Source: Acidobacteriaceae bacterium (GTDB taxonomy: Bacteria; Acidobacteriota; Terriglobia; Terriglobales; Acidobacteriaceae). Taken from it: a stretch of 51,659 bases of DNA. The position numbers were made by a program, and so were the translations under genes. Positions 1-51,659 of this stretch are shown one piece after another; within the stretch, counting starts at the first letter, position 1; each line of letters starts with the position of its first letter. A model generated the notes under the pieces. That model did no database searches. It saw nothing but the letters and a program-made list of their open reading frames with translations, and was not told the DNA's origin. The stretch lies in assembly GCA_030041515.1 (NCBI GenBank), contig JASHNS010000121.1, positions 1-51,659 of the forward strand. The letters run 5' to 3'.

Positions 1-2
1 TG

Positions 3-1064
3 AACGCGCAGCCAAACAGCCAGTTCCATGCGGTTTTTCACGGAGTCGAGCTGGACCGCTTTGGCGCATCGCCGCTGGAGTCTGTAGTTTCTGTCTTCAG
101 CGGACTGCCCTACGAGACCATTTACCCCAGCTATTACGACATCGGGCGATCCGCGATCAACGTGCAGTCGCTGCTGCGCTGGGATGCGCAGAAGCGGCGC
201 GCGTGGGCATCGCTCTCCGGGCCGCTGCACGATCTGCCGGCGCACCGCTGGCAGCTCGATGCCGACGTGCGCGATGAAAACTGGGCCATCCGCCGGTCTT
301 CCACCGGAACGGCGCCGGTGCTGGGCTCGCTGAATCTCGAATGGCAGCGCGCGGGTGCGCGGGTGGCCTCGCTGACCAGCGGACGCTTCAACTGGTGGCT
401 CGGTGCGGAGCTATCGCACCGCAGCTACCGCGACGTCGTCGATGGCTCGGCGCTGACGCCGCAACTTGTCCTTCCCGGTTACGGCCTCGCGTACACGATG
501 GCGGCGCAGGGCAAGCCCATTGACCTGCCACAGAGGCGGTTTTACGTCACCGTGGGAGCGCGATCAGAGACGGCCCGCCTGTGGTCGAATCCGCCGCACA
601 TTTTTGAGAAGCTCCAGGGTTCGGCGCTGGCCCACTGGTTCCCACGCGCGCAGTCCGACACCTGGGAAGTGAGCCAGCGGGTGCGTGGCGGCGGGCTGCT
701 GGGCACCTACCCCTTCGATCAGCTGTTCATGCTGGGCGTGGAGCGCGACAACGATCTGTGGCTGCGCGGAGCGCGCGGCACCCGGGACGGCCGCAAAGGC
801 AGCTCCCCGCTCGGCGATCGCTATCTGCTCACGAACAGCGACCTCGATCGCCATGTGTACGGCAACGGGCTGATCAACGTTCAGGCCGGCCCGCTCTTCG
901 ACATTGGCCGTATGGGCGCACCCACCACGGGGCTTACCACCGGCCAGTGGCTCTTCTCGACCGGCATCGAGGCCAAGCTGACGGTGCTGGGAACGCCCGT
1001 CATCCTCACCTGGGGCCGCGATCTGCGGACCGGGAACAACGTCTTCTTCGGTACGGCGCAATAA
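3..1064 (+). CDS. Outer-membrane beta-barrel protein, C-terminal part (Omp85/surface-antigen-like), 5' truncated by window edge
   Basis: The reading frame is open from base 3 to the TAA at 1062-1064, so only the last ~353 residues are present and the start lies outside the window. The visible part is rich in alternating polar/aromatic strands (for example WWLGAELSHRSY and QWLFSTGIEAKL) and ends with a strand-rich VILTWGRDLRTG segment. This resembles the C-terminal barrel of BamA/TamA or patatin-type surface-antigen proteins of the outer membrane. There is no C-terminal Phe; it ends ...FFGTAQ. The barrel assignment is a pattern judgement, and the N-terminal domain that would settle the function cannot be seen. 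The downstream genes run on the opposite strand, so this is the last gene of its transcript. Confidence 0.5.
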   Translation, partial: NAQPNSQFHAVFHGVELDRFGASPLESVVSVFSGLPYETIYPSYYDIGRSAINVQSLLRWDAQKRRAWASLSGPLHDLPAHRWQLDADVRDENWAIRRSSTGTAPVLGSLNLEWQRAGARVASLTSGRFNWWLGAELSHRSYRDVVDGSALTPQLVLPGYGLAYTMAAQGKPIDLPQRRFYVTVGARSETARLWSNPPHIFEKLQGSALAHWFPRAQSDTWEVSQRVRGGGLLGTYPFDQLFMLGVERDNDLWLRGARGTRDGRKGSSPLGDRYLLTNSDLDRHVYGNGLINVQAGPLFDIGRMGAPTTGLTTGQWLFSTGIEAKLTVLGTPVILTWGRDLRTGNNVFFGTAQ

Positions 1065-1088
1065 CCGGAGCACCCCACCCTTCTCCGC

Positions 1089-1355
1089 TCAGCGGACATG
1101 ATGGTCTTCGGCTCGCGGCTCCTGGTGCTTTCCGGATGGGCGGGCACAGAACCGAAGCACAAAAACGCTCATAGTCAGCGCGACCCCAATCGTCAATCCA
1201 CGCAGGAAGTCGAAGAAATCGGCTTCGGGACCCGGCTGCGGGCGCCGCAACCCGATCAGAAGGAAAAACGTCACCCACAGGATCACCATCAGGGCGAGCC
1301 TGCGACGGTAGCGGGTTCTGGACTGAGTATCGTTCTCATCGTAAGCAAGGCACAT
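1089..1355 (-). CDS. Small two-helix membrane protein downstream of XRE regulator
   Basis: This 88-residue protein starts at the ATG at 1355, preceded by a GGAGAAC ribosome-binding site. It has a short charged N-terminus (many Arg), two hydrophobic helices (about residues 21-37 and 51-70) and a basic/His-rich tail. I do not recognise a family. It is the third gene of a compact minus-strand operon after the XRE regulator and another small membrane protein, with a gap of about 29 bases. Small membrane proteins co-transcribed with a Cro/C1-type regulator are common in acidobacteria and Firmicutes, but their role is mostly unknown. A longer reading frame runs upstream in this frame, but it overlaps both preceding genes antiparallel to nothing and has no ribosome-binding site, so I chose the internal ATG. 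Confidence 0.6.
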   Translation of the reverse strand: MCLAYDENDTQSRTRYRRRLALMVILWVTFFLLIGLRRPQPGPEADFFDFLRGLTIGVALTMSVFVLRFCARPSGKHQEPRAEDHHVR

Positions 1356-1384
1356 AGTTCGTTCTCCATGCAGGGATAGCTGGA

Positions 1385-1606
1385 TTAGTAAGTGAGGCGG
1401 TACCAGAGGGTCGCGGCGAGCTTCGTCACCACAATTGCGAGCAGGACTGATAGCAGTTGCCAGTTGCAGGAGTGGCGTGCGATCCAGTCGTATTCCCAAA
1501 TGCCAACCCCCGTGAGGGTGCCGGCAATCGCGGCCAGGCTCGTGGCGCGGCGGTGATGATCCACACAACGCTCGTCGCCGGTCATGCCAATCAAAGGGAT
1601 TCTCAT
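1385..1606 (-). CDS. Small membrane protein coupled to XRE regulator
   Basis: This 73-residue protein has one moderately hydrophobic stretch (about 23-38) and one strong C-terminal transmembrane helix (about 49-68, with WQLLSVLLAIVV). Its ATG overlaps the TGA of the XRE regulator in an ATGA four-base overlap (1603-1606), so the two are almost certainly translationally coupled. The middle holds a Cys/His pair (DERCVDHHRR), whose meaning is unknown. No family was recognised. The arrangement regulator, small membrane protein, small membrane protein argues for one transcription unit driven by the promoter at 1838-1866. Confidence 0.6.
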   Translation of the reverse strand: MRIPLIGMTGDERCVDHHRRATSLAAIAGTLTGVGIWEYDWIARHSCNWQLLSVLLAIVVTKLAATLWYRLTY

Positions 1607-1815
1607 CGCTTCTTCTCCAGGGTAAAGATGTCGTCGACAGGGCAGCGAAACGCGCGAGCGAGTTGCAGGGCCAGCGGCAGGCTGGGAACATAGCGACCAC
1701 GCTCAATGGAATTAATGCTCTGCCGGGACACGCCCACCGCATCGGCTAACTGCTCCTGGGTCAACTCCCGAGCCAGGCGCATCTCGCGTACGCGATTTTG
1801 GATCGACGGCTCCAT
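1603..1815 (-). CDS. XRE-family (Cro/C1-type) helix-turn-helix transcriptional regulator
   Basis: A 70-residue protein made almost entirely of a Cro/C1 HTH domain. The core is LTQEQLADAVGVSRQSINSIERG at residues ~18-40, with the typical Q-x-x-L-A...VSRQ-x-I-x-x-I-E-x-G pattern, then ...FRCPVDDIF as in the YgzD/PhnA-neighbour class of short regulators. I use the ATG at 1815 because the family begins just before the first helix; the in-frame ATG at 1872 would add a non-conserved leader and sit inside the promoter. It likely represses its own operon: two near-identical 19-base sequences lie at 1813-1831 and 1859-1877, one over the -35 box and one over the start codon. Confidence 0.85.
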   Translation of the reverse strand: MEPSIQNRVREMRLARELTQEQLADAVGVSRQSINSIERGRYVPSLPLALQLARAFRCPVDDIFTLEKKR

Positions 1816-1877
1816 GTCAAGCGAACTTTCCACGGCCAGCGTAGCAACCTCCCGAGCGCATGTCAAGCACACTTTCC
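1813..1877 (-). promoter_or_regulatory. Promoter with duplicated operator-like repeat upstream of XRE operon
   Basis: On the minus strand TTGACA (1861-1866) and TACGCT (1838-1843) are separated by exactly 17 bases, a good sigma70-type promoter. Two direct copies of CATGTCAAGC-xx-ACTTTCC (plus-strand orientation) lie at 1813-1831 and 1859-1877 and match at 17 of 19 positions. The upstream copy contains the -35 box and the downstream copy abuts the ATG. This layout suits autorepression by the XRE protein, but binding is inferred. Confidence 0.55.
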
Positions 1878-1890
1878 ATCCGCTTCAGCA

Positions 1891-1923
1891 CAGAAAGAAA
1901 GGCGGAGCCGCGAGGGCTCCGCC
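1891..1923 (-). terminator. Intrinsic terminator of the TonB gene
   Basis: A perfect 9-base stem (GGCGGAGCC / GGCTCCGCC, at 1901-1909 and 1915-1923) with a 5-base loop is followed on the minus strand by a T-rich tail (TTTCTTTC). It lies 29 bases past the stop of the TonB gene. Confidence 0.8.
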
Positions 1924-1951
1924 GTGGAGTTGGGAGGAGGTATGGCAGTTC

Positions 1952-2989
1952 TTAGAACAGGTGGAAATTCACCTCGACGATCAGCCGCACGGGAACGGGA
2001 TGGCCGTGATACATGGCGGGACGGAAGCGGTACTGCTGCACCGCCTGGAGCGCCTTCTGATCGAGACCCATACCGAGGTGACGCACCACCTGCATATCCT
2101 CGGGCATGCCGTTGGCATCCACGATGAGCTGGATGGCGACCTGACCCTGCAGGCGGGCTGCACGCGCCTGCTCAGTGAAATCGGGATCGACCTGGTGAAT
2201 GACCTGCGGGGCCGTGACGCCGCCGCCGACGCTCATCACGCCGCCGCCATAGCCGCCCCCGGTGCCCGGGCCGACGCCGGCGCCAATCCCGGAGCCGATG
2301 CCGCCGCCGGACGCGGAGCCGAATCCGCCGTTGCTGCCTTCGCCCTGGGAGGCCATGGCCACCTGCGGCGATTGCGGCATACCCATGTTCGGCATGGAAC
2401 TATCCGGCATTTTGAGATTTTTCGGCATCACGACAGCCGCCGGCGCCGCGAGCAGCGGGTGGCTAACGCGGATAATCTGCGGAGCGACGCGGAGCTGCTG
2501 GACCGGCACTGGAGGCGGCACTTTTCCTTTGATGGGCTCGACGATCTTGTGCGCGCCGCCGCCACCTCCGCCGCCCATGCTCCGGGGAGCCGGAGGCGTG
2601 ACCGGCGGAACGTAGGGCTGGAAGGTGATGGTGGTGATATGCATCTTCTTCACCGCCGGCTGGGGGTGCGGCATCAGCGAAACCCACAGCAGGAACGCCA
2701 CCACCAGCACGTGAAGACAGAAGGCGACGACGCTGGACGCAGGACCGCGCCTGACCGCCAGTGGGTCAGCAACCCGAACGGGCCGCGAAGTCAGGCGAAG
2801 CGGAGCCTGTTTCTCAGGAAACAGCGCATCGTGCATATTCGCCCACAGGCTGCCCAGAACCCCGCCGTCCGGCACGGGTTGGCCGAATGTGAGGGGTTTT
2901 GAGCACAGGTGGAGGCCGCCGTTCACAGGCAGCGCAGCCTGTTCTTCTTCGGTTTGATACCCAGGAGACTTCAAGACCGCGTAACCCAT
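1952..2989 (-). CDS. tonB: TonB-family energy transducer
   Basis: This 345-residue protein is anchored in the inner membrane and passes proton-motive force to TonB-dependent outer-membrane receptors. A cytosolic N-terminal segment holds the PEKQAPLRLTSRPV motif often seen in acidobacterial TonB proteins. It is followed by one transmembrane helix (about 87-106, VVAFCLHVLVVAFLLWV), a Pro- and Gly-rich periplasmic linker (poly-Gly near 140 and a Gly/Ser tract near 215-250) and a C-terminal TonB domain of about 85 residues (VDPDFTEQARAARLQGQVAIQ...). The gene stands alone, with a terminator at 1891-1923. Unusual point: the periplasmic linker is glycine-rich rather than the classical Pro-Glu/Pro-Lys rod. 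The in-frame Met at about residue 52 is a possible alternative start. Confidence 0.88.
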   Translation of the reverse strand: MGYAVLKSPGYQTEEEQAALPVNGGLHLCSKPLTFGQPVPDGGVLGSLWANMHDALFPEKQAPLRLTSRPVRVADPLAVRRGPASSVVAFCLHVLVVAFLLWVSLMPHPQPAVKKMHITTITFQPYVPPVTPPAPRSMGGGGGGGAHKIVEPIKGKVPPPVPVQQLRVAPQIIRVSHPLLAAPAAVVMPKNLKMPDSSMPNMGMPQSPQVAMASQGEGSNGGFGSASGGGIGSGIGAGVGPGTGGGYGGGVMSVGGGVTAPQVIHQVDPDFTEQARAARLQGQVAIQLIVDANGMPEDMQVVRHLGMGLDQKALQAVQQYRFRPAMYHGHPVPVRLIVEVNFHLF

Positions 2990-3092
2990 ACCCTTTTGCC
3001 GGTTGACAGACGACCGGCACCTCCTTCATCCGATGAACGATTGAGGATTGAGGCGAGCCGGCGATGTCTCTCCCGCCGGTCTGGCCTTCCGA

Positions 3093-4217
3093 TTACCAAA
3101 TGCCTTTGTCGCTGCCCGTAATTTTCATGCCGACAGCAGCGGCAGTAGCCAGCCAGGGGAACAGGCCAAGTCGTGCGCTGCTGTGCAATTCGCGTCTGCG
3201 CAGCATTTCAGTCAGTTGCCGACGGTACAGCGCGGCGGACTGCGGCATAATCGGTACCCGCAGAAAATCCTTTCCGAAGTAGATGAGGTCACCGCCAAAA
3301 CGGGCCGCCTCGAAAACAAAAGATGGCAGGCAGAGGGGTTCTCCCCGAAACTGGCGGACGTAGTCCGAGACGATGACCAGATAGGTAGCAACGCCTTCCC
3401 AGATGCCGGCGGACTGGGCCGTTCCCCGGAGATCGTTGAAATCCAGCTCTCCTGAGTCAACCAGTTGCGCCGAGTCGACGATGTCGCACAGACGGAAATA
3501 AAAGTGCCGGTACATGCGCTGCAGCGTCGAGATCATGATGCGATCCGAACGATGCGCTACGCGGAACGTGCGCCCAGCCACCTCAACCCGGCGCGAGCGC
3601 TCCGGTATCCGGGAGGCGAACCGCACCTGCTCGCCGGTCTGGCCCAGCCGTCGCACGTGCACTTCCACCGGCTCAGGCAATCCCGGAATCAGAAAATTCC
3701 ACTTGCAGGCCAGCCGGTCGCCCCAGCTCCGAGGCGCCAGCCGCGCCGTAAAGCACTTCCGCATCATGGCGCAGACGCTCTCCGGCGAGGCATTGGTGTA
3801 GAGGTCGATGTCGCTGCCAAGGTCGGGCCAGTGATCCAGCGACTTGATGACGGTTACGTCCAGCCTGCTCTCCTCAAAGGCGGCGCACAGCAAGCCCAGG
3901 AAATCCACCGCAGCGGCAATGCGTTCACGTTCGTCGGACAGCGCCGCTTCAATCCATTTGGCTCGCGTGTGGTCCTGCGTGCCGCCCAGCGCAGCCTGCG
4001 CCAGTTCCATCGCGCGGATCACCACGTGGTTGGAGGAGGCCAACGCCACCAGGGCGTCAAATTTCTCCCGGTCCATCTCGCAAAATGCAGCGGCCGCCGT
4101 GGAGAGTGCATCGGCGCGCGGCTGCAGAAGCAGGCGAGAGAGCAGCGCCATCATCGGCTTCCCGGAATCGGGGACAGGAGCGGGTTTGGGAACTGCGCTT
4201 TTCGTATGCGTCATCAA
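3093..4217 (-). CDS. Nucleotidyltransferase-fold family protein (NTP_transf_5-like)
   Basis: This 374-residue protein belongs to the uncharacterised nucleotidyltransferase group often found near exopolysaccharide/exosortase genes. The signature GSDIDLY (134-140) supplies the G-S-x-D-x-D metal-binding pair of the nucleotidyltransferase fold, preceded by VIKSLDHWPD. A conserved EVHVRRLGQ (~180) probably gives the third carboxylate, and a helical C-terminal half follows (MYRHFYFRLCDIVDSAQLV...). No signal peptide or membrane helix is seen. The ATG overlaps the stop of the upstream TPR gene by four bases (4214-4217), so the two are made together. The substrate is unknown. It could modify a small molecule or protein in polysaccharide assembly, but that is inferred only from context. 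Confidence 0.75.
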   Translation of the reverse strand: MMTHTKSAVPKPAPVPDSGKPMMALLSRLLLQPRADALSTAAAAFCEMDREKFDALVALASSNHVVIRAMELAQAALGGTQDHTRAKWIEAALSDERERIAAAVDFLGLLCAAFEESRLDVTVIKSLDHWPDLGSDIDLYTNASPESVCAMMRKCFTARLAPRSWGDRLACKWNFLIPGLPEPVEVHVRRLGQTGEQVRFASRIPERSRRVEVAGRTFRVAHRSDRIMISTLQRMYRHFYFRLCDIVDSAQLVDSGELDFNDLRGTAQSAGIWEGVATYLVIVSDYVRQFRGEPLCLPSFVFEAARFGGDLIYFGKDFLRVPIMPQSAALYRRQLTEMLRRRELHSSARLGLFPWLATAAAVGMKITGSDKGIW

Positions 4218-5368
4218 TGGCTCTGCGGCTGTGGATTGGAATTGCTGTTGTTTTGATTGTGGTTTCTGGGAATTAGCTGCACGGCCCCCGACGTTCCGCG
4301 GACCCGCTGTGTATAATCGCTGATTTCTCCGTCGACGGCGCTCTCGCTGCCGTACGCCACGCTGCTCAGCGGCTGGCCCTCGGCCGCGGTTCGCGTGGCC
4401 AGTCCAACCTTCGTGCCCGAGTCGCCGGCCCGCATGGCCTGAACATAGTAGTACTGTGCCGTTTCCGGGTCGCCGGCGCGTTCCGCAATGTAGGCGCGGT
4501 TGTTCAGCGAAAATGCGCCGCCGGGATCGAGGCGGTACGCTTCCAGAAAATCCCGCTCAGCAGCAGCCCAGTCATTCTGATTGGCCGAACTCACGCCCTG
4601 GAAGGCCAGTATCCTGGCGCGTTCCAGACTCATGTCCGTATGCTTCATGCGCGACCGCAGCGCCCGTGCGCTGTCCGCCGCAGCTTTGCTCACGGGTTTG
4701 CCGCGCCACGCATCATTCACAGTGACCACGAGCGGCTGATTCGAGCCTGTATCTGCTGCCTGGTCGTAGTACTGGAGCGCCCTGGTGAAGTTGCCGGTCG
4801 CCTCTTCCGCCACGCCGAGATTGTTCAGCGTGAAGGGATTCTGCGGATCGAGCGGCAGGATCTGCCGGAGCAGCGACCGCGCTTCAAACGGATGATTTTC
4901 AGCCAGCATTTCTACGGCCTGCACATTGACCTGGTCGATGTGCATGGGCGCGTCGTGTAAATCGTTGAGCGCAACCAGCATCGGCTTGCCCTTGAGGGCG
5001 TTCCTGCTGCTCATGGCAATCGTGGCGTCGCAACTCTGCTCGCCGGCCAGCTTGTAGAACTTCTCAGCATAGGAGAGTTCTCCACGCAGTTCGGAGACGT
5101 AACCCAGATTGTTCAGGGTAAAGGGATCGGTCGGATCGAACAGGTACGCCCTATAAAAGAGCGCTTCGGCCTTCTCATAATGATGATGGCGGACCGCTTC
5201 CACGCCCTGCCGGTTCAGCTTCTGCACCGGAGTCAGCCGGCTGCGGCGGGGAATGACGATGCGAAGATCATGTGCGAACACAGGGGCTCCGGTGGTGAGA
5301 ACCAGAATTCCGAGCGCCGCGACAAGCCGCAACCTTGGCCGAGTGAAGAACATGGGGGGTAAATGCAC
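4214..5368 (-). CDS. Exported TPR-repeat protein
   Basis: A signal peptide (LRLVAALGILVLTTGAPVFAH) leads into three spaced TPR-type blocks. Each contains a DP-x-x-x-FTLNNLG or DPGGAFSLNNRAY core (three copies, about 110 residues apart), and the tail is Asn-rich. The protein is periplasmic or envelope-located and probably a scaffold. I prefer the GTG at 5368, which has GGAGG 4 bases upstream, over the ATG at 5353, which follows a C-run and has no ribosome-binding site. It is coupled by an ATGA overlap to the nucleotidyltransferase downstream. Upstream is a divergent gene and a 17-base palindrome at 5434-5450. The repeat spacing is wider than canonical 34-residue TPRs, so each block probably contains a TPR pair plus a divergent insertion. 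Confidence 0.75.
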   Translation of the reverse strand: MHLPPMFFTRPRLRLVAALGILVLTTGAPVFAHDLRIVIPRRSRLTPVQKLNRQGVEAVRHHHYEKAEALFYRAYLFDPTDPFTLNNLGYVSELRGELSYAEKFYKLAGEQSCDATIAMSSRNALKGKPMLVALNDLHDAPMHIDQVNVQAVEMLAENHPFEARSLLRQILPLDPQNPFTLNNLGVAEEATGNFTRALQYYDQAADTGSNQPLVVTVNDAWRGKPVSKAAADSARALRSRMKHTDMSLERARILAFQGVSSANQNDWAAAERDFLEAYRLDPGGAFSLNNRAYIAERAGDPETAQYYYVQAMRAGDSGTKVGLATRTAAEGQPLSSVAYGSESAVDGEISDYTQRVRGTSGAVQLIPRNHNQNNSNSNPQPQSH

Positions 5369-5433
5369 CTTGCCTCCACGGTCTTCACTGCAAGAACCGA
5401 TCAGGCATACACCTAAGATGCGAACCTGGCGGA

Positions 5434-5450
5434 TGTGTTGCCGCAACACA
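5434..5450. promoter_or_regulatory. Perfect palindrome in divergent promoter region (candidate operator)
   Basis: TGTGTTG-CCG-CAACACA is a perfect 7+3+7 inverted repeat. It lies in the 137-base space between the divergent TPR gene (minus) and the DUF5666-like gene (plus). It has no T-run, so a protein-binding site is more likely than a terminator. No cognate regulator is adjacent. Confidence 0.4.
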
Positions 5451-5505
5451 CAACAAGAGTGCAAAAAACAAGGCCACCACCGCGGAGGGGTCATCATCCT
5501 ATGAG

Positions 5506-6402
5506 ATGCTGACGATGCCCCTACGCAAGATACGATTCATGGTTCGTTTTCTGTTTGTCGTTGCCCTCAGTGCAGGGGCGGCGGCTCAATCTTCCATCTC
5601 CCCCAGCAATGCCAGTCAGAATTCAGCGCCGTTGCCGGATCCTCAGGCTGCCGCGGTGGTGGGCCATCTGCCCCCCTTGCCCCAGGGAAAAACCACGGTC
5701 ATTGGGGGCGCAATCAGCGAAATCAACCCTGTCCTCGATCAGTTCACGCTGAAAGTTTTCGGCGGAGGATCGATGAAAGTCCTCTTCGACGAGCGGACCG
5801 AAGTCTATCGGAACGGCGTGAGGATCCCTGTGCTCGATCTGGCCCCGATTCACCATGCATCGGTCGAGACTACCCTGGACGGGACAAATGTCTACGCCAT
5901 GCGCATTCACATGCTCACGCATCTGCCGCAGGGTGAATGCCAGGGCCAGGTGATCAGCTACGATCCCCAAAGCGGCCAGTTACAGATCCATGAGGCGCTT
6001 TCGCCTCAGCCGGTTGTGCTGGAAGTGCCTGCCGATACCCCTGTTGTCCGCGTGGGACAGAGCTATTTTCGGACGGGCCGCGGGGGGAGAGCCGATCTGG
6101 CGCCCGGGTCGCTGGTCGACGTGAAATTCTCCGCAAACGGCTCCGGCCACGGCGTGGCGACGCATATCGACGTCCTGGCCACCAACGGGTCTGACTTCAT
6201 CTTTGGCGGGGTTCTCGAATTTCTCGATGTACCGAATGGGGAGATGACCATCCTCGATCCGCGCGACAACCATCGCTACCAGGTTACGTTCAATCCGTCG
6301 CAGTTCCCAGTCACCCGGCAGATTCAACAGGGTTCGCACGTTCGCGTGACAGCCCGCTTCGACGGAACGAATTATGTTGCCACAGAAATTACGCCGGAAT
6401 AG
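5506..6402 (+). CDS. Exported DUF5666-like beta-rich protein
   Basis: This 298-residue protein starts with a signal peptide (RFLFVVALSAGAAAQ). Repeated OB-like beta segments follow, each with a 'G.I..I.p..dqftlkvfgg...v.fde.T.vyr' pattern (about 66-110, 145-190 and 205-295). This is typical of DUF5666-type proteins of unknown function. Nothing catalytic is visible. It lies divergent from the nucleotidyltransferase/TPR pair and 220 bases upstream of the GT2 gene on the same strand. The ATGs at residues 4 and 12 are alternative starts; a GGAGGGG tract sits 15 bases upstream of the first ATG, which is rather far. Confidence 0.65.
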   Translation: MLTMPLRKIRFMVRFLFVVALSAGAAAQSSISPSNASQNSAPLPDPQAAAVVGHLPPLPQGKTTVIGGAISEINPVLDQFTLKVFGGGSMKVLFDERTEVYRNGVRIPVLDLAPIHHASVETTLDGTNVYAMRIHMLTHLPQGECQGQVISYDPQSGQLQIHEALSPQPVVLEVPADTPVVRVGQSYFRTGRGGRADLAPGSLVDVKFSANGSGHGVATHIDVLATNGSDFIFGGVLEFLDVPNGEMTILDPRDNHRYQVTFNPSQFPVTRQIQQGSHVRVTARFDGTNYVATEITPE

Positions 6403-6447
6403 CGCTGCAAGTTGAGCATCATCAGGACCCGATGCCCCCCGGATTGT

Positions 6448-6516
6448 GGCAGGAGCCCGAGCTGGTCCTGCCGCATGGCGACCGGGCAGGATGCAGCGCC
6501 CGGGATTTAAGTTTTC
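6448..6516 (+). terminator. Two hairpins after the DUF5666-like gene, second with T-rich tail
   Basis: GGCAGGA / TCCTGCC (6448-6454 and 6466-6472) is followed by CCGGGC / GCCCGG (6482-6487 and 6498-6503). After the second comes GATTTAAGTTTT. It is a plausible but weak rho-independent terminator between the 5506 gene and the GT2 gene. Confidence 0.4.
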
Positions 6517-6622
6517 CGCAGCGAATCGACTCACGCGGCACGGGTTTTTCGCATCCAACTGTTGCAATACGTTAAATGCCCGCTGAAACGAGGCAACTCT
6601 CTTTGAAGCTCCGGAGCAGCAA

Positions 6623-7612
6623 ATGATCTCGGTCGTGGTCCCCATCTACAACGAGGAAGAACTCATCTCCACCTTCCACGCGGCCATCGCGACCGCCATG
6701 CGAGACGTTGGCGAAGATTGGGAGGTTGTCTACGTTAACGATGGTTCCAGGGATTCTTCGCTGGACCTGATGAAGGAACTGCAAAAGCAGGATTCCCACA
6801 TCGTCGTCGTCGACCTGTCGCGCAACTGGGGACACATGGGCGCCATTTCCGCCGGATTACGAACGGCGCGCGGCGAAGGTGTCATCATCATGGACGGCGA
6901 TTTCCAGGATCCTCCGGCTGTCCTGCCCGAGCTGGTGGCGGCGTGGCGCGGCGGCGCACAGGTCGTGGTCGCTGTCAGACGGAGCCGCCAGGAGAGCCGT
7001 AAGTTCCTCGCCCTCCTGTTTCCCATTTTCTATCGCGTGCTCTCCGCGATCTCCGATTATCCGATCCCTCTGGACGCCGGCATTTTCGGTCTGCTCGATC
7101 GGCAGGCCCTCGATTCCATCAACGGCCTGCGGGAGGGGAATCGCTATCTACCGGGCCTCCGCGCCTGGGTCGGCTATAAAAACGCCATCGTTTACTACGA
7201 CCGCCAGGATCGCCTGGCCGGGGACGGCAAGCTGTCGTTCATCAGCAGGATCAAGTACGCGATGGACGCCATCACCAGCTTCAGCTTCAAGCCGCTGCGC
7301 CTTTGCTTCGCGTTGTCGTGCCTGTCGATGGGCGTGGTGGTCGTGCTCGGTCTTCTGGCGCTGTTTGCGGGCGGTTCCATTGCGGCTGCCGGGCTGGGAG
7401 TCGCCGCGGCGGTGTTTGCGGTGGGAGCTATGTTGCTGCTCTGCCTCGGCATCATAGGCGAGTACCTTGGACGCGTCTACGACGAGGTGCGCAGCCGGCC
7501 GTTGTCGATCATCAATAAAGTGCATTACGCAAATGAAGAGATCGCGGCGAAAACGCCGGATCAGATCATGGAACGAGAGCCCGCACTGGCCCTGAAGGGA
7601 CGCGCCGCATAA
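6623..7612 (+). CDS. Family 2 glycosyltransferase with two C-terminal membrane helices (GtrB/ArnC-like)
   Basis: This 329-residue enzyme probably transfers a sugar from a nucleotide donor to polyprenyl phosphate on the cytosolic face of the inner membrane. The GT-A core shows VVVPIYNEEE at the N-terminus, VNDGSRDSS (38-46) and the metal-binding DGDFQDPP (DxD at 91-93). Two strong transmembrane helices follow (about 232-256 and 262-288), then the family-typical GEYLGRVYDEVRSRP. Length and layout match the GtrB/ArnC/DPM1-type group. The start is supported by GGAG close upstream. It precedes flippase copy A by about 200 bases on the same strand, so it could supply the lipid-linked sugar that the flippase moves. 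Confidence 0.88.
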   Translation: MISVVVPIYNEEELISTFHAAIATAMRDVGEDWEVVYVNDGSRDSSLDLMKELQKQDSHIVVVDLSRNWGHMGAISAGLRTARGEGVIIMDGDFQDPPAVLPELVAAWRGGAQVVVAVRRSRQESRKFLALLFPIFYRVLSAISDYPIPLDAGIFGLLDRQALDSINGLREGNRYLPGLRAWVGYKNAIVYYDRQDRLAGDGKLSFISRIKYAMDAITSFSFKPLRLCFALSCLSMGVVVVLGLLALFAGGSIAAAGLGVAAAVFAVGAMLLLCLGIIGEYLGRVYDEVRSRPLSIINKVHYANEEIAAKTPDQIMEREPALALKGRAA

Positions 7613-7815
7613 GATCGCGCGGCGCCTCCTGGTACGCAGGGCTGTGCGAAACATACTGAACTTCCTGCACGTCCTGAACGTTCATGTTCGTTTGCAGCGC
7701 CTCGGTTCGGCACCGTGACGTACGTGGCTTCCTTTGAGCCGATTGCGGTTCGCGCGCTATGGCCTTGCCGCCCGACGCGTATTGAGCACGTTCCTGGGCC
7801 ACGGAGGCCGAACAC

Positions 7816-9846
7816 GTGTTAAGGGACTCATCGAATCAGACTGGCAGCCTGAAGTCTCGCCTTGTGGCAGGTTGCGCCGTACTGCTCTCCGGCTCCACTT
7901 TCGCAACGCTCTGCAGTTTCGCTTACAACGTCGTCATCGCCCATTTTCTGGGTCCGGACAATTATGGGCAGGCCGTCGCCGTCTACACCGTCCTGACCCT
8001 CGTCTCAACTCTGACGCTCTCGTACCAGCTTCTGGCCGCCAAAGTCACTGCTCAGCAGGACTCCCTCGGAGCCAAGTGCGCAGCGTACCGCGACCTGCAT
8101 CGTCAGGCCACGGTCTGCGGCGTTGCGGTCGCGCTCTCGCTTGTGCTCTTTGAGCGGAACATTGCGGCGTACCTGCACCTCTCCAGCCCCCTCCTGATCT
8201 TCCTCATCGCAATCGGAGCGGGATTCTACGTGCCGCTGGGAGCGCGCCGCGGCTTCACGCAGGGACTGTACGGGTTCCGCCGCCTGGCCACCAATCTGGT
8301 GCTCGAAGCCGCGGTGCGCCTGGGCGGATCGACTGTGATGGTGTTGCTGGGCACCGGCGTCACCGGCGTGATTGCGGCCAATGCCGCCGCGTCCGTGATT
8401 GCCTGGGCGACCATTGCCCCCAAAAAATCCGAACCAATGCCAGGTCCGCTGCGCCTGCGCCAGATGCTGCCTGAAATGTCGCAGGCTCTGGTTTTTTTCG
8501 CCGGCCAGATGCTGATCAACAACTCCGACATGGTGCTGGTCAAGCACTATTTTGTGCCCATGATGGCCGGGCTTTATGCTGCCGTGGCGCTCATCGGCCG
8601 GGTCATTTACACCTTCTCGTCGGCGGTCATCAACAGCATGTTTCCCATCTCCGCCGGCGCTCACCATGAGGAGCGAAAGAGCTTTTCCCTCATCGCGACC
8701 TCGCTTCTGCTGGTCGCCGGCTGCGGAATCGCAATGACGCTGGGCCTGCTGATGCTTCCCGCCCGCGTCTGGACTGTTTTCTTCGGCGCCGGATTCATAA
8801 TGCCTGGCCAGCACGGTTTGTCTTTCCTGCTGGCGCTCAAAGGCATTGCCTGCGTCATCTACTCGTTAAGCGTGGTCATCATCACCTACGAGATGTCCTA
8901 CCGGATCGCGAATACCAGCTGGATCCAGCTGGCCTTCAGCGCCGCGGTGATCGCCGGCATCTGCCGCTTCCATTCCTCCCTGGAGCAGGTCATCCTGGTG
9001 CAGCTGGTGCTGATGATCGTGCTGCTGCTGGTGGCGGGGGCTCCAGTTCTGCGCGACGCCCTGCGGCATCGGGAGGTACCGGCAGCGAGCTATCCGGCCG
9101 CCCTTCCGGTGCTTCGGCGCTCTTCGGAAGCGGATGCGATTGCCGAATTCCTGAAGTCCGATTTCGATCATGTGGCATACGGAGACCATCGCCGCACCAT
9201 GCGAGCCATGGTCCTGTCGCCCGACCTGTCCAATCCGGCAGAGAATGCGCAAAGGCGGGCGCTGCTTTACCTGCGTCATCTGGCGCTCTGGAATGAGCTT
9301 CCGGCGGACACCCAGTGGTATGAACTGGCCGTGGCCGAAGCAGACCTGAACGGAATTCGAGTTTTCCCGCGCGCCCAGTGGCGCAGGATGGGCGCCCGCA
9401 ATTTCGGAGTTCCGGAAATCGTAGCGAGTATGCGGAGGCGGATTCAGGAGTGTCCGAATGATCCGTTCGCGGCCAAGATCGCCTCGATGAGCCAGACCAT
9501 TCAGCAGGGCAAGCTGCCGGCCGCGGCGGTCCTCATGATCGGACGCGACGATTCCCAGCCACTCACGGTAATCGATGGCAATCACCGTTTGATCGCCGCG
9601 GCCCTGGCGGGACGGCTCGACCGACTGCGCTTCCTGTGCGGCCTCTCTCCGAGCATGGAGAAGTGCTGCTGGTACCAGACCAGTTCCGCGACCCTGGCGC
9701 GTTACGCAGTCAATCTGGTTCGGCACGCCGTGTATGATCCCGAAGCCGAGCTGACGTGGTGCCGTCTTGAGACGGACCCGCTGGCGGCCCAGTCTGTGTC
9801 GATCTCTCCGGTGACAACCGGCGATGGCGCTACCCGCCACGCATAA
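7816..9846 (+). CDS. Polysaccharide flippase fused to a ParB/sulfiredoxin-like C-terminal domain (copy A)
   Basis: 676 residues with a GTG start (GGAGG 8 bases upstream). Residues ~12-420 are a Wzx/MATE-type flippase with about 12 membrane helices (LLSGSTFATLCSFAYNVVIA..., NNSDMVLVKHYF). They are followed by a cytosolic part of ~240 residues not expected in Wzx proteins. That part has an Arg/Asp-rich helical segment with FPRAQWRRMG, then VLMIGRDDSQPLTVIDGNHRLIAAAL, whose IDGNHR (586-591) matches the nucleotide-binding motif of ParB/Srx/SerK-fold proteins. The conserved CGLSPSM...CCWY block follows, with Cys at 608, 617 and 618. The flippase moves lipid-linked glycans across the inner membrane; the role of the C-terminal domain is unknown. 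A paralogue of the same layout lies at 35942-37915. Confidence 0.85.
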   Translation: MLRDSSNQTGSLKSRLVAGCAVLLSGSTFATLCSFAYNVVIAHFLGPDNYGQAVAVYTVLTLVSTLTLSYQLLAAKVTAQQDSLGAKCAAYRDLHRQATVCGVAVALSLVLFERNIAAYLHLSSPLLIFLIAIGAGFYVPLGARRGFTQGLYGFRRLATNLVLEAAVRLGGSTVMVLLGTGVTGVIAANAAASVIAWATIAPKKSEPMPGPLRLRQMLPEMSQALVFFAGQMLINNSDMVLVKHYFVPMMAGLYAAVALIGRVIYTFSSAVINSMFPISAGAHHEERKSFSLIATSLLLVAGCGIAMTLGLLMLPARVWTVFFGAGFIMPGQHGLSFLLALKGIACVIYSLSVVIITYEMSYRIANTSWIQLAFSAAVIAGICRFHSSLEQVILVQLVLMIVLLLVAGAPVLRDALRHREVPAASYPAALPVLRRSSEADAIAEFLKSDFDHVAYGDHRRTMRAMVLSPDLSNPAENAQRRALLYLRHLALWNELPADTQWYELAVAEADLNGIRVFPRAQWRRMGARNFGVPEIVASMRRRIQECPNDPFAAKIASMSQTIQQGKLPAAAVLMIGRDDSQPLTVIDGNHRLIAAALAGRLDRLRFLCGLSPSMEKCCWYQTSSATLARYAVNLVRHAVYDPEAELTWCRLETDPLAAQSVSISPVTTGDGATRHA

Positions 9847-9894
9847 CCGGTCGCAGGATGGTCTGCGAGCCCCTTCCGCACCAGAGCCGAGGCG

Positions 9895-9953
9895 AAAAAA
9901 GGCGCCGCCATCTTTCCGCGACCCTGTCTGCGGGCCGGCGAAGGATGGCGGCG
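9895..9953 (-). terminator. Intrinsic terminator of the secreted Ig/lectin-like gene
   Basis: A 10-base inverted repeat (CGCCGCCATC at 9903-9912, GATGGCGGCG at 9944-9953) encloses a structured loop. It is followed on the minus strand by CCTTTTTTCG (A-run at 9895-9900 on plus). It lies 17 bases past the stop of the minus-strand gene. Confidence 0.65.
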
Positions 9954-9969
9954 TCGTGGCTGGATTTAC

Positions 9970-11313
9970 CTACCAGCGGTAAACGGTGAGCTTATCCAGA
10001 TACAGGGTGTTGGAGCCCGAGCCCAGCCCATCGACCTGGAAGTTGGTCACCAGCGAAGGCGCCCAGTGCAGTGCGAACGCCGAGTAGACCGTCAGGTTGA
10101 TCGGCTGCGCCTTCCCGTCCACCCAGACGGTGTGGTACGTCACCCAGCCCGAGCTGTTCCGGGAATAGCTGATCTCGACATGATGCCATGCGTTCCGTCC
10201 CCAGCTGCGGACATTGCAGGCCTGCGAAGAACGAACCCACGTGTCGTTGTACTTTGACGCGCTGCCGGCATTCTTTGTGACATCCCACTTCCCGGCATAG
10301 CCGTCGCACTGAAACCCATAAATCACGGTCTGCCCATTCGGCATCACCTGATTCATATCCATTTCGAGATTGGCGACCCCGCCTGCGGAACTGTTGAGGT
10401 AGACCCACGCGTCGTATACGAAGTTTTCTGCACCCACGTCATCGCCAAAGGAGATGTAGTAGCGCTCGCCGCCTCCACCGGAGTATTTGGTTGCGAATTT
10501 GCGAGAGGAACCACTGATCGTCGGAGTTCCCACCAGCCCCATGGCGCCGCTGGCCGAGCCGCTGGTGCCCCCGTCATCCTGTTCCTTCCACGAACCCAGC
10601 GACTGAATGCTGCTTGTGCTGGTGGCATTAGAGGGGATGCTGGGACCGCCGCTGCTCCCGGACGACGATGAGCCTCCGCTCACCGTGATCGCGATATTCG
10701 CCACGCAGCCAGCGCCCTTGTCGCCCCACGACTTTACATGCAGGGTGTGCGCTCCGCTGGAGGCTGATGCCGTCGTGTCCAGTGAGGTGCCGCTGATGGT
10801 GCCGGCGATACCGCCGCTGTCGATGGAGTAGGCCATCGACCCCACAGGCTGGCCCGAGCAGCTGCCGGCTGTGGCCGCTACTTTAAAGGACCCGGAAACG
10901 GTGGCCCCATTGCCAGGGCTGCTCACGCTGATTCCATCGCTCGAAGTGCTCGAGTCTTTCGCCGCTGCGGTCGAGCTCGAGCCCGTCACATCAACCGCAA
11001 CGTCGGTCACGCACGAGGCGCCCTTGTCGCCCCACGATTTCACATGCAGGGTGTGCTTACCGTCTCCCGCCGAAACGCTGGTGTCGATCGAGGTGCCCTT
11101 CACCACGGTGGTGTTAGAGCTGCTGTCGAGCGAATAGCCCATCGCGCTCACCGGCTGACTGGAGCAGGAAGAGGCATTGGCGCTGAGGTGGAAGGGCGAT
11201 GACACCGCACCAGCACCGGGGCTGCTGACGGTAGGATTGGCAAATGCTGCGGGAAGAACAAGCGCACAGAGCGCAGGAACGAGAAGCGTGCGAGATCTGA
11301 TCATCCGTGACAT
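9970..11313 (-). CDS. Secreted protein with two tandem Ig-like repeats and a concanavalin-like C-terminal domain
   Basis: A signal peptide (LLVPALCALVLPAAFA) is followed by two closely similar beta-sandwich repeats (about 27-110 and 129-212), each carrying HTLHVKSWGDKGA-x-CV and one disulphide-type Cys pair. A Ser/Gly linker then leads to a ~210-residue beta-rich domain (about 236-447) with many Trp and Tyr. That domain resembles a laminin-G/concanavalin-A-like lectin or polysaccharide-lyase-type fold (YYISFGDDVGAENFVYDAWVYLN, WHHVEISYSRNSSGWVTYHTVWVDG). No catalytic residues can be assigned. It is probably extracellular and carbohydrate-binding. The repeat period is 102 codons (306 bases), and a ~34-base stretch is almost identical between copies. 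The gene is monocistronic with its own terminator. Confidence 0.7.
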   Translation of the reverse strand: MSRMIRSRTLLVPALCALVLPAAFANPTVSSPGAGAVSSPFHLSANASSCSSQPVSAMGYSLDSSSNTTVVKGTSIDTSVSAGDGKHTLHVKSWGDKGASCVTDVAVDVTGSSSTAAAKDSSTSSDGISVSSPGNGATVSGSFKVAATAGSCSGQPVGSMAYSIDSGGIAGTISGTSLDTTASASSGAHTLHVKSWGDKGAGCVANIAITVSGGSSSSGSSGGPSIPSNATSTSSIQSLGSWKEQDDGGTSGSASGAMGLVGTPTISGSSRKFATKYSGGGGERYYISFGDDVGAENFVYDAWVYLNSSAGGVANLEMDMNQVMPNGQTVIYGFQCDGYAGKWDVTKNAGSASKYNDTWVRSSQACNVRSWGRNAWHHVEISYSRNSSGWVTYHTVWVDGKAQPINLTVYSAFALHWAPSLVTNFQVDGLGSGSNTLYLDKLTVYRW

Positions 11314-12014
11314 TCCTGACCGAATTGCTGCCCTCGATTTCAGGGCATAGGTTCGCGTGGGCTCTCCGGCAACGGTTCGCGCGCCAGGGAGTCGTACTGC
11401 ATTCGCTGGATTTGGGTGGTCTGAGGCTTAGGACAACGTGCGCCTGAAGACGATCTCGACAACCTCGTGTACACGATCCGGGGGCAGTCCCTCGGCTTGC
11501 GCCTCGGTTCAAGCCGCACAGATTCAGGCCCAATGCGGGTACGGAGTCAGGAGTCAGCCCGCTTGCATGGCCTGGAGGCCCAGGAGTAGCCCTGCTTCGT
11601 GTCTTGCCGCCCGCAGTGATTACAGGCAGAAACACTCAGTGAATTGCTAAACGGATGATACTGATTTCCTGTGCGCAGACAACTGTTTTTTGCAGGAGAT
11701 ACACAAATATTTCAGCCTGCAGGCATCCTTTCGGCAATTCGTGCAATTAGTGCCGGACGGGCTGGAAAATTGTGTACTTCGACTCGCGAGAATTACACGT
11801 TTGGGGTCGCTTGCGGGACCGAAACGCTCGCTGAGTCAGCAGGGGAAAGCTCGTCCAATGTGGGTTTTCCACAGGCTCCCCGCAAGCCTGGGGGGCACGC
11901 CGGCCAGATCCGCCATGGGACGAGTCGCACGTCTGGGCACCGCTGCGAGATCAGGGAAGATCAAACCAGCGGCTGGATTCGCCCGAACCGTTCAACAAAA
12001 TTACTATGGAGTGA
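11314..12014. other. 700-base region with no recognisable gene
   Basis: The region lies between the divergent secreted-protein gene and the multicopper oxidase gene. Short open frames here have no ribosome-binding sites, repetitive composition or family match. The stretch 11640-11820 is visibly more AT-rich than the surroundings and could carry the oxidase promoter. I looked for c-di-GMP (GEMM), cobalamin and TPP riboswitch cores and saw none. Confidence 0.5.
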
Positions 12015-13712
12015 ATGGCTCTTAATGACCGGCGCGACTTCCTCAAGCTTTGTCTTTCTGCGGCGCCGGCGCTGGCGTTGTCTCGCCGGGCCATGGCTCA
12101 GGTCGCGATCATTGGGCAGGCTCATACCGCCCCCAGCCCGCAGCTAAGACGCTTTGTCGACCCGTTGCCCATTCCGCGCACGCTGGAGCCGCACAGGAGG
12201 CGCCACGGCAAGCTTTCCTACCGCGTACGCATGGTCGAGTTCGAGAGACGGCTGCATTCGGATCTGCCGCCGGCGCGCTTGTGGGGTTATGAGGGCGAAT
12301 ATCCCGGCCCCGTCTTCGAAGCCAGATGCGGCATCCCGGTCAGCGTGAAATGGGAAAACCATCTCCCGCTGCAGCATCTCTTTGCCATCGACCAGCGCCT
12401 GCACGCGTGCGCGCCGCCCACGCCGGCCGTGCGCGTGGTGCCTCACCTGCATGGAGCGCGCGCCGATTCGCGCAGCGACGGCCTCCCGGAGAACTGGTTT
12501 ACCCCCGGCCACTCCGTCGTCTACCACTACCCCAACCAGCAGAACGCGGCGACGCTTTGGTATCACGATCACGCAGGCGGCATCGAGCGGTTGAATCTCT
12601 ATGCGGGAATGGCAGGGTTTTATCTGCTGCGCGACGACCGCGAGCTGGCCATGCATCTGCCGGACGGCGATTACGAAATCCCCCTGCTGCTCCAGGATCG
12701 CAGGGTGGACGCCAACGGCCAGCTTGTCTATCAGCCCACCTTTGCTGACGGCACCCTGCCTGCGCCAGGCGCGTGGGCTCCTCAGCTCTTCGGGGATTTG
12801 CCGGTCATCAACGGCGCCATCTATCCATTTCTCGAGGTCGAGCCGCGGCGTTACCGCCTGCGCGTGCTGAATGGAGCCAACGGGCGTTTCTTCAACGTCT
12901 ATATGAACCTGGCGAAGAAGCCCACCGACATTCCCAGGCTCGTGACCTTTCATCAGGTTGGCAGCGATGGCGGATTGCTGGCAGACCCGGTGCCCATGCA
13001 GCATCTCCTGCTTGGCCCCGCGGAGCGCGCCGACCTCATCGTGGACTTCACCGGGCTCGAGGGCCAAACCGTCACCGTCTCCAACAACGCAAAGAGCCCA
13101 TTTCCCGGTTGGGATCTGATCAACCCCCTGTATGCGCCTTTGCCCGAGCTGATGCAGTTTCGGGTCACGCGCCCGCTGGCGCCTGGGGCGAAGTCCTTCA
13201 GCATGCCACCGCCGATCTCCGTGCCGCGCCTCGATCCGGCGCAGGCTGTCTGCACGCGTACGTTCGTCCTCACTGAAGACACGGATAAGCAGGGCCGTTC
13301 CCTGCGCATGATGATCGACGGCAAGATGTACGACGAGCCCACCACGGAGTTTCCGGTCCTGGGATCGATCGAAAAATGGCGCTTCATCAACACCACCGAC
13401 GATGCCCACCCCATGCACCTGCATCTGGTGCAGTTCCAGATCGTGGAGCGCCAGGGCTACGACCACGCCTCATTCCTGCTCTACAACAAGCTCGTCATGC
13501 GCGGTTTCGCTCGCAAGCCCGCGCCCAATGAGATGGGCTGGAAGGACACCGCCATCCTCAATCCCGGCGAGGTGCTCACCATCCTCGTGCCCTTTCTGGG
13601 ATTCACCGGAAAGTATGTGTACCACTGCCACATCGCCGAGCACGCGGACAACGACATGATGCGCCCCTTTGTCGTCGTCGCCCCCGGCAAAAAAGAAACC
13701 AGCGACGCATAG
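12015..13712 (+). CDS. Multicopper oxidase, CotA/bilirubin-oxidase-like, Tat-exported
   Basis: 565 residues. The N-terminal DRRDFLKL (5-12) plus a hydrophobic stretch is a twin-arginine signal, consistent with export of a folded, copper-loaded enzyme. All four copper-ligand motifs are present: HLHG (144-147), HDH (184-186), HPMHLH (465-470) and HCHIAEH (537-543). A Met follows at 548, in the axial position of the type 1 site. Such enzymes oxidise phenolics, bilirubin or metal ions and reduce O2 to water. The HCHIAEHxxxDMMRP ending is close to that of CotA. The ATG at 12015 has TGGAG about 6 bases upstream. No copper regulator or chaperone gene is adjacent, so the physiological substrate is open. 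Confidence 0.92.
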   Translation: MALNDRRDFLKLCLSAAPALALSRRAMAQVAIIGQAHTAPSPQLRRFVDPLPIPRTLEPHRRRHGKLSYRVRMVEFERRLHSDLPPARLWGYEGEYPGPVFEARCGIPVSVKWENHLPLQHLFAIDQRLHACAPPTPAVRVVPHLHGARADSRSDGLPENWFTPGHSVVYHYPNQQNAATLWYHDHAGGIERLNLYAGMAGFYLLRDDRELAMHLPDGDYEIPLLLQDRRVDANGQLVYQPTFADGTLPAPGAWAPQLFGDLPVINGAIYPFLEVEPRRYRLRVLNGANGRFFNVYMNLAKKPTDIPRLVTFHQVGSDGGLLADPVPMQHLLLGPAERADLIVDFTGLEGQTVTVSNNAKSPFPGWDLINPLYAPLPELMQFRVTRPLAPGAKSFSMPPPISVPRLDPAQAVCTRTFVLTEDTDKQGRSLRMMIDGKMYDEPTTEFPVLGSIEKWRFINTTDDAHPMHLHLVQFQIVERQGYDHASFLLYNKLVMRGFARKPAPNEMGWKDTAILNPGEVLTILVPFLGFTGKYVYHCHIAEHADNDMMRPFVVVAPGKKETSDA

Positions 13713-13723
13713 CATCGCTGGTT
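13688..13723 (-). terminator. Intrinsic terminator for the phosphoesterase gene, overlapping the oxidase stop codon
   Basis: A 9-base perfect stem (AACCAGCGA at 13697-13705, TCGCTGGTT at 13715-13723) has a 9-base loop. On the minus strand it is followed by TTTCTTTTTT. The oxidase stop codon (13710-13712) lies within the loop, so the convergent genes share this space. Confidence 0.7.
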
Positions 13724-13770
13724 CCCGTTCTGCCGGCAAGCAGCGGCCTTGCGCTTGTGAACCCGGTAGC

Positions 13771-16320
13771 CTAGCTGCCCCCGCCGAAGCTCGCCGCGTT
13801 GCAGTTTCCAGGCGACGGATTCGGCGTTGGCGGCGTTGGCGGAGTCAGCCACGGCGGACTGGTGAAGTCGAAGAAGTCCAGCAGATTCGGCTGCGCCGCG
13901 TCGCGCTTCGTCAGGTTCGCGCTGGGACCAATAAAGCGGTTCTCCACAAACTTGATCACCGCCGTGTGATCCATTGGGGTGTGCCCCACATAGTGCGGGA
14001 TGGTGAAAGGCGAGATGATCATATTCGGCACGCGGAAGCCCAGTTGCGCTGCGAAGCCGTATTCGGCCGCAGCATCCTCGTTGGGCCCGGGGGTCGTGTT
14101 CGTCCCAGGTTCTCCCGACGTCAAATCGCAGTATCCCTGATTGCCGCTGCCGACCCACTCGGGCGTGCCGCTCGGCGGGAGGCAGGGATAGTACTGGTCG
14201 GGGTTCACCGCGATATTCGAAATACTCGGAATGCTCGTGACCGGCTCGTCGCCCACCATGGCATTTGTGTTCTCATTCGAGTAAGGGACACCCGTGGTCG
14301 GATCGTTACCGGGGATCGGGGGAACGTGATCGTACGGACCGCCGCCCTCGTCATAGGCCAGGAAGAAGACCGAATTCGGCCACTCCGGGCTGCCCATGAA
14401 GGCGTTGATGATGCTGGCTACCTCCGCCTGGCCCTTCAGGACCGACTGCCCCGAGCCTGGGTGTTCGTCGTTTTCCGTGAAGCCTGGCTCGATATAGACA
14501 AAGGCCGGCAGCGTGTTGTTTTTCAGATCGGCGTAGTACCCGTAGGTCGGATCGCTGATGGGCGCGATGTGCGTCGGATCGATGCAGAACGAGTTGGTGG
14601 GATCGCCCACCGCCGCTTTCGAACCCATCGTCGGAGCCGTGCACTGTGCGCCTGATTTGTTCAGGTAGAGGTATTTGACGGAATACGTAAAGTCTTCAAA
14701 CTCCGAAGCCGGGAAATAGGCGTCGGCGCCCCCGCTGCACTCATCTTCGGCGGCGCAGTCTCCCTCCGTCACGGTGTAGTAGATCTTCCAGGACACGCCC
14801 GCCTTGTCGAGTTCCTGGAAGATAGTCTGGGCGCTCAGTTGGGGCAGATGATCCGCTCCTGGATCCTTGGTCAGGCCCTGCGTCGTGCCGCCGGTGAGTG
14901 TCGCGATGCGGTTGTCGACCGTGTAACTCGAGACCGGCGAGAACCAGCGATCGGACAGCGCGAACTGGCTGGCCATGTAGTAGTAGTAGTTCAGCGTGCT
15001 CTGCGTGTAGTACCCCATGGCGCGCTCGCCATTGGTGTCCGTGAAGCTGCCCGAGCAGCTGTGGGAAGCCGCGCAGCTCGTCGCATAGCCCTCCGCGTTG
15101 TGAACGAAGCCGTTCATCAGGATGGGGCGGCTGGCGGAGAAATCGTACGTGTTCACGTCGCCGTAGCTCTCCTCCCATGCCGACGATTCGTCATCCACAC
15201 AGGTGCTGGTCAGCGGGAAAATCGGGTACGTCACTTTGTTGTCGTTGGTGTTGCTGAACGTTCTCATCGTGCTGTCGGTGCTCGGCGTCGTCCCGGTGAG
15301 CCCATCCACCTCGTAGTTGGTGGTGCCGACCATATTCCAGTTATTGGCGTCGCGATAGGGGTCCAGCATGCCGAAGTAGTTATCGAACGAGTGATTCTCC
15401 TGCATCATGAAGATCACGTGATCGATTTCCGTCTCGTTGCCTGACGCCTCGACTGTGACGGTCGCCTGCGCCGTGGTCGTCCCGCCCGGCCCCGTCGCCG
15501 TGGCCGTATAGGTGGTGGTGTCCGCGGGCTGTACGGTTTGGCTTCCTCCCGTGTCCGCCATGGTGTAGCTCGAGCCGTCCGTGCCGCTGATCGTCACCGA
15601 GGTCGCATTACTCGCCGTCACGTTCAGCGTAGACGTTCCTCCCGCCACAATCGCCGTGGGGCTGGCCGCTATGGTGAGCGTCGGGGGTCCTACCTGGTTG
15701 ACCGTGATGGTGACCGACGTGGACGTAGCCGTCCCTCCGGGTCCGCCCGCCGTCGCCACGTAGGTTGTCGTATTTGTGGGAGTCACCGTCTGCGTGCCGC
15801 CAGTGTCGGCCAGCATGTAGGTGGACCCATCCGTCCCGCTCAGCGTCACCGACGTCGCGTTGGTCGCGGTCACGGTGAGCGTTGCCGATGCCCCCGCATT
15901 AATCGTCGTGGGAGTTCCAGTAAGGGTCACGGTAGGGGTGGCGGGGGGGGCCGCCGCAACGGTAACCACGGCTGTCGCCGTCGCACTCCCACCCGTTCCC
16001 GTTGCAGTCGCCGTGTACGTTGTCGTCGTCGTGGGCGATACGACCTGCGTCCCTCCCGTGGCCGGTACTGTATAGCTGCTCCCGTCGGAACCGGTGAGCT
16101 TGACGCTGGTGGCGTTGTTCACGGTGATCGAGAGCGACGCGGTTGCGCCCGCGGTGATCGAAGCCGGGCTGGCGGACAGACGGACAGTCGGAGCCGGGTT
16201 GCTGCTGGAGCCGGCAAGCCAGCCGCACCCGGAGAGAGGCAGAAGAAAACACGCAGTGAGAACCAGGGCCGAGGCCGCCAGGATGCGGGCGTTCAACCTA
16301 CGCGCGAGCAATGTCAGCAA
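13771..16320 (-). CDS. Lipoprotein phosphoesterase (phospholipase C / acid phosphatase superfamily) with three Ig-like repeats
   Basis: 849 residues with a TTG start preceded by GGAAGG at 9 bases. The signal sequence ends in a lipobox-like LPLSGC, so the protein is probably lipid-anchored. Three tandem ~86-residue Ig/PKD-like repeats follow (about 42-295), each with ATSV-x-x-x-G-x-DGS...TTTYTATA-x-GxGG. The catalytic domain (about 300-840) opens with DHVIFMMQENHSFDNYFG (~310) and has FLAYDEGGGPYDHVPP, then HTPMDHTAVIKFVENRF near the end. These are the metal/phosphate signatures of the PF04185 family, which hydrolyses phosphodiesters or phosphomonoesters. A second family member without a visible repeat part lies at 50428-51659. 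The gene has its own terminator. Confidence 0.9.
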   Translation of the reverse strand: MLTLLARRLNARILAASALVLTACFLLPLSGCGWLAGSSSNPAPTVRLSASPASITAGATASLSITVNNATSVKLTGSDGSSYTVPATGGTQVVSPTTTTTYTATATGTGGSATATAVVTVAAAPPATPTVTLTGTPTTINAGASATLTVTATNATSVTLSGTDGSTYMLADTGGTQTVTPTNTTTYVATAGGPGGTATSTSVTITVNQVGPPTLTIAASPTAIVAGGTSTLNVTASNATSVTISGTDGSSYTMADTGGSQTVQPADTTTYTATATGPGGTTTAQATVTVEASGNETEIDHVIFMMQENHSFDNYFGMLDPYRDANNWNMVGTTNYEVDGLTGTTPSTDSTMRTFSNTNDNKVTYPIFPLTSTCVDDESSAWEESYGDVNTYDFSASRPILMNGFVHNAEGYATSCAASHSCSGSFTDTNGERAMGYYTQSTLNYYYYMASQFALSDRWFSPVSSYTVDNRIATLTGGTTQGLTKDPGADHLPQLSAQTIFQELDKAGVSWKIYYTVTEGDCAAEDECSGGADAYFPASEFEDFTYSVKYLYLNKSGAQCTAPTMGSKAAVGDPTNSFCIDPTHIAPISDPTYGYYADLKNNTLPAFVYIEPGFTENDEHPGSGQSVLKGQAEVASIINAFMGSPEWPNSVFFLAYDEGGGPYDHVPPIPGNDPTTGVPYSNENTNAMVGDEPVTSIPSISNIAVNPDQYYPCLPPSGTPEWVGSGNQGYCDLTSGEPGTNTTPGPNEDAAAEYGFAAQLGFRVPNMIISPFTIPHYVGHTPMDHTAVIKFVENRFIGPSANLTKRDAAQPNLLDFFDFTSPPWLTPPTPPTPNPSPGNCNAASFGGGS

Positions 16321-16420
16321 GTGAGTAATCCTTCCAGCGGCCGGGGAAATACCCTGGCAGACTCTGTGCCCCAGTTAGACGCCGAGCCCAATTTGGGAGG
16401 TTGTCCATGGGGCGACTCGC

Positions 16421-17818
16421 TTAATTCGCGTCGGCGTATTCATCTCCGTCAGAAAGATTGGCGCGCGACCCACGGCGCGGCCTGGTTTCCGCTATCGCCG
16501 CCTCCAGCACGTCGGGGTCCATCTCAGAGTTTGTTGCTGGCATGTGAACGAGCGGCCTGGACCTCAGCCTTCCCCGCCATCCCGGCAGCCGCCGGCCGCC
16601 CGACCACAGGCTCTTGTCGGCGATTTCGCGCTTGCACCGGTGCAGCTCAAACCAGCGCAGGTAGTTGCGCACTACGCTGGACATCGTCATCTGAATGCCC
16701 GCCTGGTAATTGTGCAGCGCCATCTGCCGCTCCAGTTCCGGCGATTGCAGAATGTCCACAAGCTTGTCGGCGAGGTCCGCGGCGCTGCCTGTCTTATAGA
16801 AATTGATGGCCATCTCGTCGTCTTTCGCCATGCAGTGGAAGTCCGGGATATCGGCGCACACAATCGGCAGTCCGAATTCGCAGGCCTGATGAGCCGGCCC
16901 GCTGGATCCCGTCGACGAATCGTAAGGCATCACCAGGAGAGAGCTGGTGCGGAACATCTGCGGAACGTCTTCGTCGCGAACATAACCGAGAAACTCAATG
17001 GGCAGGTGTTTGGGCTGGGCCGCGCGCACCGTCTCCCAATAACCCGGCCGCGTATGGTGGTTGCCACCCGCGACCACGAGCCGCGCATTGGGCACGCGCT
17101 TAAGCACCAGCGGAAATGCCTCCATGAGGGTTTCCAGCCGCTTGTAGGTGCCCCAGTGCCCGAAAGCCAGAATGCGGCGCTCGGGATTGTTCCGCATGCT
17201 GAAGTCCGGCGGGGTGCACACCGTCGAGAACGTCCCGTGCGTGCCGACCACCACATTGTCTGCCGCGTATTTCTTCATCAGCGTGCGACGGTAGGCGGAA
17301 AGCAGGACAGAAACCGAATGCGCCTGCAGCAACGCTCGCGTGGCTACATTCGTCCCCAGCCGGTAGAGCTTCTCGCGCTTCACGCCGGCATCGCCGAAAT
17401 CCACGTGCTCGATGATGTGGTGCAGCGTGATATGGGTGTAAAACCCGGCCGCGCGCGTGAGCGCGGGAGCCGAGAGGCCGGCGAAAGCGGCGAACGGGCT
17501 TTCCGGCCCGGCGAAGCTGGAGAACACCAGGTTGAACCACACCACGTCCGGCTGCAGCTTGCGAATCGTGCTCAGCAGGCGTGCAGGTGTTCCCATGCTT
17601 CCGAATTTCCAGCACCGGATGACGTTGAACTCCGGCAGTTCCGGCGGCGGTTCGCTCTTTTCGCCCGACTCGCCCGTGAACTCGTATTGCCCCAGCTCGT
17701 CCGCAAGGATGGTCAGTTCCACGTCGGGGTAGCGCTGAATCTCGCGCGCGATGTGCCAGGAATACTCATTCAGCTGCCGCCGGCTGGGTGGAAAAGCCGC
17801 CACTAAACAGATTTTCAT
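16421..17818 (-). CDS. GT4-type glycosyltransferase
   Basis: 465 residues with the two-Rossmann GT-B layout. The N-terminus is MKICLVAAFPPSRRQLNEYSWHIA. FGHWGTYKRLETLMEAF (~218-234) starts the C-terminal donor domain and VVAGGNHHT follows. GPAHQACEFGLPIVCADIPDF (~310-330) includes the E-x-x-x-x-x-x-E-like position of GT4 retaining enzymes, with Glu before FGLP. The C-terminal ~60 residues are Arg-rich and probably disordered. No membrane helix is seen. It is encoded 10 bases after the 1421-residue TPR/barrel gene, so the two are co-transcribed. It probably adds a sugar during synthesis of the polymer that the barrel exports. Confidence 0.85.
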   Translation of the reverse strand: MKICLVAAFPPSRRQLNEYSWHIAREIQRYPDVELTILADELGQYEFTGESGEKSEPPPELPEFNVIRCWKFGSMGTPARLLSTIRKLQPDVVWFNLVFSSFAGPESPFAAFAGLSAPALTRAAGFYTHITLHHIIEHVDFGDAGVKREKLYRLGTNVATRALLQAHSVSVLLSAYRRTLMKKYAADNVVVGTHGTFSTVCTPPDFSMRNNPERRILAFGHWGTYKRLETLMEAFPLVLKRVPNARLVVAGGNHHTRPGYWETVRAAQPKHLPIEFLGYVRDEDVPQMFRTSSLLVMPYDSSTGSSGPAHQACEFGLPIVCADIPDFHCMAKDDEMAINFYKTGSAADLADKLVDILQSPELERQMALHNYQAGIQMTMSSVVRNYLRWFELHRCKREIADKSLWSGGRRLPGWRGRLRSRPLVHMPATNSEMDPDVLEAAIAETRPRRGSRANLSDGDEYADAN

Positions 17819-17828
17819 TAGGCCCGCC

Positions 17829-20800
17829 TCAAAACAGATTGATGCTTACGTAGGGTCGAAACTCCTGGTTCCTGCCCGGACCAGCGTAGTTGGGGAACGT
17901 CTCTTCCTGAACCCCGGCCGAAAAGCGAATGGGATACTTCACATGAACCTCACCAGTGTCTTCGTTGAAGCTGCGGCCGAACGGTCGCATGTAGGAGAGC
18001 GAGAACCCATTTTGCGTCATGTCATACACATGGAAGCTGCGCGTATTCTCGTAGGCGGTCGAGAACTGCAGTTGCCAGTTTCTCGCCGGCGAATAGTTGA
18101 CGGTCCCGGCGGGTCGCAGCGCCTGCGCGATTCCGGAATGCACCGCGAAGGTTCCTGGAGTAACCACGAACGGCACCACGCGCCACGCACGCCAGTCTTC
18201 CGCCATCCCCTCGATATTCAGATGCGGGGAAAACCGGTGCGTCAATCCGATGTACGACGTTGTGAAGTAGTTTTCCGTGTTTCCGAGAGAAGTTGAGGTG
18301 AAAAGCTGGTCGTTCGAGCCCCAGCCCGTCACCAGGGCGGTTTTCGACCAGGGGGCGCCCACCCGGAAATCCACGCTTCCCGACAGCGTCGACTCGTGCA
18401 GGGGAATCTCGGTGAACGGCCCGAAATCGTGCAGAACGTAGGCGTTCACCGACACCGCATCCCAGAACGAGCCCGTGCTCAGGTAGGCAAACAGCCGTCC
18501 TATGTTCTGGTTCATCTCTCGCGGGGCGAGCGTGTCGCGGCGGACCGTGCCCTGGAACCCGGCGTTGAAGGAGAGCATCGTGGGTCCCAGATGAAAATTG
18601 GGATCCACGCCGTAGTTGAAGTTGTAGTCGTAGGTGCTGCGCCTCACAATACCGATGGCGGGCATGGAAATCAGGCCTCGGGCATTGCGGATCTGGAAAA
18701 ATCCGCCCGTGGTCGGCCAATGGTTCAGGTGCAGATGGAACGCGTCCGTCCACTCTGTATCGATCGAGTAGCGCGGCAGCGGGAGCCTTGCCGTGTCCAC
18801 CGTCGTGCCATAGATCGCCGGAGGATTTCCGAACGTCTCCGAGTCCAGCACATAGACCGTGCTGTCTTCGTAGATGGGCTGCTGCAGCACATTGGACAGC
18901 ACGCTGACATGGTGATTGATGCGATAGCCCTCGTTCGCTCCCACCTGCATCAGGTCCTGCTCGGCGGTCTGGTCCTCGCCGGCGGCGCTCGCCGCCTGCG
19001 CGAACGCGGAAAGCGCCGCGGTTCCCTGGTGCTCCTGCTGGTACACATTCGCCTGCGCCATCAGGAATGAGTAGTCCGACTTCGCGACGTCGGCCTGGCT
19101 CACTGCTGCCAGCTCTCCAGCGGCGCGCTGCGTCTGGCCGAGCGCCAGATAGCTGTTCGCCAGGTCTACGCGTACGTCGATGTCGGAGGCGCCCGCCGCC
19201 AGCGCGCGCTCCAGATAGGTCTGCGAAAGCTGGTATTCATGCATCTGCTGCAGAATGCCGGCAGCCTGCAGGTACTGGGGCCCGGTGGGCGGTTCGGTCA
19301 CGCCTGCTTCGGCTTCCATCTGGGCCAGCGCAATCTGCCGCTCCGCTTCGGCGTTGTGACCCTCCTGCACCATCACCTGCGCGATGGCCAGGCGCACGCC
19401 CACTCGATTGCTCCGGGGAGCCACCAGCGCCCGCGCAAACCGCTGCATCGCGGCTTTATTGTCGCCCAGGGTGCTAAGCGCTTCGCCGGTATCCACATAA
19501 ATATCGCTGGGTACCCAAGTCGCACCTTCCATCGGCGGGTGATCCGCCAGCTTCTCCGCCAGTTCGACGTTGGCAATCGCCTGCCGGCGATCCGGAATCC
19601 CCGCATACGCGCGCGCCAGCATCGCGTAGATCTGCGCATCGTTGGGCAGATACTTCCCTGCCGTATTCAGCTCGACAATGGCGTGATGAAAGCGCCGCTG
19701 CGAGAAATAAATGTTGCCCAGATCCATGTACAGCGTGCCGTCCCGGGGCGCAAAACGCAGCGCCGCGCGGTATTCGACCTCCGCGTTCGACAACATCCCC
19801 TCGCGTCCGTATGCCGTGGCGCGGATGATGTGCACCGCCTCCGAATCGCCGAGATACGCCTGGGCCAACCTGGAGTGCTTCAGCGCGCCCTCGGAGTCGT
19901 TCAGCGCCAAATCAGAGAATGCGAGCCCGAGCTGCGCCTGCCCGTCTTTCGGCTCCAGCTTGATCGCTTCCGTAAAATCCTTCTGCGCCGGGGCGGGCTG
20001 GCGCAGATCGTTTTCCACAAAGCCGCGATTGACGTAGGCGGTTTCTACCGTCGGACCGCGACGAATCGCTTCGGTGAAGGCCTGCAGCGCCTGCTGGTCG
20101 TCGCCCTTTTCCTTGTAGACGTAGCCTTCCAGCAGCGGAATATCCGGCTCGTTGGGGAGATTGCTTCCGTATTTTTGCATCAGGGCCAGCAGCTGGTCGT
20201 ATTTGTCCATATTCAGCAGGTCATAGCCCAGATACACCACCACATCGCGATCCCGCGGCAGCGACTGGATTGCCTTCTCGCCGTTGTCGGCCGACTCGCG
20301 ATAGTTTCCCTGGAAGCGGAAGTACCGCTCCTTCTGCGCCAGGATCTGCGGGGTGTTGTACATCTCCGGCGTGACGCGATTCAGCCACGTGGCCGCCAGT
20401 GTCATGTTGTGCTCTTCAATGGCCGCGTTCATGGCGTCGGAAACGATCAGCGCGTTCTTCGGCGCAAGCTTCCACGCTTTCTCGTAATACGCGTTCGCCT
20501 TCCTGTACTGATCGCGGTCCGTGTACAGGTCGCCCAGGGCGAGATAAGGAACGTAGAGGTCCGGATAATCGCTGGCCAGGCGGTTGAAGTACTTCTCCGC
20601 TTCGCGTTCATTGTGTTCCGTGCGCGCCGCATAGCCCAGCGACGTGAGCGCGAGGCGGCTGCGTGGATCGATGCCCAGCACCTTCTTGTAGACGGCAATC
20701 GCATCGTCGGTTCGGCCCATCTTCATCAGCACGTCGCCGTCGATCTGCAGGCTGTTCGGATCGTTCGGCGTGAGCGCCAGCGCCGCCTGCATGTCGTTGA

Positions 20801-22094
20801 GGGCGGCTTGCAGCTGTCCGGCGTTCATCTCGATCTGCGCACGCAGCCGCAGGAATCCCGGGCGCTCGTTCGCAGCCACCTGGACCCCGCTGATCTGCCG
20901 CTGCGCGATCTGTAACTGTTGCTGCGCCCGATCGTCCTCGCCCAGCTGGTGGTACAGAGACTGCAAATCCATGTGCAGCTGGATTCCATAGAGCGGGCCT
21001 TCCGCCGGAGCAGGCGGAAGATTCGCAATCGCCTGCTGGTATTCCTTCACGGCCTGGTTCTCGTGATCCCCCAGTTCCGCAATCTCCGCGCGGATTTGGT
21101 GCAGCCGATAGTAATTGGGGTTAATCTGCGTCGCCCTCGTCAGGAAAGGATCGGCGCGATCGGGCGCCTGGGCCGTCACCTCCGCCTGCGCGGCGGAGAG
21201 CTGCATCCCCAGGTTGTGCGGCATTGCGTTCGCAGCCCGCACATACATCTGCGCCGCGTCCTGCGGTTTGCCGTCGAGCTGATAGGTGAACGCCAGCTCG
21301 CCCACCACGTCCGGCGGTGGATTGCGAATCGCCTTCAGCTCGTCGATGGCCTTGCCGTAATCGCCGGTCTCGCGGTAGTAGCCAGCCAGCGAACGCTCCA
21401 CATCGGGATTATTCGGGGCGCGCTTCTCCGCCAGATGGAGATAATGGCTGGCCTTGTCCATCTGGTTTTGGCGCTCATAGCAGATGGCAAGCAGCAACTC
21501 CGCGCGCGCATTTCCTCTCACGTCTTCGGCCCGGGTCAGATAGGTGATCGCATTTGGATAATCCGCCGCGTGCAGGTAAAGATTGCCCAGCACCAGCAGA
21601 TCGTCCTCCTGGCGGGGATCAACGGCAAGCGCCTGCTTGAGCAGCTTTTCGGCTTCGGCAGTCCGTCCCATGTCGCTGTACGTCTGCGCCAGCCCCGAAA
21701 TGCCCTGCACCGACGACGGCTGTAGCCGCAGCCCGTGCTCGAAGGCGCTGGCTGAGAGGCTGTAGTTGCGGTTCAGCCGCGCCACATAGCCCAGCAGAAA
21801 CCAGAGCTGCGGGTCGTTGGGAGCCGAGCGCGCCGCGCGATCCGCGTAATTCTCCGCGGTCGGGTAATCCCCGCGCTTCAGCGCCAGCTCCGCCGCACGC
21901 GCCAGCCGCGCGTTCTGGATGTTCGATCCCCACCCGAGCTGATTCTGGGTCTGGCCGTTGGGCTTCTGGGCTTTTACCTGGCCACCGGATCCAACCTGAT
22001 AGGTCTGCGCATACGCAGTGCACGCGAATACAAACAGCGCGACGGCGCCTGCGAACGTAAGGCACTTATGTCTTGATGTCAAACAGGTCACCAA
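17829..22094 (-). CDS. TPR-repeat outer-membrane beta-barrel protein (BcsC/PelB-like exporter)
   Basis: 1421 residues: a signal peptide (about 12-29, GAVALFVFACTAYAQ), a superhelix of roughly 25 TPR units (about 60-1040; many A-x-x-x-x-A-x-x-x-x-P-x-D/N-P repeats such as AVDPRQED and LALTPNDPNS), then a ~330-residue strand-rich domain ending VSINLF. A C-terminal aromatic is typical of outer-membrane barrels. This order is that of BcsC, PelB and PgaA, which guide and export polysaccharides. The frame opens with adjacent TTG and GTG codons (22094, 22091) and no clear ribosome-binding site, so the exact start is uncertain. It is co-transcribed with the GT4 gene and divergent from the 22215-26501 operon. 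No cellulose- or Pel-type synthase is adjacent, so the polymer is unknown. Confidence 0.82.
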   Translation of the reverse strand: MVTCLTSRHKCLTFAGAVALFVFACTAYAQTYQVGSGGQVKAQKPNGQTQNQLGWGSNIQNARLARAAELALKRGDYPTAENYADRAARSAPNDPQLWFLLGYVARLNRNYSLSASAFEHGLRLQPSSVQGISGLAQTYSDMGRTAEAEKLLKQALAVDPRQEDDLLVLGNLYLHAADYPNAITYLTRAEDVRGNARAELLLAICYERQNQMDKASHYLHLAEKRAPNNPDVERSLAGYYRETGDYGKAIDELKAIRNPPPDVVGELAFTYQLDGKPQDAAQMYVRAANAMPHNLGMQLSAAQAEVTAQAPDRADPFLTRATQINPNYYRLHQIRAEIAELGDHENQAVKEYQQAIANLPPAPAEGPLYGIQLHMDLQSLYHQLGEDDRAQQQLQIAQRQISGVQVAANERPGFLRLRAQIEMNAGQLQAALNDMQAALALTPNDPNSLQIDGDVLMKMGRTDDAIAVYKKVLGIDPRSRLALTSLGYAARTEHNEREAEKYFNRLASDYPDLYVPYLALGDLYTDRDQYRKANAYYEKAWKLAPKNALIVSDAMNAAIEEHNMTLAATWLNRVTPEMYNTPQILAQKERYFRFQGNYRESADNGEKAIQSLPRDRDVVVYLGYDLLNMDKYDQLLALMQKYGSNLPNEPDIPLLEGYVYKEKGDDQQALQAFTEAIRRGPTVETAYVNRGFVENDLRQPAPAQKDFTEAIKLEPKDGQAQLGLAFSDLALNDSEGALKHSRLAQAYLGDSEAVHIIRATAYGREGMLSNAEVEYRAALRFAPRDGTLYMDLGNIYFSQRRFHHAIVELNTAGKYLPNDAQIYAMLARAYAGIPDRRQAIANVELAEKLADHPPMEGATWVPSDIYVDTGEALSTLGDNKAAMQRFARALVAPRSNRVGVRLAIAQVMVQEGHNAEAERQIALAQMEAEAGVTEPPTGPQYLQAAGILQQMHEYQLSQTYLERALAAGASDIDVRVDLANSYLALGQTQRAAGELAAVSQADVAKSDYSFLMAQANVYQQEHQGTAALSAFAQAASAAGEDQTAEQDLMQVGANEGYRINHHVSVLSNVLQQPIYEDSTVYVLDSETFGNPPAIYGTTVDTARLPLPRYSIDTEWTDAFHLHLNHWPTTGGFFQIRNARGLISMPAIGIVRRSTYDYNFNYGVDPNFHLGPTMLSFNAGFQGTVRRDTLAPREMNQNIGRLFAYLSTGSFWDAVSVNAYVLHDFGPFTEIPLHESTLSGSVDFRVGAPWSKTALVTGWGSNDQLFTSTSLGNTENYFTTSYIGLTHRFSPHLNIEGMAEDWRAWRVVPFVVTPGTFAVHSGIAQALRPAGTVNYSPARNWQLQFSTAYENTRSFHVYDMTQNGFSLSYMRPFGRSFNEDTGEVHVKYPIRFSAGVQEETFPNYAGPGRNQEFRPYVSINLF

Positions 22095-22214
22095 CGTGCA
22101 GTCGCAACTACCCGGCTTTTGATTCAGGGAAGGCCTTTGGCGTTGGCTGCGCCCTCCCGAAGTCCCTCATTTCCGGCGACCACTGCGAGGTGAAAGGCAA
22201 CCGAGTTTGGGACT

Positions 22215-24005
22215 TTGGGAATCAAAATCGTTTTCACGAGGGGAACCTTGGAAAGAACCGCTCCATCCGCTTTGTCCTCCAAACCGATTCCGCTCAGCTT
22301 CATCCTTCTCGCCGCGGTCCTCGTTCACGCTCCGCTGCTTTTGATGAAGTTGCCGCTGAAGTCGTACGACACGAACCAGCAGCTCTTTTTTGCCTACCAC
22401 TACATGCACGACTGGTGGAATCCATGGAATGTCAAGTGGTTTACGGGATTCTCGCAGACCACCTACCCGCCGCTGCCCCAGCAGTGGACGGCGCTCCTCG
22501 GGCACATTTTCGGGCTCCAGTACGCCTACATGCTCGTGCAGTTTGTCGCCATCCTGCTGCTGGCTGTCGGCATGTATCGCTTTGCAGCGATCTGGGTGAA
22601 TGAGCGCGCTGCTTCCTTCGCATCGCTGGCGGTCGTGCTGCTCGGCTCGGAAAGCTTCCTCATCTATAACGCCGGGCAGCTCGCCACCACCTGGGAAGCT
22701 GCGCTCTACATCCTCGCTCTGCCGTATCTTTACGAATGGCTCCGATACGGCGGTTTCCGGCCCTTCATTAAAGCGCTGGTCCTCTTTGCCGCCGCCTCCG
22801 CGGCTCACGATGTCATCATCATCTTCGGCACCGCGTTCTTCACTTTCCCCCTCATCGCCCTGGCCATCATGGAGCGCGACAAAGGCGAGGAGACAACCAC
22901 CGGAGCCGCGGTCATCGGGCGCGCCGTCGCCATGGCGATCGCCGCCGCTGTGGCCATCGGCCTCGTGTTGCTGCCTTACTGGATTGACCTCTTCCGGTAT
23001 CCGGTCTCGCAGACGCCGATTCCCCACGCCAGCCGCGCCAACTATTTGCTCACGCCCTTCTGGGGGACCAACTACTTTCTGATTCCCTGGGGCGCCCTCA
23101 TGCTGGCCCTCCCCTTTATCGTGTGGCGGGGCGCTCATGTTCGCCGGCTCATCCCGCTGCTGCTCGGCTTCTGGGCCTGCTTCCTTGTCGGTCTCGGCGG
23201 AACTACCCCTGTCGCTCTCTGGCTGCTGCACCGCGCCTTTTACGTGCTCACCTTTGAGCGTGTCGCATACTGGGCCGAGCTTCTCTCGCTGCCCATCCTG
23301 GGACTGCTCTGCTCCGAGCTTGTGACTCGATTCCGCATGAAGGCCGTCGTTCCCCTGGTGGTGCTGGGCGCGATCACCTGCGGCTTGCCCATCGCCTGGT
23401 CGAATTACCAGCCCACCAACAGCATCAACCTCGACGTCAGGCCGGTCGCCGAGTGGCTCAATCGCGGCGGCCATGACAACTACCGCTATTTCACCCTCGG
23501 CTTCGGGAACAATATTTCTCGCCTTTCGGTCGAAACCAGGGCCAATACCGTCGACGGCGAGTGGTACAGCGACCGCCGCCTCCCCGAGCTGATGAAGTTT
23601 GGCGGCGGCTCGCTCGATAACTCCAAATACTTCGGCCCGGGCGGCCTCGGGGCTCTCCAGGCCATTCTCCGCCATGCCAACCGCTACGGCCTCAAATGGA
23701 TCTTCGTCCACGATCCCTGGTATGACCCGCTCCTCCACTTCGCAGGCTGGCGCCAGGTCGATCAGCTGGAGTACGGGGCCATCCAGGTCTGGAGCAAGGA
23801 AGCTGTGCCGCCGGCTCATCCCATGGTCTTCGGCGTGAAGCCTCCGCCGTGGCAGTGCATCATGTGGGGAATTGTGCCCATTGGCAGCAGCATTCTCGCG
23901 TTCCTCCTCTGGTTCATTCCGGACAAGCGGCGTCAGTTCCTGACCGAAGAGGATGATTCCGACGCAACCGACGAAACTTATATGCACGAAAGGCTGGCTT
24001 CGTGA
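22215..24005 (+). CDS. Polytopic membrane protein, GT-C / PTPS-related type
   Basis: 596 residues with about 11 membrane helices. A first-loop YHYMHDWWNPWNVKWFTGFSQTTYPPLPQQW carries the acidic and TYPPLP signature seen in GT-C-type glycosyltransferases and '6-pyruvoyl-tetrahydropterin synthase-related' membrane proteins. A periplasmic domain of ~120 residues (about 415-545) precedes a last helix and a short acidic cytosolic tail. It probably acts on polyprenyl-linked sugars at the outer face of the inner membrane. The first possible start is TTG at 22215; TTG at 22248 has AGGGG close upstream and may be the true one. Its TGA overlaps the next gene's GTG. It is first in a four-gene operon divergent from the TPR/barrel gene. 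Confidence 0.75.
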   Translation: MGIKIVFTRGTLERTAPSALSSKPIPLSFILLAAVLVHAPLLLMKLPLKSYDTNQQLFFAYHYMHDWWNPWNVKWFTGFSQTTYPPLPQQWTALLGHIFGLQYAYMLVQFVAILLLAVGMYRFAAIWVNERAASFASLAVVLLGSESFLIYNAGQLATTWEAALYILALPYLYEWLRYGGFRPFIKALVLFAAASAAHDVIIIFGTAFFTFPLIALAIMERDKGEETTTGAAVIGRAVAMAIAAAVAIGLVLLPYWIDLFRYPVSQTPIPHASRANYLLTPFWGTNYFLIPWGALMLALPFIVWRGAHVRRLIPLLLGFWACFLVGLGGTTPVALWLLHRAFYVLTFERVAYWAELLSLPILGLLCSELVTRFRMKAVVPLVVLGAITCGLPIAWSNYQPTNSINLDVRPVAEWLNRGGHDNYRYFTLGFGNNISRLSVETRANTVDGEWYSDRRLPELMKFGGGSLDNSKYFGPGGLGALQAILRHANRYGLKWIFVHDPWYDPLLHFAGWRQVDQLEYGAIQVWSKEAVPPAHPMVFGVKPPPWQCIMWGIVPIGSSILAFLLWFIPDKRRQFLTEEDDSDATDETYMHERLAS

Positions 24006-25138
24006 TGAGAGGAGCGCTTCTCGCCATCTTCATCGGTGTCGCGACCATCGGGCTGGTAGCCATCGGCACCATCTGGCCCATTCCCTCGGCCATCTACTTC
24101 GCCGGCAGCGGCAACGGGAGTGTTCTGCGCTCGCCCACCACGCCGGAGATTGCGATCCAGGACCTGGGTATCCGCATCCGGCTGCATCAGATGCCAGCCG
24201 CCTACTCGAGTCTCGCCAACAAGGCGGAGTTCACCCAATCCGAGTTCGACCAGGATGTCACTGGCTTCTACCGGAGCCTTCGCACCCAGGCGACGCTGGA
24301 AACCGTTGATTCCCAACCCCTCCACCAGTCCGCCGACCAGGCCGAGATGCGCGTCCAGTTCCACTGGAGCACCATCCTCGGTCCCTATGAGGACACTCGC
24401 GAAATCCAGGTGGTGCGCAACGGTGACCGATGGCAGGTAGACTGGCCGCTGGTCAAGCGGCCTTCCGTCCCTGCCCAGGTTATTCCCGTGAACTACCTCC
24501 GCTGGGACGTGATCTACTCCGGCTCGACCGACGAATGGGGCTCGCAAAATGTCGCTGGCCCCAATGTGCGGATCGTCGACATGCGCCCGGTCAACCGCGC
24601 TGAAGGCGTCTATGTGCTGGGCGAGCTGCTGGACGACGATGTCGTCCCCGCGTGGGTCGACGTCCGCGCTACGCTCATCGGGAAAGATGGCAAGATCCTG
24701 GGAAGTGAAGACAGCTTCGACATGATTTCGCATCGGCTTCTGCCCAAACAGGTGACGCCGTTCCGCATCCACTTCCCCAATGTGGATTTGTCCCAGGTCG
24801 GCAGCATCCGCATGCAGCCCGAATCCATTTTGATCTCGACCTCGGCCGATCCGGTGATCGAAATTCTCAACGAGAAGTACAACGCTCTCCCCATCGCATC
24901 GCTCACTGGCCAACTTTCCGACCAGAGCGGACGCGTCGTCAACTTTGCGCATGTGCTCACCACCTTCTACGACAGCAACGGCAATGTGATCTGGGTATCA
25001 GGCAGATACATCGGCCGCGCTCTGCCGCCTCAGACGCCGGTGAATTTCACCGTCTCCGTTCCCGAGGACCTCGCGAGGAAGGTCAGCAGCGAGCGCACCA
25101 TCGTCGCTGCCTACAGTCCCAGAGGAGACGCGCTGTGA
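24002..25138 (+). CDS. Membrane-anchored envelope protein, second gene of coupled operon
   Basis: 378 residues: one N-terminal transmembrane/signal-anchor helix (about 5-31), then an alpha+beta region (about 55-140, SSLANKAEFTQSEFDQDVTGFYRSLRTQ..., VQFHWSTILGPYEDTREIQVVRNGDRWQVDW) that resembles the NTF2-like domain of MecA_N-type proteins. A beta-rich C-terminal half follows, with two similar halves (VYVLGELLDDD...; FAHVLTTFYDSNGN) as in FxLYD-type domains. The GTG overlaps the preceding stop (GTGA at 24002-24005); an ATG lies immediately after. The function is unknown. Position suggests a periplasmic partner of the GT-C-like protein and the TPR/barrel exporter. Confidence 0.65.
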   Translation: MMRGALLAIFIGVATIGLVAIGTIWPIPSAIYFAGSGNGSVLRSPTTPEIAIQDLGIRIRLHQMPAAYSSLANKAEFTQSEFDQDVTGFYRSLRTQATLETVDSQPLHQSADQAEMRVQFHWSTILGPYEDTREIQVVRNGDRWQVDWPLVKRPSVPAQVIPVNYLRWDVIYSGSTDEWGSQNVAGPNVRIVDMRPVNRAEGVYVLGELLDDDVVPAWVDVRATLIGKDGKILGSEDSFDMISHRLLPKQVTPFRIHFPNVDLSQVGSIRMQPESILISTSADPVIEILNEKYNALPIASLTGQLSDQSGRVVNFAHVLTTFYDSNGNVIWVSGRYIGRALPPQTPVNFTVSVPEDLARKVSSERTIVAAYSPRGDAL

Positions 25139-26007
25139 GCCTCGGCCGCGCGTTCCTGCTCGCGGGGCCGGCTCTGCTCGCGGCTCCCCTTCTCCTCGCG
25201 CAAAGCCCTTCAATGAACCTGCCCGCGCAGGTTCCGGCGGGCAGCGCATTTTCTGTTCCCACCAGCGGCAGCGGCCAGGGCACGCTCACCATCGTGGGTC
25301 CGGGCCAGGCGCTTCGCCAGAGCGTTCAGCTGGGCTCGCCCGTTTCAGTAGCTGCCGGCGTTTTGTACAGCGCCGGCGAATATGTCGCCATCCTCTCCAG
25401 CGGTTCCGACGAGCAGGTCGGTCAGTTCGAAGTGACGCCGGCGCAACAGCCTTCTACTCTCAGCTTCCTCGCCGAGCCTTCCCGCCTCCCTGTGGATCTC
25501 CAAAATGGAATCAGCGGGACAGTCTACGTCTCCGACGTCTACCACAACCTGATTCTGAAACCCATGCCGGTCTCCTTCAATCTGTCCGACTCCGCCGGTC
25601 CGTCACAAACGCGCACCGTCATCACGCGCGACGGCGTGGCCTGGACCCGCATGAATTCCGCCTCCAAAGAAGGTTCGGCGCATTTCGTCGCCCAGGTGGG
25701 CGGCGTCACCACCACGCGCGTCATCGATGAGGTGCCAGGCGATCCCTGCAATCTGTCCATGACCGCGACGCCGGACAAAGGGAAAGCCCTGCTGCAAACC
25801 GCCCCGGTCCGCGACTGCAGCGGCAACCCCATTCCCGACGGCACAGTGGTGACGTTCACGGCCAGCTTCAGCGGCAGGCAATCCACGGTCGACGTCCCGC
25901 TGAAGCGCGATGTGGCCGAGGTGGAGATGCCTCTGCCGCCCGGCGCTACGGTGTCCGTGGCCAGCGGCGTCGTTGCCGGCAATGAGATTCACTGGAGTGG
26001 ACGATGA
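25135..26007 (+). CDS. Exported Ig-like (invasin-type) protein, third gene of coupled operon
   Basis: 290 residues with a signal peptide (AFLLAGPALLAAPLLLAQ) and no further membrane helix. The mature part is beta-rich. Residues ~120-275 resemble bacterial Ig-like domain 1 repeats, with patterns such as ISGTVYVSDVYHN..PMPVSFNLSD and PVRDCSGNPIPDGTVVTFTASFSG. A Cys pair may form a disulphide. The GTG start overlaps the previous stop (GTGA, 25135-25138), so translation is coupled. Probably a periplasmic or surface accessory protein of the same export system; no enzymatic motif is visible. Confidence 0.65.
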   Translation: MSLGRAFLLAGPALLAAPLLLAQSPSMNLPAQVPAGSAFSVPTSGSGQGTLTIVGPGQALRQSVQLGSPVSVAAGVLYSAGEYVAILSSGSDEQVGQFEVTPAQQPSTLSFLAEPSRLPVDLQNGISGTVYVSDVYHNLILKPMPVSFNLSDSAGPSQTRTVITRDGVAWTRMNSASKEGSAHFVAQVGGVTTTRVIDEVPGDPCNLSMTATPDKGKALLQTAPVRDCSGNPIPDGTVVTFTASFSGRQSTVDVPLKRDVAEVEMPLPPGATVSVASGVVAGNEIHWSGR

Positions 26008-26501
26008 TGCGCCGCCTCCTGCTGTTCGCCTGCGCACTCGCGCTGCCATTGGCCGCGTGCGCCCAGGATGCCTCCGTCCAGGTGGTGCCGCCCGACCTCC
26101 ACGGTTCGCGGCAGCTGGAGGTGCTCACTGCGACCTCCGTTGTGCGCGATTATCTTGAGTCCTGGAAGGCCTTCCGCACCGCCCTCAACCAGAATGCACC
26201 GCAGGCGCTCAGCGAGGATTTCGTCGGCACGGCCCTCACCCGGCTCAGCGACACCATCGCCCAGCAGAGCAAGCTTGGCCTCCACACGCGTTACACGGAT
26301 CGCTCGCATCGCCTCCAGATCGTCTTCTATTCGCCCGATGGCTTGTCCCTTCAGATCATCGATCACGTCGACTATGACGAGCAGGTGATGCAGGGGGCCA
26401 CAGTCATAGCGACGCAGCCGGTGCAGGCGCGGTATGTCGTTGTGCTCACCCCTTCGCAGACGCGCTGGCAGGTGCGCATCTTCCAGGCCGCCACGGAATA
26501 A
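26004..26501 (+). CDS. Small exported NTF2-like protein, last gene of coupled operon
   Basis: 165 residues: a signal peptide ending ALPLAACAQ (possible lipoprotein Cys), then a ~120-residue domain with a first helix VRDYLESWKAFRTALNQNAPQALSEDFVG and later strands ending WQVRIFQA. This is the order of an NTF2/SnoaL-like or ARC6-IMS-like fold. The ATG overlaps the stop of the Ig-like gene (ATGA at 26004-26007). It may bind a small ligand or a partner in the envelope; the role is unknown. Confidence 0.65.
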   Translation: MMRRLLLFACALALPLAACAQDASVQVVPPDLHGSRQLEVLTATSVVRDYLESWKAFRTALNQNAPQALSEDFVGTALTRLSDTIAQQSKLGLHTRYTDRSHRLQIVFYSPDGLSLQIIDHVDYDEQVMQGATVIATQPVQARYVVVLTPSQTRWQVRIFQAATE

Positions 26502-26610
26502 GTACAACGACTGGGCGCGCCATGACCTCGCCCGAGCGAAGTCGGACGCTCTGCCCGCTTTTCGCAGATGCGGGAGAGCACAAAACCCGGTTTGCATTCC
26601 GATTCTTCTC

Positions 26611-26630
26611 GCCCGGCGCCCCAGCCGGGC
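26611..26630. terminator. Short GC-rich hairpin after the 22215-26501 operon
   Basis: A 7-base perfect stem (GCCCGGC / GCCGGGC) with a 6-base loop sits about 110 bases past the last stop. There is no T-run, so it may only slow transcription. The rest of the 300-base gap up to the TonB gene shows nothing else recognisable. Confidence 0.3.
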
Positions 26631-26802
26631 CGGGATCTGCGAAAGCTGTTGCCGGGACGAATGCCTCCTCGGTGTTATTCCCCGAATCCCCCAGGAAAAT
26701 GTTAGGCTTGCGGGCAAATCCCCCTTTCTGGATCTCGCGACGCCGGCAGGCCGATCATTTCCATTCCGCTGCAAGCATCTCGGGACCGAATGGAGTCGTC
26801 CA

Positions 26803-28140
26803 ATGAGACTTGCGTGGGTAGCCGCTTTCGTCCTGTCCCTGAGTTGCACCCCCCTCAGCCACCCGCAGCAAGATTCCTCGCCTGTACCCCCACCTCACGA
26901 CACTTCCACTTCAACGAAAGCGGCTACCGCGCAGACTGCAGCGGCGGATTCCGCGCAGACTTCCGCACCCGACTCCGCCGTGGCTGCCGCAACGGGGCCT
27001 GATACGACATCTGCGGCGATTGATGCTGCGACAACCCCGAACTTGACGGAAGACGAGCTGCGGCAGGCTCTGGTGGGCAAGCATTTGTTTCTGCGCGGAT
27101 TGTGGCTGAGCGATGATTTGCATTTCGGCCTGACCGGAACAGTTGTCAGCCAGTCGGCACGGGGGTCCTGGACGCTCTGCGACGTTGAGATCGACAAGGT
27201 GCGGCTGACGAAGCGACATGTCGAGCTGGAGGGAGCGCGCTATGGGATTCACTTCGAGGATGAGGGCAACTGGAGCCAGCAGGCGTCGGCCTTTGACCGC
27301 ATCCGTGTCACGGGGAAGAAGAAGCATCTGCTCATCGTCATCGATCGCCAGGTGATCGTGTCTCCAAAAAAGCAGAAGAAGCACGCGCAGCGGCAGCAGG
27401 CCAGCCAGGCGGCGCGGGCCCAGACCACCGTGGCTACGCAGACGGCTCCTGTGGCCGCAGACGCTGTTTCTGCGCAACCTGCCGACGGGGCCACGCAGTC
27501 GCAGGCCGCTCCTGCGCAACCCGCTACCCCCGGAGCGGAGCCCGCCTCGACGCTGCCGCCAGCGGAAACGACGAACCCGGCAGCGTCGGCCGCGCTGCTG
27601 CGCGCGAGCCTGAACCGCATCTTTGCGCCGGGCCTGGATGCCTCGATGATCGACGCGATGCCCGATTACTGGCAGTATTTCTACAACGCTCAGGTGAAAC
27701 ATCAGTCCATCGAGCCGACCGATCCGAACATCGTGCATCCCGGTCCTGGGGTGTCGGGTCCGACGATCGTTCACAACCTCGTGCCACCCTCCAACGATTA
27801 CGCGCAGCATGCCCAGATCGCGGGCGTGGCGAGCTATAAGGTGATCCTGGGCGCCGATGGTAAGCCGATCGCCATCGCGGTCTATCGGCCTATTGGATTC
27901 GGGCTGGATGAGAACGCCGTCGCTGCCATTCAGAAGTCGACCTTTGCGCCCGCCATGCGCGATGGCAAGCCGGTCACCTCGGTGATCGACATGGCCGTGG
28001 TCTTCCGGATTCTGTCGCCGCTGACCGAGCGCGCATCCGCGCCGGAGGCGGCAGATCTTCCGCCGAATGTGTCGCCGGTGACGGGCAAGCCGTCGCTGCC
28101 GGGGCCGTACAGCGTCAACACGGTGACCAGTAATCAGTAG
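26803..28140 (+). CDS. TonB C-terminal-domain protein with extended linker
   Basis: 445 residues from the ATG at 26803. A hydrophobic N-terminal helix (3-16) acts as signal or anchor and is followed by an Ala/Thr/Pro-rich stretch. A compact domain (about 85-185, GKHLFLRGLWLSDDLHFGLTGTVV...) is often found in acidobacterial TonB proteins. A Lys-rich then Ala/Gln/Pro linker (about 188-270) leads to a C-terminal TonB fold (about 330-410, YAQHAQIAGVASYKVILGADGKPIAIAVYRPIGFGLDENAVAAI). The protein probably energises or senses a particular outer-membrane receptor, which is not encoded here. It could also be a non-energising TonB-like periplasmic protein, because the anchor is short. The frame is open upstream of 26803, but codons there lack a start with a ribosome-binding site. 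Confidence 0.75.
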   Translation: MRLAWVAAFVLSLSCTPLSHPQQDSSPVPPPHDTSTSTKAATAQTAAADSAQTSAPDSAVAAATGPDTTSAAIDAATTPNLTEDELRQALVGKHLFLRGLWLSDDLHFGLTGTVVSQSARGSWTLCDVEIDKVRLTKRHVELEGARYGIHFEDEGNWSQQASAFDRIRVTGKKKHLLIVIDRQVIVSPKKQKKHAQRQQASQAARAQTTVATQTAPVAADAVSAQPADGATQSQAAPAQPATPGAEPASTLPPAETTNPAASAALLRASLNRIFAPGLDASMIDAMPDYWQYFYNAQVKHQSIEPTDPNIVHPGPGVSGPTIVHNLVPPSNDYAQHAQIAGVASYKVILGADGKPIAIAVYRPIGFGLDENAVAAIQKSTFAPAMRDGKPVTSVIDMAVVFRILSPLTERASAPEAADLPPNVSPVTGKPSLPGPYSVNTVTSNQ

Positions 28141-28169
28141 TCCGTAGTCAGGAGCTCGGCTCCAGGAAG

Positions 28170-29399
28170 TCAGTGCTGTGGACGTTCGGCGAGCTCTTCC
28201 ACCTGCGCGCCGGCGAGGAGGAACGCGCCCACGCCGTAGTTGTAGCTGGAGCCCGGCAGGTAGTGTGCCGGGCCTGCGCCGGTTTGCTGGATGTTGCCGA
28301 GGCGGCCGTTCTGGTAGATCTGGTCGACCAGGCCGCGCCAGGCTTTCGCGATCACCGGCTGGTAGCCGGCGCGACTGAGCAGGCCGTGGTTCACACCCCA
28401 CGCAAGCGCAAACGTAATGAGCGCGGAGCCGGAGGTTTCCGGCTGCGGATAATCCTGCGCGTCGAGGAGATCGGAGTGCCAGAGGCCGCTCGCTGGATCC
28501 TGGAGCGGCACGACAGCGGCCGCCATCTGGCGGAGTTGCGTCTCGTAGCGGGCGCGGTCCGGCTCGTTGGCCGGCATGTACTCGAGCGTGCGCGCGAGCC
28601 CGGCCATCACCCAGCCATTGCCGCGCGACCAGAAGACCGGATTGCCGCGGGGATCGGTTTTGTGCAGGTACGTCTGATCGCGGAAGTAGAGATGGCGGGT
28701 TTTGTCATAGAGCAGATCCGATGTTTGCCACCAGTGCTGATCGATGTAGGCGAGGTATTTCGGCTCGTGCAGAACGGCGTACATGCGCGACCAGACGGGG
28801 GGCGCCATGAAGAGCGCGTCGCACCACCACCACGGAATCTGCGCCTGGTTCTCGGGGATGGGCGCGTTCCATCCTGCGAGCAACTGGTCGAGCGCCGCGT
28901 GCGTGCCGGCGATTTTCCCGGGCGCCGGATGCAGCATGTCGAGCTGCAGATAGGTTTGCGCGATAGCCTGATCGTCGGCAATGGGGACGGCGGAGCGCAG
29001 GTCCCAGTGGAATCCCTCGGCCATGGATTCCATCGCGACCTGAAATTTCGGATCGTGGAGAGTGGGCGTTGCCGCCATGAATCCGTCGTAGAGCGTCGCC
29101 CAGGTCCAGGTGCGGTCGAAGTGCGGTTGCGCGCGCTGGAGTTCCCAGTCGGCGACCTTGCGTATGGCGGCGCGGACGGCGCCGGGATGCATCGCGCCGG
29201 AGAGATGGGCTTTGGGCCCAGGATCGGCGGGTGCGTCGCCCTCATGCTGCGCGATGTCGCGGTCGATGCCCTGCTGCTCCTGCGGAGTGATCGCCTGCGA
29301 CTGGGCAAAGATCGGGACAGCGGAAATGAGGCTGAACGCGAGAAGGAGTGCGAGGAGGGACAGAAGCAATCGCGTGCGCGAAGAAGCGGCAGTCTGCAT
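28170..29399 (-). CDS. Glycoside hydrolase family 105 (unsaturated rhamnogalacturonyl hydrolase-like)
   Basis: 409 residues with a signal peptide (LLLSLLALLLAFSLISAVPIFAQ). The (alpha/alpha)6-barrel shows WWWCDALFMAPPVW (190-203), where D194 is the expected catalytic Asp, then FWSRGNGWVMAGL and ETSGSALITFALAW, all characteristic of YteR/RhiN-type GH105 enzymes. These hydrolyse the unsaturated galacturonyl-rhamnose made by pectin lyases. Export points to action in the periplasm. Neighbours include an alpha-ketoglutarate semialdehyde dehydrogenase (30111) used in uronate/aldarate breakdown, but no lyase or transporter is seen here. A ~70-residue stretch between the signal peptide and the barrel is unusually long. 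Confidence 0.9.
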   Translation of the reverse strand: MQTAASSRTRLLLSLLALLLAFSLISAVPIFAQSQAITPQEQQGIDRDIAQHEGDAPADPGPKAHLSGAMHPGAVRAAIRKVADWELQRAQPHFDRTWTWATLYDGFMAATPTLHDPKFQVAMESMAEGFHWDLRSAVPIADDQAIAQTYLQLDMLHPAPGKIAGTHAALDQLLAGWNAPIPENQAQIPWWWCDALFMAPPVWSRMYAVLHEPKYLAYIDQHWWQTSDLLYDKTRHLYFRDQTYLHKTDPRGNPVFWSRGNGWVMAGLARTLEYMPANEPDRARYETQLRQMAAAVVPLQDPASGLWHSDLLDAQDYPQPETSGSALITFALAWGVNHGLLSRAGYQPVIAKAWRGLVDQIYQNGRLGNIQQTGAGPAHYLPGSSYNYGVGAFLLAGAQVEELAERPQH

Positions 29400-29428
29400 C
29401 GACTACAACAGAATATGCCGCGAGCGGG

Positions 29429-30040
29429 TCAGGCGAGCGTGTTTCCGGCTACGACCGCAGATTCCTCAGGGACAGGCGCGCGTCGCGGGCGGAAACCCTG
29501 GCCGCGCAGGCGCCAACGCACCGCGACCGCGACGCAGCTGAGGAGCGTGCAGATCTCGATGAAGACTTTGCCGCCGTCGAGCAGGTCTGGATGGCCGTTG
29601 GTCAGGTTGGGATCGGTGAGGATGCTGTGCAGGAAAAGCAGGAGAGCCGAGGGAAAGACGAGGTAATGGAGATTGCGCCAGACGGGACGGCCGATGCGCA
29701 GGCGCAGCAGCGAACTGACGAAGACGAGCAGCAGGAGATAAAGAGCCGCCGCGCCGGCGAGATTGATTTTGGGCTGGAGGGGCGAGTGGATGGGGAAAAC
29801 GATGTCAATGACGCGAAAATGCGGCGCGCGAATGAAGAGCAGCACGAGGGGATGCGTGAGCGTCAGCGCCACAGCCGCGTAGGCGGTCCACTGGTGCAGA
29901 TTGAAGAGGTTGATGTGCCGGCGGGGCCAGTGGCGCGTGGGGCTGTAGCGGAGTGACATCAACATACCCAGCAGCAGATTGATAGTGACGGCGCCGGTAG
30001 CGCCGAGGCCGAGATAGGAACAGAGGTCGAGAGCGGTCAT
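29429..30040 (-). CDS. Ferric-reductase-like transmembrane haem protein
   Basis: 203 residues with five to six membrane helices. Two pairs of histidines in neighbouring helices (H49/H63 and H126/H139, spaced 13-14 residues) fit bis-haem ligation as in the ferric-reductase-like domain (NOX/FRE/MsrQ group). There is no FAD or NADPH domain, so electrons must come from or go to a partner. MsrQ normally pairs with MsrP; no msrP is present here. It lies 29 bases upstream of the GH105 gene on the same strand and may be co-transcribed, without an obvious functional link. The C-terminal tail is Arg/Pro-rich. Confidence 0.75.
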   Translation of the reverse strand: MTALDLCSYLGLGATGAVTINLLLGMLMSLRYSPTRHWPRRHINLFNLHQWTAYAAVALTLTHPLVLLFIRAPHFRVIDIVFPIHSPLQPKINLAGAAALYLLLLVFVSSLLRLRIGRPVWRNLHYLVFPSALLLFLHSILTDPNLTNGHPDLLDGGKVFIEICTLLSCVAVAVRWRLRGQGFRPRRAPVPEESAVVAGNTLA

Positions 30041-30110
30041 CGGGCTTCAGGGGCGTGAGGTCCATCCTGCCGCAGAAAGCGCGACAAGAGCGGGGCACCA
30101 GTCTATCGGA

Positions 30111-31703
30111 TCACCCAGCGGTCACGGGCTCGCGCGTGGTGTTGCCGTTGATCATGCGCAGGATGCCAAGGGGGTTGGCGTTGCGAAGGTCGTCGGGCAG
30201 GGAGGTGTCGGGGAATCCCTGATAGCAAACCGGCCGTGCAAAGCGCACGATGGCGCGGCTGCCGACCGCGGTGAAGCGGCTGTCCGAGCAGGCGGGATAC
30301 GGTCCGCCGTGGATGATCGCGTCGGACACTTCGAGGCCAGTGGGAAAGCCGTTGAAAATGAGGCGACCCGCTTTGCGCTCGAGGATGGCGATCAGGTCCG
30401 CGTATTCGGCAAGATCCTCATCCGTGCCCCAGACGCTCGCCGTGAGGTGGCCTTCGAGCTCCTCAGCCGCGCGAATCATGGCTTCGCGCTGCTGGTAGCG
30501 GATGACCATGGAGGTGGGCCCGAAGACTTCCTGGCTCCATTCCGGGTGGTCGAGAAAGGCGCCGATTTGGGTTTCGAACAGCGCGGCGGAGACGGTGCAG
30601 GTGCCGCCGGAGGAACTCGCCTGCTGCATCGAGAGGCCGGAGTTCTCGCTTCGGGACTGGAGCGAGCGCGTGTAGTTGGCTGCGATGCCGGGCGTGAGCA
30701 GGTTGAACGGCGTGCTTGCACCGGTGAGGCGGCGCAGTTCATCCACCAGCGGCGTGGTTTCCTGCTGCTCCGGCACGAAGACCATGCCCGGCTTGGTGCA
30801 GAACTGGCCGGCGCCAAGCGTAAAAGATCCGAAGAGCCCGGCGGCGATCTGATTGCCGTTTTTGCGCAGCGCGCCAGGAAGAAGAAAGACGGGATTGGTG
30901 CTGCCCATTTCCGCGAAGCAGGGGATGGGCTCCTTGCGCTGCGCGGCCAGATCCATGAGTGCGCGTCCGCCATTGCGCGAGCCGGTCAAGCCGACGGCCT
31001 GGATGAGCGGATGTTGGACGAGGGCCTGTCCGACGGCGAATCCCTGGTCGTAGAGAAAGGAGAAGACGCCCTCGGGCGCGCCGGTGGAGCGGACCGCCTC
31101 GACGATGATGCGTGCGACCAGCTCGCCGGTACCCGGATGGGCGGGATGGGCTTTGACGACGACCGAATTGCCGGCAGCGAGCGCCGAGGCGGTATCACCT
31201 CCTGCGACGGAGTACGCGAGCGGGAAATTGCTCGCGCCGAAGACAGCGATCGGGCCGAGCGGCTGCAGCATCGAGCGGATGTCCGGGCGCGGCAGCGGTT
31301 TGCGGTCGGGGAGGGCGGTGTCGATGCGCGCGCCTACCCACGAGCCTTCCTCGATGACGTCAGCGAAAAGGCGGCACTGGCCGCTGGTGCGTTTGGTTTC
31401 GCCCTGCAGGCGTGCTTCGGGCAGGGCGGTTTCCTGCTGGGCGCGGGCGACCAGGCCTGGCAGGGCTGCATCCAGACCGTCGGCGATGGCGCGCAGCAGA
31501 CGAGCGCGGTCATGAGCGTTACGCTTGCGCCACACCAGGAATGCTTCCTGCGCGGCGAGGACAGCGCGGTCCACGTCGGCCTCAGTTGCAGAAAAAAAGG
31601 GCGGATCGATGGCCGATCCAGTCGCTGGGTTGATGGCGCGAAACTCTGCTCCCGCTCTGGCGGTCTCACGGCCTGCAATCAGCGAAACTCCTCGAAAATC
31701 CAT
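30111..31703 (-). CDS. 2,5-dioxovalerate (alpha-ketoglutarate semialdehyde) dehydrogenase
   Basis: 530 residues, longer than ordinary ALDHs (~480-500), as in the class III KGSADH group. Catalytic features are N159 (FGASNFPLA), E265 (CFAEMGSTNP) and the nucleophile C302 (GAGQFCTKPG), with GLTGSRNGGRAL for cofactor binding. The enzyme oxidises 2,5-dioxopentanoate to 2-oxoglutarate with NAD(P)+, the last step of non-phosphorylated pentose, uronate and aldarate pathways. The AEMGSTNP form (rather than the more common ELGGKNP) is typical of this subgroup. It stands upstream of the ferric-reductase-like and GH105 genes on the same strand, and the sugar-acid theme fits GH105. Confidence 0.87.
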   Translation of the reverse strand: MDFRGVSLIAGRETARAGAEFRAINPATGSAIDPPFFSATEADVDRAVLAAQEAFLVWRKRNAHDRARLLRAIADGLDAALPGLVARAQQETALPEARLQGETKRTSGQCRLFADVIEEGSWVGARIDTALPDRKPLPRPDIRSMLQPLGPIAVFGASNFPLAYSVAGGDTASALAAGNSVVVKAHPAHPGTGELVARIIVEAVRSTGAPEGVFSFLYDQGFAVGQALVQHPLIQAVGLTGSRNGGRALMDLAAQRKEPIPCFAEMGSTNPVFLLPGALRKNGNQIAAGLFGSFTLGAGQFCTKPGMVFVPEQQETTPLVDELRRLTGASTPFNLLTPGIAANYTRSLQSRSENSGLSMQQASSSGGTCTVSAALFETQIGAFLDHPEWSQEVFGPTSMVIRYQQREAMIRAAEELEGHLTASVWGTDEDLAEYADLIAILERKAGRLIFNGFPTGLEVSDAIIHGGPYPACSDSRFTAVGSRAIVRFARPVCYQGFPDTSLPDDLRNANPLGILRMINGNTTREPVTAG

Positions 31704-31862
31704 GAATGTACTCCCTCAGAACGGCTGGGCGCGGCGCCGGGGCGGCCATCGCGCGCTGCTCTTTGATTCTAAATGCGGGATTTGCGCCTGAAGGCGAGAG
31801 CGGGCAGGCAACATCAGGACTATACTGAGGAATCTTTAGAACCAGTTCTTTCTGGAGTCGCC

Positions 31863-32669
31863 GTGAGCACGATGGCCGAGGAAATCTTACTGGTAAGCGA
31901 AACGGCCAAGATCGCGGAACCGTGCACCGTCGTCATTCCCTGCTACAACGAAGCCGCCCGGCTGCGCGTGGATGCGTATGAGGCGTTTTTGCGCAGCGAC
32001 GCCAGTTACGGCGTCCGGTTGCTGTTTGTGAATGACGGCAGCCGTGATGGGACGCTCGGGGTGATGGAGCGGATGCGGGAGCGCTTCCCGGAGCGAGTAA
32101 CCCTGTTCGATCAGCAGCCCAACCGCGGCAAGGCAGAGGCGGTGCGGCAGGGGATGCTGCAGGTGATCGCCGAGGGAAGGTCGAAAGTGACGGGCTTCTG
32201 GGACGCGGATCTGGCGACGCCGCTGGACCTGATTCCGAAGTTTCTGGAACTGATGAAGGAACGGCCGGAGCTGCATCTGGTGCTGGGCGCGCGGGTGCGG
32301 CTGCTGGGTCACCAGATTCATCGCCAGCCCATGCGCCATTATCTGGGGCGGTGCTTCGCCACGGCCGTTTCGCTGCTGCTGCACCTGCCCGTGTACGACA
32401 CGCAGTGCGGCGCCAAGCTGTTCCGCATCAACTCCGAGCTGGAGCAGGTGCTGGTGGAGCCGTTTCATTCGCGCTGGATCTTCGACGTGGAGATTCTTGC
32501 ACGGTACCTGGCCTTTCATCACGGCCACTCCGAGGAACTCGGCGCCGAGATGTATGAGTATCCCCTGCCGGCATGGAGCGACGTGAAGGGATCGAAGGTG
32601 CGGAGCACCGATTTCTTTCTGGCGTTTGGGGAGCTGATGACCATCTACCGGCGGCATTTGGCCAAGTAG
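31863..32669 (+). CDS. Family 2 glycosyltransferase, dolichyl/polyprenyl-phosphate glucosyltransferase-like
   Basis: 268 residues from the GTG at 31863, chosen because TGGAG lies 6 bases upstream; the ATG at 31872 is a weaker choice. The GT-A core includes CTVVIPCYNEAAR (21-33), LFVNDGSRDGT and WDADLATP (DxD at 114-116), which is the ALG5/DPG-synthase pattern, then YDTQCGAKLFR and FHSRWIFDVEILAR. No C-terminal membrane helix is present. It probably transfers glucose (or a similar hexose) from a nucleotide sugar to polyprenyl phosphate. It is convergent with no close partner but sits between the two flippase loci, so it may feed the same surface-glycan system. Confidence 0.87.
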   Translation: MSTMAEEILLVSETAKIAEPCTVVIPCYNEAARLRVDAYEAFLRSDASYGVRLLFVNDGSRDGTLGVMERMRERFPERVTLFDQQPNRGKAEAVRQGMLQVIAEGRSKVTGFWDADLATPLDLIPKFLELMKERPELHLVLGARVRLLGHQIHRQPMRHYLGRCFATAVSLLLHLPVYDTQCGAKLFRINSELEQVLVEPFHSRWIFDVEILARYLAFHHGHSEELGAEMYEYPLPAWSDVKGSKVRSTDFFLAFGELMTIYRRHLAK

Positions 32670-32857
32670 GGACCTTTCCCCCAAAAGGGCACGGAGATCG
32701 CAGAGCAATTGAAATCGGGCTTCTGTCGGACCGGAAGGCGCATTTCCGAGCCCGCTGATCTGGAATGAACAAGCCGGCTTCCAGCCTGGAGGCGGCAATC
32801 TGCATCTCATATACGACCCACGACGGCCCGGGAGCCGTGTGTGCGGAGAACGTGCGA

Positions 32858-33904
32858 ATGGAACGAATCCTGAAGGTTTTGCTGCGAACGGGCAGCTGGG
32901 CGCTGCTGCTCGGCGTGCCTGTCGTGTTGTTGTCCCCGGCCTATGGCGACCCGTGCACGCTGCAGGCACAGCTGACGGCGGCACAACGCCAACAATACGA
33001 GCAGGCCGCGCGCACGCTGATCGGCGAAGTACAGAGCGGCGATATGTCCGGGCTGCAGAATGACACGCTGGCCGCCGTGGCCGCGGACTTCAGCGGGATC
33101 GAGCGCTCGGCGCAGGCGCTGCAGCCGCTGATCCAGCAGGCTGCGATCACAGTCAATGAGCTGATTGCATTCTCAGCCGGTCAGGGACAGGGCGCGCAGT
33201 TCTTCTGCACGCCGCCCGGATCGAGCATGACCGTGGTGCTCAGCTTTCCCAGTCTGCCGTCGGGGCAGTATGTGCTGGCGATCGTCCACGCGACCGGGGT
33301 GCCGAAGCCGCAGCAGATCGCGCTGATTCTGGCGCAGGGCCCACAGGGACGATGGCAACTGGCCGGCTTCTTTGCCAAGCCGCTGCTGCTGGCCGGGCAG
33401 GATGGCGTCTGGTACTGGACCCGCGCTCGCCAGTATGCGCAGAACCATGACCAGTGGGCAGCGTGGTTCTACTACCAGATTGCCGACAATCTCGTGGCGC
33501 CCGTGAATTTTCTTTCCAGCCCGAACCTGCAGAAGCTCCAGAATGAGGCACAGAAGGTGCAGCCTTCGAATTTGCCCGGCCAGCAGCCCACCACTTTCAG
33601 CGCGAACGGGCAGTCGTTCCAGATCACGCGCGTGGACACTTCGACGGAGCTTGGCCCGCTGGATTTTGTGATCCACTATGCGCCCGATCCGGCGGAGGCG
33701 GCCCAGCTGCGCGATCCCACCCAGGCGCGCCAGCAAGTGCTGGCTCTGATGTCGGGCATGCTGGCTGTGCACCCGGGGCTGCGTACGGCCTTCCACGGAC
33801 TGTGGGTGTACGCCGACTCGAACGGCGCGACGCTGTTCGCACTGGAACTGCCGATGGGTCAGATTCCTGGTGGTCCGGCCGGCGGCAATCAGGCCGGCGA
33901 GTAG
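32858..33904 (+). CDS. Exported protein of unknown function
   Basis: 348 residues from the ATG at 32858 (GGAG 9 bases upstream). A signal peptide ends near SPAYGDPC, and the mature protein begins with a Gln/Ala-rich helical part (about 30-95). A central beta region (FFCTPPGSSMTVVLSFPSLPSGQYVLAIVHA, about 115-160) and a mixed C-terminal half follow, ending in a Gly-rich tail. No catalytic motif or known domain was recognised. It follows the GT2 gene by 188 bases on the same strand but probably has its own promoter. Confidence 0.6.
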   Translation: MERILKVLLRTGSWALLLGVPVVLLSPAYGDPCTLQAQLTAAQRQQYEQAARTLIGEVQSGDMSGLQNDTLAAVAADFSGIERSAQALQPLIQQAAITVNELIAFSAGQGQGAQFFCTPPGSSMTVVLSFPSLPSGQYVLAIVHATGVPKPQQIALILAQGPQGRWQLAGFFAKPLLLAGQDGVWYWTRARQYAQNHDQWAAWFYYQIADNLVAPVNFLSSPNLQKLQNEAQKVQPSNLPGQQPTTFSANGQSFQITRVDTSTELGPLDFVIHYAPDPAEAAQLRDPTQARQQVLALMSGMLAVHPGLRTAFHGLWVYADSNGATLFALELPMGQIPGGPAGGNQAGE

Positions 33905-34008
33905 GGCGGCGCTTTACCCCGGATTACCCCGGAGGGCACAGAAGACATTGAGGGTGACGCCTTCCGTGCGGGGTTCACGTTCTTCACGCCAGCCTGTTGG
34001 AGAAAGCC

Positions 34009-34090
34009 ACCGCAGATCCTTCGCTCCGCTGATCCCACTCACGATACGGCTGTGAGCCAGGCCCCAACTACGCGGCGCTCAGGATGACAG
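34009..34090. repeat. Dispersed palindromic repeat, copy 1
   Basis: This ~80-base element starts CCGCAGATCCTTCGCTCCGCT and ends GGCGCTCAGGATGACAG. The ends are imperfectly complementary (TCCTTCGCTCCGC against GCGGCGCTCAGGA). The same ends occur in three copies at 46223-46613. It fills the 260-base gap between the exported-protein gene and the convergent P-loop kinase gene. Confidence 0.6.
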
Positions 34091-34165
34091 ACCGGATGAT
34101 GGGGACAGATCGCAGCGAGTGGCGGAAGGACCGCAGCGGGCGTTTCACCGGTTTGGGACATGGCC

Positions 34166-34933
34166 TCATGAGGCGACGGGGCGGACATCTTCGCTCTTTG
34201 GCTGCAGGTCCTCAGCCGGCGCGTTCGGGCGGAGCGTGACTACAGGAACCTCGGCGTTGCGCATTTTTCTGACGTGGACGAGCCGCAGGACCCGTCGCGC
34301 TACATCGGCCTTTGCTTCTTCCAGGGATTGGGCGGGGATGACGGTCATCCTTCCCAGAAACTCGCCGAGCCGCAGGTAGGCATTGCGGTTCTCGAGGAGG
34401 AAGGGCAGCGGATACTCTGGTTTGCGCTTGTGCGCCTGCTCAGGATTCGCGTCGAGGATCAGGGCGAGTTGCGGGCGGGGAACGAGGCGCGCGATGGCCC
34501 GCACGTAGAGCCGGGCCGCCGGAGTTCCCAGATCGAGATTAGCCAGCTCGTCGAAAATGTAGCGATCGAAGATGACAACGTCGACTCCGGAACGCAACGC
34601 GCGATTCGCGACGCCGCGCAGGGAAAGTGCGTCGAGTGTGTAGAGGCCGAGCCGCACGAGGGTCATGAGCGGCGAGCGAACGTTCTTGTCGCGGCGCTCG
34701 ATAGGCTTTTCCGGGCTGCCAACGCCCTTGTCGCCGCCGAAAATCCGGTGTCCGGCGCCCTCGCGGATGGATTTCAGGCGCGCAGCATCGTCCCAGAAGG
34801 TGAGCAGGCGATATCGCAGACCTTCTGCTTCGAGGGTTCGGCAAACATTGTCGATCTGCGTGCTCTTGCCGGCGCCGTCGATGCCGGAAAAGCTGATGAG
34901 CAGCGTAGAGGGGTGGAATTGGCGGCGAGTCAT
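34166..34933 (-). CDS. Thymidylate-kinase-like P-loop protein
   Basis: 255 residues with a Walker A GIDGAGKST (17-25) and the dTMP-kinase-like FSGIDGAGKSTQIDNV start. VVIFDRYIFDELANLDL (~122-138) is the DR-Y base-binding loop, and a lid-like NPEQAHKRKPEYP follows. An insertion around 55-90 (SIREGAGHRIFGGDKGVGS...) and a ~40-residue basic/Pro tail distinguish it from housekeeping Tmk (~210 residues). It is last in an operon with flippase copy B, the STAS protein and a small membrane protein, which suggests a regulatory or sugar-nucleotide-kinase role rather than dTTP synthesis. Confidence 0.75.
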   Translation of the reverse strand: MTRRQFHPSTLLISFSGIDGAGKSTQIDNVCRTLEAEGLRYRLLTFWDDAARLKSIREGAGHRIFGGDKGVGSPEKPIERRDKNVRSPLMTLVRLGLYTLDALSLRGVANRALRSGVDVVIFDRYIFDELANLDLGTPAARLYVRAIARLVPRPQLALILDANPEQAHKRKPEYPLPFLLENRNAYLRLGEFLGRMTVIPAQSLEEAKADVARRVLRLVHVRKMRNAEVPVVTLRPNAPAEDLQPKSEDVRPVAS

Positions 34934-34962
34934 GAGCGTTGTCCCTGTGATGAGAGCGAGGT

Positions 34963-35385
34963 TTAGTTGGGCCGTCGAGGACTGCCCATGGTGGCAGCAG
35001 CGACCGTACCCAGAGCGATAGCGCCGCCGACGATCAGTCCCCAGCGGATGGCCAGCACGCGGATGCGGCGCTGTTTCGCCGGCGCGATGGCCGCACCGGC
35101 AGGCCGGGAAGCCGCCACACCCACAGGTTTAATGAGCGGAGCGACCGCGGTACCAACCGGTTGCGAACTTGAAGACTGTCCGTTGTTCGCACCGGGCCGG
35201 GAGGGCGGCGCGGAATTGTTCTGGTTTTGATTCTGGCCGGCAGCCTGGCTCTGCGCGGCAGGTTGCGGGGCATCGGGCAAACGATGGGTTGCGGCCGCGC
35301 TGAACTGCACGGTAAGCATCATCGCCAGAGTGCAGGCGACGTACCGTGCCGCCTGCCGCCTGCACCACAGAAGGGAAACGTTCAT
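34963..35385 (-). CDS. Small exported/membrane protein of unknown function
   Basis: 140 residues: an N-terminal hydrophobic helix (about 14-31), a low-complexity Gln/Asn/Ser/Pro region (about 35-95) and a C-terminal membrane helix (RWGLIVGGAIALGTVAAATMG) with a basic flank. GAGG stands 8 bases upstream of the ATG. It lies between the STAS gene and the P-loop kinase gene with gaps of 48 and 29 bases, so it is co-transcribed. No family was recognised. Confidence 0.6.
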   Translation of the reverse strand: MNVSLLWCRRQAARYVACTLAMMLTVQFSAAATHRLPDAPQPAAQSQAAGQNQNQNNSAPPSRPGANNGQSSSSQPVGTAVAPLIKPVGVAASRPAGAAIAPAKQRRIRVLAIRWGLIVGGAIALGTVAAATMGSPRRPN

Positions 35386-35433
35386 TCACTTACCCTCGAT
35401 CGTTCTTTCCGGTCCGGGCCCTGAATACTGCGC

Positions 35434-35829
35434 TCAGGCTGCGCTCTCGGCAGCGACTTCCAGAGCGTCGATGTTGAGGCCTGGGGGCAGGGCCGAGGGC
35501 CGCTGCTGAAAGCTGTGCACCGCTTCCCCCACCGTCGAATAAATTTCGAACAGGCGCCGGAGCCCGTTGAGCTGCGGAGAGACGCGTGCTTCCGGCGGCA
35601 GCGCAGCCAGGCGCACATCCCCATTGCGTTTCATGGCCTCTTCCAGGCAGGAGAGAAGAAGATGCATAGTCGGCCGGTTCATGCGCCGTATCGCAGAGCA
35701 ATCGAGCACGAGGCGAGGCCGTTCCGTTTCCACATATTCCTGCAAATTGCGTAAAAATGCGCGTTCTTCCGAGGCGGTCACTTCGGCTGGAACTTCATGC
35801 ACTGTGACCGCACGCATAGTAATTAGCAT
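35434..35829 (-). CDS. STAS-domain protein (anti-anti-sigma-factor-like)
   Basis: 131 residues, a single STAS fold. RPRLVLDCSAIRRMNRPTMHLLLSCLEEAMKRNGDVRLAALPPEARVSPQL (~37-87) follows the D-x-S-x-V-x-x-x-D-S-S-G-x-x-x-L pattern, but the usual phosphorylatable D-S-S is replaced by N-R-P-T, leaving Thr as the possible acceptor. An N-terminal strand/helix segment (~1-35) and an Ala/Glu tail surround it. The usual partner, an anti-sigma kinase (RsbW/SpoIIAB-like), is not encoded nearby. It follows flippase copy B by ~112 bases and precedes the small membrane protein and P-loop kinase. AT-rich DNA at 35830-35885 may hold an internal promoter. Confidence 0.8.
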   Translation of the reverse strand: MLITMRAVTVHEVPAEVTASEERAFLRNLQEYVETERPRLVLDCSAIRRMNRPTMHLLLSCLEEAMKRNGDVRLAALPPEARVSPQLNGLRRLFEIYSTVGEAVHSFQQRPSALPPGLNIDALEVAAESAA

Positions 35830-35941
35830 TGTTTAGATCCCTTTCCCTGGAGCAAATTGCGTCAAATTTACTGTATTGCTAATGGCACTCCAATCAAGTC
35901 ATGCAATCAGGCGTCCAAAGTCGGGCAGGAGCCCCGATCGC

Positions 35942-37915
35942 TCACGACATCTGGCCGGATCGTTCAAAGAGCCGGTCGAGCTCGGCCTCCGGATGGTAAG
36001 TAAGATGCCGAACACGGTTCTTTCCGTAACGGCTGAGTGTCACAAAATTTGTGCGATACCAGCAGCACTGGTGCATGCTGGGGGACAACCCGCAGAGCAC
36101 CCGGAGCTGGGGGAGGCGGTTTTCCAGCACCGCGGCCGCCAGGCGATGGTTTCCGTCGATGATGGTGAGGGGCTCGTACTCGTTGCGCCCGATCAGAACC
36201 ACGGCGCCAGGAAGGGCCTCCGGGTGGCTTAGACGCCGGCGGAAGGCGTCAATTCTGCGCAGGAACGGGTCCTCGGCGCGGCTGCCGTCGCGACGGGCCA
36301 GCTTTCCGGCCACACTGGGCAAACCAGGTTTGCCCCGGGCAATTCTGCGCCACTGGGCGCGCGGGAAGACGTGGATGCGGTCGAGGGCGGACTCGCGGAG
36401 CTCCACTTCGTACCATTCGGTATTCTCCGGAATCTCTTTCCACAGCGCCAGGTGGCGGACATAGAGCAGGGCGCGGCGCTTGGCGCACTCCGAAGGCTCG
36501 TCGAGATCGGGGTCCTCCACAAGTGAGCGCATCGAGTCGCGGTAGTCGCGGTAGACGTCGTGATCGAAGTCGGAGCGGAGGAACTCAGCGATGACCTCGT
36601 CCTCGGAAATATGACGGATGAGGCGAATGGCCGGCGATGCCGCCTGCGAGGATGTCTGAGCCCCACGAAACATGCTGAGGAGAAACGGCACGGCGACGGC
36701 CAGCAGCAACAGGAGCATCAACAGCAACTGCACCAGCAGCACTTCCCGCAGCGAAGCGTGGAAGCGGCAGATGCCGGCAATGACGGCGCCGGCAAAGGCC
36801 AGCTGCACCCACGCCGTGTTGGCGATGCGATACGACATCTCGTAGGCGATCACAAGAATGCTGAGCGAAAACACCATCGTGACGATGGCCTTGAGCGACA
36901 GCAGGTAGGGCATGCCGTAAGGCCCGGCAATGTGAAAGCCTTTGCCGAAGAACATTGTCCAGATCCAGGGAGGAGCAAGGCGCAGGCCGATCGCCATAGC
37001 CGAGCCGATACCCAGCACGAGCAGCATGGAAGTGGCAATCAGCGAGAGGCTCCTGCGCTCCTCGTGGCGCGCCCCGGCCACAACGGGAAACATGCCATTC
37101 ATGATGGCGGAGGAAAACGAAAAGATGACGCGGCCAACCAGGGCAATGGCGGCGTAAAGTCCGGCGGTGGCGGGAGCGAAGAAATGCTTCACCAGCACGA
37201 TGTCGCTGTTGTTGATGAGGACCTGTCCGGAGAAGAAGACCAGCGCCTGCAGCAACTCCCGTGCTGCGAGCATGCCGCCGAGGGGGTTGGGGCCGGAAGC
37301 CGCGAGGCTGGGCCGGATAACGAGCCACGCGATCGCTTCGGCGGCGGCATTGGCGCCGATCACGCCGGTGACGCCGAAGCCGAGAAGCACGGCAACCAGC
37401 GAGCCAACCAGGCGCGTTCCCGCTTCGAGCACCAGGTTTGAAGCGAGCTTGCGGAAACCGCAGGCGCCGAGGATGTAGCCGCGCCGGCTGCCCAACGGTA
37501 CATAGAACGCTGCGCCGCAGGCGAGAAGAACAACGAGCAGCGGGGTGGGCAAGCGGAGATAGTCCGCGACCTGGTGGCGGAAGACCACCAGCAGACAGGC
37601 CACAAAAAGGCCGCAGCTCCAGGCGCTGCGATGGAGAAAGCGATAAGCTGCGCTGCGGCTCTCTTCGGAGCCCGGCCGCGCCACCACCTTGGCTGTGACG
37701 ATCTGGAACGAGAGGGTGACAGCGGACGCGATCGTGAGCATCGTGTACACGACCGCGACGTGCCCGTAGCCCGCAGTTCCGAGGAAGCGGGCAACGGCGA
37801 TGTTGTAGCCGAGATTGATAACCGTCGTGAGTGTCGAGCCGGACAACAGCACGGCGCTTCCGGAGATAATCCGGTTGCGCAGTTTTTTCGAGTTCTCCAC
37901 GGGTTGGTTCGACAC
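35942..37915 (-). CDS. Polysaccharide flippase fused to a ParB/sulfiredoxin-like C-terminal domain (copy B)
   Basis: 657 residues with a GTG start at 37915. Layout is as in copy A: ~12 membrane helices (about 15-415, LLSGSTLTTVINLGYNIAVARFLGTAGYGHVAVVYT, NNSDIVLVKHFFAP), then a ~235-residue cytosolic part. The latter shares long stretches with copy A: EVIAEFLRSDFDHDVYRDYRDSMRSLV, KRRALLYVRHLALWKEIP, HVFPRAQWRRI, IDGNHR (586-591, the same residue numbers) and VLCGLSPSMHQCCWYRTN. Conservation of the linker and C-terminal domain is at least as strong as that of the membrane part, arguing that the domain is functional. It heads the operon with STAS, small membrane protein and P-loop kinase genes and is divergent from the GH99-like gene. 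Confidence 0.85.
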   Translation of the reverse strand: MSNQPVENSKKLRNRIISGSAVLLSGSTLTTVINLGYNIAVARFLGTAGYGHVAVVYTMLTIASAVTLSFQIVTAKVVARPGSEESRSAAYRFLHRSAWSCGLFVACLLVVFRHQVADYLRLPTPLLVVLLACGAAFYVPLGSRRGYILGACGFRKLASNLVLEAGTRLVGSLVAVLLGFGVTGVIGANAAAEAIAWLVIRPSLAASGPNPLGGMLAARELLQALVFFSGQVLINNSDIVLVKHFFAPATAGLYAAIALVGRVIFSFSSAIMNGMFPVVAGARHEERRSLSLIATSMLLVLGIGSAMAIGLRLAPPWIWTMFFGKGFHIAGPYGMPYLLSLKAIVTMVFSLSILVIAYEMSYRIANTAWVQLAFAGAVIAGICRFHASLREVLLVQLLLMLLLLLAVAVPFLLSMFRGAQTSSQAASPAIRLIRHISEDEVIAEFLRSDFDHDVYRDYRDSMRSLVEDPDLDEPSECAKRRALLYVRHLALWKEIPENTEWYEVELRESALDRIHVFPRAQWRRIARGKPGLPSVAGKLARRDGSRAEDPFLRRIDAFRRRLSHPEALPGAVVLIGRNEYEPLTIIDGNHRLAAAVLENRLPQLRVLCGLSPSMHQCCWYRTNFVTLSRYGKNRVRHLTYHPEAELDRLFERSGQMS

Positions 37916-38125
37916 GTTCTTGAGTCTCCAGCTGCCTGATGGATAAAATTCACGCGCCTCAAGACCGGGACGCTGTGAACCGCCGGAATTGGCTCAGAGA
38001 CGCGGACAAAGTGCGGGTCAGTACCGCGACTATGGTGATTCCGATGCACGACTTGCGCCGCTGGCTGCCTCTTCGCCCAGAGTCGCGACAACCTCACAAA
38101 GGCGTCGCGCTTCTAAACAGATTCC

Positions 38126-39106
38126 ATGGCTGGACGTGTCGGCGCTGCGGCGCTTTTTCTGGTTTTGCTGCTTCACGGATGTCTGGGTTCGTCCCCGCCG
38201 CCGCGGCTGCAATACACTGCGGCAGGACCCACGCCGGAGCTGCTGGCTCTGTACGAAGGCTGGTTCGGCGAGCCGAATCATTTGAACGTCGGTTATTCCT
38301 CGCACGATCCTCATACCGTTCGCGATCAGATTCGGCGGGCGAAGCAGATGGGAATTTCTGCGTTCGTCGTGGATTGGTACGGGGACCGGGATCCGTTCGT
38401 CGACCAGACGTATGCCCTGGTTGAGAAACAGGCGGCGAAAAACAAATTCCATGTCGCGATGATGTACGACGAGTCGGATGCAACCGACGGCGCCACGGAT
38501 GCGGCAATTGCCGATCTGACGATGTTTCACGACAGCTACCTCGCCACGAAGGACGGGCGCGACGCGTATCTGACCTATCAGGGACGGCCGATGATTTTCG
38601 TTTTTCCGCACGGCAATGCGATCGACTGGGATAAGGTGCGGAGCTCTGTGAACCAGTGGAATCCCGCGCCGTGGCTCATCGACGAGAATCTGCCGGGGAA
38701 ATACGCAAACGATTTTGACGGCTTCTATCCGTGGATCAATCCAGGTCCAAAGGGTTGGGCTCCGGATGGCAGCCACTGGGGTGGACTGTATCTGAGCGCC
38801 TTCTACCAGACGATGGCACAGAAATATCCGGGCAAGATCATCGTGGGCGGAGCGTGGCCGCAGTTCAACGACAGCAAAGCGTCGTGGGGACTGAACCGGC
38901 ACATCGACGCGCGCTGCGGGCAAACGTTTCGTGACACGCTGAACCTGTGGCAGAAGTATGTGCCCGCGGGGCAGGTGATCCCGTTCATGATGGTGGAGAC
39001 CTGGAACGACCATGAAGAGGGATCGGCGATCGAAGACGGATTGCCGGCCTGCGGCGGACAGCCTGCGCCAGCGTCGGTGGAGAGCCTGGAAACGCCGGTG
39101 AAGTAA
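38126..39106 (+). CDS. GH99/GH71-like lipoprotein glycosidase
   Basis: 326 residues with a signal sequence ending LLLHGC (lipobox-like, with an unusual His at -2). The barrel domain starts YEGWFGEPNHLNVGYSSHDPHTVRDQIRRAKQMGISAFVVDWYG (~42-86) and ends with PFMMVETWNDHEEG (~289-302), the W-N-D/E-W/H-x-E motif of GH99/GH71-type endo-acting enzymes, where the Glu residues are catalytic or substrate-binding. Such enzymes cleave alpha-mannoside or alpha-glucan bonds. The assignment to GH99 rather than a related uncharacterised family is uncertain. It is divergent from flippase copy B, so it could trim the exported glycan. A strong terminator follows. Confidence 0.75.
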   Translation: MAGRVGAAALFLVLLLHGCLGSSPPPRLQYTAAGPTPELLALYEGWFGEPNHLNVGYSSHDPHTVRDQIRRAKQMGISAFVVDWYGDRDPFVDQTYALVEKQAAKNKFHVAMMYDESDATDGATDAAIADLTMFHDSYLATKDGRDAYLTYQGRPMIFVFPHGNAIDWDKVRSSVNQWNPAPWLIDENLPGKYANDFDGFYPWINPGPKGWAPDGSHWGGLYLSAFYQTMAQKYPGKIIVGGAWPQFNDSKASWGLNRHIDARCGQTFRDTLNLWQKYVPAGQVIPFMMVETWNDHEEGSAIEDGLPACGGQPAPASVESLETPVK

Positions 39107-39144
39107 AACATCTTCATCACAGAGAGCACGGAGAGCAGACCGAG

Positions 39145-39190
39145 ATCGGATTGGGGCGGCAAGCGCCGCCCTTTCCGATTTCTTTTATTG
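39145..39190 (+). terminator. Intrinsic terminator of the GH99-like gene
   Basis: GGGCGGC / GCCGCCC (39154-39160 and 39165-39171) with loop AAGC is extended by ATCGGA / TCCGAT flanks. It is followed by TTTCTTTTATT. It lies about 40 bases past the stop. Confidence 0.85.
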
Positions 39191-39328
39191 TCGGTCTCAT
39201 TCAGCCCCGCGAGCGTCAGCGTGGGGTATGGGGGGAAGTGTGCGCTCTTCCAGGGATGCGAATGTCCGGCCCGCCCCGCCGCCGCGCATTTGCGTACTAT
39301 GGTTCATTGCGTTTGAGGAGAATTCCCC

Positions 39329-40432
39329 ATGCTCCAGCGATGTGCCCTGCTGCTGATCGCCTTCACGACGCTTGCCGCCGCTCAGGTCCCGCCGAAAGTC
39401 ACCTACCCGCCAACGCCCTGGCCGATCAAAAACGGCAGCTTCGACATCCATCATTTTCGCTTCGGCACCGGCGAGACCCTTCCCGACCTGCACCTGCACT
39501 ACCTCACGCTCGGCACGCCGCGGCGCGACGCCCAGGGCCACACGACCAATGCTGTTCTGTTGCTGCACGGCACCGGCGGCAACGCGCACACCCTGCTCAA
39601 CCCGGTCTTTTCGAACGTTCTCTTCGGACCGGGCCAGCCTCTCGACATCACCAAATACTTCCTCATCTTCCCCGACGATATCGGCATGGGCGAGTCCAGC
39701 AAGCCCTCTGACGGCCTGCGCATGAAGTTCCCGCACTACACCTACGACGACATGGTGCGCTCGCAGCACCAAATGCTCGTCGACGGACTGCACATCGACC
39801 ACCTGCGCCTGGTCATAGGCACCTCCATGGGCTGCATGCAGTCGTTCGTCTGGGGCGAAATGTATCCGAAATTTATGGACGCGCTCATGCCGCTGGCCTG
39901 CGAGCCCATCGCCATCGCCGGCCGCAACCGCGCGTGGCGCTACATGGCCATGAAGAGCATCCGCGACGACCCCGCGTGGAACAACGGCAACTACTCGGGC
40001 GAGCCCGTCCAAGGCCTGCGCGGCGCGGCCGACATGCTGCTGATCGCCGTTTCCGCGCCTCAGCAGTGGCGGAAAGACTATCCCACGCGCCAACAGGTCA
40101 AAGCCTTCATCGATCGCACCCAGGACGCCATCGTCACCCACTCCGACGCCGACGACTTCCTCTACTACTTCGACGCCTCGCGCGATTACAACCCGGAGCC
40201 GAAACTCAGCGCGATCACCGCGTACGTGACGTGGGTGAACTCCGCCGACGACTTCATCAATCCCCCGGAGATCGACGACATATTCGCCGAGAAGCTCATC
40301 CACCAGGTCCCGCACGGCCGATTCGTCCTGATCCCGGCCTCCATGCAGACTTACGGCCACGGTACCCACACCCACGCCGCCGTCTGGAAGCAGTACCTGA
40401 TCCAGCTTCTCCAGGAATCAGCGAAACAATAA
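39329..40432 (+). CDS. Exported alpha/beta hydrolase of the homoserine acetyltransferase (MetX)-like family
   Basis: 367 residues with a signal peptide (CALLLIAFTTLAAAQ). The MetX-type core is present: VLLLHGTGGNAHTL (oxyanion loop), GMGESSKP and the nucleophile motif GTSMGCM (S166). A late D (VTWVNSADDFINPPE) and H (YGHGTHTHA) complete the triad. MetX enzymes are cytosolic, so a secreted form is unlikely to make methionine; hydrolase or esterase activity is more plausible. This exported variant is common in acidobacteria and proteobacteria under the label 'alpha/beta fold hydrolase'. Context gives no substrate. Confidence 0.85.
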   Translation: MLQRCALLLIAFTTLAAAQVPPKVTYPPTPWPIKNGSFDIHHFRFGTGETLPDLHLHYLTLGTPRRDAQGHTTNAVLLLHGTGGNAHTLLNPVFSNVLFGPGQPLDITKYFLIFPDDIGMGESSKPSDGLRMKFPHYTYDDMVRSQHQMLVDGLHIDHLRLVIGTSMGCMQSFVWGEMYPKFMDALMPLACEPIAIAGRNRAWRYMAMKSIRDDPAWNNGNYSGEPVQGLRGAADMLLIAVSAPQQWRKDYPTRQQVKAFIDRTQDAIVTHSDADDFLYYFDASRDYNPEPKLSAITAYVTWVNSADDFINPPEIDDIFAEKLIHQVPHGRFVLIPASMQTYGHGTHTHAAVWKQYLIQLLQESAKQ

Positions 40433-40449
40433 ACGGACAGGGTGGGTTC

Positions 40450-40893
40450 TCACACCAGCCGCGCAAACTTCTCCCGCCGCTTCTCCCACTCCGCCGTGGA
40501 AAACAGCCGCGGCCCCACCTCGATCAGCCGCGGGATCATCTCGAAAATCGCCACCGGGCTCCAGCGCGAACCCGAGCGCGTACGGAATCCCTTCTCGTTC
40601 AGGTCGCTCGCGATCGTCGAGAAGGGAAAATCCTGCACCAGCATCTCCATCATCGAGAGCAGTGCCTGGTTCTCGTTCGGATCGATCTCCAGCCGCTGGC
40701 AGTCATCCGAGATTTTCAGGCCATAGGGGATCTCCTCCGCAAAAACCCCGGCCCGCGGCGCCTCCTGGTCGGGCAGCTCCCTCCGCCACTCCAGGCTCAC
40801 CAACTGCCAGCCCGCAGCCCGCCGTTGCCGCATCACATCGTCGGCCACCGGGCCTGAAACCACGTCCCGCACCCGCTCGAAATAGGCCATCAC
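40450..40893 (-). CDS. Small protein with serine-recombinase (Recombinase-domain)-like helical segment
   Basis: 147 residues with no signal peptide. The C-terminal part (about 84-145) reads FPFSTIASDLNEKGFRTRSGSRWSPVAIFEMIPRLIEVGPRLFSTAEWEKRREK. This closely follows the 'Recombinase' DNA-binding domain of large serine integrases, in which IA-x-x-LN-x-x-G-x-R-TR-x-G-x-x-W-x-x-x-x-V leads to I-x-x-x-x-Y-G. The catalytic resolvase domain is absent, so it cannot recombine DNA by itself. The N-terminal ~80 residues do not resemble one. It may be a remnant or a domesticated DNA-binding protein. It is convergent with the alpha/beta hydrolase gene. Confidence 0.6.
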   Translation of the reverse strand: MMAYFERVRDVVSGPVADDVMRQRRAAGWQLVSLEWRRELPDQEAPRAGVFAEEIPYGLKISDDCQRLEIDPNENQALLSMMEMLVQDFPFSTIASDLNEKGFRTRSGSRWSPVAIFEMIPRLIEVGPRLFSTAEWEKRREKFARLV

Positions 40894-41155
40894 ACGCCTC
40901 CATGCGCCGAAACAGCACGTCAGGGGCCGTGCGAATCGCGGCCCGCGCAGCAGCCGAAGTCCCGCATAACTCCCAAATCCTCAATCAGCTGGAGCCTTTC
41001 CGGCGCGAATCCCGCCAAACCCCCGTCACGCCCGCAACTGTCCGTTTTCGCAAAGCTGTGTCCGCTTTTGACGCGACCCGTCCGGCGAATCCAGGCGCCA
41101 ATCCCCTGTGCTATGCTCGTTCCCATTCCCCGAAATCCCGCACAAGCGAGGCACG

Positions 41156-42607
41156 ATGCGATTTCCCTTGCGTCCCTTCCTGCTGGCCGCCGTATTTCTG
41201 ACTGTCCCGGCCCTCCACGCCGCCACTCCGAAGAATCAGAATCCCCGTCTCGCCGGCGCTTACACCTTCGAGCGCGGCGGCTGGACCTACGTCCACCTCC
41301 AGGGATCGCCCGCGGACATCGGCTACCAGCACGGCTATCTGCTGGGGCCGCGCATCCTCGACAACATGCGCGTCTACCAAGTGGAGACCCTCCACGACAC
41401 GAAGCGCCCCTGGCAGTTCTACCGCGACGCCGCAAAGAACATGCTCTGGCCGCACATCCCCGTCGAATACCAGCAGGAGATGACCGGCATCGCCGAGGGC
41501 GCGCAGGCCCGCGGCGTCCACGTTGACGTGTGGGACATCGTTGCGCTCAACGCCATGGAAGAGCTGCCCGGCTACTACGTTCCCTGGCTCGACAAGCAGC
41601 AGCACAAAGTCGTCCCCGCCGGGGCGCACCCCAAGGACCACTGCAGCGCCTTCATCGCCACCGGCAGCTACACCAAAGACGGCAAAATCGTGATGGCGCA
41701 TAACAACTGGTCGCCTTACGCCGAGGGTGAGCGCTGGACGATGATGTTCGACATCGTGCCCACCCACGGCCATCGCATCCTCCAGGATGGCGAGCCCGGC
41801 GTCATCGTCAGCGACGACGACTTCGGCATCAACGACGCCGGCATCATGAGCACCGAGACCACCATCGAGAGCTTCGAGGGCTGGAATCCCAACGGCATTC
41901 CTGAGTTCGCCCGCGCGCGCCTCGCCCTCCAATACGCCAACTCCATCGACCAGTACGTCGCGCTGATGGAGCGCGGCAACAACGGCGGCTACGCCAACGA
42001 CTGGCTCATCGGCGACCGCAAAACCGGCGAAATCGCCTATCTCGAGCTCGGCCTCATCCACACCCATCTCTGGCGCAGCAAAAGCGGCTACTTCGTCAGC
42101 TCCAACTTCGCGCGCGACCCCGGCGTGCTCAAAGACGAGACGCCCGGCTTCAAGTACAACGATCTCTCCTTCACTTCGAACGCCCGCCGCGTGCGCTGGC
42201 AGCAACTGATGGAGCAGTACAAGGGCAAGATCGACGTTCAGCTCGCCGAGCAGTTCGAGTCCGACCACTTCGACTCGTGGACGCACAAGGAAACGCCCGA
42301 CCAGCGCACCCTCTGCGGCCACGTGGATCTCGCGCCCAAAGGCATGTCGGACGACTGGGGTCCCTACTATCCCGCCGGAGCCGTGCAGGGCAAGGTGACC
42401 AGCAGCGATCTCGCGGCCCACATGGAGCTGATCGCGCACGCCGGCCATCCCTGCGGCGAAAACTTCTACGCGAAGCCCTTCCTCGCCGCCCACCCCGAGT
42501 ATTCCTGGATGAAGTCCATCCTCGGCAACATGATCGCCGGCCCCTGGACGGAGTTCCAGGCCGGCGAAAAAGTCTCGCCGGTAAACCCGACCCTCGCGGG
42601 CCAGTGA
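41156..42607 (+). CDS. Exported C45/phospholipase-B-like Ntn-hydrolase
   Basis: 483 residues from the ATG at 41156. A signal peptide (RPFLLAAVFLTVPALHA) precedes GSPADIGYQHGYLLG and a nucleophile candidate C163 in HPKDHCSAFIATGSYTKDGKIVMAHNNWSPY. This is the Cys-Ser plus 'N-N' pattern of the C45/acyl-coenzyme A:6-APA acyltransferase and phospholipase-B-like Ntn fold. Autoproteolytic cleavage just before C163 would expose the catalytic N-terminus. The substrate could be an amide, acyl or lipid ester. GVIVSDDDFGINDAGIMSTETT fits the same fold. No partner genes are seen. Confidence 0.82.
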   Translation: MRFPLRPFLLAAVFLTVPALHAATPKNQNPRLAGAYTFERGGWTYVHLQGSPADIGYQHGYLLGPRILDNMRVYQVETLHDTKRPWQFYRDAAKNMLWPHIPVEYQQEMTGIAEGAQARGVHVDVWDIVALNAMEELPGYYVPWLDKQQHKVVPAGAHPKDHCSAFIATGSYTKDGKIVMAHNNWSPYAEGERWTMMFDIVPTHGHRILQDGEPGVIVSDDDFGINDAGIMSTETTIESFEGWNPNGIPEFARARLALQYANSIDQYVALMERGNNGGYANDWLIGDRKTGEIAYLELGLIHTHLWRSKSGYFVSSNFARDPGVLKDETPGFKYNDLSFTSNARRVRWQQLMEQYKGKIDVQLAEQFESDHFDSWTHKETPDQRTLCGHVDLAPKGMSDDWGPYYPAGAVQGKVTSSDLAAHMELIAHAGHPCGENFYAKPFLAAHPEYSWMKSILGNMIAGPWTEFQAGEKVSPVNPTLAGQ

Positions 42608-42833
42608 GCGCAATCAAATTGCGCACACCCTGCAACCGCCGGAGGCGCAACGCTGATCAGCCCAGCGTTTCAGCACCCCAGCGCGCTTGCGCAATGGGTG
42701 CGGAGTGCTGGGAGCGGCACAAAAAACAAACGGCCTCCCGGAGGGACGACTCAGCGCGTCCCCACTTCCTGCACCCTCCCTCCATCCCCGATCATCGGAT
42801 AAAGAGCGACCTTCCCAAGGAGAACCGCTCCGC

Positions 42834-43454
42834 ATGTCCGCAGCCGAAACTCTCACTGCACAGCCGCATCAGCCCCTCCCCGACTCCGCCCTCGATCAGC
42901 TCTTCCGCAACGCGCGCACCTACACCGCGTGGTTGCCCAGGCCCATCGCGCCGGAGACGCTGCGCCATCTCTACGACCTCGTCAGGCTCGGTCCCACCAG
43001 TGCCAACTCCTCGCCCGCGCGCTTCGTCTTTGTCGTCTCGCCCGAAGCAAAAGAGCGCCTGAAGCCCGCGCTCGCCCCCGGCAACGTGGACAAGACCATG
43101 GCCGCGCCAGCCACCGCCATCGTTGCCTACGACCTCGAGTTCTACGAGCATCTGCCCCGACTGTTCCCGCAGGCCGAGATGAAGCAGTACTTCGCCGGCA
43201 AGCCCGACGTCGTCGAGCAGCACGTGCTTCGCAACGGCTCGCTGGAGGGCGCGTACCTCATCCTCGCCGCGCGCGCGCTCGGCCTCGACTGTGGCCCCAT
43301 GTCGGGCTTCGACGCGGCGAAGGTGAACGCCGAGTTCTTCCCCGACGGCAAGTGGAAGGCGAACTTTCTCGTCAACCTCGGCTACGGCGACGCGAGCAAG
43401 CTGCACCCGCGCAACCCCCGCCTCAGCTTCGAGGAAGCCGCGCGAATCCTGTAG
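42834..43454 (+). CDS. Nitroreductase-fold oxidoreductase, malonic semialdehyde reductase (RutE)-like
   Basis: 206 residues from the ATG at 42834, with AAGGAG 10 bases upstream. The FMN-binding pattern includes [30 protein letters not shown] and [16 protein letters not shown]. The RutE/HadB-like subgroup is recognised by the TYTAWLP and P-T-S-x-N-x-x-P segments. RutE reduces malonic semialdehyde to 3-hydroxypropionate in pyrimidine breakdown, but no other rut gene is present, so another carbonyl or nitro substrate is possible. It is cytosolic and monocistronic. Downstream is a decayed propeller gene on the other strand. Confidence 0.87.
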
Positions 43455-43494
43455 GAGTCGCGACGGTCCCCGGGGGAAACCCAACCGGGGGACG

Positions 43495-44222
43495 CTATTG
43501 ACTCCCCAGCTTGAGCGCGTAGATATCATCCGTGCCGATATCCCGCAGAAGGGTGGGGTTGTCGCTCGTATCGACTCCCATCGAGATACTGAAGTATCCC
43601 GCGGTGGGGAAACCTTTCAGGTCGACGACCAATTGCGCTGCGCCGCCTGTAGGGCGAATGCGGTAGATGCCGGAAGGATTCGGCCGCAGGAAATAAACCC
43701 ACTGGCGATGGGTCGACCACCTGTCGAACGCGTCGTACTGGTGATCGATCGTTGCCCACTTCCGCGTCCTGAAGTCGAAGTGTTCAGGCCCACGGACTTC
43801 GTTGGAAGCGCCGCCAGATAGCGCCCGTCGGGCGACCAGTGGGCCGAATACATGCCCATCGAACCTGGCACGATCGTCACCTGATGCGTGTCGAGATCGA
43901 GGATACGGATGTCGCTCCGCGGATCGTCGCCGCCTTCCGGACTGTGCCCGAACACAATCTTCCGGCCATCCGGCGACCAGTTCACGTCCGATTCCGGCCC
44001 GCGCTCCTCAGGCAGCAGGAGCTGCGGCGCTCCGCCCTCGGCTGAGACCAACCAGGCGCGCACGGTGGATCCCCCGGCAGCGTTCGCTTCAAACAGAATC
44101 CGGGTCCCGTCGGGACAAACGCTGACGACGCGCGGATGCACCTTGCCATCGGTGATCTGCATGGGATTGCTCCCGTCGGCATTCGCTTTCCAGAGAGCGC
44201 AGCTCAAGCCCCGCCCGGCATC
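43495..44222 (-). pseudogene. Decayed TolB-like/WD40 beta-propeller gene (5' truncated, one frameshift)
   Basis: Propeller blades are visible on the minus strand: WKANADGSNPMQITDG, VCPDGTRILFEA, VNWSPDGRKIVFGHS and AHWSPDGRYLAAL. The frame is then wrong. The continuation (FDFRTRKWATIDHQYDAFDRWS...YRIRPTGGAAQLVVDLKGF...DDIYALKLGSQ-stop) lies in the neighbouring frame and ends at 43495. A single missing base around 43806-43812 (minus GCGGCG|CTTCC) would restore one frame. The 5' end is also missing: homology stops at about 44222, right where the divergent PAP2 gene starts, so no start codon or N-terminal domain remains. TolB-propeller proteins of acidobacteria often carry an N-terminal DNA-binding or kinase domain. 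A sequencing error could explain the frameshift but not the truncation. Confidence 0.7.
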
Positions 44223-44234
44223 CAACTTCCCTGC

Positions 44235-45071
44235 ATGATGTTCCCCTGGAAACTTCATCTCTTCGTCCTGATAGCTGGCACCATCGCCGGCGCACCCGTC
44301 TGGGCCGGCGCACAGGCCGGCCGCGCCGATTTGCCGGACAGCCCCGCGCCCGCCTGGACCTCCAGCCCGTCCGATCGCCACGCCCTGACCGATCGGGAAG
44401 AGACGTGGAAGGCCCTCCCCAAAGACTTTCTTCACGATCAGAAGCAGATCTGGTTCGTCTTTCCGGGTCGGATGGCCAGAGGCCATTCCTGGATTCCCGT
44501 CCTCGCCGTCACCGGCGTTACCGCCGGCCTGGTCTACGCCGACCCCCACATCGAGCCTTACTTCTCCAGACATCAAACCAACTGGGACGACTTCAACGAC
44601 ACTTTCGACGCCTACATCTCGACGGGAGAAATCGCCGCCATCCCAGCGTCTCTGCTGGCTGCCGGATACGTTCGGCATGATCCTTATCAGGTGAGCACGG
44701 CGCTGTTGTGCGCCGACGCCTACGCGGACAGCGCCGTCGTCGACCTGGCGATCAAGGCCATCACCCGGCGCGAGCGGCCGGTGGAGGTGGCTCCCAACAC
44801 CCCCTTCAGCGACACCTTCTTCGCGGGGACCGAATCGCCGGTGAAAGGCAGCAGCTTCCCCTCAGGACACGCGGCCGGCGCGTTCTCCGTCGCCACCGTC
44901 GTCGCGCGGCGCTACGCCAACCATCGATGGGTGCCCTGGGTCGTTTACGGATTTGCCGGCGTGGTCGGCGCCTCGCGCATCACTTCGCTGGCGCACTTCT
45001 CGTCGGACGTTTTTCTCGGCGGAGCCATCGGCTACGCAACCAGCGAGTACGCCACGCTGCGGCCTCGATAG
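44235..45071 (+). CDS. PAP2-family membrane phosphatase
   Basis: 278 residues from ATG-ATG at 44235. A signal sequence or first helix (8-27) is present. The three phosphatase motifs are complete: KAITRRERP (174-182), PSGH (209-212) and SR...H...D (248-258, SRITSLAHFSSD). The enzyme dephosphorylates lipid phosphates such as undecaprenyl pyrophosphate or phosphatidic acid at the periplasmic face. The region 28-90 is polar, an N-terminal extension often seen in acidobacterial members. Its start abuts the truncated propeller gene on the other strand. It is convergent with the gene at 45077 (only 5 bases between stops). Confidence 0.9.
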   Translation: MMFPWKLHLFVLIAGTIAGAPVWAGAQAGRADLPDSPAPAWTSSPSDRHALTDREETWKALPKDFLHDQKQIWFVFPGRMARGHSWIPVLAVTGVTAGLVYADPHIEPYFSRHQTNWDDFNDTFDAYISTGEIAAIPASLLAAGYVRHDPYQVSTALLCADAYADSAVVDLAIKAITRRERPVEVAPNTPFSDTFFAGTESPVKGSSFPSGHAAGAFSVATVVARRYANHRWVPWVVYGFAGVVGASRITSLAHFSSDVFLGGAIGYATSEYATLRPR

Positions 45072-45076
45072 CAGCG

Positions 45077-45781
45077 CTACTGCAGCTGCACCCCTTTGGG
45101 AATCACGCCGACGGCCACCTGCATCTCTGTGCCCTCCGGCACGTGCACATTGTGCCGCTCCGCGAGAAACCTGGCCGAGGCCGGCTCGTGGATGTCGCTC
45201 CTGAGCGTCACCCCGGGCACGCCGCTTGTTTGTGGCTGCGGCTGCGGATTCTGGCCCTGCGGCTGCTGGGGCTGGGACGCCGGCGTGGCCGGAACCGGAC
45301 CCGCCGGGGGAGCGAAGTTGCCGGGACGCGCCGGGGCGGGACTCTGGTTCTGCGAGATGGCGGCCGGAGCGCCGTACTCCGTCTCTGACAGGATGGGCTC
45401 GTGGACCGAGAGGATGGTTAACTTTACGGGCAGCGTCTCGCCGTTCCTCAGCTTCGCCTGATCGAAAGTGACCACCAGCGACGAGTCGCTGTGATGCTCC
45501 GAGGCCTGGACCTGATCGATGTGCCCTTCCAGGATCGTGTTCTTCTCGAGTGTCGGGCCGTCGGGGATGGCCACGCTGGCTTCGAGTTTGGCCCGAACCG
45601 GGTCGCCCGGCTTCGCCTTCTTCGCATCCAGGCTGGTCTCAAGGGTGGCCTGCGCGCGCACCAGCGGAACGATGCGGCGCCCGGGCTGCGGGGCGCTGCC
45701 CGGGTTCCCGCTCTGCGCCCACGCCGCCGAGCCCGTCGCGAAGCCCAGCGCGACGAGAACCACCCAACCCGTTGCCCGCAT
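45077..45781 (-). CDS. Exported protein of unknown function, beta-rich with Pro/Gln linker
   Basis: 234 residues with a signal peptide (GWVVLVALGFATGSAAWAQ). A beta-rich domain (about 38-128) has two similar halves (KPGDPVRAKLEASVAIPDGPTLEKNTILEGHIDQV; GETLPVKLTILSVHEPI). A Pro/Gln-rich linker (about 145-190) and a short C-terminal strand segment (EMQVAVGVIPKGV) follow. No enzymatic signature is seen. Such proteins recur in acidobacteria without a function. The intergenic repeat region lies upstream. Confidence 0.6.
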   Translation of the reverse strand: MRATGWVVLVALGFATGSAAWAQSGNPGSAPQPGRRIVPLVRAQATLETSLDAKKAKPGDPVRAKLEASVAIPDGPTLEKNTILEGHIDQVQASEHHSDSSLVVTFDQAKLRNGETLPVKLTILSVHEPILSETEYGAPAAISQNQSPAPARPGNFAPPAGPVPATPASQPQQPQGQNPQPQPQTSGVPGVTLRSDIHEPASARFLAERHNVHVPEGTEMQVAVGVIPKGVQLQ

Positions 45782-45921
45782 ATGAACCCTCCTGAAGGGC
45801 TGCGCTCTGTCGATGCTCAGGATAACGCCGCCGCGGCTCGGGAGCGGCCTGCGGTGATCCGGCGAGCGACCGGTGACCCGTGACGCGAATGCCCCCGCGC
45901 CTCGGAGAGATATTTTTTTGA

Positions 45922-46072
45922 GGAGGTGGCCTCCGGCAAATCTTTGTATCTTCTGGACATCCAGGGTAATACCCGGAGGGTATTACCTCCGAAGTCCTTT
46001 GTTGACAACATGCGGACCGCTTCTAACTCCGGTCGCAATCCTCCCATGCAAAAGGGCCGCTCGCGGCGGCCC
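45922..46072. other. Hairpin-rich intergenic segment including a 23-base palindrome
   Basis: No gene is seen. Three inverted repeats lie in a row: GGAGG/CCTCC (45922-45934), a perfect GGTAATACCC-GGA-GGGTATTACC (45965-45987), and GGGCCGC/GCGGCCC (46054-46072). On the minus strand the last is followed by CTTTTGC, so it may terminate minus-strand transcripts entering from the right. The 23-base palindrome has no T-run and resembles a regulator-binding site. Confidence 0.45.
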
Positions 46073-46222
46073 TGCAGAGGAGACACACTTCCTATCAGTC
46101 AGAATGACGCGCACAGAAAATTGGGTCAAGGAAAATGCGGTGCGCGGAGAGTACAGAAGTTACCTGGCGCCAGCGGTTGTAGCTGGGAATTTCGGCACGT
46201 AGGCACTCCTCGGACAAAGCAA

Positions 46223-46295
46223 CCGCAGATCCCTCGCTCCGCCTGCCCCCTCGCTGCGCGATGGGGCCCCACGGCGCGGAAGCTCGGGATGACAG
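46223..46295. repeat. Dispersed palindromic repeat, copy 2
   Basis: It begins CCGCAGATCCCTCGCTCCGC and ends GGCGCGGAAGCTCGGGATGACAG. The ends fold back on each other. Same family as 34009-34090. Confidence 0.6.
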
Positions 46296-46341
46296 GTTCC
46301 GTGTTGGGGTTGGGTGAGGAGCCACGTCCAAAAGCAAAAGT

Positions 46342-46389
46342 GGGTCCCTCGCTCCGCCTGCCCCACGGCGCGGAGGCTCGGGATGACAG
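46342..46389. repeat. Dispersed palindromic repeat, copy 3 (short form)
   Basis: It shares TCCCTCGCTCCGCCTGCCCC and GCGCGGAGGCTCGGGATGACAG with copy 2 but lacks the central ~20 bases. The imperfect stem is CCTCGCTCCGC / GCGGAGGCTCGGG. Confidence 0.6.
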
Positions 46390-46415
46390 CATGGGGATGG
46401 TGGGGTGCCGGGGCG

Positions 46416-46500
46416 GTCCGTGCTGTTTTTGCACGGACGAGCCAGAATTCGGAGAAGGACGTGCGGTTTTAGTTTTTGCACGTCCGAGACGAATTCTGGC
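46416..46500. repeat. Nested inverted repeats (cruciform-like element)
   Basis: A perfect 8-base hairpin GTCCGTGC / GCACGGAC (46416-46438, loop TGTTTTT) is followed by a two-level element. Its outer arms GCCAGAATTC / GAATTCTGGC (46441-46450, 46491-46500) enclose inner arms GGACGTGC / GCACGTCC (46457-46464, 46478-46485). No coding potential is seen. It resembles a REP-doublet or MITE-like insertion. Confidence 0.6.
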
Positions 46501-46530
46501 GAAGAGCCCCAGGAGGGGTGAACGAGAAAT

Positions 46531-46613
46531 GCAGGTCCTTCGACTCGCGGCCTGAATCTGCTCGCCGCGTGAAATCACGCGGCGGATTCAGCGCGCTCGC
46601 TCAGGATGACAGC
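46531..46613. repeat. Dispersed palindromic repeat, copy 4, with internal perfect hairpin
   Basis: It starts GCAGGTCCTTCGACTCGCGG and ends GCTCGCTCAGGATGACAG. Inside is CGCCGCGTGA-AA-TCACGCGGCG, a perfect 10-base stem, flanked by GAATC/GATTC. Same family of ends as copies 1-3. Confidence 0.6.
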
Positions 46614-46673
46614 GCTTTTGGTGGCAAGCAAAAGCGGGCGCCCTCAGCAGAGGACGCCTGATGCTGGCCGCAC

Positions 46674-46707
46674 AAAAGAAAAGGGCCTTGTCGCGAAGAC
46701 AAGGCCC
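46674..46707 (-). terminator. Intrinsic terminator of groES-groEL
   Basis: A perfect 10-base stem GGGCCTTGTC / GACAAGGCCC (46683-46692, 46698-46707) with a 5-base loop is followed on the minus strand by TTTTCTTTTG. It lies 43 bases past the groEL stop. Confidence 0.9.
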
Positions 46708-46749
46708 GGTTCTCTTGCGCCGCAAGGCGCGTTCGCCTGAGCGGCGAGC

Positions 46750-48560
<1,811 letters not shown>

Positions 48561-48572
48561 GTCCGGCCAGGA

Positions 48573-48887
48573 CTACTTCTTCAGAATGCCGAGGACTTCT
48601 TCTTCGCGCATGATGAGGAACTCTTCGCCATCGATGCGGATCTCGGTGCCGGAGTACTTGCCGAAGAGAACGCGGTCGCCCTTCTTCACATCGAGGGGAA
48701 AGACCTTGCCTTCGTCGTTGGACTTGCCCTTGCCGACGGAGATGACTTCGCCTTCCTGCGGCTTTTCTTTGGCGGTGTCGGGGATGATGATGCCGCCGCG
48801 CACGGTCTCGTTCTCCTCGATCCGGCGGACGAGGATGCGATCATGCAGCGGGGTGAAGGTGGTGGTGGCGGATGCAGTAGCTGCCAT
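48573..48887 (-). CDS. groES: Co-chaperonin GroES (10 kDa)
   Basis: 104 residues, the GroEL lid. The family core is clear: [45 protein letters not shown] (11-55, with the mobile loop [13 protein letters not shown]) and [31 protein letters not shown] short N-terminal extension ([10 protein letters not shown]) precedes it. AAGGAGA lies 10 bases upstream. It is first in the groES-groEL operon behind a sigma70-like promoter and CIRCE. Confidence 0.98.
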
Positions 48888-49062
48888 TGCAGTGCGTCTC
48901 CTTCAGGTTGTCCGGACCGCGTGCGCGGTCCTCATAAGGTTTTCCGCAGGGCGTACCGTACGGAAGGAAGATTCGTGAAGATCTTGTGCTGAGTGGGGGC
49001 GATTGCGGGACTCCGGTTACATCGAACCCCAGGACACTGGCGGAAAGCGGCTGCCAGTGCGG

Positions 49063-49089
49063 TTAGCAGTATCGCCCTTCGATTGCTAA
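49063..49089 (-). promoter_or_regulatory. CIRCE element (HrcA operator) upstream of groES
   Basis: TTAGCAGTA-N9-GATTGCTAA, read on the plus strand, keeps the 9-9-9 spacing of the CIRCE consensus TTAGCACTC-N9-GAGTGCTAA. The right arm matches at 8 of 9 positions and the left at 7 of 9. It lies about 175 bases upstream of groES, directly at the -10 box. HrcA binding is expected but the hrcA gene is not in the window. Confidence 0.8.
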
Positions 49090-49117
49090 TGTACGTGGGC
49101 GGCTCTGTGGATGTCAA
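49088..49117 (-). promoter_or_regulatory. Sigma70-type promoter of groES-groEL
   Basis: TTGACA (49112-49117) and TACATT (49088-49093) on the minus strand are spaced 18 bases, with the -10 box touching the CIRCE arm. This places the operator over the start of transcription, the usual arrangement for HrcA repression. Confidence 0.65.
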
Positions 49118-49260
49118 GAGGAGAAGGGTGAAATATGAGTGAAAGACGCGCAGGAAAGGTGCGGTCAGAAGGTGAAGCAGTGAGGGATGGAGCGGTTAGG
49201 AGTGAAACGGCTGGCGGTCAGCAGAGCGCTGGGAGAAAATCGGTCAATATTTTCAGATAG

Positions 49261-50295
49261 TTACGGATGATCCATTGAAATCCCTGGCGCAGCGTCGATC
49301 ATGGGCGGTGGAATGGGCGTAGCTGGGCGGAGGGGGCGCCACGCGGCCCCGGCGAATGGGGAGCGGACGCGGCGGCCCCACCAAAGGAACATCAGAAGAG
49401 CCATGATCGCAATCAGAGGCAGGATGAGCAGGCTGCCCTCCGGGCCGGTGGCGCCGCCGCTCCAGAGCAAGGGCCCGACGGGATGCTCGCCGAGCAGGTG
49501 CCCTTTGACGACGAGTCCGCTGTCGGCGGTGCCGTAGAAATAGGACTCGGCCCAGTCCCACGCACAGTGGAAGCCCACGGCCCACCACAGCGAGCCGGTG
49601 TACCAGAGGCTGAGACAGAAGATGAGGCCGATGGATCCGGCGGAGACGAGACCGATGGGCGACTCGCCGGGGTTGTGGCCGTGGCCGAAGCCGAAGAGGA
49701 ACGACATGACGATCGCGCCCCACCAGAACCCCACGCCGCGGGTAAAGGTGAACTGCATATAGCCGCGCATGATGGACTCCTCGAAGAGGCCGACCAACAG
49801 GAACATCACTCCCCACTCGGCGGCGTAGCGCAGCGCGGTCTCTCCGCCGAGGGCAACGCCGTTGAACGCGAGATAGCCCAGTTTCCAAAGCGAGAAGACC
49901 AGCGCGGAGAGGGCGACGAATCCCCAAACGAGGCCGGAGAAGAAACGAAGGGCGCGCGCCTGGCCCTGGTAGCCGTAGGCGAGGACGGACTTGTGCTCGA
50001 TTCGCGACATGACGAAGGTTGCTATGAGGACGAGCAGGACCTGGAGACCCTCGTTGAGCAAACCGACCCAGGGGGGGAGGGCCCCGGTGGGATGGTGCGG
50101 ATGGTTGTGCAGCACATGAGCGGCGATGACGCTGACGATGAAGCCGAGTCCGACGAGGATCAGGGCGAAGATGAGCATGGACCAGCCGGCGCGGAGGCCG
50201 TGAGGACCGAAGAAAACCCAGCGCGCATCGCGGTGAGGCGGAGGCTGAAGTTCGGGGGTAGGCAGTCCGGGCGTCGTCGGTTCGGTTGTGCTCAT
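49261..50295 (-). CDS. CPBP-family intramembrane metalloprotease (CAAX protease-like)
   Basis: 344 residues with about eight membrane helices. The signature motifs are FEESIMRGY (E172, E173, R177), FGFGHGHNP (His at 205/207) and FHCAWDW, the E-E-x-x-x-R, F-x-x-x-H and H-x-x-x-D/N elements of the Abi/CPBP family. The N-terminal ~35 residues are Pro-rich. Such enzymes cleave prenylated or small peptides, or act in bacteriocin immunity; the substrate is unknown. The gene is monocistronic, on the same strand as groES but with the groE promoter region between. Confidence 0.88.
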   Translation of the reverse strand: MSTTEPTTPGLPTPELQPPPHRDARWVFFGPHGLRAGWSMLIFALILVGLGFIVSVIAAHVLHNHPHHPTGALPPWVGLLNEGLQVLLVLIATFVMSRIEHKSVLAYGYQGQARALRFFSGLVWGFVALSALVFSLWKLGYLAFNGVALGGETALRYAAEWGVMFLLVGLFEESIMRGYMQFTFTRGVGFWWGAIVMSFLFGFGHGHNPGESPIGLVSAGSIGLIFCLSLWYTGSLWWAVGFHCAWDWAESYFYGTADSGLVVKGHLLGEHPVGPLLWSGGATGPEGSLLILPLIAIMALLMFLWWGRRVRSPFAGAAWRPLRPATPIPPPMIDAAPGISMDHP

Positions 50296-50427
50296 GGCAA
50301 GTAGGGTACAGAGGTGAGGGGGTAGCGTACAGAGAATTCACGGCCGGTAGCCGGTAACGCGAGGTCAGCTGCCGGCTGCCCTGCCGTGCAGAAAGCGCGA
50401 TTACAGTGGGGCCGCGTCGCTGGCTTC

Positions 50428-51659
50428 CTACCGGGGAGTCCTCAAACGGCGAGCCAGGGCTCGGGCCATCACGTCGTGGAGATACGCGCGGGCCTGGGCC
50501 CGGGTTACGACGCTGCTGAAATTTGTACGGGCCGTTGTGCTGCCCGAGATCTGGCTGTCCGCCTTGAGCAGTGTGCCCAGAAAGCCGGTTAGGCTGCGAC
50601 CGTCGGGAACAGGCTCCAGCTCGCGCGCGGCGAGATCGAGGGCGGGCTGCCGCAGCGGAGGGACGACCGGAGTCGGCAAAGTCATGGGGCAGTCGGTACG
50701 CAGCGAGCCGGGCGAGAGCAGACTCTGGATCGGGTGCGCGGCCTGGTCGCGACGGGTGAGCGCACCGAAGGCGAAGAGCGCCTCCAGCGTAGCGAGAACC
50801 GAAGTGTGATCGTAGACGGTATGGTCAACGCCGGGCGCAAGCCAGGGGGAGACGATGATTGCCGGCACGCGCACGCCGCAGCGGTCGAAGGCGAATCCGT
50901 ACTGGTTGTAGGCCGCAGAGCTGCCGTCGTCGGGAGGCGTGGCCGCGCGGGGCGGTACATGATCGTAGAAGCCGCCGTGCTCGTCGTAGAGGATGATGAG
51001 CGCGCTCGATTCCCAGAGGGGCGAGCTGCGCAGAGCCTCATAGATTCGCTTCAGCAGAGCCTCGCCGCCGGCTATTCCGTCCAGTGGGTGCTGGGACGAT
51101 CCGCCAGCGTAGCTGCCATTGACGACGTCGCCGTAATTTGGCTCGATGAACGTGTATGCCCAGGGATAAGAGCCGGTCACGTCGTTGGCGAATCCGGAGA
51201 GGTCGTTCACGTTCCACAGCTCAATGCCATGGATCGAGGAGACCTGGGAGACGCGGCCTTCGAGGGGCCCGTTATCGTCGTGATAGAGACGGTAGCCGAT
51301 GCCGCGCGCATTCATCGCGTCGAAGATGGAGCCTTTGGGATACCGGAAACCGTCGAGGTTTTCCCAGTCGAGCATTTCCTGATTGGTGGGGCTGTGGTCG
51401 AGGCCGGCGGATGAGGCGCCATGCAGGAAATAACGATTCGGCCAGGTTGGGCCGGGCAGCGAACTGAACCACTGATCGCAGACGACAAACTGTGCCGCGA
51501 GCTGGCAGAGGACGGGCAACTGCGCCGCGGTATTGAAGCAGAGCATGATGTCGCCGATGTCCGCGGCGGGAGGCGCGGGACCTTCCGTCGTACTGGTCGC
51601 GTAGTTGGCGGCGAAGCCGGAGTTGTCGATGGGCGGGCAGGGTCCGCCGGGGGGATACT
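50428..51659 (-). CDS. Phosphoesterase (phospholipase C-like, PF04185), N-terminus beyond window
   Basis: The frame runs unbroken to the window edge, giving at least 410 residues of the C-terminal part. Typical motifs are VCDQWFSSLPGPTWPNRYFLHGASS, GYRLYHDDNG, LIILYDEHGGFYDHVPP (metal and phosphate site) and VDHTVYDHTSVLATLEALF. It differs from the 13771-16320 relative by the classical 'LYDEHGGFYDHVPPP' form, closer to non-haemolytic phospholipase C/acid phosphatases. The N-terminal ENHSFD motif and any signal peptide lie outside. It hydrolyses phospholipid head groups or phosphomonoesters outside the cytosol. Confidence 0.88.
   Translation of the reverse strand, partial: YPPGGPCPPIDNSGFAANYATSTTEGPAPPAADIGDIMLCFNTAAQLPVLCQLAAQFVVCDQWFSSLPGPTWPNRYFLHGASSAGLDHSPTNQEMLDWENLDGFRYPKGSIFDAMNARGIGYRLYHDDNGPLEGRVSQVSSIHGIELWNVNDLSGFANDVTGSYPWAYTFIEPNYGDVVNGSYAGGSSQHPLDGIAGGEALLKRIYEALRSSPLWESSALIILYDEHGGFYDHVPPRAATPPDDGSSAAYNQYGFAFDRCGVRVPAIIVSPWLAPGVDHTVYDHTSVLATLEALFAFGALTRRDQAAHPIQSLLSPGSLRTDCPMTLPTPVVPPLRQPALDLAARELEPVPDGRSLTGFLGTLLKADSQISGSTTARTNFSSVVTRAQARAYLHDVMARALARRLRTPR

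Follow-up and report, generated by a model that had tools for sequence, protein, structure and literature searches.

A conserved pairing of a Wzx-like flippase with a predicted ParB/sulfiredoxin-like domain in Acidobacteriaceae

We identified a conserved flippase-partner system in Acidobacteriaceae, in which a Wzx-like flippase is accompanied by a small cytoplasmic domain whose predicted fold most resembles that of ParB and sulfiredoxin (Srx). The system is not an accident of one genome, because, at the thresholds used, both halves turn up in one shared set of 74 genomes out of 150, separately encoded pairs overlap at ATGA, a single branch divides fused from split forms, and a motif in the domain is invariant. 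The window analyzed here is the whole stretch of 51,659 nucleotides, positions 1 to 51,659 of the forward strand of contig JASHNS010000121.1 (assembly GCA_030041515.1, Acidobacteriaceae bacterium), and it carries two fused copies, A and B. The pairing suggests a nucleotide-controlled step in bacterial surface building, and we give about an even chance to the proposal that a Wzx-type flippase for a lipid-linked surface glycan is gated by nucleotide through a ParB/Srx-fold cytoplasmic partner. The parts of the two copies are as follows.

7816..9846, + strand: copy A, fused flippase and ParB/Srx-like domain; open frame with GTG start, 676 amino acids
7816..9069, + strand: membrane part of copy A, residues 1-418, 12 predicted helices, MOP/Wzx-like flippase (AlphaFold2 helices, Foldseek, Pfam)
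9109..9798, + strand: predicted cytoplasmic domain of copy A, residues about 432-661 (secondary structure, pLDDT, separate gene in relatives)
9568..9606, + strand: VIDGNHRLIAAAL of copy A, residues 585-597, containing the GxxR motif G588-R591 at 9577-9588
35942..37915, - strand: copy B, second fused flippase and domain, 657 amino acids, 54% identical to copy A
35975..36622, - strand: predicted cytoplasmic domain of copy B, with GNHR at 36143-36154

The open frame of copy A is real, and the fusion observed in the first-pass annotation is confirmed. A full-length AlphaFold2 model (64 sequences; mean pLDDT 87.6, pTM 0.67) places 12 membrane helices within residues 12-418 by our own division (DSSP counts the first pair as one), followed by an alpha/beta domain. 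Full-length copy A matched MATE (E 1.7e-6), the lipid III flippase WzxE (1.7e-5) and MurJ (2.1e-4) in Foldseek searches, and in the model at least 12 membrane helices and a MATE/MurJ fold are both present. The top Pfam match of the membrane part is Polysacc_synt (PF01943; E 3.5e-5, 23.8 bits, below the cut-off of 28.2), and the same family is matched at E<=0.01 in 40 of 64 full-length relatives. On the 12-helix division, alternating loops carry 14 versus 4 K+R, which is consistent with a C-terminal tail that is probably cytoplasmic. The first-pass annotation had described about 12 flippase helices and then a cytosolic domain ending at VIDGNHRLIAAAL. The model and the loop charges bear out the helices and the location of the domain but not its end, as about 60 further folded residues follow the motif and include a second conserved block, LCGLSPSMxxCCWYxT...N.

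Copies A and B share 54% identity over 645 columns and have the same layout. They are the only full copies found in their genome (4.77 Mb), where a third match reaches E 0.13. Degeneration of one copy was rejected, with the motifs intact in both.

The domain was matched at E<=0.01 in 76 of 150 genomes of the family, or 74 after two weak genomes were removed (G147 and G064, E 0.007-0.009); a weak place in a further genome (G082 contig C8, E 0.001) was also left out. The flippase half was found at E<=1e-25, a threshold beyond which more distant domain-free flippases may exist, in an identical set of 74. At the thresholds used, one flippase subfamily is paired with the small domain in every genome where it is found. 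The 82 domain rows judged comprised 53 in one frame with the flippase, 26 adjacent to it (one gene, in G136, being counted twice) and 3 solo, one of which, in G024, is a contig fragment. Regrouping gave 55 fused rows, 23 split rows in which the domain gene adjoins the flippase gene, and 3 solo rows; G016 and G048 were counted as fused because domain and flippase share a frame. Twenty standalone-looking loci resolved into 18 split pairs and two solo genes (L037 and L038). These two solo genes, whose translations have an apparent single N-terminal membrane segment, lie beside aroA-like genes with no flippase called nearby, and their genomes also own a fused copy.

In all 18 split junctions read, the stop codon of the flippase gene overlaps the start codon of the domain gene in the sequence ATGA (five further pairs, in G018, G024, G080, G094 and G136, lie outside this set), and GGAGG was seen by eye in the last dozen bases before the domain start in 11 of the 18. 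We infer that translation of the split pair is coupled. Whether through fusion or through overlapping genes, partner and flippase are probably produced jointly. In a quick tree of 37 rows, one branch with an SH-aLRT value of 100 separates the 19 fused from the 18 split forms. Pairwise distances of flippase and domain correlate in both groups (r 0.67 over 153 pairs and 0.81 over 171 pairs, with no control pair for comparison). An assembly or frameshift artefact was rejected as the source of the fusion: the 19 fused rows form one side of that branch, and frames of 651-719 codons, clear of the contig start, occur in 73 of 80 related loci. The other seven are truncated by the contig start and do not enter alignments A3 and A5, the latter omitting 11 more. 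Alignment A2, the tree and the gene layouts described below exclude L060, L067 and L069 (no gene called) and the two solo genes; L045 is also absent from A2.

These 80 loci are the best of 158 relatives found among 240 pattern matches, and by title 79 of them are acidobacterial and one belongs to Rhodanobacteraceae (L111). The L111 contig, from a metagenome-assembled genome, carries a fused gene and is probably mis-binned, since the stretch upstream matches acidobacterial neighbour proteins at 71-80%.

The motif DGNHR occupies residues 587-591 of copy A. We found [DE]GNHR in 36 of 36 A2 rows and 73 of 73 A3 rows, that is 109 rows with 107 distinct strings, part of which are one gene trimmed two ways in A2 and A3. 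The acid is D in 90 strings and E in 17, and within A2 it is D in all 19 fused rows and E in all 17 split rows. FPRAxW is kept in 104 of the 107 strings, xCW[YH] in every one and CCW in 92. In an 11-row alignment with three distant homologues, ten columns are invariant, among which are both fixed residues of GxxR and a pair of Trp. The first-pass annotation had named a motif not conserved across homologues as part of what would overturn its reading; the motif is conserved, with G-x-x-R itself invariant. Crude NG86 estimates of dN/dS against the nearest orthologues are 0.15 (A pair, dS near saturation) and 0.23 (B pair) for the domain, and 0.12 and 0.11 for the flippase part. Between paralogues A and B the values are 0.16 (domain) and 0.28 (flippase), dS being close to saturation or beyond it. 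Judged from these comparisons, the domain is under purifying selection, and its conservation lies far beyond chance because every A2 and A3 row has [DE]GNHR and the orthologue values are 0.15 and 0.23. Cysteines also stand out in the columns C608, C617 and C618; Cys618, of xCW, is invariant in A2 and A3. The CC pair of the 92 strings is absent from the three distant relatives and has a possible redox or metal role.

An AlphaFold2 model of residues 424-676 of copy A, built from 73 sequences, predicts the fold confidently (mean pLDDT 91.2, pTM 0.84), while the placement of the domain relative to the flippase in the full-length model is uncertain (pTM 0.67). The predicted structure is a small alpha/beta core flanked by two helical regions. 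The core consists of strand 500-504, helix 550-563, strands 570-576 and 583-587, helix 589-598 and strand 604-610. In this model G588-R591 sits between strand 583-587 and helix 589-598, with GNHR forming the helix start.

A Foldseek search of the PDB with the domain model returned 113 matches at E<=10, the best at E 0.39 and none at E<=0.001. Eight chains within the top 12 belong to the ParB/sulfiredoxin superfamily (E 0.39-1.5). Six are recognizable by title, namely 7lj1 (twice), 1xw4 with ADP, 3cyi with ATP, 6ky4 and 6sdk with CDP; the ADP and ATP entries are sulfiredoxins and the CDP entry is a ParB. The other two are chains of 8qa9, which we take to be KorB, and Noc (7ol9) appears lower down the list. 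The query-normalized TM-scores of the eight chains are low (0.15-0.25), which we attribute to the added helical parts of the domain. Structure scores alone give no clean separation of weak true kinship from chance likeness. Among viral models the best match had E 0.025, and ParB, Srx or Spo0J names stand on 13 of the first 25 of 160 matches. ParB/Srx-like is therefore the best-ranked, if weak, match of the predicted structure in two libraries. The first-pass annotation had proposed this fold for residues 430-676 and had named an unrelated predicted fold as what would overturn it; the Foldseek ranking came out for the proposal, though weakly (PDB E 0.39).

Sequence searches gave a fainter picture. 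Pfam found neither PF02195 nor an HTH in 36 domain rows or 64 full-length rows, and the PF02195 model, which finds one ParB in the same genome (contig C17), does not match the flippase-linked domain. By sequence, then, the domain is not a canonical ParB with PF02195, HTH and C-terminal dimer, judged on the first two of these features. Searches of PDB sequences with the domain gave only chance matches (best an alginate protein, E 0.25), and the domain profile gave designed repeat proteins and others (E 0.02-3.9) that we also take as chance. Pfam matched eight families, each in 1 of 36 domain rows (best E 0.022), none credible, and NCBIfam four, the best being ribosomal S21 in 3 of 36 rows (E 0.0043), again taken as chance. 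By these profile searches, the family is matched by neither Pfam nor NCBIfam. PHROGs gave weak ParB-like matches (E 0.043-0.34) beside other weak ones.

We compared the domain by hhalign with a profile of 14 acidobacterial ParB-like sequences; 16 of 30 candidate ParB loci had been left out of it by eye, eight without a motif match and eight in a wrong frame. The probabilities were 18.5% for A2, 10.0% for a merged alignment, 7.1% for A4 and 3.6% for A3. The A2 score of 28.85 was the best of the four domain alignments, and the 73-row A3 scored only 23.1. Null comparisons were run for two of the four. None of 200 column shuffles (best 24.89) and none of 14 unrelated neighbour families (best 22.56) attained the A2 score; the merged alignment scored 26.6, and the highest value among 100 column shuffles of it was 22.9. 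In the merged alignment, inspected residue by residue, the C-motif helix, a loop, two strands and the GxxR helix of ParB run in register with the domain. In addition, a divergent ParB-like protein of the same order (L192) carries the motif GNHR itself. These results bear on a convergence reading, in which the alpha/beta fold of the domain has no kinship with ParB/Srx and the likeness of its GNHR loop arose independently. The modest best structural E-values in the PDB and viral libraries, the low HMM probabilities and the lack of a PF02195 match in Pfam speak for convergence. However, the same superfamily tops two structure libraries, the helix-loop-strand-strand-GxxR order is kept in register with an A2 score that neither shuffles nor control families equal, and the weak PHROGs matches at the motif are ParB-like in four of five proteins scanned. 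We regard convergence as very unlikely.

Distant homologues of the domain occur outside the family. A phylum-wide search with the domain matched 8 of 396 genomes, and a wider profile 11 of 396, three of them at E 0.001-0.008 and not trusted. The only credible distant member from these searches is in G322, from another family of the same phylum (L160, motif DGHIR). A plasmid search with the window domain gave no match; with a distant homologue from the same phylum it gave three records, of which two come from a single strain and seem to represent the same plasmid. The homologues so located are actinobacterial, lie on Streptantibioticus and Kitasatospora plasmids and have the motif EGHLR; that of Kitasatospora has 193 amino acids and is annotated as a hypothetical protein. 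The three distant relatives (L160, L162 and L163) are each about 190 amino acids long, with DGHIR or EGHLR. The Kitasatospora gene (L162), the sole distant homologue with annotated surroundings (the context of L160 covers 3.4 kb only), has no flippase listed in the 8 kb around it. Outside the family, then, the module seems to occur on its own. None of 25 pattern matches on viral contigs was confirmed as a relative of the domain, and a phage search with the actinobacterial homologue gave no match.

A scaffold or an enzyme would be an equally good reading of the separate soluble subunit seen on one side of the tree. As a scaffold, the domain would be a structural adaptor that recruits glycosyltransferases or a neighbouring STAS protein, with the fold kept and nucleotide binding lost or unimportant. 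The ATGA overlap and constant flippase pairing fit an adaptor, as do the FPRAxW and CWY blocks, whose conservation extends beyond the GxxR loop. The helix and loop that in ParB would contact the base are poorly conserved in the domain, with only K554 kept at 90% or more (and F551 in the fused rows). Moreover, PMC12704722 states that in SerK, Srx and PadC the fold has enzymatic or scaffolding roles and undergoes no switch-like changes. Against this, few parts of the domain are as strictly conserved as the GNHR loop, which would be unexpected without a ligand there, and its G and R persist in three distant homologues, including L162 with no flippase listed within 8 kb. We consider the adaptor reading unlikely.

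The genes surrounding the two copies in the window are consistent with a surface-glycan system.

6623..7612, + strand: family 2 glycosyltransferase directly upstream of copy A (PF00535, E 7.1e-30)
16421..17818, - strand: group 1 glycosyltransferase of the same surface-glycan region (PF13692, E 3.9e-18)
17829..22094, - strand: large TPR protein, 1421 amino acids, with a putative role in export (neighbour layouts)
34166..34933, - strand: thymidylate-kinase-like protein downstream of copy B (PF02223, E 3.9e-9)
35434..35829, - strand: STAS-domain protein adjoining copy B (PF01740, E 1.9e-10)
38126..39106, + strand: GH99/GH71-like protein, divergent from copy B (PF16317, E 3.6e-6, below cut-off)

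We compared 37 layouts, from 35 of 40 fetched loci and the two window copies. The flanks reach up to about 10 kb and are shorter at contig ends, so all counts are lower bounds. A thymidylate-kinase-like gene lies downstream of the flippase-domain pair in at least 25 of the 37, a STAS gene up- or downstream in at least 17, and a relative of the TPR protein upstream of the flippase on the same strand in at least 16. A GH99-like gene is directly upstream and divergent in at least 13 of 19 fused layouts. The 18 split layouts most often run in the order TPR protein, glycosyltransferase, a weakly nucleotidyltransferase-like protein, STAS, flippase-domain pair and thymidylate-kinase-like protein; in the window the STAS and kinase-like genes are both downstream of copy B. 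The neighbouring glycan genes suggest that the system makes a surface polysaccharide and that the copy A flippase would move a lipid-linked glycan. STAS domains regulate other transporters, and the STAS protein beside the pair may be a second regulatory subunit. Elsewhere in the window, the genes at 13771-16320 (phosphoesterase, PF04185) and 50428-51546 are related by BLAST, and their relatives recur near the flippase in other genomes. Proteins like the TonB C-terminal domain are encoded at 26434-28140 (PF03544, E 5.8e-11) and, judged by eye, at 1952-2989.

SerK-type serine kinases carry D-G-H-H-R, and the first-pass annotation had likened the domain to them. The acid before the G is present in all 107 strings, as in that motif, whereas the first H is replaced by N. 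By comparison, A precedes GxxR in 13 of 14 acidobacterial ParB-like sequences (AGERR). A SerK-like phosphotransferase would use nucleotide to phosphorylate a small molecule, sugar or lipid carrier and would be tied to the flippase for channelling. The frequent kinase-like neighbour is compatible with such chemistry, yet that gene may already supply the phosphotransferase. The P. furiosus structure 1vk1, presumably a SerK homologue, is among the PDB matches of the domain, but at rank 40 with E 5.2. According to PMC5120207, SerK is itself an enzyme that had been annotated as ParB, but one that acts on free serine and not on threonine, homoserine or peptide. No substrate site can be assigned in the domain, and no serine-metabolism gene occurs among the window genes scanned with Pfam. 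We judge a SerK-like enzyme unlikely.

We favor a nucleotide-dependent regulatory subunit located where the flippase opens to the cytoplasm, given an invariant loop that corresponds to the phosphate-binding loop of the ParB fold, a probably cytoplasmic tail, and a constant partner whose synthesis is probably linked to that of the flippase. In the proposed mechanism, a MOP-superfamily, Wzx-type flippase for a lipid-linked glycan would work with a cytoplasmic ParB/sulfiredoxin-fold partner, which in one clade is fused behind the last membrane helix and in the other is a separate subunit whose gene overlaps at ATGA. The [DE]GNHR loop would bind the phosphates of an NTP, or of NDP or NMP released by the glycosyltransferases, and the cytoplasmic opening of the flippase would change with the bound state, letting the nucleotide gate flipping. 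Nucleotide binding, the glycan substrate and gating are each predictions, and the proposal is tied to no particular nucleotide. The more specific version, a true switch in which an NTP-binding module opens and closes the flippase according to nucleotide state, we put forward only tentatively. If true, it would give a Wzx-type flippase intrinsic on/off control and, to our knowledge, no earlier case of the ParB-CTPase fold serving membrane transport exists; as far as we know, how Wzx-type flippases are energized and regulated is an open question in the field. The domain is a separate gene in one clade and could be expressed alone, which makes nucleotide binding and any effect on flipping testable in vitro.

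Several known systems resemble parts of this one. The membrane half of copy A is like Wzx, MATE and MurJ proteins (Foldseek E 1.7e-6 to 2.1e-4), and we know of no Wzx that ends in an alpha/beta domain some 240 residues long. Sulfiredoxins are among the best PDB matches and share the G-x-H-R loop. However, the sulfiredoxin motif GCHR holds the catalytic Cys, and the domain is not a sulfiredoxin because Asn replaces this residue in 107 of 107 strings. The free-serine kinases SerK and SbnI likewise have an acid before a G-x-H-R loop; the domain keeps the acid and H-R with N for the first H, and no SerK or SbnI was matched in PDB sequence searches, 1vk1 being a weak structural match. ParB-CTPase-fold multidomain proteins share a ParB/Srx-like core, an invariant GxxR and lineage-specific fused partners (PMC12704722, PNAS 2025), whereas the domain here has no PF02195 or HTH match in Pfam. 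According to the main-text portions of that paper, fold members bind CTP, ATP or GTP with GxxR as the phosphate motif, their specificity is not reliably predictable from sequence, and nucleotide binding alone does not prove a switch. The fusion partners it describes include HTH, HNH, methyltransferases, CBS and ASCH among others, and these portions, supplements aside, name no flippase or membrane transporter among them.

The first-pass annotation knew of no characterized Wzx/MATE flippase with such a domain. Our literature searches for flippase or Wzx with ParB agree, with no paper on such a fusion among those listed, although there is a precedent for the general idea. MviN (Rv3910) is a member of the MOP superfamily whose pseudokinase domain is cytosolic. 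It is the mycobacterial lipid II flippase, and in the parts of PMC11898655 consulted FhaA binds its phosphorylated pseudokinase domain, which was proposed to control translocation through FhaA; the results of that paper itself point instead to FhaA promoting peptidoglycan synthesis. As a flippase carrying an extra domain, MviN is the closest functional precedent known to us. It differs in having a protein-kinase fold and serving peptidoglycan, where the system described here has a ParB/Srx-like domain and would serve a surface polysaccharide.
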